Below are positions 1-39,583 of a stretch of DNA of 39,583 nucleotides, one piece after another. The position numbers were made by a program, and so were the translations under genes. The notes beneath the pieces were generated by a model that worked only from the letters and a program-made list of their open reading frames with translations, was not told where the DNA came from and did not search any database. How positions within the stretch are numbered: the stretch's first letter is position 1; the number at the start of each line of letters is the position of its first letter. The DNA is from a virus: positions 1 through 39,583 of IMG/VR virus record IMGVR_UViG_3300024520_000194. The stretch is one strand, 5' to 3'.

Positions 1-137
1 ATATGGGATTAAGCCTCTCTTGGAGATCACTTCGGACAGGCCATACCCCATTGAAGTCTCAGGTGTTTCAATAGATGTCAGTGTGGAAGGATAGTCATGG
101 CTTTTTGGGCAGCAGCCTCTTTCGCGCTCACCGCTTT
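1..137. repeat. Terminal overlap, left copy (same as 39447-39583)
   Basis: The first 137 bases match the last 137 bases of the window with one difference: position 11 is A, the matching position 39457 is C. The overlap covers the end of the tail tubular protein B gene and the start of the gp14-like gene. Such an overlap is what an assembler leaves when a circular or circularly permuted molecule is assembled as a line. It gives a unit length of 39,446 bp. A true short terminal repeat is possible but less likely, because the overlap lies inside late structural genes and not next to the terminase. Confidence 0.9.
2..94 (+). CDS. Tail tubular protein B, C-terminal end (duplicate of 36427-39540)
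   Basis: Only the last 30 codons and the TAG stop are present. They duplicate the end of the tail tubular protein B gene at the right end of the window. The single base difference at position 11 lies within this piece. It is a product of the contig closure and not a second gene. Confidence 0.9.
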   Translation, partial: YGIKPLLEITSDRPYPIEVSGVSIDVSVEG

Positions 138-492
138 TGGTGCGCTTAAGGGTAATAAGGACAAGAAGAAGGCCCGTAGTGCAGATGCGACGGTCACTGC
201 TAAAACCCTTAAGCAGGAGGCGTTCGAGATCGGTCGTGTTGAGCGGAAACGCGCAGCAAATGAGCGTTCGTTGCTTACTGCAGGGGGGATTTCGTCACGG
301 TCGGGGTCAGCGCAAGCGACTGAACGGGACACTATGAGGGAAGCCGCATATCAACAGGAGTCCGTCCTTGCTGGTTTACCAAAAGGCCATATTAATACAT
401 TAGCCTCGTTCCGTGGTGAGCCCAAGAAGCCGAGTTTAGTCGGCTACGTGCGCAAACTCGTCTTGCCACCGGACGACAGCGTTTCGATCTAG
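97..492 (+). CDS. gp14-like internal virion protein
   Basis: 131 residues. The N-terminus (about residues 3-17) is short and hydrophobic/alanine-rich, followed by a lysine-rich stretch and a long helical region rich in Glu, Arg, Ala and Gln. A Gly-Gly/Ser-rich turn near residues 62-72 reads AGGISSRSGSA, which resembles the conserved GS turn of small podovirus internal virion proteins. It starts two bases after tail tubular protein B and lies just before two giant proteins, the position of T7 gene 14 in the tail/ejection block. The expected role is the innermost ejectosome component that enters the host envelope during DNA delivery. The family call rests on position and pattern and not on strong sequence identity. 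The first 41 bases reappear at 39543-39583. Confidence 0.6.
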   Translation: MAFWAAASFALTAFGALKGNKDKKKARSADATVTAKTLKQEAFEIGRVERKRAANERSLLTAGGISSRSGSAQATERDTMREAAYQQESVLAGLPKGHINTLASFRGEPKKPSLVGYVRKLVLPPDDSVSI

Positions 493-504
493 ATAGAGGT
501 AGTA

Positions 505-3500
505 GTGGTTCAGATAAATATAAAAGGTGCGCAGGTTTCAGCCGCAAAGCACACCGTTGACGACAGTGCCTATAAGGCTGCTGTTGACCGCTATGAACGG
601 AACCAAAGCCTAGTGGGAGTTGCTCAGTCCGCTCTGAAGTTGGGGGCGTCATTAGACGCTGAGAAGAAGCAGAAAGCCGGGTCGAAGGCTGAAGGGCAAC
701 TGCAGACTTGGGACAAGACGGAGCGTGAAGGGTTGCTAAAGGACGCCACGGAGCGTGGTGACCTTGACGCCAAGAGGAACGAGTTCACTAACCTCTCTGG
801 AATAGGGGACGACCCATACTCCAGCCCTGCCTTTAAGCCTACGTATAAACCAGCCCTGGGTTCGCTGACCAAAATAGACGGTGGTAGCCCTGGAGTGAAC
901 TCAAGGCTTGAAGATCAAAAGACCATAGCATCATATGAGCAGCAAAAAGCATACGAGCAGGGCTATGACTCAAGCCTTTTGAGGAGCACCTTCGAGAACA
1001 TACCACCGGACGAGTTGGGTGTATTGAAACGGGCTGAAATAGCCATGGGGAATATGGATGCGCTTGAAGGGAAGTTCGTAGACCAGGGTGCTTCTGAAGA
1101 TTCCTTCACCGAAGTGTTCACTCAATACGTGCTAGGCAACCTGGAGCAAGAAACACCCGACACGATCATTGATTACCAGGGCGACTACTATGGCGAAATA
1201 GACGACGTCCTAGTTCGGGCGGGTGCGCCCTCTGAGGCTCGATATACAGCGAAGAAGATCCTCAACCAGAAGATTGTAGAAGAGGTCATGAGTGACCCTG
1301 GAGCGTTTGCTTTCAGGGTAAGGAATAACCAGAACGTGCAGGGTATCACCGAACGTGCTGGCCTACCTAGAGAAGTGTTGTCCAAACTTCAACGACAAAC
1401 TCGTAACTTCGAGGAGGTAGAGGCCAGGGTCAATGCCCCTAAAGGGATCGACATCGGGACTGTTTCGGGTTTCGCCTGGCTCCAGAAGAACCTTCCCCTT
1501 GGGGACGTCATTGAGTACGCGGAACACCATAACGATAAGATCCTCAGTAATGGCATGGATCCCGGTGACGAGAAACTGCTAATAACAGTCCCTCGCAGCG
1601 TTCCTGATTCTGCAGGTGGCGGCAGGATGATTTTTCATGAAGTTCCTGTGTCTACAGAGGTCCACCCAGGAGAGTTGGGGAACCTGCCACTAGGTTGGTC
1701 CCTTGCTTATCCGGTAAGTGGGGCCAGGGTCAGTGGCGCTGGCACTGGAGGACCGGGCGGATATTCCGTTGGTGGCGGCGGCGGCGGTGGCTCTCGTGGA
1801 AGAGTAGATCCAGACCCCCACCCTGATTTCGTTCCCGAAACCCACGACGGAATGATACGTAATGCGCTAACGGAGGCGTTTTTCCCCCAGGACTCTAAAT
1901 ACATAGATGAACTTGAGGGCAAAGACCAAGACGCTTCGATCGAGCAGATGATAAAGTTGGTTATGACGAAGTGGGACAACTCCCCAATGTCTAACCCTAA
2001 CCTCCCACTTAGCAAGGACACGATCAGCGCACAAGTTGCATGGTTAAGAGAAAAAGGCATGCATATGGGGATAGGGGGCGATGGGCTTCCGTCCGTTGTG
2101 TGGGATAGATACGGGCTTTTGGAACTGAGTGGCCAACAAGCGAGGGACCTCGGAATCCGCAAGCCCACGCAAGCAGATCTACCGGCCACCTTTACGTACC
2201 GTGGTAGCGGGGAGCCTACTCTTACGCTCCTGGACGGCACGCCCATCGTGAAACACACCGAGCCATGGTATGAGATGTTACAAAACGTGACGGTGGCGCT
2301 CACCGAAGGGGGCGAAGGGGGCGAGAATGCGTATGGCCCCTACTGGCTCAGTACAGGGATTCCGAATCCAACGGCGCTTGCGGAACTCTTTCAAGAAACC
2401 GCTACTGCCGACGGATTCGATTGGGGAGACTTCTCTCTTGACAGTGCGATGGCAAACTTTGCGGCGCTGATCCCAGACCCATTCGATCAAAAGGCTGCAC
2501 TGGAATCCATAGTAGCCTTGGATCCTGACGACCCTGATTTCGAGGAGCACGTGAATGCCATTCACGCAGGTCTGACCGCCGCAGAGGTAGTAGCGCTCGT
2601 CAAGACTGCGCAAACGGCCACGAATCTAGCGATCTATAAGAGTCATAGGATTCCACCCCTGTCATCTGTGGCGTCTAAGTTGGACCTTCTGCTGAAGCCT
2701 TCCCCGTCCTCGGCGGGCGCCTTAAGCAAAGATCAACTAATGGCTGTGTTGAAGCGCGCTGGAGCCACCACTGACGACATGGCAATGATACTTGCGAACG
2801 CCGCTGATGAAGTAGCAGCGAGCGGTGCCGGGGGAACCAGGGGTGCAGGCGCTGCCACGGCTAGAGCAAATAGAGCCCAGGCTATTTCGTGGTTAAGGGA
2901 CACGGTGAAAACGGATCGTGCGCTCTTGAAGATCGTAATGAAGGAACTGCGTAAGCCTGCAGTAGACGTGGCAAAGTCCGTGACAAAGTCCGTGGTGAAG
3001 GCTGTGGTTAAGTCACCATGGACCTTGGCCAAAGCGCTCTTTACCGTCAAGAACATTGTCAAGGGCGTCACGTACTATGCGGGTGAGTACACTTTCGGCG
3101 TCACAACGAAAGCGCTGCTGGGTCACGACAGGCAAAAAGACACTGACGAACTTCTTACCAGGGCGGGCCTTCCAACTGGAAGTCCCTGGAGTCACCTAGT
3201 CCAACTTGTTACTGAAGAGGGCGACCTTGATAGTCCTGGTGACTGGGTGAAGGGCGCAGGGCTTACTGTAGCGACAGCGGCAGACATGGCGATTGAGTAC
3301 TTCTCTCTGGGCCAACTATCCGTAGAGGAGATAGGCGCACTTGGTGCAGGGCTTGTTGCGAAGAGTCGCCAATCGTCTGGCCTAGTTACCCAGGAACGAC
3401 AACTACAAAGTCACCAGCGTGCCACTACTCGGACCGCTCTTGTTTCTAAGATAGTGCTAGCCACCGGGAATGTGTCAAGAAAATCCGCTCCAGCGGGCAC

Positions 3501-4953
3501 AACCATACAGGCGGAAGCGGTTACTGAAGCATGGCTCAGAAGCGTGCCTCTTCCCCCCGGCATACTGCCTCCTGGACTGGCGACAGACACGAGAAATCAC
3601 GAGTTGGAAGAAAGTGTCGCTGTGCTTGCGAATATCACCGGGGTGGATCCATCGAGAATCCATAACGCATTGTCCTCGAACGAAGTTGGGCGAATAGATC
3701 GGATCCCCCCTGAAGAATACGACGACGTAGTTCGAGAGTTGAATCATCTTGCCACTGGACGCTGGGTGAACCCGGACGTCACGCCAGAACAGGCTGCTCA
3801 GGCCCTTCAGGTACTGGGTCAATATGCTAATCATAATCCTGTGAACGTCGCCAACCTTTTAGATGAGGTGGCTGCCGGGTCATCCGCACCGGGGGACATT
3901 AGCGATCTAACTGCCAATCTAGACCTCAGTGAAGGTGGGCCTCTGTCGGACTATGTCTCCCGCTTTCGTGACTACTATAGCATTGAACCCGGCACAGAGA
4001 TCAACGTGGATCAATACACCAAGTGGGTAGCACTCGGCATGCCGCTCAGGGGCGCCGACGGTAAAGAGTTCTGGATGGCAAAGCCTCCGATACTTCCAGC
4101 GCTAATGATCGACGACCAGTTCGACTACAATAAGGTCGCTGCCCTGAACGTAAACTCTGAAACCGGGAAGTACACCTTCACCACATTCTTGTCAGAAGAC
4201 GCTCCTGGTTTTCTTGCATACCTAGAGGCTGAGAAGGTCACGCCGAGTAACCCTGCTGAAATGAAAGCGGCCTATGGCGACTTCCTTGAAATGGTAGACA
4301 ACAGTGCGCGTCGCAGTAATGCAGTAGGGGGGTTCCTGGACGACGGCTTATCCAAAGTCCTCAACGCTACGATCGAAGGGGCGGGTGCGATGGTGTCCCA
4401 CCTCGCTGCTGGATATGAGCGACGTGAGCAACTCATAGCAGCGCAACAGACCAGTGACACCATGCGGTACATGGGGGACTCGAACGTATCTATCCATGGC
4501 GAAGCCGCAACTGAGGCTGCATGGCTCAAGGATTTCCAGTCCAAGGCGCAGATTGCCCTGAGCGCTATTACACCAGGGAGCACGGGTTGGCCGTCACGTT
4601 ATGCTGATACACCCGAGGGTGCAATCTGGGACTTCACCAAAACGAAGACTGTTGAAGAAACGACGAGCGAGATCGAGCGGCGCATAGAACACTTGAATGA
4701 GAAGATATCCCTTGAATCGTCACGACCTCCGGCACGCTTCGGGTCAGACATTTCCCGTTCACGGGAGGAGAGGATTGCCCGTATGCAAGAATCCATAGTC
4801 ACGCTACGTGGGCTGGGTAACCAACTGCAACTAGGGCACACTGCATGGATGGATTCCCCTAGCGAAGCGCCCCTGCCATACCACGGTAAGGTAGGATTGC
4901 GTTGGCAGTCATACCATGGTCGATATCCTTGGGGGTCATACGATGGTGGATAG
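505..4953 (+). CDS. Large internal virion (ejection) protein 1
   Basis: 1,482 residues. The GTG start at 505 is preceded by AGAGGT six bases upstream. Long helical segments flank a very glycine-rich hinge (about residues 410-432, with seven consecutive Gly). Around residues 820-910 comes a Lys/Val-rich and partly hydrophobic stretch that could meet membranes. Place and size fit the T7 gp15/gp16 class of ejectosome proteins, which leave the capsid before the genome and form the trans-envelope channel. I see no lytic transglycosylase signature, unlike T7 gp16, although a divergent one cannot be excluded. The 3' end overlaps the next large gene, so the two are probably translated together. Function is inferred from position, length and composition. 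Confidence 0.6.
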   Translation: MVQINIKGAQVSAAKHTVDDSAYKAAVDRYERNQSLVGVAQSALKLGASLDAEKKQKAGSKAEGQLQTWDKTEREGLLKDATERGDLDAKRNEFTNLSGIGDDPYSSPAFKPTYKPALGSLTKIDGGSPGVNSRLEDQKTIASYEQQKAYEQGYDSSLLRSTFENIPPDELGVLKRAEIAMGNMDALEGKFVDQGASEDSFTEVFTQYVLGNLEQETPDTIIDYQGDYYGEIDDVLVRAGAPSEARYTAKKILNQKIVEEVMSDPGAFAFRVRNNQNVQGITERAGLPREVLSKLQRQTRNFEEVEARVNAPKGIDIGTVSGFAWLQKNLPLGDVIEYAEHHNDKILSNGMDPGDEKLLITVPRSVPDSAGGGRMIFHEVPVSTEVHPGELGNLPLGWSLAYPVSGARVSGAGTGGPGGYSVGGGGGGGSRGRVDPDPHPDFVPETHDGMIRNALTEAFFPQDSKYIDELEGKDQDASIEQMIKLVMTKWDNSPMSNPNLPLSKDTISAQVAWLREKGMHMGIGGDGLPSVVWDRYGLLELSGQQARDLGIRKPTQADLPATFTYRGSGEPTLTLLDGTPIVKHTEPWYEMLQNVTVALTEGGEGGENAYGPYWLSTGIPNPTALAELFQETATADGFDWGDFSLDSAMANFAALIPDPFDQKAALESIVALDPDDPDFEEHVNAIHAGLTAAEVVALVKTAQTATNLAIYKSHRIPPLSSVASKLDLLLKPSPSSAGALSKDQLMAVLKRAGATTDDMAMILANAADEVAASGAGGTRGAGAATARANRAQAISWLRDTVKTDRALLKIVMKELRKPAVDVAKSVTKSVVKAVVKSPWTLAKALFTVKNIVKGVTYYAGEYTFGVTTKALLGHDRQKDTDELLTRAGLPTGSPWSHLVQLVTEEGDLDSPGDWVKGAGLTVATAADMAIEYFSLGQLSVEEIGALGAGLVAKSRQSSGLVTQERQLQSHQRATTRTALVSKIVLATGNVSRKSAPAGTTIQAEAVTEAWLRSVPLPPGILPPGLATDTRNHELEESVAVLANITGVDPSRIHNALSSNEVGRIDRIPPEEYDDVVRELNHLATGRWVNPDVTPEQAAQALQVLGQYANHNPVNVANLLDEVAAGSSAPGDISDLTANLDLSEGGPLSDYVSRFRDYYSIEPGTEINVDQYTKWVALGMPLRGADGKEFWMAKPPILPALMIDDQFDYNKVAALNVNSETGKYTFTTFLSEDAPGFLAYLEAEKVTPSNPAEMKAAYGDFLEMVDNSARRSNAVGGFLDDGLSKVLNATIEGAGAMVSHLAAGYERREQLIAAQQTSDTMRYMGDSNVSIHGEAATEAAWLKDFQSKAQIALSAITPGSTGWPSRYADTPEGAIWDFTKTKTVEETTSEIERRIEHLNEKISLESSRPPARFGSDISRSREERIARMQESIVTLRGLGNQLQLGHTAWMDSPSEAPLPYHGKVGLRWQSYHGRYPWGSYDGG

Positions 4954-7900
4954 CCCAAGAGCCCCCGCCTTCGCCGGGCAAGCATACACTGGGAGGAGAT
5001 CATGGACTCCAACCTTTAACTCCGGAGTCACGCAACCAGGGCTGGCTAGCGAATCCTCAACTGTGGGTGCTTATGTTCGCCAGGAGTTAGGGGTAGTGGG
5101 TAGCGCTAGTAGGTTATATGAAAACTCTGATCTGGCGATCACTGGAAATGACCCACTATTCGCAGGCGTAGCGAGATGGGCTTATGGGTTATCGGGATCA
5201 GTAGCCGCTATGGTCGGCCCTAAAAACCAGCAGGAATACGCAGCGCTAATAGACGAAAGCGTTGACGACGTGTACTCTTCCGTACTCGTTGACCTCTTCG
5301 GCTACACTCCAGTCGAGGGAGCCTACAGGGGCCCTGTTCCCCCGAATATCGCAGAGCATAAGGCGTCCGAGTTCCTGCAGAGGATCAATGCGGAGTCCAC
5401 CCTTGAAGGGCGCAATGCCATCCTGTTTCAGATTCAACAAGAGGCCCGTGACCGTGAGGCTATCTCTAGAGCGGGGATAGCAAAACTTCTTGCCGTGGGG
5501 CTGCTTGCATTACCCTTTGATGAGTCCTTCTGGATTGACCTATACGTTACCAAGGGAGCCCTCAAGTTGAATCGGGTTCAACAGATGGCGCGCATGCATA
5601 AGATTATTGGCGCGGCAGGACTAGGTGCTGTAGGCGCTGGTGTTTCTGGAGGGATCAGGGAGGCCGTCCTGTTCAAGGGTCAGTATACCAGGACAGCCGA
5701 AGAGGTACTCAGGAATATAAAGATTGAAGCGGCCTTTGGTGGCATCATGGGTGGTGCGATAGGGACCATGAGCACGGCATACAGGGCAGCAGTGCGAGCA
5801 CGCTACGGAGCCGACACTGTCCATGATGCGATCGTGACGGCCACTGACTCGATCGCTGCTAATCTTGCTAGCAACCCACGTCTGGCGGGGCGAGTGACTA
5901 ACCTGCTTGACGCTTTCCAGGCCGACCGGAACATAGACGACGCTGTGCTTGACTCCGTGCTTGACGATGTGCTTGACGGTTCCGGTAACCAACACATAGT
6001 TGAACTGGTTGGGCTAAGGAAGGGGACGTGGAGAAACTCCCTCTTGAATAAGTTCTTCTTCCTGACCCCTAACATACGGTTTGCTTCCTCTAGACTGACA
6101 AAGCCACGAGAACTGATCGACCAGTTGACCAATACGGGCCTGGCAAAGGAGGGTGGCACTGGAGGGACTAGCCTTGAGCGACTGAAGATACTCATGGAGG
6201 TTCAGCAAGATGCTTCACGTATGGAAGCCGTGGATATATTCCGACTAGCAGAATCTGAGGGTTCCAACATTAAGGATCAGGTCGCATTTGATCGTGCCGT
6301 AGAAATGTTATACCGAAGGGATCCGACAGGTACGTTCGACGTGCCCGATCGAATCGAGTATTCCGACCGGGGTGTATCAATAAACGTCCTTGAACTAACC
6401 GAACCAATCAATGCCCGAGGTAAAAAAGCGCTGAAGGCAGCGACCCAGAAGTTCCAAGAAGAGCAGAAAGTGTATGACCTATTGGCCGTCCAGTCGGGAT
6501 ATGTTGACGCCAATAGCATGGCCAAGATTAGAAAGTTCTACCGTGACACGCATGGCGAGAACTTTGTTCACCGGATCATTGACCGTGACGCAGTGTTCGC
6601 TGATCGAGAGGCTGTGCACGAGGCTGTAATGCGTGGGCTTGCTGACCTGCACGCAAAGCGCGGACCTGAACTGCAGGCAGAGATAACGGCACTCCGAGCC
6701 GAGATAGATAGAGTGCGTCTTGCTGAAAGCAATGGCGCCGATTCTACACAAGCGGCCAGTGAGATAGAGCGCTTAGAGATCGACGTCCATAACCTTGAGG
6801 TTGACCTTCAGTCCATGGTGCCTGACGCAACACGGGCTAGTAATATTGTGGGCAACTGGATGGCCAGCGCCGACGGGTATATCCGCCCGAGTATGAGTAC
6901 AGGAGAACGCACTGTCTTAATCAAGGACGAGTTCCTGGAGCCCTGGTTAATCCAAAGCGTGGAGGCCCAACGCTCCGCCTTCTACTCAAACACAGGCTTG
7001 AAGGGGATTGCCTTCCAGAAACTAGGGAGCAGGGAGTCCCTTAAGTACGTCAGGAGATCAATAGAACTCCACCAGAAGATGGACGAACTCGATACCAAGA
7101 TAGCAGGGGCGCCTGACGCTGCCACTAGAGATCGGTATTACAATCAACTCCAAGAGCACTTGGAAGAGATCGACGTCATCACCCAATCCGCTCGGTTGTA
7201 TAACGACATGAGGTTGGCCACCACCCTGGACGAAGCGACCTTGGGGTTGTCCCTTAATAAGGTACGCACCATGGAGAGGCGCCTACTCAACGCTTCAAGG
7301 ACGGGCAACCGATCGGAGTTCAACCGGGCAGTGGCTGAGTTCAATACCACCTCAAAAGAGTTCGTGGGGACGCATGCCCTTCTTGGGGATCCAGGCACGA
7401 AGGCAAGCGGGAAGATCTCAGAACACAAGGATATCAGGATCTTCAGGAATCGAGGCGACGCCTACGTTGGTATGGACGCAGAGATCCGATCAGCATTGTC
7501 CGAGGACCCGATGGTCATGGACGCAAGGGGGCAAGTCAGGGCCGCCCGTGTGGAATCACTAGCCGAACGTAATCGAATCCAAGCGCTAGAGATCGGTGAC
7601 AACAGCGACTATCGCAACTTCCGAATGGAAGCAAGCATGGAGCGGGAAGTTGCTGCGGGGGGATACAAGGCGAAGGATACGAAAGAACTGAAGAGGATCA
7701 TAAATGACCTGAAGGTGATTAACGAAAGGATCATGGGAGTTAGAGGATCTGACCCGTCGGATCCATGGAAAAACCTTGGGCCTTTGTTCCGTAACTACAA
7801 CTACATGACTTCGATGGGAGCGGTAACTCTTTCGAGTTTCCCTGACGTAGCCATGGGGGTATTCACTTCTGGTCTTGGCCCGTATGTTTCCTCACTCTAT

Positions 7901-9298
7901 CGCTATGGAAGACATACTGTCAAAAGGATGGTTAGTTCTGCGGAGCCAGACGAGAAGTTCTTCATGATGGACATGACCCACTCACTAGAAGCCAACGCCA
8001 CGGGCGCGCGAATACGTGAGATCATGCAGTTCAAACGAGAAGGGGCCCAGGACTACAGTAGACAGAAACAAACCATAGGCAAGAGGGTATACGAAGCGAG
8101 TAAGACCGGGTCAGAAGCCATGACTAGGTACTCCCTTCTCGGGAGTTGGAATGGTTTCTGGAAAGCAGTGAACAATGGCGCTGCCGCCTCCAGGATAGGA
8201 CGAATCGCTAATAAACTTGGGGCAGGAAGAAACGTAAGCAAGAGCGACCGACGATTCTTGGACATGCTTGGCTTGAACGAGGTTGACGTAAAGGATATGG
8301 ACGTCCTTTATAAAACCTTCGGGCGCACCGAGTCCACTGGCCTTGGGGCTAAGTTCCACTACACCATGTCACAGTCGTGGCAGGGTGCCGTCGGCAACCT
8401 TAACTCTACCCGTGTTGCCCAACTGAAGTCCCGCCTCAATGGATCATTAAGCCTCAACAGCGACCTATCAATCGTAACTCCAGGTGCAGGATCACTCCCG
8501 AGTATGGTGGATAAGTCCGAAGGCTTTTCCATGATATTCCAGTTCAAAAGGTTCTTCTTCACCGCAACGGAGAACGTGCTCCTGCCCATGATTCAACGTG
8601 GCATAGGGCGTGGTGAGGGTCAGGCTCTCATGGCTGGTGCTGGGTTGATCTTCATGGGGGGGCTCGTCACTGCGGCCAAGTCAGTGCTGAAGGGGCAGGA
8701 TCCGTTCCCACACATTTCACTCGACGCTGGGATAGGTGAAGGCTTCCGAAGAACCCGGTCAACCAAACAAGAGTACTACAATAACGTGGTCTCTTTGATG
8801 GTTAATGCCGTAGACCGATCAGGCATTCTAGGAATCATGGCTGACCCCATGAACATTGCGTCCAAGGCCGGGTACGACCCGATACAGATTATATCCGGTG
8901 GCTCTGATAGTCTTGGCAGGGCCAAGTCAAAGCCTATCCTCGAAATGCTTGGCGGCCCGACGGCAGGGAAAGCGCAGACCATGTTCGAGGCTGCGGGGTC
9001 AATGATAGGGTTGCTCACTGGGGTGGACAAACTCACACCTGCGGCTACTAAAGATTTCATGGCACTGGTCCCATTCCAGAACCTACTGCCCTTCACCATG
9101 GTAGCCAACACCAGTTTCTCACTGCTCGAAGCGAACGACAAAGCAGAAAGACAGATGCGTATCGCGCCCGACCTGGGCGCCAAAACAGCCGCGGATTTCT
9201 ACTACGACCAGTTCCGCTTCATAGAGCACAGGCTCGCCCCGTTACTTGTTGAAACAGATTACTCCAACTACTCCCCCAGAACAGCGATTGTACAATAA
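4916..9298 (+). CDS. Large internal virion (ejection) protein 2
   Basis: 1,460 residues from ATG 4916. An ATG at 4943 has GGGGG seven bases upstream and may be the true start; it would overlap the previous stop by 11 bases. Two glycine-rich hydrophobic segments (about residues 228-250 and 274-292, for example AAGLGAVGAGVSGG) look membrane-active. A charged coiled-coil region follows at about 570-640. A second Gly/Ala hydrophobic patch lies near residues 1235-1265. This is the pattern of the large ejectosome protein (T7 gp16 C-terminal part, P22-type injection proteins). No peptidoglycan hydrolase motif is visible. It is the last large structural gene before a run of very small ones. Confidence 0.6.
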   Translation: MVDILGGHTMVDSPRAPAFAGQAYTGRRSWTPTFNSGVTQPGLASESSTVGAYVRQELGVVGSASRLYENSDLAITGNDPLFAGVARWAYGLSGSVAAMVGPKNQQEYAALIDESVDDVYSSVLVDLFGYTPVEGAYRGPVPPNIAEHKASEFLQRINAESTLEGRNAILFQIQQEARDREAISRAGIAKLLAVGLLALPFDESFWIDLYVTKGALKLNRVQQMARMHKIIGAAGLGAVGAGVSGGIREAVLFKGQYTRTAEEVLRNIKIEAAFGGIMGGAIGTMSTAYRAAVRARYGADTVHDAIVTATDSIAANLASNPRLAGRVTNLLDAFQADRNIDDAVLDSVLDDVLDGSGNQHIVELVGLRKGTWRNSLLNKFFFLTPNIRFASSRLTKPRELIDQLTNTGLAKEGGTGGTSLERLKILMEVQQDASRMEAVDIFRLAESEGSNIKDQVAFDRAVEMLYRRDPTGTFDVPDRIEYSDRGVSINVLELTEPINARGKKALKAATQKFQEEQKVYDLLAVQSGYVDANSMAKIRKFYRDTHGENFVHRIIDRDAVFADREAVHEAVMRGLADLHAKRGPELQAEITALRAEIDRVRLAESNGADSTQAASEIERLEIDVHNLEVDLQSMVPDATRASNIVGNWMASADGYIRPSMSTGERTVLIKDEFLEPWLIQSVEAQRSAFYSNTGLKGIAFQKLGSRESLKYVRRSIELHQKMDELDTKIAGAPDAATRDRYYNQLQEHLEEIDVITQSARLYNDMRLATTLDEATLGLSLNKVRTMERRLLNASRTGNRSEFNRAVAEFNTTSKEFVGTHALLGDPGTKASGKISEHKDIRIFRNRGDAYVGMDAEIRSALSEDPMVMDARGQVRAARVESLAERNRIQALEIGDNSDYRNFRMEASMEREVAAGGYKAKDTKELKRIINDLKVINERIMGVRGSDPSDPWKNLGPLFRNYNYMTSMGAVTLSSFPDVAMGVFTSGLGPYVSSLYRYGRHTVKRMVSSAEPDEKFFMMDMTHSLEANATGARIREIMQFKREGAQDYSRQKQTIGKRVYEASKTGSEAMTRYSLLGSWNGFWKAVNNGAAASRIGRIANKLGAGRNVSKSDRRFLDMLGLNEVDVKDMDVLYKTFGRTESTGLGAKFHYTMSQSWQGAVGNLNSTRVAQLKSRLNGSLSLNSDLSIVTPGAGSLPSMVDKSEGFSMIFQFKRFFFTATENVLLPMIQRGIGRGEGQALMAGAGLIFMGGLVTAAKSVLKGQDPFPHISLDAGIGEGFRRTRSTKQEYYNNVVSLMVNAVDRSGILGIMADPMNIASKAGYDPIQIISGGSDSLGRAKSKPILEMLGGPTAGKAQTMFEAAGSMIGLLTGVDKLTPAATKDFMALVPFQNLLPFTMVANTSFSLLEANDKAERQMRIAPDLGAKTAADFYYDQFRFIEHRLAPLLVETDYSNYSPRTAIVQ

Positions 9299-9300
9299 CC

Positions 9301-9519
9301 ATGGAAGATCTACTAAAAGAGTTGGTATTGCAGGCCCCTGCCGCAGGTTGCATACTGATAGTAGTCGTTGCGTTCCTACGCCATTTGTCCAAGCACAACG
9401 AGTCGATGGCTAAGGCGCTAAAGGAGAACAGTGACGCTATCTGCCAGGTGGCGAGTGCTCTAGCGAGGCTTGAGAGCCGGGTCACTGAGTTAAGGTATGA
9501 CCGCCGGAGAGGAGAGTAG
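9301..9519 (+). CDS. Small single-span membrane protein, holin candidate
   Basis: 72 residues, starting two bases after the ejection protein stop. Residues about 10-28 are one hydrophobic span (APAAGCILIVVVAFLRHL); the rest is an amphipathic, probably coiled-coil tail with a basic end (DRRRGE). No Shine-Dalgarno is evident, so translation is probably coupled to the gene upstream. Small one-span proteins with a coiled-coil tail are common in phage lysis regions, so a holin or pinholin role is possible. No recognisable endolysin lies next to it, which weakens that call. Confidence 0.5.
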   Translation: MEDLLKELVLQAPAAGCILIVVVAFLRHLSKHNESMAKALKENSDAICQVASALARLESRVTELRYDRRRGE

Positions 9520-9831
9520 TTGAGCAAGGGAAAGATCATCCTCGCTGCTGCCCGAGGTGTCCGTCGTCTTCTCAGGAGGGCCCCGGCAAAACGCCCGGTG
9601 GCTCCGAGATTCTCTACCTTCCGTCAACGCCATGCCAAGGAGCAAACCAAAGCGCTTGACGCATATGCCATTAAGGTTTCATTGGTAACAGGGACTACAA
9701 CGTCCGCAGTGGCGCTGTACGCACACGCTAAAAAGAAACGCCTAACCAGAAGAAAGTTGGTGATCCCATCTAAGGCTCCGGTTAGACACTTCAACGCCAG
9801 TAAGGCAATCAACCGGACCAGGAAGAGGTAA
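9520..9831 (+). CDS. Highly basic small protein A
   Basis: 103 residues with a TTG start directly after the previous stop and a strong GGAGAGGAG just upstream. The protein is extremely rich in Arg and Lys: an N-terminal RGVRRLLRRAPAKR block, a small-residue/hydrophobic middle (VTGTTTSAVALYAHA) and a basic C-terminus ending RTRKR. It matches no family I can name. Two later genes (10148-10693 and 10693-11289) have the same composition and a similar M(S/G)KxK start. Possible roles are nucleic-acid binding in the virion or membrane disruption; neither is shown by the sequence. Confidence 0.65.
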   Translation: MSKGKIILAAARGVRRLLRRAPAKRPVAPRFSTFRQRHAKEQTKALDAYAIKVSLVTGTTTSAVALYAHAKKKRLTRRKLVIPSKAPVRHFNASKAINRTRKR

Positions 9832-9833
9832 CT

Positions 9834-10148
9834 ATGGATAAGTTGGACAAGTCGATACTACAGACTGTGATCTTCTGGGTCTCGCTAATGGGGCTTGTGG
9901 CGATCGTCTTCCTTGCAGGGTGCGAGGTGACCAGGGAGGTGGTCCTCAACGGAGAGGGCATGCCTACGGGCCTTGAGAGGGTTGTTGTGGAGGGCCCCGG
10001 TGGAGACATGGTGTCAGTGGGACATAAGGTAGTCCAACGACTTGCTCCGCTACTGCCTGAGCCATGGAACACAATACTCTCCGCCCTTGCTGGCGGGTTC
10101 ACTGTAGTGTTCGGCTCATGGGTGTTCAGAAGCAGAAAGAAGAAATAA
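9834..10148 (+). CDS. Putative lipoprotein / two-span membrane protein
   Basis: 104 residues, ATG preceded by AGGAAGAGGT. An N-terminal hydrophobic segment (about residues 10-29) ends in the lipobox-like LAGC with the cysteine at residue 30, so either a lipoprotein signal or a transmembrane anchor is likely. The middle is polar. A second hydrophobic segment (about residues 79-97, ILSALAGGFTVVFGSWVF) is followed by a very basic tail. Small phage proteins of this design often lie near lysis genes and may be spanin-like or holin-like. The stop overlaps the next ATG (TAATG). Confidence 0.6.
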   Translation: MDKLDKSILQTVIFWVSLMGLVAIVFLAGCEVTREVVLNGEGMPTGLERVVVEGPGGDMVSVGHKVVQRLAPLLPEPWNTILSALAGGFTVVFGSWVFRSRKKK

Positions 10149-10693
10149 TGGGCAAGGCAAGGATAGCAACCAAACTGATGGGCATGGCCTACAGAAAAGT
10201 AGCGAAGATAGCCAAGCGGAAAACCAAGGGTCCAAAGGGTGGGAAGGTAGGAGGTAAAACTCCTAAATACAAGCATGATGGTCGTAGCAGTAGACCCCGA
10301 GAAGAACATTTCGCCGCCCTGAATCGAGCGGAGAGGGCAGCGTCACGTGGTGCCGACGCAGCCGTAGCCGCTATCACCCTGGGGAAGAAAGCCTACCCTA
10401 TGAGTATTAGTATGCGCTCCGATATAAAGGCGGGCGTCAATGCGGTGAAAATCATGAAGGGTCAGGGGAGGGGGGGGTTCCCCGCTGAGAAGCACGGTAA
10501 CCCGTTCACTGGGCGGCACACCAGGATTCAAGCGAGGCGGAGACATAGCGCCAAGGCCCACGGTAGGCCGACACCTGGGTCTAACCCAATGGGGCACAAC
10601 CCAATGGAGCGACCAAACGCACGGGATACAGACGTGTGGCAGAACAGCAGTGCCAAGAAGGCGCTCGATGCTTACTTCAAGAAGAGGCGATAA
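10148..10693 (+). CDS. Highly basic protein B
   Basis: 181 residues from the ATG that overlaps the previous stop as TAATG. An in-frame upstream start at 10064 would overlap the lipoprotein-like gene heavily and is less likely. The protein is dominated by Lys, Arg, His and Gly, with blocks such as KIAKRKTKGPKGGK and RIQARRRHSAKAHGR. A short Ala-rich segment (GADAAVAAITLG) sits near residues 61-72. No enzyme motif is visible. It shares composition and start style with its two basic neighbours, and the three form a translationally linked set at the end of the late block. Confidence 0.6.
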   Translation: MGKARIATKLMGMAYRKVAKIAKRKTKGPKGGKVGGKTPKYKHDGRSSRPREEHFAALNRAERAASRGADAAVAAITLGKKAYPMSISMRSDIKAGVNAVKIMKGQGRGGFPAEKHGNPFTGRHTRIQARRRHSAKAHGRPTPGSNPMGHNPMERPNARDTDVWQNSSAKKALDAYFKKRR

Positions 10694-11289
10694 TGAGTAA
10701 AGCAAAGTTACTATTCGGGCTAGCCCGTGAAGCGAATAGGTTTGTCGGTCGTTTCACCGGGCGGCGATCAGGGCAGTACGCTGACCGTCCGGCTGGCAAG
10801 GTCAAGAAGTTTATTCGTCGGCAGGATGACCTCGTGCGTAGGCCGGGCCGAGCACATGGATACGAGACGCCCAAGGGGAAGCCGCCAAGGACCAGGGCCC
10901 AAGGACACGCCGTCTACAAGAAGTCACTCGGAGTGCCGGGCTTCAAGACACGGGCGCACCACGAGTTCCTCGAACTACAAGCCTCGAATCGAACCGGGGC
11001 GCTCCTGGGAGGTGCTGGGATCGGCGTTCACGGCGTAATGGAGACGCATAGGATAAACAAGAAGACGTCGTCACTCAAGAAGAGAAGCGCTACCCTCGAC
11101 CGCAGCACCCGAGCGATCAAGAACTCCACGGCTGCCAAGGCAAAGCGTAAATCTCACATGGACTACCTGCTCAAGGGTGCATTTGGTACGGGTGGAGGCA
11201 TTGACCATTCAGCACCCACGACATCCTTTAAGAAAACGAGGCCAAAACTCAAGCCAAAGGATCCCCCCTACAAGAAGCCCGTTTGGTAA
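10693..11289 (+). CDS. Highly basic protein C
   Basis: 198 residues. The ATG overlaps the preceding stop (TAATG), with GAAGAGG upstream. Lys/Arg-rich throughout, with a glycine-rich hydrophobic segment at about residues 96-110 (TGALLGGAGIGVHGV) followed by more basic sequence and a Lys/Pro-rich tail. This is the last plus-strand gene; its stop is 4 bp from the stop of the convergent minus-strand gene. Function is unknown. Like the other two basic proteins it could be a packaged DNA-binding protein or part of an unusual lysis or entry module. Confidence 0.6.
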   Translation: MSKAKLLFGLAREANRFVGRFTGRRSGQYADRPAGKVKKFIRRQDDLVRRPGRAHGYETPKGKPPRTRAQGHAVYKKSLGVPGFKTRAHHEFLELQASNRTGALLGGAGIGVHGVMETHRINKKTSSLKKRSATLDRSTRAIKNSTAAKAKRKSHMDYLLKGAFGTGGGIDHSAPTTSFKKTRPKLKPKDPPYKKPVW

Positions 11290-11293
11290 GATA

Positions 11294-11557
11294 CTAGTAG
11301 TCGTCCTCTAAGACTATCGGAGTGTGTGGCCCGAGGTATCCGCCCTTGACGTTGAACTCGTACCACTCATACGCCTCCTCCCTGTCCCAGGAGTTGTTGG
11401 TCATGAGGGCTGCTATGATTCCCTTCAACGAGTAGATCACAACGAACTGGCTGAACGCTCCACCACACCCAATGATGGCAGCGTCCAACCCGTCCCACAG
11501 GATCGCTTCCGGGTTCACATCCTGAAGCGTAGAACGCACACGATCAGCGTCGAGCAC
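11294..11557 (-). CDS. Conserved small phage protein of unknown function
   Basis: 87 residues, GTG start with AGGAGA upstream and a 14-base overlap with the end of the ERF gene. The pattern is one I recognise from many phages: NPEAxxxDGLDxAxIGxG near the N-terminus, then WDREEAYEWYEFNVKGGYLG and an end rich in Pro and acidic residues (HTPIVLEDDY). No biochemical function is established to my knowledge. Being the last gene of a recombination operon (YqaJ, ERF) suggests co-expression with recombination. Confidence 0.75.
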   Translation of the reverse strand: MLDADRVRSTLQDVNPEAILWDGLDAAIIGCGGAFSQFVVIYSLKGIIAALMTNNSWDREEAYEWYEFNVKGGYLGPHTPIVLEDDY

Positions 11558-12098
11558 GGTTCAAGATCTCCTGCTTCGGATCTCTCTCGACAGCGCTATT
11601 GCCGTCGTCGTCCTTCGCTTCAGCCACCCCGCACAGCCCGCCGATCAGCCACCGCCTAGCATAGGTGTGGAAACTGGCGAACGCTTGCACGTTCTTCTGC
11701 GGGGGGCAGTGGATACTACTGGTTATGTTCTTGCCGTACCCAGAAATCTCCGCCGTGATCCTGTGTCCTGTGTGGTCTTGCGTTTCTATCCTCCGACCTG
11801 GGCTTGCCGCTATGGTCGGCCCTCCGAGGATTTTTTCGTCGCCAACCCATTCTGTCCTGTCCGAGAACGCAGGCTGGATATGCGTGTGGATAGTAAGCCC
11901 ATGCTTGGCCAGCACAGGACGCACGCACGCCATGAGGGTGCCCAGGTCCACGTACTCACTCTTGAAGTGAGGGTTCAATGAGTTCTTGATGGGGTCTTGC
12001 ATCTCCGCTTGAGCAGCAGAGAAAGCCTGTTCAAAAGTCCCGTGTTTCGTCGTCGGGGTCGTCGCTCTCTTCTTCACTACCTTCTTCTCCGTCTCCAT
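11544..12098 (-). CDS. erf: ERF-family single-strand annealing protein
   Basis: 184 residues from the ATG at 12098, which has AAGGA at good distance; an upstream in-frame start at 12158 is less likely. The ERF signature is clear: NPHFKSEYVDLGTLMACVRP (about 42-61), then VLAKHGLTI, and the C-terminal FHTYARRWLIGGLCGVAEAK followed by DDDGN. ERF proteins (P22 type) anneal complementary single strands and help circularise or recombine phage DNA. A YqaJ-type exonuclease two genes upstream would supply single-stranded ends, as in lambda Exo/Beta pairs. The lysine-rich N-terminus is encoded within the region that overlaps the acidic tail of the previous gene. Confidence 0.9.
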   Translation of the reverse strand: METEKKVVKKRATTPTTKHGTFEQAFSAAQAEMQDPIKNSLNPHFKSEYVDLGTLMACVRPVLAKHGLTIHTHIQPAFSDRTEWVGDEKILGGPTIAASPGRRIETQDHTGHRITAEISGYGKNITSSIHCPPQKNVQAFASFHTYARRWLIGGLCGVAEAKDDDGNSAVERDPKQEILNRARR

Positions 12099-12390
12099 AA
12101 CTCGTTCCTTCTTCCGTGTTGAGTTTCTTACACTCGTTATCAATGGCGTCGAAGACATCTTCAGCGCCCGCTATCTTCTCATAAGCCTCACGCACTGCAG
12201 GGATCAAACGAGTCGGCTCGTCGGTGCTCACGTAGCACTCTGCGCCGTAGTCGATCGGTAGCCTGCCCATATACGTGACGGATACCTGCACCTCAAGGTG
12301 CGCGAAATACTCACCGCTCTCTTTGCTGCGCTTCTCGGCTTCTATCTCCCTGAACGCTGCCAGCACCACTTCTCTTGGACTAAACTTCAT
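12031..12390 (-). CDS. Unknown protein with acidic tail, between yqaJ-like and erf
   Basis: 119 residues. The ATG at 12390 has GGAGAAGGT just upstream; a GTG one codon earlier is also possible. The N-terminal two thirds look like a small mixed alpha/beta fold, with a Cys in GAECYVS. The last ~30 residues are strongly acidic (EEGSEEESDDPDDE). The gene overlaps the YqaJ-like gene by 11 bases and the ERF gene by 68 bases. Its place between exonuclease and annealing protein suggests a recombination accessory role, which is inference from context only. Confidence 0.7.
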   Translation of the reverse strand: MKFSPREVVLAAFREIEAEKRSKESGEYFAHLEVQVSVTYMGRLPIDYGAECYVSTDEPTRLIPAVREAYEKIAGAEDVFDAIDNECKKLNTEEGTSYGDGEEGSEEESDDPDDETRDF

Positions 12391-13252
12391 CACCTTCTCC
12401 TTCTCGTACTTCGAGGGTTCTATAAGTCGATTTCTTTATTGTCTTCGTATGCTCACGGCGCTCCCTCTTGAAATAGTTCACCACACCTCCTTGATACTTG
12501 CCTACCTCTGCGTCACCAAGCGACTCGATCATCTTCATACGGGACGCTGCTTCTTCTGCCTTCGCCACCTTCAATGACGCTTTCTTTGCTTGCCAATCCC
12601 TGACTAACTCGTCCTGGATCGTTGTGACCTTGTCAGGCACACGCTTCATACGTTGCAGTGTCTTAGGGGCAGGCACAGAATCCGCTGGGGCAACCCTCGC
12701 CAGCACATGGTCCTCCCAGAATCGGGAACACCTCTCAACTATAGAAGTAATCAGTTCTTCGTCCCTGTCTACCACGTATAGTTTGAATCTCAAAGCAAAA
12801 TCAGGCATGAGCACAGGGACATAGATCCTGCTGTAACCCGTAACGTACATTTGCCATTGTACTTGGGCTAGATAGTAGATAGGTATCTGGTCGGTACCTT
12901 CTTCACCCCAATGAGCCGAGTTGCCAGTCGTCTTCGCCTCTACTCCAGTGTCTTCCAGGTCCAAGCATATAGCGTCCATGGTTGCAGCGGCCCACTTTAT
13001 ATGGGGGTGCACCCTGAACTGGTTACGCCGCAACTTCCCAACATGGATCTCCGCGAAGTCGAGCACGGCACCCTCCAGCAGGTTGCCAGACTGGATCGCT
13101 TTGGACTCCTTCTCTCTGTCCTCAAACTCCACCGTCTTATTGTAGTAGACGTCACTCTCGCTCTTCCACGGGCTCACCCCAAGCACCGCTGGTACGTCAC
13201 TAGCACCAAGGTATCGGTGTCTCCGATTTAATGCCGACTCACTCAGTGCCAC
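12380..13252 (-). CDS. YqaJ-type (lambda-exonuclease-like) recombination nuclease
   Basis: 290 residues from a GTG that overlaps the previous stop (TAGTG). A longer in-frame form to 13324 would overlap the upstream gene by 72 bases. The YqaJ core is visible: YLGASDVPAVLGVSPWKSE (14-32), LLEGAV with Glu60, the acidic Asp93 in TMDA, and Glu105-Ala-Lys107 in GVEAKTT, followed by YLAQVQWQMYVTG. These give the expected E, D, E-x-K metal-binding set. The C-terminal third is Lys/Glu-rich and helical. Expected activity is 5'-3' resection of double-stranded ends to feed ERF. Product assignment is strong; the exact start is less certain. Confidence 0.88.
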   Translation of the reverse strand: MALSESALNRRHRYLGASDVPAVLGVSPWKSESDVYYNKTVEFEDREKESKAIQSGNLLEGAVLDFAEIHVGKLRRNQFRVHPHIKWAAATMDAICLDLEDTGVEAKTTGNSAHWGEEGTDQIPIYYLAQVQWQMYVTGYSRIYVPVLMPDFALRFKLYVVDRDEELITSIVERCSRFWEDHVLARVAPADSVPAPKTLQRMKRVPDKVTTIQDELVRDWQAKKASLKVAKAEEAASRMKMIESLGDAEVGKYQGGVVNYFKRERREHTKTIKKSTYRTLEVREGEGDEV

Positions 13253-13638
13253 TAGTCCACTTCCGTCCCTCTTGCAGGCTTGCCTCGCACACAGGTCACG
13301 ACACCCGGAGAATGGCTCCCCCATGTGCTGTCATCCTCTACTAACCTCACGATACTGTCAACCTCCCAGAGGGTTGCACACTGGTACGACCATGCACGAT
13401 AGTCCGACAGTTCCATTGCTTCACTGGAACCGTGCACCTCCCCAGCAAGAACTTGCGCTCTCAATGCGGCCTTCTTCCCTGCTGGCATTTCTACTCGTTG
13501 ACTAGAGATCCTCCACCCAACTCCGTTCACCCATTTAGTCTCCCCCTTGATTACCTTCTCCACGTAACCGGGGCATAAAAGCAACCCGAGTTCACTACAG
13601 ATCACCCGTAGTTGTTTCTCTGTTCTAACACGTGCCAT
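13252..13638 (-). CDS. Hypothetical early protein
   Basis: 128 residues, ATG with a clear AAGGAG seven bases upstream. Mixed composition with four cysteines and a Trp-rich middle; no motif I recognise. The stop codon overlaps the start of the YqaJ-type nuclease, so it belongs to the recombination operon and is probably translated with it. Confidence 0.65.
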   Translation of the reverse strand: MARVRTEKQLRVICSELGLLLCPGYVEKVIKGETKWVNGVGWRISSQRVEMPAGKKAALRAQVLAGEVHGSSEAMELSDYRAWSYQCATLWEVDSIVRLVEDDSTWGSHSPGVVTCVRGKPARGTEVD

Positions 13639-13657
13639 TGACTACTCCTTCTTCTTG

Positions 13658-13795
13658 CTAACTGTCCAACCCTGAGGCTAGACAGGCTACGATTAAACAC
13701 CCAACCCACCACCCAAAGGCGTCAAGCCCTACGAATGGTATCAAGAGGGCGCACACTATTGACGCTAGTATGGCCATACATTTTACAGCCTTCAC
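13658..13795 (-). CDS. Tiny two-span membrane protein (45 aa)
   Basis: 45 residues. The GTG start follows the TAA stop of the upstream gene directly (TAAGTG) and has GGAGG seven bases before it. The product is almost wholly hydrophobic: one span at about residues 7-22, a short GLDAFGWW turn, and a second span at about 31-41, ending SGLDS. It fills the gap between two operon genes in the same direction. No function can be assigned. Candidates are a small antiholin-like or superinfection-exclusion peptide, but this is speculation. Confidence 0.5.
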   Translation of the reverse strand: MKAVKCMAILASIVCALLIPFVGLDAFGWWVGCLIVACLASGLDS

Positions 13796-14317
13796 TTATG
13801 CCTCCGTCCTACTCAGTTCTTCTTCCAACTCCCTCTTGCCATGGTTCCAGTACCATTCGACACCTAGCCCACCTATGTGGTTGTAGTGGGGAACAGACCG
13901 GGCCCCTTTACTCCACCACCTACTCAACATGGCGTCTCGTGCACACCACCATATGCAGTGGCCCTTTACTAGTTCGTCTACTATCTCGACACCGCCAGGC
14001 TCAAGGGTCGCTCCCTCAGACAGCCTGTGCGCTGCTCTCACAACAGCGACAACCCAACGCCTCACCCCACCTATCCGGGGCCCTCTTGACGCCGTCTCGC
14101 TCCTGCTCCTTCCCACTAGTGCCAGGTCGAGTCCTTCAAGTACCTGTTGGGTAGGGGCAGAGAGCCCACGGGCCTTACCGCCTGACGCCTCTGAGGCTCT
14201 GGTCACCGCCGTGTACCCAATCGCATGTTGCATCCTGTATCGGTACACAGGGTTCAGTTGCCGCATGGAGTGGAAGCAGGTAATCAGGTCAGACCTATTG
14301 CTTTCTTTATCAGCCAT
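13796..14317 (-). CDS. Hypothetical early protein
   Basis: 173 residues, ATG with GAGGAAG upstream, overlapping the previous stop by 8 bases. Arg-rich, with a helical middle (VRRWVVAVVRAAHRL), a Trp/Cys cluster (HCIWWCARDAM) and an acidic end. I do not recognise the family. It lies in a tightly packed run of small early genes downstream of the XRE-like regulator. Confidence 0.65.
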   Translation of the reverse strand: MADKESNRSDLITCFHSMRQLNPVYRYRMQHAIGYTAVTRASEASGGKARGLSAPTQQVLEGLDLALVGRSRSETASRGPRIGGVRRWVVAVVRAAHRLSEGATLEPGGVEIVDELVKGHCIWWCARDAMLSRWWSKGARSVPHYNHIGGLGVEWYWNHGKRELEEELSRTEA

Positions 14318-14648
14318 TAGACTTCCTCGGCAACTCGGTGATCGTGTAGGGCTTACCCTTACTCACAAAGCCAAGTGGTGCAGAGGTATCGTGGTCCTCT
14401 AGAAGTTCCGTCAGTAGCGTAGCAAAGAGCCCTGGTTGCTTGCTCTCACATGGGAAGGACACCTGCAGTATTTCGATAGTCACCTCATGGTCGGAGTTGC
14501 ATGCGAAATCTGCCATGTCTAGGGCCTCCTCAAAGGTGGCGAACACTGTGGCTATCATGTCAGCCTCACGCCCATTGTATGGTGATTCTGTTTTGACCAC
14601 CCACATTACCGTCACCCCTAATACAGGCTCGGTTTCAGTGCTTTCCAT
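14310..14648 (-). CDS. Hypothetical early protein
   Basis: 112 residues, ATG with TAAGGAG upstream; the start lies 31 bases inside the end of the XRE-like gene. Acidic, with an aromatic N-terminal strand (VTVMWVVKTESPYNG) and a helical middle that contains FEEALDMADFAC. The pattern suggests a compact alpha/beta protein; no known domain is recognised. Confidence 0.65.
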   Translation of the reverse strand: MESTETEPVLGVTVMWVVKTESPYNGREADMIATVFATFEEALDMADFACNSDHEVTIEILQVSFPCESKQPGLFATLLTELLEDHDTSAPLGFVSKGKPYTITELPRKSNG

Positions 14649-14893
14649 AACTCTAACTCCTTACTTAGTTCCAGTTGGCTCATTGATAATATCAATGCCA
14701 TTTGTTGTAGGTATTTATCCGGCAACCTACGTTCGCCTCTCTCTATCACCTCCATAAACTTGACGCTGAACTCGAAGTGGGCAGCCAAGTCCGCAATGGT
14801 CATACCCATACGGGCACGCCTCTTACGGATAGGGCCTAGCCGTCTCCATATGTTTTCTTCAGGACGGTAGGATGGTTTATGATGCTTTTTCAC
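14618..14893 (-). CDS. XRE-like helix-turn-helix regulator
   Basis: 91 residues from a GTG start with only a weak TAGG upstream. Residues about 20-75 form an XRE/Cro-type HTH: GPIRKRRARMGMTIADLAAHF, then a recognition-helix region FSVKFMEVIERGERRLPDK and a closing helix LQQMALILSMS. The leading residues are basic and His-rich. The first codons contain the word GCATCATAAA, repeated in the non-coding hub around 20.85-21.04 kb, and CATGACGGAATA lies just upstream, also shared with the hub. This suggests the protein may bind these sites and control itself and the hub, although the link is inferred. It is the only clear repressor-like protein in the genome. Confidence 0.75.
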   Translation of the reverse strand: MKKHHKPSYRPEENIWRRLGPIRKRRARMGMTIADLAAHFEFSVKFMEVIERGERRLPDKYLQQMALILSMSQLELSKELELWKALKPSLY

Positions 14894-14949
14894 AACAAAG
14901 ACCTAACAACTAGGGCCTGCCTTAAGGAAGTCCTGGATATTCCGTCATG
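14868..14949 (-). promoter_or_regulatory. Control region of the XRE-like gene with words shared with the 20.9-kb hub
   Basis: Read on the minus strand, this stretch holds CATGACGGAATA (14938-14949, identical to plus 20841-20852). The word AACTAGGGCC occurs on the plus strand at 14909-14918. The start of the coding sequence contains AAAAAGCATCATAAACC and then AAACCATCCTA (14868-14878, also at plus 20886-20896). Shared words at two distant non-coding or gene-start sites suggest operator sequences for one DNA-binding protein, most simply the XRE protein itself. No convincing -35/-10 pair was identified. Confidence 0.4.
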
Positions 14950-14956
14950 ACTTATC

Positions 14957-15223
14957 CTACTCTTCTACATTGAGCACGTGCTCTAGCCTGGCACCCAGGT
15001 CCGTCAGTACCTTCAGGTCTACGTCCAGGTCGGACACTTGGTGGCTCAACCAGATAGCATTGATACCACCCCTTGTCAGAACTATGCGTGCCACTTCAAG
15101 GGCCAGCAGTAGTTCCTCGGGATCCAGTAGGTCCCTGTAATCAACAGGTTCTACCGGGTCACCAGGCAGTGGCCCATCACTAGGCACCCCTGTCCATGTC
15201 CCATCTTCTCGTCTCTCAGGCAT
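14957..15223 (-). CDS. Hypothetical acidic early protein
   Basis: 88 residues, ATG with GAAGGGGGG upstream. The N-terminus is rich in Pro, Gly and Asp (PSDGPLPGDPVEPVDY), followed by two predicted amphipathic helices (LDPEELLLALEVARIVL and a Leu-heptad segment DLDVDLKVLTDLGARLEHVL) likely to form a helical hairpin or dimer. No known domain. Confidence 0.65.
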   Translation of the reverse strand: MPERREDGTWTGVPSDGPLPGDPVEPVDYRDLLDPEELLLALEVARIVLTRGGINAIWLSHQVSDLDVDLKVLTDLGARLEHVLNVEE

Positions 15224-15235
15224 TACTGCCCCCCT

Positions 15236-15337
15236 TCACTGCCCTGCGCACAGGTACAGTAGTGGCCATATTAATACAAACCCAACTGTCATTATGAAAT
15301 CCAACCAGCAGTACTCCCCTGCTTCGTCGTCACCCAT
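15236..15337 (-). CDS. Tiny single-span membrane protein (33 aa)
   Basis: 33 residues beginning MGDDEAGEYCW, then one hydrophobic span FIMTVGFVLIWPLLYLC and a short end. The ATG lies inside the last codons of the preceding 52-residue gene (8-base overlap), with GGAG seven bases upstream. The acidic head and single span suggest a small inner-membrane peptide; no function is assigned. A longer same-frame reading to 15463 would run through the preceding gene in another frame and is rejected. Confidence 0.5.
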   Translation of the reverse strand: MGDDEAGEYCWLDFIMTVGFVLIWPLLYLCAGQ

Positions 15338-15488
15338 ATAGTTTCTCCATGCTATCGGCAGCCTCGCGCAGATCTTTCGCCAACCCCTCCAGGTACTTGA
15401 CTTCCTCGTCATATGACGGGGCACCTGAGTCAGGGGCCCATTCGTCAATGGCGTCAGCCGCATCTCGGATCAGTTTCGCTAAGGTCAT
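15330..15488 (-). CDS. Small helical early protein (52 aa)
   Basis: 52 residues with an excellent ribosome site (AGGAGGTGA, six bases before ATG). The sequence runs MTLAKLIRDAADAIDEWAPD, then a short Pro/Ser turn, then YDEEVKYLEGLAKDLREAAD. It is an acidic two-helix protein, probably a helical hairpin. It sits between two operon genes and overlaps the next start, which supports translation. No family recognised. Confidence 0.65.
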   Translation of the reverse strand: MTLAKLIRDAADAIDEWAPDSGAPSYDEEVKYLEGLAKDLREAADSMEKLYG

Positions 15489-15498
15489 TCGTCACCTC

Positions 15499-15969
15499 CT
15501 ACTTCCAGTAGAACCCGTGGCGTCGGTATTCCGTCAGCCTACGATCGAGGCTACCAATCACTTTAGTCAGCCTCTCCATGTTTTCTTGATCTGATTCTTC
15601 CACCTCTTCACCCCCGTGGTAGTAGTCGGGTGCCCAGTACTCAATGAGTCTTCTTGCCGCTACCAAGAGGTCCACTTCACACATACCACTGAAGAACCTC
15701 CCGCTATTTGTCGGGTTAGGTGGCCCTGGTAGAATCGCAAGTGGCAATAGTATTTCATGGGTTGGCACGTGGTCTTGCCGAAGCCTGAGGTGTGGCGTCT
15801 CTTCGCCAGCGTCAATGCACTTCTGTGTTACCTCACGGGTGTGCTCTACATTTGTCCTGAGTGGGTGGTGATCGAGCACCTGATAGTCACGGTCCACGAG
15901 GTACCACATCGTCAAGTTCTTCTCGCTCCCGTAGGTTAACGAGTCATCCCATGTAGAAATGTCATCCAT
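15499..15969 (-). CDS. Hypothetical early protein
   Basis: 156 residues from the ATG at 15969, which has AAGGAG six bases upstream; the in-frame TTG two codons earlier is too close to that site. Acidic with a His/Pro-rich middle (DHVPTHEILLPLAILPGPPN) and a helical, Arg/Glu-rich C-terminal third (about residues 100-150). I recognise no domain. It belongs to the run of small genes that begins after the repeat-bearing non-coding region at 16.3-16.8 kb. Confidence 0.65.
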   Translation of the reverse strand: MDDISTWDDSLTYGSEKNLTMWYLVDRDYQVLDHHPLRTNVEHTREVTQKCIDAGEETPHLRLRQDHVPTHEILLPLAILPGPPNPTNSGRFFSGMCEVDLLVAARRLIEYWAPDYYHGGEEVEESDQENMERLTKVIGSLDRRLTEYRRHGFYWK

Positions 15970-16029
15970 ACTCAACTCCTTCTTCTCATAGGCGGCCCAC
16001 TATGGGTCACCTCTTGTTCTTCTCTTCTG

Positions 16030-16263
16030 CTACCAGGGTCGCTTGAATATCTCAAGGCGAGTGCCCCTGGCCTGCTGCTTCTCCCACGACAGGGACTCAG
16101 TATCGTTGAGCACCGCCTCCCTGCGCTTGGCGTCGTCAGCAACCCATTGCCTTGCCTGTTCCAGGGTAAGGCGAGTGGCCACTGTGATAGGTGCGCCAAG
16201 CATCCAAGGGTCTTCACTGTCCCACCCAGATCGCTCGGCTACACCGTATTCTTCTAGACTCAT
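16030..16263 (-). CDS. Hypothetical early protein, first gene after the 16.3-16.8 kb gap
   Basis: 77 residues, ATG with a perfect AAGGAGGT. Short, mostly helical, with many Arg and Glu and a Trp-rich start and end (SGWDSEDPWM, RPW). No recognised family. Being first after a ~0.5-kb leader with direct repeats, it is a good reporter of whatever promoter lies there. Confidence 0.65.
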   Translation of the reverse strand: MSLEEYGVAERSGWDSEDPWMLGAPITVATRLTLEQARQWVADDAKRREAVLNDTESLSWEKQQARGTRLEIFKRPW

Positions 16264-16518
16264 GCTACCTCCTTGTTATTAAAAAATGAAAGAGTCAGGC
16301 TTGCCCCGCTGTAGCCATGCTTATTCCACCTGGCGGGGAGTTCCTCGTTTGATACTAATCGGGGGCGTAAGTACTACTTGCCCTAACCGAACCGAGCAGT
16401 TTGAGTGGGGAACGCCCACTCTCACCTGACCATGCTGAGCCCTGTAAGATCTGTCACACTAACGTCGGGCCGACGCCACCTCGTTCTAACGCTCATGAGG
16501 GGCGTGTCTATTCATCTC

Positions 16519-16619
16519 GTCGATAGACAAACGACTTAGGTTGATTCGGCAACTCCACCTATGACCCTTCAAATAGTCGAGGGACAAACGACTTGAGGTT
16601 GTTTCGGCAACTCCACCTA
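16519..16619. repeat. Direct repeat pair, ~43 bp units, ~57 bp apart
   Basis: Two copies at 16519-16561 and 16576-16619. Both contain ACAAACGACTT, then an optional G, then AGGTTG, A or T, and TTCGGCAACTCCACCTA. They differ at only a few positions. Each has an internal near-palindrome, GGTTG-N6-CAACT. The pattern suggests protein-binding sites or repeated leader elements. Confidence 0.75.
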
Positions 16620-16630
16620 GCACTACACAC

Positions 16631-16708
16631 TGCCCGGCAATGTCAATGAGCAACCACTGACTGCCTACTAGTGCCCGTCATTCGTCAATGAGCAACCACT
16701 GACTACTA
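16631..16708. repeat. Direct repeat pair with core GTCAATGAGCAACCACTGAC, 42 bp apart
   Basis: The 21-base core (GTCAATGAGCAACCACTGAC plus T) is identical at 16642-16662 and 16684-16704, exactly 42 bp apart (about four helical turns). Similarity extends left to a TGCCCG word and right to CTAC. The core ends are an inverted GTCA/TGAC. On the minus strand each copy carries TCATTGAC, and a third TCATTGACA occurs at 16758-16765. Confidence 0.75.
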
Positions 16709-16789
16709 CGACAGGTGCAATATGTAGTGACTCACTCGACAATCAATAGAGGTACTATGTCAATGAAGACAGCCCCCTCTATCAGTTCT

Positions 16790-17755
16790 CTAGTCTGTTT
16801 GGTAGTGGTGCGCTGGTGCCCGTAGCACCCTGTTCTTAAACCTGCGCCTTCTCGCTGCCACACTCCGCACCATCTGCTCTCGCAGATCCTTACGGATGAA
16901 CCGACTCGTACTCTTTCTTGCTGACCCCATAGGCTTGAGTAACACCCATACACTGGGCGGATCAAGGAACCGTAGGTCATCGTCATCTCCTGGGTGGGTG
17001 TCAGTCAGGTCACCCCGGTTATCCCACCCAGAGACACGGTCTCTCACAACTACAGCCACATTGCCTCCTGCCTTACGCACCCGGTCTACTGCTAGATCAT
17101 TGGAGGATCCCGCAGAAAATGTCAGGGTGTAAGGTCTAGGCCACGACTGTCCCGTCATGTACCGCATCATTCGCTGTTCTATTTTCGTGTAGTCGTACCA
17201 CGCTGTTGACGGGTACTCTTCTATGACTGACCGCATGACCGTGTCTTCCCATGCCACGTCAGTTCCACCGTTCAAACGGACCGCTGTCCTCCAACGCATG
17301 CCATCCTTCTTGGTCTTCCGGATCGCTTGCATTTCGAGACGCCCTACCTCCACTTGCACCTGATCAGCGAACCATTGTGGGTTAGCCAGCCAGAGGCATG
17401 TCTTGGCGAACATGTAGTGTTGCGAGTCGGTCATTGCTAGGTGACCAGAGGTCTTGGCTAAGCAATCCTCCCTGCACTTGTCGGCGAATAGGCATGCATT
17501 GTGTGCTTCAATCATGGACGATAGTTCTTTACGGCTAATGCCGAACTTGTCCGCAACTGCAGCCACAATCTTCTGCGCATTCTCCCCTTGCAGGAACTCC
17601 GCAGCGTAGGTTGAAGGTAGCATGTACAATACCTTGGTGAGGTAGCCATACTTGTTACCCTTCAAGGTCTTCTTGCTTTCACCTAGTAGGTTGAGCATTC
17701 GGAACCTTGAACCCGTCTCTCGGTAGAAGTCACACTCTAATAGTGCTTGCTTCAT
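16790..17755 (-). CDS. GP88-family phage protein, unknown function
   Basis: 321 residues, ATG with GGGAG upstream. I recognise the GP88 (gene product 88) pattern: TLKGNKYGYLTKVLYMLPS (30-48), a Cys-rich loop with Cys88, Cys94 and Cys98 (ACLFADKCREDCLAKTSG), RTAVRLNGGTDVAWED, STAWYDYTKIEQR, YTLTFSAGSSND, GGNVAVVV and DDDDLRFLDPPSVWVLL. The family is widespread in phages and biochemically uncharacterised as far as I know. Compared with the members I remember, this one has an extra ~35-residue helical segment (about 51-85) before the Cys loop and a very basic tail (RSVAARRRRFKNR). The retained C-x5-C-x3-C could hold a metal. Confidence 0.75.
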   Translation of the reverse strand: MKQALLECDFYRETGSRFRMLNLLGESKKTLKGNKYGYLTKVLYMLPSTYAAEFLQGENAQKIVAAVADKFGISRKELSSMIEAHNACLFADKCREDCLAKTSGHLAMTDSQHYMFAKTCLWLANPQWFADQVQVEVGRLEMQAIRKTKKDGMRWRTAVRLNGGTDVAWEDTVMRSVIEEYPSTAWYDYTKIEQRMMRYMTGQSWPRPYTLTFSAGSSNDLAVDRVRKAGGNVAVVVRDRVSGWDNRGDLTDTHPGDDDDLRFLDPPSVWVLLKPMGSARKSTSRFIRKDLREQMVRSVAARRRRFKNRVLRAPAHHYQTD

Positions 17756-17792
17756 TGACTCGCTCCCTTCATGTTTGTGTCGAGGCAGGTTA

Positions 17793-17808
17793 ACGGCGAT
17801 AGTGCCGT
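17793..17808. other. Small hairpin between the DUF932-like and GP88-like genes
   Basis: Perfect five-base arms ACGGC and GCCGT enclose a six-base loop. It lies in the 83-bp gap between two leftward genes. No U-run follows, so it is a weak candidate for an RNA processing or pausing element. Confidence 0.3.
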
Positions 17809-17838
17809 CTGACCCACCCCGACTCTGCTTCTATCATG

Positions 17839-18912
17839 TTAGTTAAGCGACACACCAGTGACACACTCGAACATCTCCTGCTCTTTAGCAGAGAATCCGT
17901 TCGCTCTGTCTTGTGCTTGGCGTGTCAGGACATTGAACAGCCCGAGTGCTGTGGTCTTGTCGAAAGCGTAGTGCATCCGGCGTTTCTCCGCCGATACTGC
18001 GTCATTGTAACTGTTCACCCAACGGTTGCTGATCTTGCCAATCCGCTCGATACCCGCTGTGCTGTCTGCTCCACCAATGAAACGGCTTGCGCCACTTCGG
18101 ACGATACCACCTTGAGATTCAAGTATGGTGCAGCGTGTGGCATGGTCGTGCGGGTATTCAGTGGCACCCGTAACCGGGTCGAGATTGCACAGTGACACAT
18201 GGGCGAGCAGTTCTTCTCTGCTCTTCGCACCTGCAGCGTGTACCTGCAGCGCAAGCACCGAGATATCCCTGTCGAGTGTGGTGTTCGCAAGTTTCACCTT
18301 GTATTCCATGAACTCCTTGACGAATCCGTACACCTTGTCAGGGTCAATCTTACTGAGGTGACCCACGCTGTGACGTGCCGTCATCTTCAGTCGGTGCGTC
18401 TTGCTGACACACCCGTTACTGCACCACTGATCCCACACACTCCACTCCACGTAGTCGCTAGTCGTGCCATTCCACCGGGCTCCGACGTCACACTGAAGAT
18501 AGTGTGGGCCAAGACCAGTTTCTTCCGATCCCTCAAGGGGTACTCGGTACACCACATTGCAACCACTGACCGCACCATGTCGCTCGCTTGCGAGTGAGAC
18601 AGACTCAAGGTTCAACTTGAACTTGTCTACCATGTCGGCGAGCCCAGACTGGGCGAGCACCTCCTCCACTTGGCGCAACTCGTACCCTTCAGTCACCCTG
18701 TTCTTCACAGGCTGGTGCTGGTGGTACGTTGCGACACCCGTGAAAGTGGCCGGGGTGGCTTGCACTTGTGCCCCGATATCAAACAGACCTTTGATCGGTG
18801 TGCCATTGAACTGCGCTGGTTGCTTGTACAATGTCAAGCCTTTCAGCACCTCATGATCCAACACCTGTTGTACAGGACTAACCTGCACCGGGTTATTGTA
18901 GTACTCAAACAT
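17839..18912 (-). CDS. DUF932-like phage protein
   Basis: 357 residues, ATG with AAGGAG upstream. The middle shows VVYRVPLEG, then YLQCDVGARWNGTT, then DQWCSNGCVSKTHRLKMTARHS, the same order as the variable strand, CSNG and ARHS/RHT elements in DUF932 (phage/plasmid-like) proteins. The C-terminus contains WVNSYNDAVSAEKRR and TALGLFNVLTRQAQDRANG, also common in that group. DUF932 proteins are frequent neighbours of phage recombination and replication genes; some plasmid relatives are linked to conjugation or antirestriction, without firm biochemistry. The mRNA leader holds two strong hairpins (18949-18971 and 18988-19025). Family call is moderate. Confidence 0.6.
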   Translation of the reverse strand: MFEYYNNPVQVSPVQQVLDHEVLKGLTLYKQPAQFNGTPIKGLFDIGAQVQATPATFTGVATYHQHQPVKNRVTEGYELRQVEEVLAQSGLADMVDKFKLNLESVSLASERHGAVSGCNVVYRVPLEGSEETGLGPHYLQCDVGARWNGTTSDYVEWSVWDQWCSNGCVSKTHRLKMTARHSVGHLSKIDPDKVYGFVKEFMEYKVKLANTTLDRDISVLALQVHAAGAKSREELLAHVSLCNLDPVTGATEYPHDHATRCTILESQGGIVRSGASRFIGGADSTAGIERIGKISNRWVNSYNDAVSAEKRRMHYAFDKTTALGLFNVLTRQAQDRANGFSAKEQEMFECVTGVSLN

Positions 18913-18948
18913 GACTCACTCCTTTCAAGGAGAATGACCTACATACAA

Positions 18949-18971
18949 ACGGCGGTCGGTCACTCCGCCGT
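18949..18971. other. Leader hairpin close to the DUF932-like start
   Basis: Perfect seven-base arms ACGGCGG and CCGCCGT with a nine-base loop, 37 bases upstream of the DUF932-like ATG in the leftward mRNA. Leftward it is followed by TTTGTATG, rightward by AGGATTTTAG. It might act as a weak terminator, attenuator or mRNA stabiliser. Confidence 0.45.
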
Positions 18972-18987
18972 AGGATTTTAGTGGGCC

Positions 18988-19025
18988 ACCCAACCTCCGG
19001 TCGGACCCGGAGTGTCGTGTTGGGT
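18988..19025. other. Bulged 13-bp leader hairpin
   Basis: Arms ACCCAAC (18988-18994) plus CTCCGG (18995-19000), loop TCGGAC, then CCGGAG (19007-19012), a six-base bulge TGTCGT, and GTTGGGT (19019-19025). All 13 pairs are Watson-Crick. It lies between two leftward genes in the 5' leader of the DUF932-like gene, next to another hairpin, and looks like a structured RNA element. Confidence 0.5.
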
Positions 19026-19032
19026 TGTACAA

Positions 19033-19055
19033 ACTAGGGCCGCCCTTTCCCTAGT
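19033..19055 (-). terminator. Terminator-like hairpin at the end of the 132-aa gene
   Basis: Seven-base arms ACTAGGG and CCCTAGT with a nine-base loop; the leftward RNA continues TTTGTAC. The stop codon of the 19051-19449 gene lies in the arm. The U-run is short, so termination would be partial. The left arm is also one of three AACTAGGGCC words in the early region. Confidence 0.4.
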
Positions 19056-19449
19056 AGGGTAGTCGTGTTGCGTGTTGTCGGTCTAGGATATCGTTTACTT
19101 CACGACACCATATCCGTGTCACTTTGAAGATGCTTCCAGCGATTCCCGCTTCCGTGTCGCTATCTGGTTCAAAGTCGTCTTGAAACTCCAGATAGGTTCG
19201 CTTCATGGACGCCAGCAGATCGTACGCTTGCTCCGTGTCGAGCGACTTGTATTCCAGAGACTTGCCATATTGCGCTACGAACGTGTCCAATATGTGACAC
19301 TGTTCTCTTGTGTATCCTTTGGATCTAGCAATGACACCGTAGAATAGAGAGTCGTCACCGAAGCGTTCATATCTCTTCTCAAACCATCGTGCGGTCCCAA
19401 AGTTCGGGAACTCGTGCTCGTAAGTTTCCAACGTGTTATCGTTGTTCAT
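19051..19449 (-). CDS. Hypothetical early protein
   Basis: 132 residues, ATG with AGGAGAG upstream. Acidic and helical, rich in Tyr, Glu and Asp (YEHEFPNFG at the start, YLEFQDDFEPDSDTEAG near residue 90). No recognised domain. A terminator-like hairpin overlaps its stop. Confidence 0.65.
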   Translation of the reverse strand: MNNDNTLETYEHEFPNFGTARWFEKRYERFGDDSLFYGVIARSKGYTREQCHILDTFVAQYGKSLEYKSLDTEQAYDLLASMKRTYLEFQDDFEPDSDTEAGIAGSIFKVTRIWCREVNDILDRQHATRLPY

Positions 19450-19479
19450 TCTCTCTCTCCTACCGTGTGGCCTACTACA

Positions 19480-19504
19480 GGCTAGGGTCGGCCAAGCCCT
19501 AGCC
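19480..19504. other. Perfect 8-bp hairpin between two leftward genes
   Basis: Arms GGCTAGGG and CCCTAGCC are perfect complements around a nine-base loop. It lies between the 104-residue basic protein and the 132-residue protein. No U-run follows in either direction. Its arm shares the CTAGGG core with hairpins at 19033-19055 and 20040-20058. Confidence 0.4.
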
Positions 19505-19521
19505 CGATTTCTATCGTGTTT

Positions 19522-19836
19522 CTATCGTGCGTTTCTCAAGTGTTTCTCTCGTTTGCGGTCGTACTCGATCGTCTCTTCTGGCGTGCGGTTGAGTGCGGCC
19601 CGTGCGGTTGCAGTCATGATCAAACCATCTTCCGTGGTTCGTGGTGCACGGTCCTGTTGCGGTGCCGACTCCGGCGAGGTGACCTTGAAGGGCTTGCGTG
19701 ACGGTCGTCTGATCATAAGCATGCATCTGCCTTCATGTTCGAACCCTCTCGCAATCGCCACCTGGCGTGCGTCTCTCCTCTGTCGAGCAGTTCGTACTGG
19801 TATACGTGCCGCTCGTGTCTCGTGGCATTGTGCCAT
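19522..19836 (-). CDS. Small basic early protein
   Basis: 104 residues from the ATG at 19836, which has TAGGTGG upstream; a GTG three codons earlier is possible. Rich in Arg and Ala (RTARQRRDARQVAIARG, RRPSRKPFKV) with a charged C-terminal helix (TPEETIEYDRKREKHLRN). The composition fits a nucleic-acid-binding protein. It is the first gene after the 1.2-kb non-coding hub, so it should be among the first made from any leftward promoter there. No family recognised. Confidence 0.6.
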   Translation of the reverse strand: MAQCHETRAARIPVRTARQRRDARQVAIARGFEHEGRCMLMIRRPSRKPFKVTSPESAPQQDRAPRTTEDGLIMTATARAALNRTPEETIEYDRKREKHLRNAR

Positions 19837-19876
19837 GGGAACCACCTATTCTAGTTTGTATGGGGAAAGTTGTGGC

Positions 19877-20113
19877 CGGGGCGACCGTATCAGTGTACGG
19901 TGCCCCGACTCACTCCGAATGGTAGGAGCGCACCCTGCAACCGGGGTGCTTTGAGTCGTTGGTGCCCGGAGATCCGCCGGGTAGCCCATAGGGCCACTGC
20001 ACCGTTACCCATAGCCGACTACATAATCGTCGGCGATAGTCTAGGGTGCTAACCTAGATACAACTGCAGTCGGGGACGTATCGAGCCGACTATGCTCACT
20101 GATTGAACAGTGA
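19877..20113. repeat. Cluster of consecutive hairpins
   Basis: Inverted repeats in order: CGGGGC..CCGTA / TACGG..GCCCCG (19877-19907); GCACCC/GGGTGC (19930-19949); CCCGG/CCGGG (19965-19981); CCGAC/GTCGG (20015-20033); TCTAGG/CCTAGA (20040-20058); AGTCGG/CCGACT (20068-20091); TCACTG/CAGTGA (20096-20113). Each is a perfect stem of 5-6 bp, the first with 11 bp in two parts. Seven in 240 bases is far denser than in neighbouring sequence. It could be a folded RNA leader or DNA recognised by replication proteins. Confidence 0.6.
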
Positions 20114-20521
20114 CCACCCCGGGGTATGTGCACCCACTACGGTATGGACAGTTGAGATGTAGCGAGTACCTCCGATCTGTTAGTGTTTCGAATCTGCCCC
20201 AAGTAGACCACGTCAGTTTGTTAAGTGTTAGCACTATTTTAAAGATAATAGGGCGATCGGCGCAAGTACCGCTACCGCCTACACTTATGACACTAAAATA
20301 CTTCAATATCGGTATGTTATTGTATTGGATTGTAAGTAAATAGTGCCCGGATCGGCGATCGTATTGCCTTGTATTGCCGACACCCCGGATTCTATTAACA
20401 AACTCCCCGGACCTACACCATCATCGGCGCCATGTCAACATGTATCCTTTAAACTAGGGCCCATCCTTAAAGATAATCCGATGCAAGCACTATTCTCAAA
20501 TAGGGTAGGATTGTGTATGTA

Positions 20522-20608
20522 TTCGCTACACTTACCCCACATGAGGTGACTATCACCCGCGGTGTTCGATTTCGCTACACTTTTCGGCATCCCTGCCCCA
20601 TATGAGGT
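20522..20608. repeat. Two-block direct repeat TTCGCTACACTT ... CCCCAyATGAGGT
   Basis: TTCGCTACACTT occurs at 20522-20533 and 20571-20582. CCCCACATGAGGT (20535-20547) and CCCCATATGAGGT (20596-20608) follow them at different distances. The order is the same in both copies but the spacing differs, as expected for two binding modules rather than a simple duplication. Confidence 0.55.
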
Positions 20609-20631
20609 ATCCCAGGATCTACCGGGGTAGG

Positions 20632-20653
20632 TTTATACTTTATAAAGTGTAAA
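20632..20653. promoter_or_regulatory. 22-bp AT-rich palindrome centred on ACTTTATAAAGT
   Basis: ACTTTATAAAGT (20637-20648) is a perfect palindrome. The symmetry extends to TTTA and TAAA on the outside with one mismatched pair. It could be an operator or an easily melted site. TATAAA-like -10 words lie inside on both strands. Confidence 0.45.
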
Positions 20654-20706
20654 GTACATTCTGGATTCGGGGTCCAGTTTGGCTATCCTACCAACTGTAG
20701 GGGGCT

Positions 20707-20742
20707 CGCAACGGTTGTTTGGGTACCGCAACGATTGTTTGG
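20707..20742. repeat. Tandem repeat CGCAACGrTTGTTTGG, 20 bp apart
   Basis: Two 16-base copies at 20707-20722 and 20727-20742 differ at one base. A 20-bp spacing places them on the same face of the helix, as for origin iterons or repressor sites. Confidence 0.6.
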
Positions 20743-20757
20743 CATGCCATACACCGA

Positions 20758-20802
20758 AGGGGTCGGAGCCCCCCATACCTAAAGGGGGGGTTGGGGGGGT
20801 AT
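20758..20802. other. G-quadruplex-capable block flanked by inverted repeats
   Basis: Two runs of seven G (20784-20790 and 20793-20799) separated by TT supply four GGG tracts with loops of 1-2 bases, the classic quadruplex pattern. CATACC and GGTATG flank it, and GGGG/CCCC arms at 20759-20774 form a further hairpin. On the minus strand it is a C-rich i-motif candidate. Confidence 0.5.
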
Positions 20803-20840
20803 GTAAGGTTTCCCGGACTAAACGGTATTTTCGTTTTGGC

Positions 20841-21036
20841 CATGACGGAATAGGATGCTTCATGACCCTTTAGGATGCTTTTTCCAAACCATCCTAGTCG
20901 TAAGTCCTTATGGCGGCTTACTCTATGACGGGGTATGATGCTTTATGATCCTTTTTCCAACAAAATCCATTTTATAAGGGGCTCCACGCTAGAGAATAGT
21001 TTCTGCAAAAGCATCATAAAGCATCATGATATCATA
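20841..21036. repeat. Iteron-like GATGCTT words with a 21-bp inverted repeat
   Basis: TAGGATGCTT occurs at 20851-20860 and 20871-20880, and TAGGATG (20871) is mirrored by CATCCTA (20890-20896). ATGATGCTTTATGAT.. (20935-20955) is the inverted partner of 21007-21027: 20 of 21 bases pair, with a 51-base spacer that includes an AT-rich part. ATGATATCAT (21026-21035) and, just beyond, ACTGTACAGT (21040-21049) are perfect palindromes. This resembles iterons around a melting site. Similar words occur at the start of the XRE-like gene. Confidence 0.65.
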
Positions 21037-21056
21037 CGGACTGTACAGTACGGTTC

Positions 21057-21566
21057 CTAGCGGCCAATGAACTTGCGGCGGAGGTAGGCCCATTCGCGCT
21101 TGTGGCACCCAAGCAGGAATCGCTGTGTGAGGAGTGCAGCACGCTTACGCGTGTCCGCTGTGATGAAGGGTACGCCCATTCCGGCGACGGCGCAGAGAGT
21201 GCCTATCACGCATTCGGATGAGAGGTTACTGCGCCACTGTCCTGCTTCGATCTCGGCCCACCCGGCTTCTACGACGAGTACGGAGTGCTTAATGTGGGTG
21301 AGTCGTCGGCATTGCTCCATGAACCTCTGTCGATCCCGTCCACAGCAGCGCACGAGGTCTGGGAGAGACTTGCGTTCGACTGTAATATCATTTTCGTAGC
21401 CAACGATGGAATAATCGCCAGAAGCGAGGCCCCTCTTCACCGTTGGGATGGAGAACTTGAATGGTTTTTGCTCCCTGGTGTCCACCACAATAACGGGCGT
21501 GGGCGGGTGTTCAGGGATTACCACTTCTTTACGGTGAATATGCTTCTGGAGGTCGTCATTAGTCAC
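21057..21566 (-). CDS. ERCC4-domain nuclease
   Basis: 169 residues from a GTG at 21566 with an AAGGGGGGG site upstream. Longer in-frame starts would run through a terminator hairpin and are unlikely. The ERCC4/XPF catalytic pattern is present: Asp29 in VVDTREQ, Asp51 in SGDYSI, and Glu64-Arg65-Lys66-x3-Asp70 in VERKSLPD. The rest (SVLVVEAGWAEI, GVPFITADTRKRAALLTQRF) fits the fold's later strand and helix. Such stand-alone nucleases cut branched or flap DNA; here it probably resolves replication or recombination intermediates. It lies after the terminator of the primase operon and needs readthrough or its own promoter. Confidence 0.85.
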   Translation of the reverse strand: MTNDDLQKHIHRKEVVIPEHPPTPVIVVDTREQKPFKFSIPTVKRGLASGDYSIVGYENDITVERKSLPDLVRCCGRDRQRFMEQCRRLTHIKHSVLVVEAGWAEIEAGQWRSNLSSECVIGTLCAVAGMGVPFITADTRKRAALLTQRFLLGCHKREWAYLRRKFIGR

Positions 21567-21597
21567 AGGTCCCCCCCTTGCTTCCGCCAGGCAGTAG

Positions 21598-21641
21598 AAA
21601 AAAGGGTCCCCCACCAGTGCACGACCACTGGCAGAGGACCC
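21598..21641 (-). terminator. Intrinsic terminator of the primase operon
   Basis: On the minus strand the order is GGGTCC, four unpaired bases, CCAGTG, loop GTCGTG, CACTGG, four unpaired bases, GGACCC, then TTTTTT. Both stem blocks are perfect and symmetric, and the U-run follows directly. This is the clearest intrinsic terminator in the window. It lies after the primase-helicase and before the ERCC4 nuclease gene, so nuclease level may depend on readthrough. Confidence 0.8.
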
Positions 21642-21661
21642 AAGCACGAAGAAGTTGCTGA

Positions 21662-21949
21662 ATGAATGGGCTAGGAGTCCTCGTCATTGTCAAATGGCGG
21701 GACATTGTTGGTGACGACTCCTGGCAGTCTATCAAGGAGGGGGCCGCGCTCAAGCCCCAAGCGTTTATTTCTATGGGCTGGCTGCTCCGAGAGACCAAGG
21801 ATGTGATTGTCATTGCGTCCTGCTATTCCCCGGACGACGACACCGTTGGAGGCGTCACGTCGATCCCTCGTGGGGCTGTTGACAGTATTAAGCCCCTCCG
21901 TGGACATCGTATGACCAAGCCTCCCTGCTCTTGCAACCGATCCCTGTGA
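21662..21949 (+). CDS. Conserved small phage protein on the strand opposite to its neighbours
   Basis: 95 residues on the plus strand inside the minus-strand early block. The pattern is one I recognise in many phages: VKWRDIVGDDSW near the start, LKPQ then SMGWLLRETKDVIVIAS, DDDTVGG, IPRGAVDSIKPL. Function is unknown. The start has only a weak GAAG upstream. Its end overlaps the last codons of the primase-helicase gene by 62 bases in the opposite direction, and the primase mRNA would run antisense across the whole gene to the terminator at 21598-21641. A minus-strand reading of 78 codons (21671-21907) covers the same DNA but has no protein-like pattern. Confidence 0.65.
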   Translation: MNGLGVLVIVKWRDIVGDDSWQSIKEGAALKPQAFISMGWLLRETKDVIVIASCYSPDDDTVGGVTSIPRGAVDSIKPLRGHRMTKPPCSCNRSL

Positions 21950-24131
21950 AATATACGGTCCCGCCGATCGTCTCCTTGGCAATGGGATGCTCGGAGACAG
22001 CACCTTCGGGGCCACGCCTCAGTGGCATGAACCGGGTGGTTATGAGTCTCCCGAAGTTGACCTTGCTGTAGCGGACGTCTGACCCCTGGTCTTTCACCCA
22101 CTTATGGAATGCTTGGTATGCGTCATTGAGAGGCACACGCCCGTCAGTGAACTGCTCGTAGGTCTCCTGCAGGAATGACCCGATAGCGTCCTCCCCTTCC
22201 TTGTACTCACTCATGGCGATTGAACTGCTTTCAGGTTCTTCAGCGCCGTGGGCCAGGAACTGGGAGAGTCCTTCGACGAGCCAGTAGAGGACAAACTCTT
22301 TCTCGTCCTTGGCGAGGCGCCGCATGAGGGTGCTGTCCTGTTCGTGTTCAGGGATTTGGACGGGGAACTTTATGAGGGCCATTCGCCTCCACCCACCGTG
22401 GCTGTGGTCCTGTATGGTGGGGAGGTAGTTCGACATGATTACAAATGCCGTAACGGGGCGGAAAGAGAAGTGCCTTCCATACAGGTGTCTCCCCGAGATC
22501 AGAGCCTCTCCCCCGGTGAGCATTTTGAAGCGTTCATCGTTGAGCCGGGTGGAACTTCCGAACTCATGAACAAGACCCACTCGCTTACCTTGTATGCTGG
22601 CGACCTTCGTCTCTCCGCCTCCGTCACTACCTGACTTGCCCGTTAGGGTGGAGGCAGGAACCGGGAAGCAGTAATCACCGAGGGACTCCTGGAGCACCCC
22701 TGCCAGTACGCTCTTCCCGTTGGCGCCGTCACCATACATAATCAAAGCCTTACTGTCACCAACATTCCCCATGAGACACATGCCCAGGCGTTTTTGAAGA
22801 TAGTGTATGGTTGGCACGTCTCCGTCGAAGATCGTCATAAGGAATGAGGCGAACTCGTGGGCGTGCCCTTCTGCAGGCTTCTTGAAATCGGAGGGGATAG
22901 TCGAGGTCAGGTAGTCCGTCTTTTCGTGCGGTCCCATAGTGTACTGCCCGGTGGCCTGGTCAAAAGTGAGCGTGAGGTTCCTGAAGTTGACCTTGTATGG
23001 GGAGTTGTCAAAATCTTCAGCGTCGATCCAGACGGCCCTCATGGTCCCTGCTAGGGCGAGGATGTCTTTGATCTTCCTGTAGTTGAGGAGCCTCGTGCAG
23101 AGCCTCTGTATGGCTTCTACGCCCTCCTGCCCCGCGTCTGATCTCATGCGTGTCAGGTATCTCCTCAGGCAGTCCATGGCTCCGGGTTCGTCACGTTCCC
23201 AGAAGGTTCCATTCCATACCATCCAGCCTAGCCCACTATTGTACCGGAGGTTTTCACCTTCGTCCCTGACAAAGAAGGACGCCACTTCAGACTCGACAGG
23301 CTCGGGGAAGCGAGCAGCGACCTCATGAGTCACCCCCCCGGTCGCTCGGGAGAAGGCAGACCCCACGATCGTTACGACTTCGTCGCTGCTCAGTGGAGGC
23401 ACGCAGTTGGCGGTATTCCAATCAGACGCTTGGGCCTCCGCTAGTTGCCTGTTAGCGCCGGAGTCCCTGAGCCTTCGGGCCTCATTGAAGACTGCGTTGT
23501 TCCGTCCTCCTGATCGAACAGCGGAGTCCATCCTGAAAGAAGAGATGTTGAATGAGGTGGAGGCGAGGTGCCGTTCGACGTAACACTGGGGCCTGTCGTC
23601 AACAGGGTAATGTTCTTTCATGTTGGGAGTTCCGGGAGCACGCATGATTCGGGCTGGCTCACAGCATTTCGTGTCGCCTTCAAATGCTGCGGTCAACTGT
23701 CGCAATCGCTTACTGAAGTCCCGTCGTTCCACTTGAGTTTCGAGTGGCTCCTTCTCAACTAGTATCCAATAGAGGTGGACGCCTCCTCCGGTTCGGACAG
23801 TGTATGTGGGACTGGGGTAGCCGTGGGTCTCTGCTCGCTGGTCGATACTCTCCACGGAGATGTCTGGGTCGTCGATATCGACCCATAGGGCTCTTGAGAA
23901 AAGCAGGTTCTCGGCTCCACCGGAGCCTCCAATGTCTCGCCTGACAGCCACGCCAAACCCGGCGTTGGCTCCAGCGTCTAATAGGGCGTCGAGGTGTTCT
24001 GCGATGAGGTCCCCGGTTCCGTCCCACACGATGTTCCGGCTACTGACAGGGACGTTGCTTCCGAACCCCCGGACGTTCACTACGTCTCCTGTGTGGAAGA
24101 TGTCGTGGAAGAGGTTGTCGTTATTGCTCAT
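21888..24131 (-). CDS. Prim-Pol/D5-type primase-helicase
   Basis: 747 residues, ATG with GGAAGAG upstream. N-terminal Prim-Pol-like domain: Asp85-x-Asp87 in ALWVDIDDPD, His119 in TGGGVHLYW, and Arg161/Arg164 in ARIMRAPGTPNMK. A PriCT-like helical segment follows (about 208-263, RNNAVFNEARRLRDSG ... SSDEVVTIVGSAF). The C-terminal SF3 helicase has Walker A GDGANGKS (467-474), a Walker B-like GLVHEF (519-524), motif C around Asn568 in AFVIMSNYLP, and arginines 582/583. Such proteins open the origin, unwind and prime. With no phage DNA polymerase visible, host polymerase must extend. It is the largest early gene. Confidence 0.9.
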   Translation of the reverse strand: MSNNDNLFHDIFHTGDVVNVRGFGSNVPVSSRNIVWDGTGDLIAEHLDALLDAGANAGFGVAVRRDIGGSGGAENLLFSRALWVDIDDPDISVESIDQRAETHGYPSPTYTVRTGGGVHLYWILVEKEPLETQVERRDFSKRLRQLTAAFEGDTKCCEPARIMRAPGTPNMKEHYPVDDRPQCYVERHLASTSFNISSFRMDSAVRSGGRNNAVFNEARRLRDSGANRQLAEAQASDWNTANCVPPLSSDEVVTIVGSAFSRATGGVTHEVAARFPEPVESEVASFFVRDEGENLRYNSGLGWMVWNGTFWERDEPGAMDCLRRYLTRMRSDAGQEGVEAIQRLCTRLLNYRKIKDILALAGTMRAVWIDAEDFDNSPYKVNFRNLTLTFDQATGQYTMGPHEKTDYLTSTIPSDFKKPAEGHAHEFASFLMTIFDGDVPTIHYLQKRLGMCLMGNVGDSKALIMYGDGANGKSVLAGVLQESLGDYCFPVPASTLTGKSGSDGGGETKVASIQGKRVGLVHEFGSSTRLNDERFKMLTGGEALISGRHLYGRHFSFRPVTAFVIMSNYLPTIQDHSHGGWRRMALIKFPVQIPEHEQDSTLMRRLAKDEKEFVLYWLVEGLSQFLAHGAEEPESSSIAMSEYKEGEDAIGSFLQETYEQFTDGRVPLNDAYQAFHKWVKDQGSDVRYSKVNFGRLITTRFMPLRRGPEGAVSEHPIAKETIGGTVYFTGIGCKSREAWSYDVHGGA

Positions 24132-24226
24132 CGTTTGTCTCTTCCACTCTTCTAGAGATTGATAGCACCCGTCCGTCGAAGATAGACAGCGCCATCAGTA
24201 TGACGTCTGGCGTCCTGGCTGATAGT

Positions 24227-24433
24227 TTATGTTGGGACCTTATCGTTTCGAGCCTGCTCGGCGAGAACTTTAGCGAGCGTGGCTGCGTGCCCTTTAGGGA
24301 TTTGCAGTTCCCCGTAGGGCTCTGACGTGTGGGCCCTGAATAGTTGGATTGTGATTCCATGTTGCTCCTTCTGTACTTTGATTACGACTTCGTAGAGGCT
24401 TGCATTGCCTAGATATTTCTGCCCTGATTTCAT
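24227..24433 (-). CDS. Hypothetical small early protein
   Basis: 68 residues; the ATG overlaps the previous TGA (ATGA) and has GGGGGAC upstream. Starts MKSGQKYLGNASLYEVVIKV, then basic and mixed beta-strand sequence, with a helical end (HAATLAKVLAEQAR). No family recognised. The gap from its end to the primase start (24132-24226) holds only an unsupported 24-codon frame. Confidence 0.6.
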   Translation of the reverse strand: MKSGQKYLGNASLYEVVIKVQKEQHGITIQLFRAHTSEPYGELQIPKGHAATLAKVLAEQARNDKVPT

Positions 24434-24930
24434 TCGTCCCCCAGCAACTTCATGTATAGATTTCGGAAGTGTTCCCGAGCATACAGACTTGCCGCCGCGG
24501 GGGTAGAGAAAACACTGTTTGTGCCTGTCGCTCTCCACACTCCCTTCTTAACTTTCACTGCTAATGGGTTTCCGTTATGGTCCTCAAGTAGCGCCTTCGT
24601 GTTACGCCCAGTTTTCTTCCACCACTCCATGAACTTGAGTGCATTCGGTGCAAGTGATTCGGACCCGAACCGTTTACACTCCGCCGCCATCTTGTAGAGG
24701 GATTTCGTCTTCGCATTTTTGTGAGTAAGCCCGGTGGTCCTGTGAACGCTAACGGCTTCTGCAATGAGGAACTCTGGGTCGAGTCGAATGCGGACGAAGT
24801 GGTTAATCAGTATTAGGAATCGGATTCTCGTGGCTGGCTCGTCAAGGTCTTCTTTGACGTGTCGCTCGTAGTACCAAAGCAGTTCGTCGTCAGTGACAAC
24901 TGTAGGTATGATCGTCCTGAGGACCTGCAT
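24430..24930 (-). CDS. Hypothetical early protein
   Basis: 166 residues from the ATG at 24930, with AGAGGAA upstream. An in-frame TTG at 25029 would overlap the HTH gene by 140 bases; ATG 24939 is too close to the ribosome site. A helical protein rich in Glu, Arg and Leu (DDELLWYYERHVKEDLDEP, RIRFLILINHFVRIRLDPEF), followed by a basic C-terminal part that contains WWKKTGRNTKALLED and KKGVWRATG. It lies between an HTH gene and the primase, so a replication accessory or helicase-loader-like role is possible, but no motif proves it. Confidence 0.6.
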   Translation of the reverse strand: MQVLRTIIPTVVTDDELLWYYERHVKEDLDEPATRIRFLILINHFVRIRLDPEFLIAEAVSVHRTTGLTHKNAKTKSLYKMAAECKRFGSESLAPNALKFMEWWKKTGRNTKALLEDHNGNPLAVKVKKGVWRATGTNSVFSTPAAASLYAREHFRNLYMKLLGDE

Positions 24931-25138
24931 GCTCGGCATTTCCTCTTTTATGTGTCGTCGTGTTATTGGTTTGTGGTCGCCCAGGTTGTCTAGGTACCTT
25001 AGCAAATCTCTCGAAATCCTCACGGTCAATCACCCATACCCCCGAAAACTTGACACATGAAAAACGGGCGCCAGCACACAGGCGACCAATGCGCTGAGTG
25101 CTGACGCCAAGAACTTGTGCTGCATCCCCTGCAGACAA
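24890..25138 (-). CDS. Excisionase-like helix-turn-helix protein
   Basis: 82 residues from a TTG start 10 bases after the SSB stop with AAGG upstream; the frame is open further but upstream codons overlap SSB. An HTH_17/MerR-like DNA-binding module covers about residues 1-50: LSAGDAAQVLGVSTQRIGRL, then a wing CVKFSGVWVIDREDFERFAK and the typical PRQPGRP end. The tail is polar and His/Thr-rich. Proteins of this type act as excisionases or as origin/terminase-type DNA binders. With no integrase present, an origin or transcription role is more likely. A hairpin (25141-25160) covers its ribosome site. Confidence 0.65.
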   Translation of the reverse strand: MSAGDAAQVLGVSTQRIGRLCAGARFSCVKFSGVWVIDREDFERFAKVPRQPGRPQTNNTTTHKRGNAEHAGPQDDHTYSCH

Positions 25139-25140
25139 CC

Positions 25141-25160
25141 ACGCCTTGCTAGAAAGGCGT
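25141..25160. promoter_or_regulatory. Hairpin over the SSB stop and the HTH gene ribosome site
   Basis: Perfect seven-base arms ACGCCTT and AAGGCGT with a six-base loop that contains the SSB stop codon. In the leftward mRNA the AAGG used for the HTH protein lies in the 3' arm. Translation of SSB would open the stem, so the pair may be translationally coupled. Confidence 0.45.
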
Positions 25161-25520
25161 TTCGTCTTGATATTGAGGTTCTGCAACGTCTGAGGAGGAG
25201 TGTTCTTCACTTGTCGCTTTCTTGGGAAGGAACTCAACCGAGAAGGCCTTGATCCATGACTTGGCTCGCTTGGTGCCGTCCTTGCCTTCATAAGTATCGG
25301 TCATGAGTTGCCCCTGCACAATAACACCGCTACCCTTCTCAAGGTACTGTCGGACGTGCTCTGCGGTCTTGTTCCAGCACTCAATGTTAATGAAACTCAC
25401 GCGGTCCAGGCCGTGATTGTTTGCCAGACGGAACGTGGTGAGAAGGTGGCCATCGCCAACTTCACGTGACTCGGGATCTGCACAGAGATTCCCGCCAATA
25501 ATACAGTTGTTGACCCTCAT
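25149..25520 (-). CDS. ssb: Single-stranded DNA-binding protein (SSB)
   Basis: 123 residues from the ATG at 25520 with TTGGAGG upstream. A bacterial-type OB fold: NNCIIGGNLCADPESREVG, FRLANNH, FINIECWNKTAEHVRQYLEK, GSGVIVQGQLMTDTYEGKDG, and KAFSVEFLP. A Ser/Glu-rich linker leads to the acidic tip YQDETPF, which matches the partner-binding tail of SSBs (acidic residues then Pro-Phe). It protects single strands during primase-helicase replication and can recruit host repair and replication proteins. A hairpin (25538-25556) lies just upstream of its ribosome site. Confidence 0.92.
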   Translation of the reverse strand: MRVNNCIIGGNLCADPESREVGDGHLLTTFRLANNHGLDRVSFINIECWNKTAEHVRQYLEKGSGVIVQGQLMTDTYEGKDGTKRAKSWIKAFSVEFLPKKATSEEHSSSDVAEPQYQDETPF

Positions 25521-25537
25521 GGGCCTCCAATCGAAGC

Positions 25538-25556
25538 GGGCTGCACCATGCAGCCC
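25538..25556. promoter_or_regulatory. Leader hairpin just upstream of SSB
   Basis: Seven-base arms GGGCTGC and GCAGCCC around a five-base loop, 18 bases before the SSB start in the leftward mRNA, between the zinc-ribbon gene and SSB. No U-run follows, so it may be an autoregulatory site or stabiliser. Confidence 0.4.
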
Positions 25557-25608
25557 AAGGTTATGGGGGACGAGTATGCACGTACTGTTGGTGGTGTCAA
25601 ACATTTTT

Positions 25609-25821
25609 TCAGGGGTGCGTGTTGCGGTCCTGGTAGATCATGGCGACTATGTGGCCGCAGGCTCTCCGCCCTTTAATGGGGGACCTTATGTTGGAGAAGT
25701 TGTCTACCGTTTTCCTGAGTTCGTAGGCACATAAAGGGCAGATCAGGTAGGTGTTGGTAATGCCACCAACCGCAGTGGTGGTTCCGTCGTAGTTCTCTGC
25801 ACAACGGTCACACTTTAGCAT
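25609..25821 (-). CDS. Small zinc-ribbon-like protein
   Basis: 70 residues from ATG 25821 with AAAGGGGA upstream. Two CxxC knuckles, CDRC (4-7) and CPLC (28-31), are separated by about 20 residues, plus a later Cys near residue 55; this fits a zinc ribbon. The remainder is basic. First gene of the leftward block, only 20 bp from the oppositely oriented terminase gene. It could be an early regulator, but no specific family is recognised. Confidence 0.65.
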   Translation of the reverse strand: MLKCDRCAENYDGTTTAVGGITNTYLICPLCAYELRKTVDNFSNIRSPIKGRRACGHIVAMIYQDRNTHP

Positions 25822-25841
25822 GGTTCCCCTTTGGGAGGTGT

Positions 25842-26357
25842 ATGGACAACCGGACAGACAAGGAAGCCATGTTGCTTCGGCTAGGGATAAAGGACAAGAT
25901 AAAAACACACATAGAGAACGGCGCATCGTTTAGGGGTGCTTGCATCGCTTGCGGCGTCCCGGCGGAACTAGTGCTGAACTTGACGAAGACCGATAGTGAG
26001 TTCAGGGGAATGTATGAGTTGGCTAAGGAAACACATCCAGTGAGCAAGGCAGACCCGGCGCCTTCTAGTGTTCCATATCGTGACCCCCATGCGATTAAGC
26101 AAGACTTCATGAGCCTATTAGTTGATGCTGGTCTCTACCACAAGTTGGCTCAGATGGCCGCGTTGGCTGATCCAGAAACAGAGGAGGGGCAGAAGGTCTT
26201 GATGTTCATGGGGCGCTCCATACTCCCGTTAGTCACCCCGAAGGATGAGCCTGTGGTGACACGCTCTGTGGAACTGGAAGAGATGTCTGACGTGGAACTG
26301 AAACTGATGTTGAAAGAAATGCGGGAAGCGCGGTTGGAGGGCCCGACCAGTGGGTGA
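25842..26357 (+). CDS. Terminase small subunit-like protein
   Basis: 171 residues, ATG with GGGAGGTG upstream. The N-terminal half has a helix-turn-helix pattern (IKTHIENGASFRGACIACGV then PAELVLNLTKTDSEF), typical of small terminase DNA-recognition domains. The C-terminus is acidic and helical (VELEEMSDVELKLMLKEMRE), fit for oligomer contacts with the large subunit. It overlaps the large terminase start by 8 bases. It should recognise packaging DNA. The call rests on HTH pattern plus position. Confidence 0.7.
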   Translation: MDNRTDKEAMLLRLGIKDKIKTHIENGASFRGACIACGVPAELVLNLTKTDSEFRGMYELAKETHPVSKADPAPSSVPYRDPHAIKQDFMSLLVDAGLYHKLAQMAALADPETEEGQKVLMFMGRSILPLVTPKDEPVVTRSVELEEMSDVELKLMLKEMREARLEGPTSG

Positions 26358-27807
26358 GGAACCGAACAAGGACGAACTACTACGTCAGGTGCAAATCGAA
26401 AAGGTCCTCGCATCCAGGAAGAGGAATGACCTCCTTGGGGATATTGACCCGAACGATCGGCAGCGAGAGTTCATAAACAGCCATCATAAAGAGTGCATGC
26501 TTACCGGGGCTAACCAGGCCGGGAAGTCTACTGCTCTTATGATGAAGTTCACCTATCACATGACTGGTATTTACCCTTCGTGGTACACAGGCGTTCGCTT
26601 CGAGAAGCCGATCCAGGCGGCGCTAGGCGGGGAGACGGCCCAGTCAACGCGGGATCTGTTGGTCAATAGGTTATTAGGCTCGCCGGAGAATCGAGGTTCG
26701 GGATACTTTCCAGAGGGCACCTTCTCCAATGATGACGTGACCAAAATGGCTGGGGGGGTGGCGAACCAGATCGACTACTTCCGAGTGAAGCATCACGACC
26801 CATCAGGCAAGGTTGACGGCTACAGTAAGGCGTATGTGTTCTCGTACTCAACTGGGTGGCGTCGCCTTCAGGGTTATTCGTTGGACTTGGTGGCGATCGA
26901 CGAAGAGCCTGAGTTGATGGTCTATGACGAACTGTCTGCACGGACGAACGCTACTGGCGGTCATGTAGACATTGCGATGACGCCATTGCGGGGTGAGACC
27001 GAACTCTACTTGATGTTTGAGGACCCAGAGCAAGAGATCAAACAACTCATCAACTACGACATCAACTGCGCTACCCATATGGACGAGGACCAGCGTCTTC
27101 ACCTACTCAAGAAGTATGAGAACAACCCATTGGCAGAAGCCCGGCTATACGGGCGCCCCGTTGCGAGTACTGGTCTGGTCTACAATATCCCCCAGCACCT
27201 CCTGATGGTTGACGACTTCCAACCTCCAGCCGCAGCCAACTACATTATTGGAATCGACTTGGCGCACACCGTTGGGAAGTGGTCCGCTGTAAAGATGGCG
27301 ACAGATAAGATGGCAGGGATCCACTACGTTGTCCAAGACTTCAAGGCGGAGGACATCACTGTGGCTGATTTCGCTTCGCGGCTGCTCGGCATGGGGGCCG
27401 CTACTATACCTGTTGCCTGGCCACACGACGCGATGAGGCAGTCGTCTAGTGGGACAGTGGTGTCTCAGTTGCGTGATTTTGGAGTTAATGTTCTTCCCGA
27501 GGCTGCCCACATGGTGGACAAGATGACAGGAACCAAGAGCAAAGCGATCATGACGATCATTGAGATTGCTCTTGATATGATGGCGCAGGGCATGCTTGTG
27601 TTCATGGAGCGTGGAGCCGGGGAACTACTGGCAGAGATGAGAAGATACCGACACCAGAACGGGAAGATTGCGCCCAGGCAGGAAGATCACTGCATCGACG
27701 CGATGCACAAAGCCTTAATGATGTTACACTTGGGCCGCCCTATTGGGGATTCTGGTTACATAGGGCGGCGGATTCGTGTGAGGGAAGAAGATTTCTTCGG
27801 GGGGTAG
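26350..27807 (+). CDS. terL: Terminase large subunit (ATPase-nuclease)
   Basis: 485 residues, GTG start with GGAGG upstream. The ATPase domain has Walker A GANQAGKST (53-61) and Walker B LVAIDEEP with Asp184/Glu185. The nuclease domain starts near residue 297: Asp303 in IIGIDLAHT, Asp360 in WPHDAM, and acidic residues in QEDHCIDAMHKAL (445-456). This motor drives DNA into the prohead through the portal and cuts concatemers. Length and order fit T7-like and related podovirus large terminases. Confidence 0.92.
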   Translation: MGEEPNKDELLRQVQIEKVLASRKRNDLLGDIDPNDRQREFINSHHKECMLTGANQAGKSTALMMKFTYHMTGIYPSWYTGVRFEKPIQAALGGETAQSTRDLLVNRLLGSPENRGSGYFPEGTFSNDDVTKMAGGVANQIDYFRVKHHDPSGKVDGYSKAYVFSYSTGWRRLQGYSLDLVAIDEEPELMVYDELSARTNATGGHVDIAMTPLRGETELYLMFEDPEQEIKQLINYDINCATHMDEDQRLHLLKKYENNPLAEARLYGRPVASTGLVYNIPQHLLMVDDFQPPAAANYIIGIDLAHTVGKWSAVKMATDKMAGIHYVVQDFKAEDITVADFASRLLGMGAATIPVAWPHDAMRQSSSGTVVSQLRDFGVNVLPEAAHMVDKMTGTKSKAIMTIIEIALDMMAQGMLVFMERGAGELLAEMRRYRHQNGKIAPRQEDHCIDAMHKALMMLHLGRPIGDSGYIGRRIRVREEDFFGG

Positions 27808-27810
27808 TGG

Positions 27811-29430
27811 ATGACTGAGATTCAAGAACTAATGGCCCGGCTCAAGAAGATGAAGTCCATTAGGGCTAATCATGAGGCGGCGTGGCAGGACATATCGAAC
27901 TATATGATGCCATTCCGTGGCGACATAACAACGAAGAGGGCTAGTGGTAGCCGTAGGATGAAGCCTGTCTTTGATTCTACTGCCATGATCGCAGCAGACC
28001 AACTGGTAAACTTCATGAAGGGGTCGCTGCTGCCGCCATCCCAAGACTGGCTAAGGCTTGAGCCCCCATTCGATTATTCGGAGGACGTTGGGGTGCGAAC
28101 CGCCCTGGACATAACCTCCCAGCGTATCCTGGCGAAACTACAGGATACCAACTTCTACAACGAGTCTACTGCTGCCCTTAGGGACCTAGTGGTCTTAGGG
28201 AACTCCTGCGTTTTGGTTGAAGAAGAGCCTGTGAATCCCAGAAACTCTAGCGGGATTGTCTTTGAGGCCGTTCCGATTGGTCGCATGTACTGGGCACAGG
28301 GTAAGGGTGGCCGCGTCCTTATGATGTGTCGTGAGTTCGAGATGCCGTCGATTGACGCAGCGCGATATTTCGAGAACCCTGGTGTTGACGCCGTAAGGAA
28401 CCTGGACAGTGGTACTCCCATGGAGATGGTGACCTACTACCAGTTCGTCTATGAGAATGAGAACAAGATTTACGGAGGGCTGCCGTCGAAGACGAACAAA
28501 ATGTACCGAAGCGTCTACCTCACAGAAGCAGGTGGGGGAGCCATAGTAAAAGACGACGGCTACGACGTGGCCCCTTACGTCGTAAGCAGGTTGCACCGCG
28601 TAGACGGTGAGGAGTACGGTCGTGGTAGGGGCCACCTCGCCAGGGCGGACGCCAGAGGCTTGAGCGAACTGAGACGTCAGATCCTAATGGCTGCAGGCAA
28701 AGACCTGAATCCGCCGTTGCTTGTGGAGGACGATTCCATGATGGATATGGACATCGCCAATGGTGGGATCATGGTTACGAGGCCGCCAGTAAAGGTGTCC
28801 CCGAACTACCTACGTAGTGGGGCCGACTATGGCGCGGCAGACAGGATCGCCCGTGAGGACAGGGACCAGATACGACAGGCGTTCCTCTCTGACGTTCTTG
28901 CCGAGCCTGCCAGTCAACCACGCAGTGCTGAAGAGTCTCGACAGCGGCAATCCCGGAGCCTGCAGCGGTTAGCGGCAGCAGCGGACATCATTAATAATGA
29001 GTTCCTTGGACCTATTGTGCAGAGTGTTGTAGGGATCATGGCGAGAAGGAATGAACTCCCGGAAGCGGTTGAGTTAGCGAAGACTATCGGGGGTAGCCTG
29101 CCGGGCGTAATCAAGTTCGCCTCTCCATTCTTCTCTGCCCAGAAGCAGGACTCAGCCCAACGGGTTATGTCATTCATGGAACGTAGGATCCAGTTGTATC
29201 AAGCGACCCAAGACCCTGCGTTCATGGAGGACATTGATCCCGATCGGTTGCGTGACTTTGACGCTAATATGAGTGACGTTCCTTCTAGGATCTTCAGGAC
29301 CCAGGAGGAGATTGACGAGATCCGAGCGGCCCGAGCAGCCAAGGCGGCTGACGAGCGGGTACTTCAACAACAGCAACAGATGCAGGCCGTGGAGCAGGCA
29401 CCAGAAGGAGGGGCCCCAGTTGGCCAGTAA
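27811..29430 (+). CDS. Portal (head-tail connector) protein, T7-like
   Basis: 539 residues, ATG four bases after terL. The N-terminus MTEIQELMARLKKMKSIRA then WQDISNYMMPFRGD, the TKRASGSRRMKPVFDSTA segment and MKGSLLPPSQDWLRLEP are typical of T7-type portals (Head-tail connecting protein family). The C-terminus is Gln-rich (VLQQQQQMQAVEQAPEGG). It forms the dodecameric ring for packaging and genome exit. Confidence 0.92.
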   Translation: MTEIQELMARLKKMKSIRANHEAAWQDISNYMMPFRGDITTKRASGSRRMKPVFDSTAMIAADQLVNFMKGSLLPPSQDWLRLEPPFDYSEDVGVRTALDITSQRILAKLQDTNFYNESTAALRDLVVLGNSCVLVEEEPVNPRNSSGIVFEAVPIGRMYWAQGKGGRVLMMCREFEMPSIDAARYFENPGVDAVRNLDSGTPMEMVTYYQFVYENENKIYGGLPSKTNKMYRSVYLTEAGGGAIVKDDGYDVAPYVVSRLHRVDGEEYGRGRGHLARADARGLSELRRQILMAAGKDLNPPLLVEDDSMMDMDIANGGIMVTRPPVKVSPNYLRSGADYGAADRIAREDRDQIRQAFLSDVLAEPASQPRSAEESRQRQSRSLQRLAAAADIINNEFLGPIVQSVVGIMARRNELPEAVELAKTIGGSLPGVIKFASPFFSAQKQDSAQRVMSFMERRIQLYQATQDPAFMEDIDPDRLRDFDANMSDVPSRIFRTQEEIDEIRAARAAKAADERVLQQQQQMQAVEQAPEGGAPVGQ

Positions 29431-29692
29431 GCCGAGCATAACAGACAAGTACGTGGCGACTTTTGAGTCCCCTGCTGGTGAGGCGGTCCTGGAGCATTTG
29501 AAGATGATGCTTGGAGTGGAGGACACCCTTGAGCCTGAGGAGTTCCTTAACTTGAATAAGGAAGCAGAGGGGGAGCGTGATCGGGTTTCGATAGATCCGA
29601 TTGCTATGGCTAAGAGGCTTGGCCAGCGTAGTGTTTATTGGAAGATCATCGCGATCCTCCGTTCAGGGAAGGTGGCTAAGGATGAGTCTTGA
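29420..29692 (+). CDS. Bbp19-like small virion-assembly protein
   Basis: 90 residues from a TTG at 29420 with AAGGAGGGG upstream, overlapping the portal end by 11 bases. The pattern YVATFESPAGEAVLEHLK at the start and IDPIAMAKRLGQRSVYWKII near the end matches Bbp19-like phage proteins, usually found between portal and scaffold. Function is not established. It overlaps the scaffold start. Confidence 0.75.
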   Translation: MASKPSITDKYVATFESPAGEAVLEHLKMMLGVEDTLEPEEFLNLNKEAEGERDRVSIDPIAMAKRLGQRSVYWKIIAILRSGKVAKDES

Positions 29693-30455
29693 AGAACTTT
29701 TGCCGGAAGAGTTTGAGGGTCGGGACGGCGTCTTGGAGAAGTTCAAGGACGTTCCGTCGTTAGCAAAGAGTTACAAGGAGTTGCAGAAGAGCCTTGGCTC
29801 GTCTGTACGGGTACCTGCACCGGAGGCTAGTAATGAAGAGCGGTCAGCGTTCTTCCAAAGGCTAGGCACTCCAGAGAGTGCGGACGAATACGAGGATTTA
29901 GAAGGGGCGGGAGAATGGGCGAAAAAGGCAAAGGCAGCGGCGCACAAAGCGCACCTGACAAGGGATCAGTGGAAGACGTTAGGCGCGATACAGGTAGCGG
30001 AAGCGGTGGAGGAGGAGCAGGCGAGGGACCAGGCACTCTTAGCCTCAAGGGACGATGCACAATCGAAGTATGGAGACCAGTACGAAGCGACGGTGGAGAA
30101 AGCGAAGAAAGCCCTGACGGCGCTGTCGGAGAAGAATGAAAACCTAGCCCCCTCATTGGACGGCGTGGACTTACGGGACATTGGGGCCTTGGAACTTTTT
30201 AGTATGGTTGGAGATATGATGGCAGACGGGACTAGTCCGGTTGACGGTGGCACTTCAGAGACGGTGTCGGATAGCGGTAGCGACATTGAACTGGCGATGC
30301 GTATACGGGAACTGATGAAGATGCCGAGTTTCCAGAACCGGCGGGACCCCGAGAACGAGAAGGTTCAGTATGAGTACCGGGAGAAACTCACGGAACTGAA
30401 GAGCCGAGGGTACGACAGTGTGTTCGACCCCCGGTTAAAAAATAACCCGTGGTAG
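29682..30455 (+). CDS. Capsid scaffolding protein
   Basis: 257 residues from ATG 29682, which overlaps the previous gene by 11 bases. Highly charged, mostly helical and Glu/Ala/Lys-rich, with few aromatic residues: WAKKAKAAAHKAHLTRDQWK, AEAVEEEQARDQALLASRDD, KAKKALTALSEKNENL. The C-terminal basic region (KLTELKSRGYDSVFDPRLK) probably binds coat protein. Composition and place between portal and coat are those of T7 gp9-like scaffolds. Confidence 0.85.
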   Translation: MSLEELLPEEFEGRDGVLEKFKDVPSLAKSYKELQKSLGSSVRVPAPEASNEERSAFFQRLGTPESADEYEDLEGAGEWAKKAKAAAHKAHLTRDQWKTLGAIQVAEAVEEEQARDQALLASRDDAQSKYGDQYEATVEKAKKALTALSEKNENLAPSLDGVDLRDIGALELFSMVGDMMADGTSPVDGGTSETVSDSGSDIELAMRIRELMKMPSFQNRRDPENEKVQYEYREKLTELKSRGYDSVFDPRLKNNPW

Positions 30456-30459
30456 GTAG

Positions 30460-30488
30460 TTGCAGGCGGGTTTGTATTCTTGTATATC
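30460..30488 (+). promoter_or_regulatory. Candidate promoter upstream of the major capsid gene
   Basis: TTGCAG (30460-30465) and TATATC (30483-30488) stand 17 bases apart. It lies in the 182-bp gap between scaffold and coat, the largest gap in the late block. Each box matches 4 of 6 consensus positions, so the call is weak. Confidence 0.3.
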
Positions 30489-30637
30489 GAGGGCGTGCTT
30501 GACAACTCCATTCGTGGGGCCGAGTGCGACCGCAGGATAGACTGCCGATTATGGTGAGCGTTATCGCCAAGGTGGGCCCAGGTGGCTGGACAACCTCCCG
30601 ACTAAAGTAATAACTTTTGTTTGGAAGGAATGTCCAG

Positions 30638-31906
30638 ATGGCATATCCATCTTATGGTGCGGGCTCGCCGCTCGCTGGGTCGGGCTCTCCGTTTGTCCCA
30701 ACCGCTGCTACCACCTACGTTGATCTGTTCAAGACTGCTTACGCCGATACGATCCGCATGAAGACGCAGAATACAGAATCGGTCCTTTCCGATACCTGTG
30801 TTCCTGAAGTCCTCTACGGTGACCCGTTGATGCTTGACTCCTACAAGGCTGTGGACAGTCTGGTGCAGCGTGATCGCAACCAGCAGTACGGCGCTGAGTC
30901 GAACGACCTCAAGTACGAGACCACAGGGAACGAGCGTCGTCAGTTGACCCCGGAGTTCTGGGAGTTTGCTGAGATGTTTGACCCACGTGACGAGCGTGCT
31001 CTCATGCGTGCGATCCAGCCGGACGGAATGTACATTCAGAACGTCGCTGCTGCTTTCAACCGCAAAAAGGATGACGTCATTCTGACCGGATTCCTTGGTG
31101 ACGTGACGCTTAACGGCGTTGCTCTGGCTGGCGGGGATGACAACCGCGAGTTGCTCGTAGCGTTCCGTAAAGACTCCGAGGCTGCTTACGGCGGCGCGAT
31201 CAATGAAACTGCGGGTGCTACCGCACGTACTGGCAACATCCCCACCGTCGCGACTCTTGATACAGGCACTGCGGTCACTACCCTTGGCTCACGGATTGTT
31301 GGCACCCTGGGTGACCTTTGCGCTGCCGACAGCACGGCTTCCGTTGGTCAACACGGTGGGCAGAACGTTGTTCTTGGCAGCGTCACACCCCTGACAGACA
31401 TTGGCGGCACCGCATCCGCAGTGGTGGACGAAGGTCTTCACATCAAGAAGTTGCTGATTGCTCACCAAATCTTGCAGGCGAATGGCGCAGCCAACCTCGG
31501 CCAGCCGGTTGTTTGCGTGCTTCACCCGGCTCAAGTAACTGAGTTGCTTACCGAGGCGAAGTACACCAGTGCGGATTACAACGCTCTTGCGCCGCTTCAG
31601 TACGGCGAGCCTGTTCCGTTCCTGGGCATGGAGTTCCGGGTCTGCAATCAGATCGCAACTGAGGCTGTGGTTTCTGGAGTTACAAGTGGCGCTTTGACGG
31701 CTGCTCCGGTTGGTCGTTACGCTTACGTCTACACGCAGGACGCTTGTGTTTACGGGCAGGGCGACGAGATGAGTGTGCGCTTCGATGAGATCCCGCAACG
31801 TGGGTACTCCTTGCAGTGCTACCATGACTTCAGTCTTGGCGGAGTCCGTATGGACCCCAAGAAGATGGTCATCATTCCGTGTCACTCCGGTTCAACGGCT
31901 GCATAG
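30638..31906 (+). CDS. Major capsid protein
   Basis: 422 residues from ATG 30638 with GGAAGGA upstream; an in-frame TTG at 30617 is less likely. The sequence TYVDLFKTAYADTIRMKTQN near the N-terminus, LSDTCVPEVLYGDPLMLDSY, then AEMFDPRDERALMRAIQPDG and AAAFNRKKDDVILTGFLG fit the coat proteins of T7-like/phiKMV-like phages with an HK97-type fold. It forms the icosahedral shell around the scaffold. The upstream gap has a weak promoter candidate, in keeping with high expression. Confidence 0.9.
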   Translation: MAYPSYGAGSPLAGSGSPFVPTAATTYVDLFKTAYADTIRMKTQNTESVLSDTCVPEVLYGDPLMLDSYKAVDSLVQRDRNQQYGAESNDLKYETTGNERRQLTPEFWEFAEMFDPRDERALMRAIQPDGMYIQNVAAAFNRKKDDVILTGFLGDVTLNGVALAGGDDNRELLVAFRKDSEAAYGGAINETAGATARTGNIPTVATLDTGTAVTTLGSRIVGTLGDLCAADSTASVGQHGGQNVVLGSVTPLTDIGGTASAVVDEGLHIKKLLIAHQILQANGAANLGQPVVCVLHPAQVTELLTEAKYTSADYNALAPLQYGEPVPFLGMEFRVCNQIATEAVVSGVTSGALTAAPVGRYAYVYTQDACVYGQGDEMSVRFDEIPQRGYSLQCYHDFSLGGVRMDPKKMVIIPCHSGSTAA

Positions 31907-31921
31907 TGAGTGGAGGCCCCT

Positions 31922-32359
31922 GTGGCAGGTAAGACTTATTTCCAGTCCGACCGAGTGTTGGATCTGTTTTTAGGTGTAACTGTCATAGGGGCCCCCGCTA
32001 CATACGTGAACTTGTTTGTGACTAACCCGACGGGGGACAACCAGGCGGGTGTGGAGTGGGCAGCAGCCCGCGTCGAAGTGCTAAACGCTCTGCCTAGCCC
32101 GAATCTTTTCCTGCCCTATTGGGGGGCGAAGAAGTCTGACGGCAATCTCCGTTACGTCGATAACGTGTACACGATCTCGTGGACAATGGCGGACGCAGCC
32201 ACGTATGTTGACCACGAAACGGTGGTCGGTATAGGGGTGTGGGACGCGTCAGTGCTTGGACACTTGTTGTACTGGGAAGAACTAGAGAAAAGCGTCGCCA
32301 TGCAACCAGAGGAGGAGATAGCCTTTGGTACTGGCGCATTAAGAGTTAGGGAAGATTGA
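31922..32359 (+). CDS. Small virion protein, paralogue 1
   Basis: 145 residues from GTG 31922 with GGAGG six bases upstream. The pattern DRVLDLFLGVTVIGAPATYV near the start, a middle WTMADAATYVDHETVVGIGVWD, and HLLYWEELEKSVAMQPEEEI near the end resembles small beta-rich phage structural proteins with a 'LLD..FGGT..TPPAT...' start often found near capsid genes. Probably a head decoration or tail-associated protein. The next gene is related. Confidence 0.6.
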   Translation: MAGKTYFQSDRVLDLFLGVTVIGAPATYVNLFVTNPTGDNQAGVEWAAARVEVLNALPSPNLFLPYWGAKKSDGNLRYVDNVYTISWTMADAATYVDHETVVGIGVWDASVLGHLLYWEELEKSVAMQPEEEIAFGTGALRVRED

Positions 32360-32826
32360 TGGCTAATCAAATAACGGACGCCTTGAAACATGGAATGCTT
32401 GACCACGCAGTGTCCGGTACTCTGTACCATACCGCTGCGAGTGAGAATATTGATATAGTATTCCACGTTCACAATACTGACAGGAGAACCAACCCGCCGA
32501 ACACCGCAGGTGGCGGTGATTGGTTGGAGCCCCACTCGTCCTGCGTAGTATCGGATGTGGCTTGGGACGCTGCTGCCTTAGGCAAGGTTGAAAACGCGTC
32601 GGCGATCTCACAGTCAAACGCGCAGGACCCGGCAACGCTGAGTGGCACAGGCGACCGCATCTCCTGGGTGTCTATTCACCTGAAGGCTAGCGCTACCGCT
32701 CCGGGATACGCTAATGTGATTGTGGCGATTGATCTTGGCTTTGGTAACGCAGGGGCTGGCGTGGACTTTAGTGCAGGGGACACTATTAGCGTTGCTGCCC
32801 AAGCGCTTGATCTTACGCTTAGTTAA
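32359..32826 (+). CDS. Small virion protein, paralogue 2
   Basis: 155 residues; the ATG overlaps the previous TGA. Starts MANQITDALKHGMLDHAVSG, then beta-rich sequence, and ends with FSAGDTISVAAQALDLTLS, the same architecture (helix, strand-rich middle, sAGDt-I-like end) as the preceding protein. The two probably arose by duplication, with low identity now. Likely a head or tail decoration protein. Confidence 0.6.
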   Translation: MANQITDALKHGMLDHAVSGTLYHTAASENIDIVFHVHNTDRRTNPPNTAGGGDWLEPHSSCVVSDVAWDAAALGKVENASAISQSNAQDPATLSGTGDRISWVSIHLKASATAPGYANVIVAIDLGFGNAGAGVDFSAGDTISVAAQALDLTLS

Positions 32827-32861
32827 GGCCGTGTCTTCAGGTTTACTTGGAGGACGTGACC

Positions 32862-33224
32862 ATGTTGTTGCAGTTTGGCTCCACCAATCCAGCACCAGTT
32901 GTGCCCAGTGCCTACCCCTCCGCGTCAGTGTTGATAGCGGGCATTACCGACGGCACATACACATGTGCCTACCAGGAGAGCCTGACGGACCGATGGTTTT
33001 ACGTGACAGAGGGGTTCCTTCGGTCGAAGACTGACCGACCAGGGTTTTGGGATTTCCGGCTAGTTGATACAGTGCACCTCGTCGAGAGGAAACTTTGCTG
33101 TAAAGCGGTCGTCAAGGCCACGGGCGTTCCTGAGTTGGGGTTCGAGATCAAGGGTCATGGGCCGGGCATCTATACGGTCGGTGAGTCCATGAACAATCGC
33201 TCCTTTGTTAGAGTGCCCGTATGA
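32862..33224 (+). CDS. Hypothetical virion protein
   Basis: 120 residues from ATG 32862 with GGAGG upstream. Beta-strand-rich with aromatic residues (TCAYQESLTDRWFYVTEG, RPGFWDFRLVD) and two adjacent Cys. No family recognised. Its stop overlaps the start of the repeat protein (ATGA), so it is co-translated with the tail genes. Confidence 0.65.
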   Translation: MLLQFGSTNPAPVVPSAYPSASVLIAGITDGTYTCAYQESLTDRWFYVTEGFLRSKTDRPGFWDFRLVDTVHLVERKLCCKAVVKATGVPELGFEIKGHGPGIYTVGESMNNRSFVRVPV

Positions 33225-36200
33225 CGACTGGTCTAAATGCAAGGATAGTCGATAGGGCCAGAGGCTACATAACTGGGGTCGGGGACGACGACAACTATAC
33301 CCTGACTACCGCAAATGCTGGCCAGATCATACTTGCTTCGGCGTGCATGGATGATGACGACGAGTTCAGGACTGGTAACTCTCACAGTATTGTATACAGA
33401 GCAAGAGGCGCCACCTCCTTTGTGGCCCTTCCGACGTCTTCCTTTGGGACTGTCCCTTATGTAGATTTCAGTAACACGACGATATCCAATGGCTCCAATG
33501 TAACCAATGCCAACCGTCGTGCTAATAGTACGTACAACCCTAGTGGTAACGGTTTCAGGGCGTCCGGGAAAGAGTTCGTGACCTCGCAGTCACATAACTA
33601 TGGGACTAGATGCCGGGACCATAACACAGAAATGCAAGTTGCGATAAACTTCAGCAACTGTGGTTCGTCTACGACGTGGGAGTTCCAGACAGTTTGGGAA
33701 GATGATGATGGTGCGACTACTAATGTAAGTTGCCCTTCCATTACGACGGTTGCAGCAACGGCCACTAGGGTTGTGGCTGGCACGGCGTCAATAGGAACTG
33801 TGAGCGTGACGCAGAGTGTGGTTAACTCTGATCTGTACCACGCTTATTATGCTGACATAGTGCCGCTAGGTACTGTGGACAGTAGCGTCACTGCTACTGT
33901 AATCGAGACGTTGCGAGACGCTGCTTCTTCAGCGTCGATAGGCACGGCATCCCCATCCGTAACCGTTACTGTCACCTCTGACGCCGTCGTCGCTGGTACC
34001 GCTTCAATCGGTACCGTTGCAGGTGCTGCTACTATTAACAGTGCTAAGGTGACTAGGGATGCTGCCTCTTCTGCGTCGATTGGGACAGCGGCTGCCACTA
34101 TCACTATAGATTCTATTACTGAGACTTCGAGTGTTGTAGATACCGCTTCAATCGGTACCGTTGCAGGTGCCGCTACTATTAACAGTGCTAAGGTGACCAG
34201 GGACGCCGCCTCTTCTGCGTCGATTGCCACGGTTGGTCTTGCCCCTGTTCTTGTCACTGCTACTAGGGTCACGAGTACTATAGGCGAAGCCACTTCGATA
34301 GGGACAGTCGAGGGTGCCGCCACTATTAACAGTGCTAAGGTGACTAGGGATGCTGCCTCTTCTGCGTCGATCGGCACGGTAGCCCCAGCGGTGATCGTTG
34401 GTACTACGTCAGATGCCGTTGTCGCTGGTGTAGCGTTAATAGGTACAGTTGAAGGTGCCGCTGCTATTAGTAGTATTACTGGGCAGAGCGCTCCTGGTGG
34501 TACTGCTTCGATTGGCACCGTAACCCCGGTAGCAATCGTTGGCACCACGTCGGATGCTGTTGTCGCTAGTACTGCTTCAGTAGGCACCGTTGAAGGTGCT
34601 GCTACTATTAACAGTGCTAAGGTGACTAGAGATGCTGCCTCTTCTGCTTCCATCGGCACGGTGTCACCAGCAGTGATCGTTGGTACCTCGTCAGACGCTG
34701 TTGTCGCTGGGGTTGCGTCAATAGGCACGCTTGCTGTCGGGCCCTCCTTGGGGTTGTCCCTTGTCAGCACTTCTAGGCTAACTCGCGACGTTGCTGGTGT
34801 CGCCTCGATAGGAACGGTTGAGGGCGCTGCTACTCTCGTTGTCAACAGTGGGTCCAGTTTCCCTGCGGGAGTTGCTTCCATCGGCACGGTGTCACCAGCG
34901 GTCATCGTTGGTACCACGTCAGACGCTGTTGTCGCTAGTACCGCTTCGATCGGCACAGTGTCACCAGCGGTCATCGTTCTCACTACATCAGATGCTGTTG
35001 TCACTGGTACCGCTTCGATTGCCACGGTTGGTCTTGGCCCTGTTCTTGTCACTGCCACTAGAGCCACCAGCAATGTAGGTGAACCCGCTTCAGTAGGCAC
35101 AGTTGAAGGCGCCGCTACTGTTAGTAGTGCTAAGGTGACTAGGGATGCTGCCTCTTCTGCGTCAGTCGGAACCGTAACCCCAGCGGTAGACGTAGGCAGT
35201 ACAGGCGGTGGCGTCAATGTTCCTGTGTCTGCTGCCGCGTCGATCGGCACAGTGTCACCAGCGGTCATCGTCGATTCTATATCAGACGTTCTGGTCACAG
35301 GTGCTGCGTCAGTAGGTACGGTTGCCGTTGCGCCGGGCCTCGGCCACAACTACGGGATTGTCGTTTCAAGGGCCACAAGAAGCGTGGCAGTGAGCGTCTC
35401 AGTAGGAGGCGTTGGAGCGCTGATTGATCTCGTCATTGTTCCCCCAGTGGGAGTTGCTGGAACCGCTGCAATCGGGTCCTTAAGCATAGTGATTGCTGTC
35501 GATTCCCTGACGGGGATTAGTGACCTGGCCCCTTCGGCTTCAATAGGGGAAGTCACTGTAAGTGTCACAACAAATAGCGCCCCGGTGATTCAGAGTGTGT
35601 CGGGCACTGCGTCGATTGGGTCAGTATCCGCTGGCGGATCAATCTCCGCTGCCTTGTGGCGTGAAGTTGTAGGGAGCGCTTCAACTGGAGGAGTCGCCTC
35701 TGCTATCTGGGTGGATTCGGCAACCTACCTAATATCTGTTACAATCGACGGGGTCGGAAGCCTCACCGAAAACCTTTTGAAAAGGAGCGTTATCGTGTCA
35801 GTAGAAGAAATATGGAACATTGGTTTAACCCAACTAGGGGTGGGTCGAGTGGACTCGGCGGTCAACGACAATAGCGCTCAGGCTGAGTTGTTGAGGGATA
35901 TCTGGCCCAACTTCCGCAAGCAGTTCATTAGCGACCATGCGTGGAATGGGTGTAAGACAACGGCAGCGCTCACTGCATACCCGGATAGCGATTTCAAGGA
36001 CACTACTAGGTGGGCGACCATTTACTCCCTGCCGTCCGACTACATTCGAGCCCTGACTGTGAACGGGCACAAAAATCAACCGAGTAACTCAGAGTCGGTG
36101 ATGTGGGAGATCGAGGCGGTAGCCAATGATAGTGGGGTAAAAAGTCGTTGCCTGTGTTCTAACCAGAGTTCCGCTAAGTTAGAGTATGTGTTCGACGTAG

Positions 36201-36427
36201 GGGATGCTAATACTGACCTACTCGCTCCAGCCATGAAGCACGCAATGGGTATCGCGTTAGGGGCCTTTGTCGCTCCTAACTTTGGCAAGTCAGCGAATGA
36301 AATCGCGCTTATGGAGCAGAAAGTTAAGGAAGCGCTCTTGAGGGCTAAAGGGGTTGACGGCCAGGAGAACTCGGCCCGCTACTTCTCTCCCTCGGAGTTG
36401 GTGGAATCAAGATATAGGAGCCTTTAA
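33221..36427 (+). CDS. Repeat-rich tail protein/adhesin fused in frame to tail tubular protein A
   Basis: 1,068 residues. Residues about 1-175 are a beta-rich head domain with Cys pairs (HNTEMQVAINFSNCGSSTTW). Residues about 180-835 are built of ~20-24-residue repeats around ASIGTV, for example SAKVTRDAASSASIGTV and AVIVGTTSDAVVAG. At least five near-identical 50-bp copies exist in the DNA. Residues 859-1068 are a complete tail tubular protein A (VEEIWNIGLTQLGVGRVDSA, FISDHAWNGC). An internal GTG with a strong ribosome site (35795) suggests A is also made alone. The repeat part resembles a beta-solenoid or fibrous adhesin that could contact the host. A base error upstream that removed a stop is an alternative explanation of the fusion. 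Confidence 0.75.
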   Translation: MTTGLNARIVDRARGYITGVGDDDNYTLTTANAGQIILASACMDDDDEFRTGNSHSIVYRARGATSFVALPTSSFGTVPYVDFSNTTISNGSNVTNANRRANSTYNPSGNGFRASGKEFVTSQSHNYGTRCRDHNTEMQVAINFSNCGSSTTWEFQTVWEDDDGATTNVSCPSITTVAATATRVVAGTASIGTVSVTQSVVNSDLYHAYYADIVPLGTVDSSVTATVIETLRDAASSASIGTASPSVTVTVTSDAVVAGTASIGTVAGAATINSAKVTRDAASSASIGTAAATITIDSITETSSVVDTASIGTVAGAATINSAKVTRDAASSASIATVGLAPVLVTATRVTSTIGEATSIGTVEGAATINSAKVTRDAASSASIGTVAPAVIVGTTSDAVVAGVALIGTVEGAAAISSITGQSAPGGTASIGTVTPVAIVGTTSDAVVASTASVGTVEGAATINSAKVTRDAASSASIGTVSPAVIVGTSSDAVVAGVASIGTLAVGPSLGLSLVSTSRLTRDVAGVASIGTVEGAATLVVNSGSSFPAGVASIGTVSPAVIVGTTSDAVVASTASIGTVSPAVIVLTTSDAVVTGTASIATVGLGPVLVTATRATSNVGEPASVGTVEGAATVSSAKVTRDAASSASVGTVTPAVDVGSTGGGVNVPVSAAASIGTVSPAVIVDSISDVLVTGAASVGTVAVAPGLGHNYGIVVSRATRSVAVSVSVGGVGALIDLVIVPPVGVAGTAAIGSLSIVIAVDSLTGISDLAPSASIGEVTVSVTTNSAPVIQSVSGTASIGSVSAGGSISAALWREVVGSASTGGVASAIWVDSATYLISVTIDGVGSLTENLLKRSVIVSVEEIWNIGLTQLGVGRVDSAVNDNSAQAELLRDIWPNFRKQFISDHAWNGCKTTAALTAYPDSDFKDTTRWATIYSLPSDYIRALTVNGHKNQPSNSESVMWEIEAVANDSGVKSRCLCSNQSSAKLEYVFDVGDANTDLLAPAMKHAMGIALGAFVAPNFGKSANEIALMEQKVKEALLRAKGVDGQENSARYFSPSELVESRYRSL
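34031..35166 (+). repeat. Near-identical 50-bp coding repeats in the adhesin
   Basis: Copies start at 34031, 34175, 34322, 34604 and 35117 and encode TINSAKVTRDAASSASI or close variants. The first four differ by only a few bases; the fifth is more diverged. Units between them are more varied. Such identity within one gene points to recent duplication or homogenisation and allows repeat-number change. Confidence 0.8.
35795..36427 (+). CDS. Tail tubular protein A (nested in-frame start)
   Basis: 210 residues from GTG 35795, close to the 196 of T7 gp11. AAAAGGAG lies seven bases upstream, one of the best ribosome sites in the late block. The product starts MSVEEIWNIGLTQLGVGRVD and contains LRDIWPNFRKQFISDHAWNG, RWATIYSLPSDYIRALTVNG and a C-terminal YFSPSELVESRYRSL, the tail tubular A pattern. 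It forms the ring that joins portal and nozzle. The same frame continues upstream into the repeat protein without a stop; a TGA lies in another frame at 35778-35780, directly before the ribosome site. Independent synthesis is very likely. Confidence 0.8.
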   Translation: MSVEEIWNIGLTQLGVGRVDSAVNDNSAQAELLRDIWPNFRKQFISDHAWNGCKTTAALTAYPDSDFKDTTRWATIYSLPSDYIRALTVNGHKNQPSNSESVMWEIEAVANDSGVKSRCLCSNQSSAKLEYVFDVGDANTDLLAPAMKHAMGIALGAFVAPNFGKSANEIALMEQKVKEALLRAKGVDGQENSARYFSPSELVESRYRSL

Positions 36428-39400
36428 TGGCGTGGCATCCACAAGTCTCTTTTAGCCAAGGTGAGGTTTCTCCTCGGCTAGACGGTCTCTATAACCAGGA
36501 GGTCTACGACGCGTCCTGCCGTAAGTTAGAGGCTGGGATAGTATCGTCTAGTGGAACCGTCGAGAAACGTAACGGCAGCACGTACCGTGGCGACACCGCG
36601 TTTTCAACTGCGACAGTGACTACTTTCACCTCTACTGCTGTGAAGTTGATCCCCTTCCGTGTCGGGACAGACACCTACGTTCTGGTGTTCGAGGTGCTGA
36701 CGGACGACACACGTACCTGGGGCGCTATCCGTGTGGTAAAGAACGACGTGTTCTATACGTCAACGGGATCGGACACATACACCGGCACGCAGATATGGAA
36801 GGCATACACCTACACCCATCTTCCGTTCAGGACGCAAGAGTCACTCTTCCACACTGGAGCCGCTGCTGATTACTTACCGCCTGGAAGCGATGCCTCCTTC
36901 AGCAAGTTATTCGGTTGGCACCACTTCACCGCTGCTCAACTGCCAGACGTGACATACTTCCAGCATGAAGACAACTTGATTGTGTGTCACCCCGACGCCG
37001 TCCCGCTAGAAGTATTCAATACTGTAGATACTGACGGGACAAAAGTCCTAGACACCAGGACGTATGCGGTGAACAGGCGTTCTCCTGAGGTAATCAGGTA
37101 TGGTGAACGGTTCACTATGAATGTTACTGGGGGGACTGATGGCGCCTACACCGTAGAGTCTTCACGTGACTGGTTTGGCGAGGACGACATAGGGGCGATA
37201 TACAGGATCGGCTCCCTCTCTGCTTCACACGCGACAGCCGTTACCGACGTGGACGATAACACTACTACGTCGCGAGACGAGTGGGACGATAGAGGGGGGT
37301 ACTTTGCAAAGGTAGTCAAGGTGATAGACAAGCGGAAATGTACCGTGTCGGTCATCTCTGCCACCACTGTGCAAGGCAGGACCTACGTTGCTGACGTTTC
37401 TGACCCCTATGACTGGGACGGTCCCTGGATCAGGGAAGAGGGGACCATAGGCTATCATCATCTAAAGGCTGGGTATGGATGGAACCCTTCCCCGGAGACC
37501 CTTGGGGAGACCATATCTTACGCTGGGCTAAACTTGATACAAAATGACGAAGTATCTACTAGTCTCAGTAAGCCCTTGTTGTCAGACAGCACTCCCTTCT
37601 TCGAGTATTCCCTTGCTGGCTGCATCCTGGGTAATCGAGCAGACGACACGGCAACACCTGTGAACCTTACCAGGGAGTGTTATGCTCTGATGACTGGTGA
37701 CATCTCGGGGAACGTCCTCCAAGGCTCAATCATAAACGGAGCACAAGCACCTAGTGCGACGGTTCCTGGTTGGGTAACGGCAGGTATTGAAGACCGTTGG
37801 CCTACCAGTGCAGGACTTACAGGTCAGAGCGTGTATCGCCTACGAAGGAAGTCTAGCCATACGGCATACGCGCCCACCGTCACTTGGTCACCGGGCATAT
37901 CGCACTACGGAGACGATCATGTCATCGACGGGTGGCGTGTGAGACCTAAGCGTGGCGACAAAGTATACATTTGCGTAGGGAATATTGAGCCCGAGATCTC
38001 AGGCAATGCCGACTGGAAGGTAGCCTTTGACTCCATACCGGAGGGCCATGCCACGTCGTTTGGGACTGGGGAGGTGATAGGGGATATTGGTGAAGCGCCA
38101 ACCGCAACCAATGTGATCGGCACCGCTGGCACTGTTCATGTCAACGGTGGAGTATTCGCCCTGCGGAATGCCTTTAACGCCAGCGGTGGCGTGGACGTGG
38201 TCAAGGGCGTGGTGTATATAGCGGCTACCGTTTTGGTTCCTCCAACCTCACGTTCTGCGACGTCGAAGTATAGCCTCGGTTGGTCTAAGGCCGTGGGCTT
38301 CCCCAGTTGCGGGGTAAGTCACCAGGGTCGTGTGATCTTCGGTGGGTTTGATCTGGCGAAACGAGTGGTGGTTGGTAGTGAGCCTGACAGACCGTTCGAT
38401 TTCGGGCTTGGCGGCACCGCTGCTGACGGCTTCCACTTCCTGGTGAACGACTTGCGTGGTAGCCGGGTACGCTGGCTGTCTTCCGGTAAGGACCTTCTCA
38501 TAGGTACAACAACCGGGGAGTTCTCAGTAACTGGTTCCCCCCTCTCTGCTGTATCTGTAGGAGTTGATAGGGAGTCGGCCTATGGGTCTGCGTCTGTCCG
38601 CCCAGTAATCGTTGGCACCGTACTCATGTACGTGCAGAAGGACCGGAAGACCATCCGGGCGATGCGCTACAACTTCGATAATCAAAGGTACCAGAGCAGG
38701 AACATTACGCAGGAGCATTCACACCTCTTCTCCTCTGCCACGATCGAGGAGATGGTTGTGTGGGAGGGGCAAGAAGACCCTGTTGTGCTTGTTCGTCTAG
38801 CGGACGGAGAGGTGCTCGCCTGCCGTGTGAACGAGATTGACGGATTTATGGGGTGGTCGAGGATGAAGTTCCCGTCGTGCTCGTCGATCTCCACTGCACG
38901 GAACTATACTGCTGGCGTGTCTTCTTCTGCCACAGCCGTAGACTCCTTCTACATGGCGACAACAGACACCGACAAGTCACGCCTCAACCAATATGATGAC
39001 ACCATCTACATTGACGAAGCAGTTGTGATGGACAGTGTTACTAACACAACGTTGACCTTCCCTGCAGGATACACATACCTCGATGGGGAGACAGTCTCAG
39101 TTATCATAGACGGGGTATACCGTGGTGAAGAGATAGTAGAAGTCGGTGCTGGCGGGGGACCGTCCATCGTGAAGTCGTCTAGTAACGGCACGCCTCTCAC
39201 AGCCACCGTGGGGAAAAAGATCAGCATGGTCATGCAGCCGAGGGTGCCAGAAATCGGTGCAGCGAGCAGGGTGGCGAGTACTTTAGGTCGGTTGAAGAAC
39301 TACTCCTCCGTGGTGGTGAACCTTCATGGCTCAAAGGCTGCGCAAGTAAATGGATATGAAGCGGACGGTAGCACATTCAGCACCGCAGCGACGGTGTCGA

Positions 39401-39540
39401 GTCACCCTGTACTGAATGGCTGGTACGAAGTACCTGTTACTGGTTTATATGGGATTCAGCCTCTCTTGGAGATCACTTCGGACAGGCCATACCCCATTGA
39501 AGTCTCAGGTGTTTCAATAGATGTCAGTGTGGAAGGATAG
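36427..39540 (+). CDS. Tail tubular protein B (nozzle)
   Basis: 1,037 residues; the ATG overlaps the previous stop (TAATG). The start MAWHPQVSFSQGEVSPRLDG and YDASCRKLEAGIVSSSGTVEKRNGS is typical of podovirus nozzle proteins (T7 gp12-like), which often begin with a 'F..GE.SP.L.GR.D...Y..g...l.N....p.G...rRpG' pattern. The rest is beta-rich with the LIPFRVGTDTYVLVF and PDVTYFQHEDNLIVCHPD segments also common in the family. Longer than T7 gp12 (794 aa). It forms the tail nozzle on tail tubular protein A. Its 3' end repeats at 2-94. Confidence 0.88.
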   Translation: MAWHPQVSFSQGEVSPRLDGLYNQEVYDASCRKLEAGIVSSSGTVEKRNGSTYRGDTAFSTATVTTFTSTAVKLIPFRVGTDTYVLVFEVLTDDTRTWGAIRVVKNDVFYTSTGSDTYTGTQIWKAYTYTHLPFRTQESLFHTGAAADYLPPGSDASFSKLFGWHHFTAAQLPDVTYFQHEDNLIVCHPDAVPLEVFNTVDTDGTKVLDTRTYAVNRRSPEVIRYGERFTMNVTGGTDGAYTVESSRDWFGEDDIGAIYRIGSLSASHATAVTDVDDNTTTSRDEWDDRGGYFAKVVKVIDKRKCTVSVISATTVQGRTYVADVSDPYDWDGPWIREEGTIGYHHLKAGYGWNPSPETLGETISYAGLNLIQNDEVSTSLSKPLLSDSTPFFEYSLAGCILGNRADDTATPVNLTRECYALMTGDISGNVLQGSIINGAQAPSATVPGWVTAGIEDRWPTSAGLTGQSVYRLRRKSSHTAYAPTVTWSPGISHYGDDHVIDGWRVRPKRGDKVYICVGNIEPEISGNADWKVAFDSIPEGHATSFGTGEVIGDIGEAPTATNVIGTAGTVHVNGGVFALRNAFNASGGVDVVKGVVYIAATVLVPPTSRSATSKYSLGWSKAVGFPSCGVSHQGRVIFGGFDLAKRVVVGSEPDRPFDFGLGGTAADGFHFLVNDLRGSRVRWLSSGKDLLIGTTTGEFSVTGSPLSAVSVGVDRESAYGSASVRPVIVGTVLMYVQKDRKTIRAMRYNFDNQRYQSRNITQEHSHLFSSATIEEMVVWEGQEDPVVLVRLADGEVLACRVNEIDGFMGWSRMKFPSCSSISTARNYTAGVSSSATAVDSFYMATTDTDKSRLNQYDDTIYIDEAVVMDSVTNTTLTFPAGYTYLDGETVSVIIDGVYRGEEIVEVGAGGGPSIVKSSSNGTPLTATVGKKISMVMQPRVPEIGAASRVASTLGRLKNYSSVVVNLHGSKAAQVNGYEADGSTFSTAATVSSHPVLNGWYEVPVTGLYGIQPLLEITSDRPYPIEVSGVSIDVSVEG

Positions 39541-39583
39541 TCATGGCTTTTTGGGCAGCAGCCTCTTTCGCGCTCACCGCTTT
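39447..39583. repeat. Terminal overlap, right copy (same as 1-137)
   Basis: Repeats the first 137 bases with one mismatch (39457 C against A at position 11). See the left copy for interpretation. Confidence 0.9.
39543..39583 (+). CDS. gp14-like internal virion protein, 5' end (duplicate of 97-492)
   Basis: First 41 bases of the gp14-like gene, cut by the window end and identical to 97-137. It shows that the gene follows tail tubular protein B directly when the genome is closed. Confidence 0.9.
   Translation, partial: MAFWAAASFALTA

Follow-up and report, generated by a model that had tools for sequence, protein, structure and literature searches.

The fibres of phage T7 are separate proteins that attach at the junction between the nozzle and the adaptor, a ring of 12 subunits (PMC6702177). 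SU10 likewise has a 12-subunit adaptor ring, and its gp12 and gp13 fibres are separate trimers whose N-termini are bound to that ring (PMC9509320). Phages are also known to nest one gene in frame within another, as in the second endolysin embedded in Ms6 Lysin A (PMC3111421), the G1p/G11p pair of M13, which uses an internal start (PMC9228878), and the endolysin isoforms of phi2638A, also produced from an internal start (PMC12203907). Such genes yield a full-length and a C-terminal product, both are functional, and the parts can co-assemble; these are lysis or assembly proteins, unlike the tail-ring protein considered here. In the literature searched, which did not extend to most subscription journals, we found neither a tail-ring example of an in-frame nested gene nor any published case in which a fibre-like protein is joined to an adaptor. 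In-frame nested genes in phages, and the adaptor and fibre families, are already known.

The window analysed here, meaning the whole 39,583-nucleotide stretch of IMG/VR virus record IMGVR_UViG_3300024520_000194, contains a gene that ends in tail tubular protein A (TTPA). This TTPA is like T7 gp11, KP32 TTPA, the Carin1 connector (8ck1) and phrog_394 in its fold and in adjoining a nozzle gene, and its beta domain occupies the place of the fibre dock in T7 gp11. The architecture of the gene is different. In the stand-alone relatives examined, TTPA opens its own gene, whereas here it forms the C-terminal part of fused proteins that range from 825 to 1200 aa across the family. T7 gp17 and SU10 gp12/gp13 are likewise long proteins at the adaptor ring, a location that we propose for the long protein here. 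SU10 fibres are docked by their N-termini; here, in contrast, attachment would be covalent and C-terminal, with the N-terminal head distal.

Results

The relevant features of the window, all on the plus strand, are as follows.

32847–33224, + strand: upstream gene, whose TGA overlaps the ATG of the fused gene (ATGA)
33221–36427, + strand: fused gene (head domain, repeats, linker and TTPA), 1068 aa, ATG start
33221–33769, + strand: head domain at the N-terminus, about 183 aa, modelled as a beta-sandwich (alignment, structure prediction)
33770–35700, + strand: repeat region of low-complexity ASIGTV-type units (TRF; boundaries approximate)
35711–35794, + strand: conserved linker between repeats and adaptor, VDSATYLISVTIDGVGSLTENLLKRSVI (pN/pS, 23-locus alignment)
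35778–35780, + strand: TGA in the +1 frame, not conserved in the family
35780–35787, + strand: Shine-Dalgarno (SD) sequence AAAAGGAG of the internal start, spaced 7 nt from GTG 35795
35795–36427, + strand: TTPA, or gp11-type adaptor, 210 aa from the internal GTG (phrog_394, fold, start-codon conservation)
36427–39540, + strand: nozzle gene, encoding the 1037-aa tail tubular protein B (phrog_376, E 4e-70), whose ATG overlaps the TAA of the fused gene

As the preliminary description had reported, a single frame runs from a beta-rich head through ASIGTV repeats into a complete TTPA. ORF analysis finds no stop anywhere within 33221–36427, so that 858 open codons precede the TTPA start. Its account of the junction also holds: GTG 35795 lies in the fusion frame seven bases after the SD sequence and begins a complete TTPA, and the TGA at 35778–35780 is real and falls in the +1 frame. 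The peptide stretch that spans the linker is SLTENLLKRSVIVSVEE.

The fused gene sits in a virion block, with terminase, portal and capsid genes upstream and the nozzle gene downstream, and it encodes the only TTPA in the whole genome. A neighbouring gene matches PF23140. The two ends of the window share 137 bases, with a single mismatch, so the record is probably complete and circular, at about 39.4 kb. On a circular record, the reading frames at 97–492, 505–4953 and 4916–9298 come after the nozzle gene; the last of these is gp16-like (phrog_342). Among the ORFs scanned beyond it, many of which have no match, no gp17-like gene was recognised. Promoter-like and terminator-like matches at the junction are no more frequent than in shuffled sequences.

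Relatives share the open junction

Searching with the TTPA part recovered 19 relatives at 47–89% identity, a profile search added 23 at 39–50%, and a second profile search added one more, 41% identical to its query. Inspecting relatives for a stop ahead of the TTPA start had been named beforehand as a check on the fusion. The junction is open into TTPA in every one of the 43, each on a separate viral contig, and 30 of them have a proper start codon at the upstream end of the frame; in the other 13 the frame stays open as far as the contig extends. The stand-alone relatives sampled are at most 31% identical, and in almost every one a stop lies only a few codons away from where TTPA begins; in none does a long open frame run into TTPA.

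In a tree of 34 distinct fused and 23 stand-alone TTPAs, the two sets are separated by a single branch with 100/100 support. With all fused TTPAs on one side of one branch, a single origin of the fusion, followed by its retention, is probable. It is absent from the phage collection, where the relatives are about 24–27% identical and those opened are stand-alone, and the bacterial genomes yielded just one distant relative, at 29% identity.

The C-terminal part is an adaptor

The 210 residues encoded from position 35795 match the phrog_394 tail protein over its residues 1–207 (E 1e-29), and a profile match links them to chain E of 8ck1, the Carin1 connector (E 1.5e-4). AlphaFold predicts this domain with a pLDDT of about 72–92 across most of its length, as two long N-terminal helices, six strands and two further long helices. 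Foldseek matches the model to the Carin1 connector (E 4.8e-10), and its VIA Z scores are 16.7 against Carin1, 15.2 against LME-1 and 11.7 against T7 gp11. Sequence family, fold and adjacency to the nozzle gene agree that the C-terminal 210 aa are a T7 gp11-type adaptor. Model residue 67, at which the fold match begins, is exactly the one that GTG 35795 encodes. The short product thus contains the adaptor in full, and the linker is extra to it.

The linker is conserved as protein

The repeats differ completely between relatives, whereas the 25 codons leading up to the TTPA start show conservation at the protein level, with the pattern [VIA]xIxGxG...LL; across the 23 aligned loci, the I of TIDG never varies. 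For the eight loci with gapless linkers, pN/pS in the fusion frame comes to 0.37 over the entire linker, with 0.42 in codons −25 to −8 and 0.15 in the final three; the values for the two remaining frames are 1.28 and 1.63. Such selection on the linker as protein in the fusion frame indicates that the fusion is translated. Four relatives (L014–L017) carry an insertion in the linker, and it preserves the frame. AlphaFold models the linker at low confidence, as would suit an intact linker and one cut after translation alike, and it is predicted to be disordered.

The internal start is conserved at the nucleotide level

Among 33 distinct sequences, the codon at the TTPA start is GTG in 18, TTG in eight and ATG in seven, and nothing else. 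(In L064 the start is shifted upstream by one codon relative to its neighbours, and the count uses that codon.) The residue at this position can thus be V, L or M, yet its codon is in every case a start codon. Were the fusion all that counted, any codon for the residue would serve here; across these genes, only 25% of Val codons are GTG and 17% of Leu codons TTG. An SD motif precedes the TTPA start in all 28 testable distinct loci; of the 617 other NTG codons in frame, only 10 are preceded by one. It is retained as the peptide that it encodes varies (KRSE, TEGE, LGAD, QGAD, TEAQ), although in the closest relatives part of the signal is due to a conserved peptide. The pairing energy beats the mean of the synonymous alternatives in 26 of 26 distinct loci; since the fractions for single loci range from 0.03 to 0.50, this energy is evidence only in sum. 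The start codon and its SD are kept despite changing residues, which argues that free TTPA is also made. From these patterns, together with those in the linker, we strongly infer that both long and short products are translated, in line with the earlier proposal that a single gene supplies a fusion and a free TTPA.

In the window, SD pairing is weak at the start of the fusion (−2.4 kcal/mol) and strong at the internal start (−7.9 kcal/mol). Given the weak SD of the fusion and the overlap of its start with the stop of the preceding gene, an excess of free TTPA would be expected. Such an excess would not be universal, because the order is reversed in L006 and its near copies and, by a small margin, in L049, with SD pairing stronger at the start of the fusion than at the internal one.

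The head is exchanged between otherwise similar proteins

The 858 residues upstream of TTPA have no Pfam or PHROG match. The head is modelled as a beta-sandwich (pTM 0.71), and searches of PDB and viral folds gave no confident match, only weak Ig/FnIII-like ones. In the window, TRF resolves the ASIGTV repeats into arrays of 141–144 and 69 bp; relatives carry different repeat types in this region, and several mutually unrelated head types occupy the same position. In two pairs of relatives (L053/L054 and L010/L011), the repeats, linker and TTPA are common to the pair and the heads are unrelated. Exchange of the tip on near-identical proteins is typical of host-recognition modules. Because the head is without a confident structural match, receptor binding is judged from its position, its variability and the repeats, and on these grounds the head is probably a receptor-binding tip.

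Discussion

We consider it likely that one gene gives two products here, with a fibre anchored covalently through its C-terminus in the adaptor ring and unfused subunits supplied by internal initiation. The long product would comprise the N-terminal head as receptor-binding tip, the repeats as shaft, the conserved linker and a complete gp11-type adaptor subunit. The short product would be the free adaptor subunit, initiated at GTG 35795 from its own SD. The ring under the portal would then be assembled from both, so that some of its positions would bear a covalently attached fibre in place of a docked, separate fibre protein. That no gp17-like gene was recognised in the ORFs scanned after the gp16-like gene, many of them without a match, fits such a fibre-in-adaptor arrangement. 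The sequence patterns suggest that both products may enter virions, that the ring may be mixed and that the head may bind the host. For the more specific reading, in which the adaptor subunit itself provides the fibre as its N-terminal part, internal initiation sets the number of fibre-bearing ring positions and the N-terminus points away from the ring, we hold the arguments for and against to be evenly balanced.

The preliminary description had itself offered two ways in which adhesin and TTPA might in reality be separate. An assembly error is excluded, and with it a sequencing error or the recent loss of a stop codon in one genome, as 43 other contigs from many metagenomes have the same open junction, with TTPAs 39–89% identical. 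The other proposal was a frameshift at CTTTTGA. In the form considered here, a +1 shift would end the upstream protein at the TGA at 35778, with TTPA made by re-initiation and the fusion a minor product. The 19 relatives found by the first search do all have a +1 stop, TGA or TAA, at −17, as this reading would have it, but it is missing from at least nine relatives in the wider set (L043, L044, L048–L052, L056 and L057), and no slippery heptamer is common to the set. Where present, the stop is a by-product of a conserved Leu codon, TTG, TTA or CTA, and of an A as the first base of the next codon, and the codons past it are still constrained as protein, with the pN/pS of 0.15 given above. As the +1 stop is not conserved, the frameshift idea fails, and we rate it as highly improbable.

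Two further readings concern what becomes of the fusion. If it alone were abundant, each ring subunit would carry a fibre and the internal NTG with its SD would be a remnant from before the fusion. The probable single origin agrees with this, for the start would have been inherited from a stand-alone gene; but decay would be expected across TTPAs that have diverged this far, and instead the start codon has switched among GTG, ATG and TTG, never to a non-start, and the SD has persisted through changes in the peptide. We find such a remnant improbable. Cleavage is the other reading: the long protein would be made and then cut in the linker, so that virions would contain the fibre as one protein and short TTPA, in the ring, as another, and the fusion would serve only to enforce equal synthesis. 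A linker that is short, conserved and predicted to be disordered would suit cleavage, and the internal start indicates that the short form works as a protein. Counter to this, no protease gene was recognised among the scanned ORFs. The residues adjoining the start vary widely between relatives, so no conserved cleavage motif borders it; roughly 18 residues separate it from the conserved [VI]xIxGxG core upstream. Nor would the internal start need to be conserved if cleavage gave all of the TTPA. Cleavage thus appears unlikely to us, and we prefer one gene with two products made by initiation at two starts.

Under this two-start arrangement, a whole clade of uncultured short-tailed phages seems to have merged a fibre with a ring subunit while an internal start preserves the free subunit. 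Should this hold, it would be a simple genetic means of setting the number of fibres per virion. Host-recognition heads would be exchangeable as N-terminal cassettes, and ring stoichiometry would be open to test through mutation of a single start codon.

One unrelated contig (L117) carries a head homologous to one in this family, followed by long repeats of another kind, as a separate gene with its own stop. This gene lies directly upstream of an SU10_adaptor gene (PF24175). The head, the long repeats and the adaptor gene directly downstream recall the fused locus, but the linker is missing and the adaptor, of another family, has a separate start. The arrangement looks as if it were the unfused state of the fused gene's neighbourhood.

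The nested layout also bears on annotation, as gene callers may report just the long ORF, misname it or overlook the free tail protein. An antisense ORF at 33847–35349, within the repeats, was considered as a gene and rejected: the longest antisense open stretch in relatives is only 106–362 codons. Since it shrinks in this way, it looks like a by-product of codon use in the repeats.

Exchange of head domains

Among loci on other viral contigs that carry the fusion to tail tubular protein A (TTPA), two pairs (L053 and L054, L010 and L011) are nearly identical in repeats, linker and TTPA, yet have unrelated N-terminal head domains. Judged from sequence, each pair is the product of a recent head swap. 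L001 and L018 have very similar MAIEW-type head domains with TTPAs that are only ~50% identical, which suggests head transfer between distant members. The head domain also occurs in a separate protein on L117, a contig from an unrelated phage, directly 5' of a gene for SU10_adaptor (PF24175).

L117 5001-7559, stand-alone head-repeat gene, combining this head domain with other repeats

Module exchange could be aided by a recombination pair encoded in the window.

11544-12158 (-), Erf-like annealing protein
12380-13324 (-), RecE/YqaJ-like exonuclease

Other genes and genome closure

The repeat region of the fusion gene contains a long antisense frame, which relatives lack at this length; it probably arises incidentally from the codons that the repeats use.

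33847-35349 (-), antisense ORF of 500 codons

Two further genes follow. The product of the second, for which a family search gave no significant match, is possibly an ejection protein.

31910-32359, located between the capsid and fusion genes, with a product that matches PF23140 (Podophage GP4 fiber I protein gp80) as well as the phrog_240 head protein
505-4953, 1482-aa protein, preceding the gp16-like gene

The genome is probably complete and circularly closed at ~39.4 kb, because the window ends (1-137 and 39447-39583) share 137 bases with one mismatch, a Q/K change at the end of the nozzle gene.
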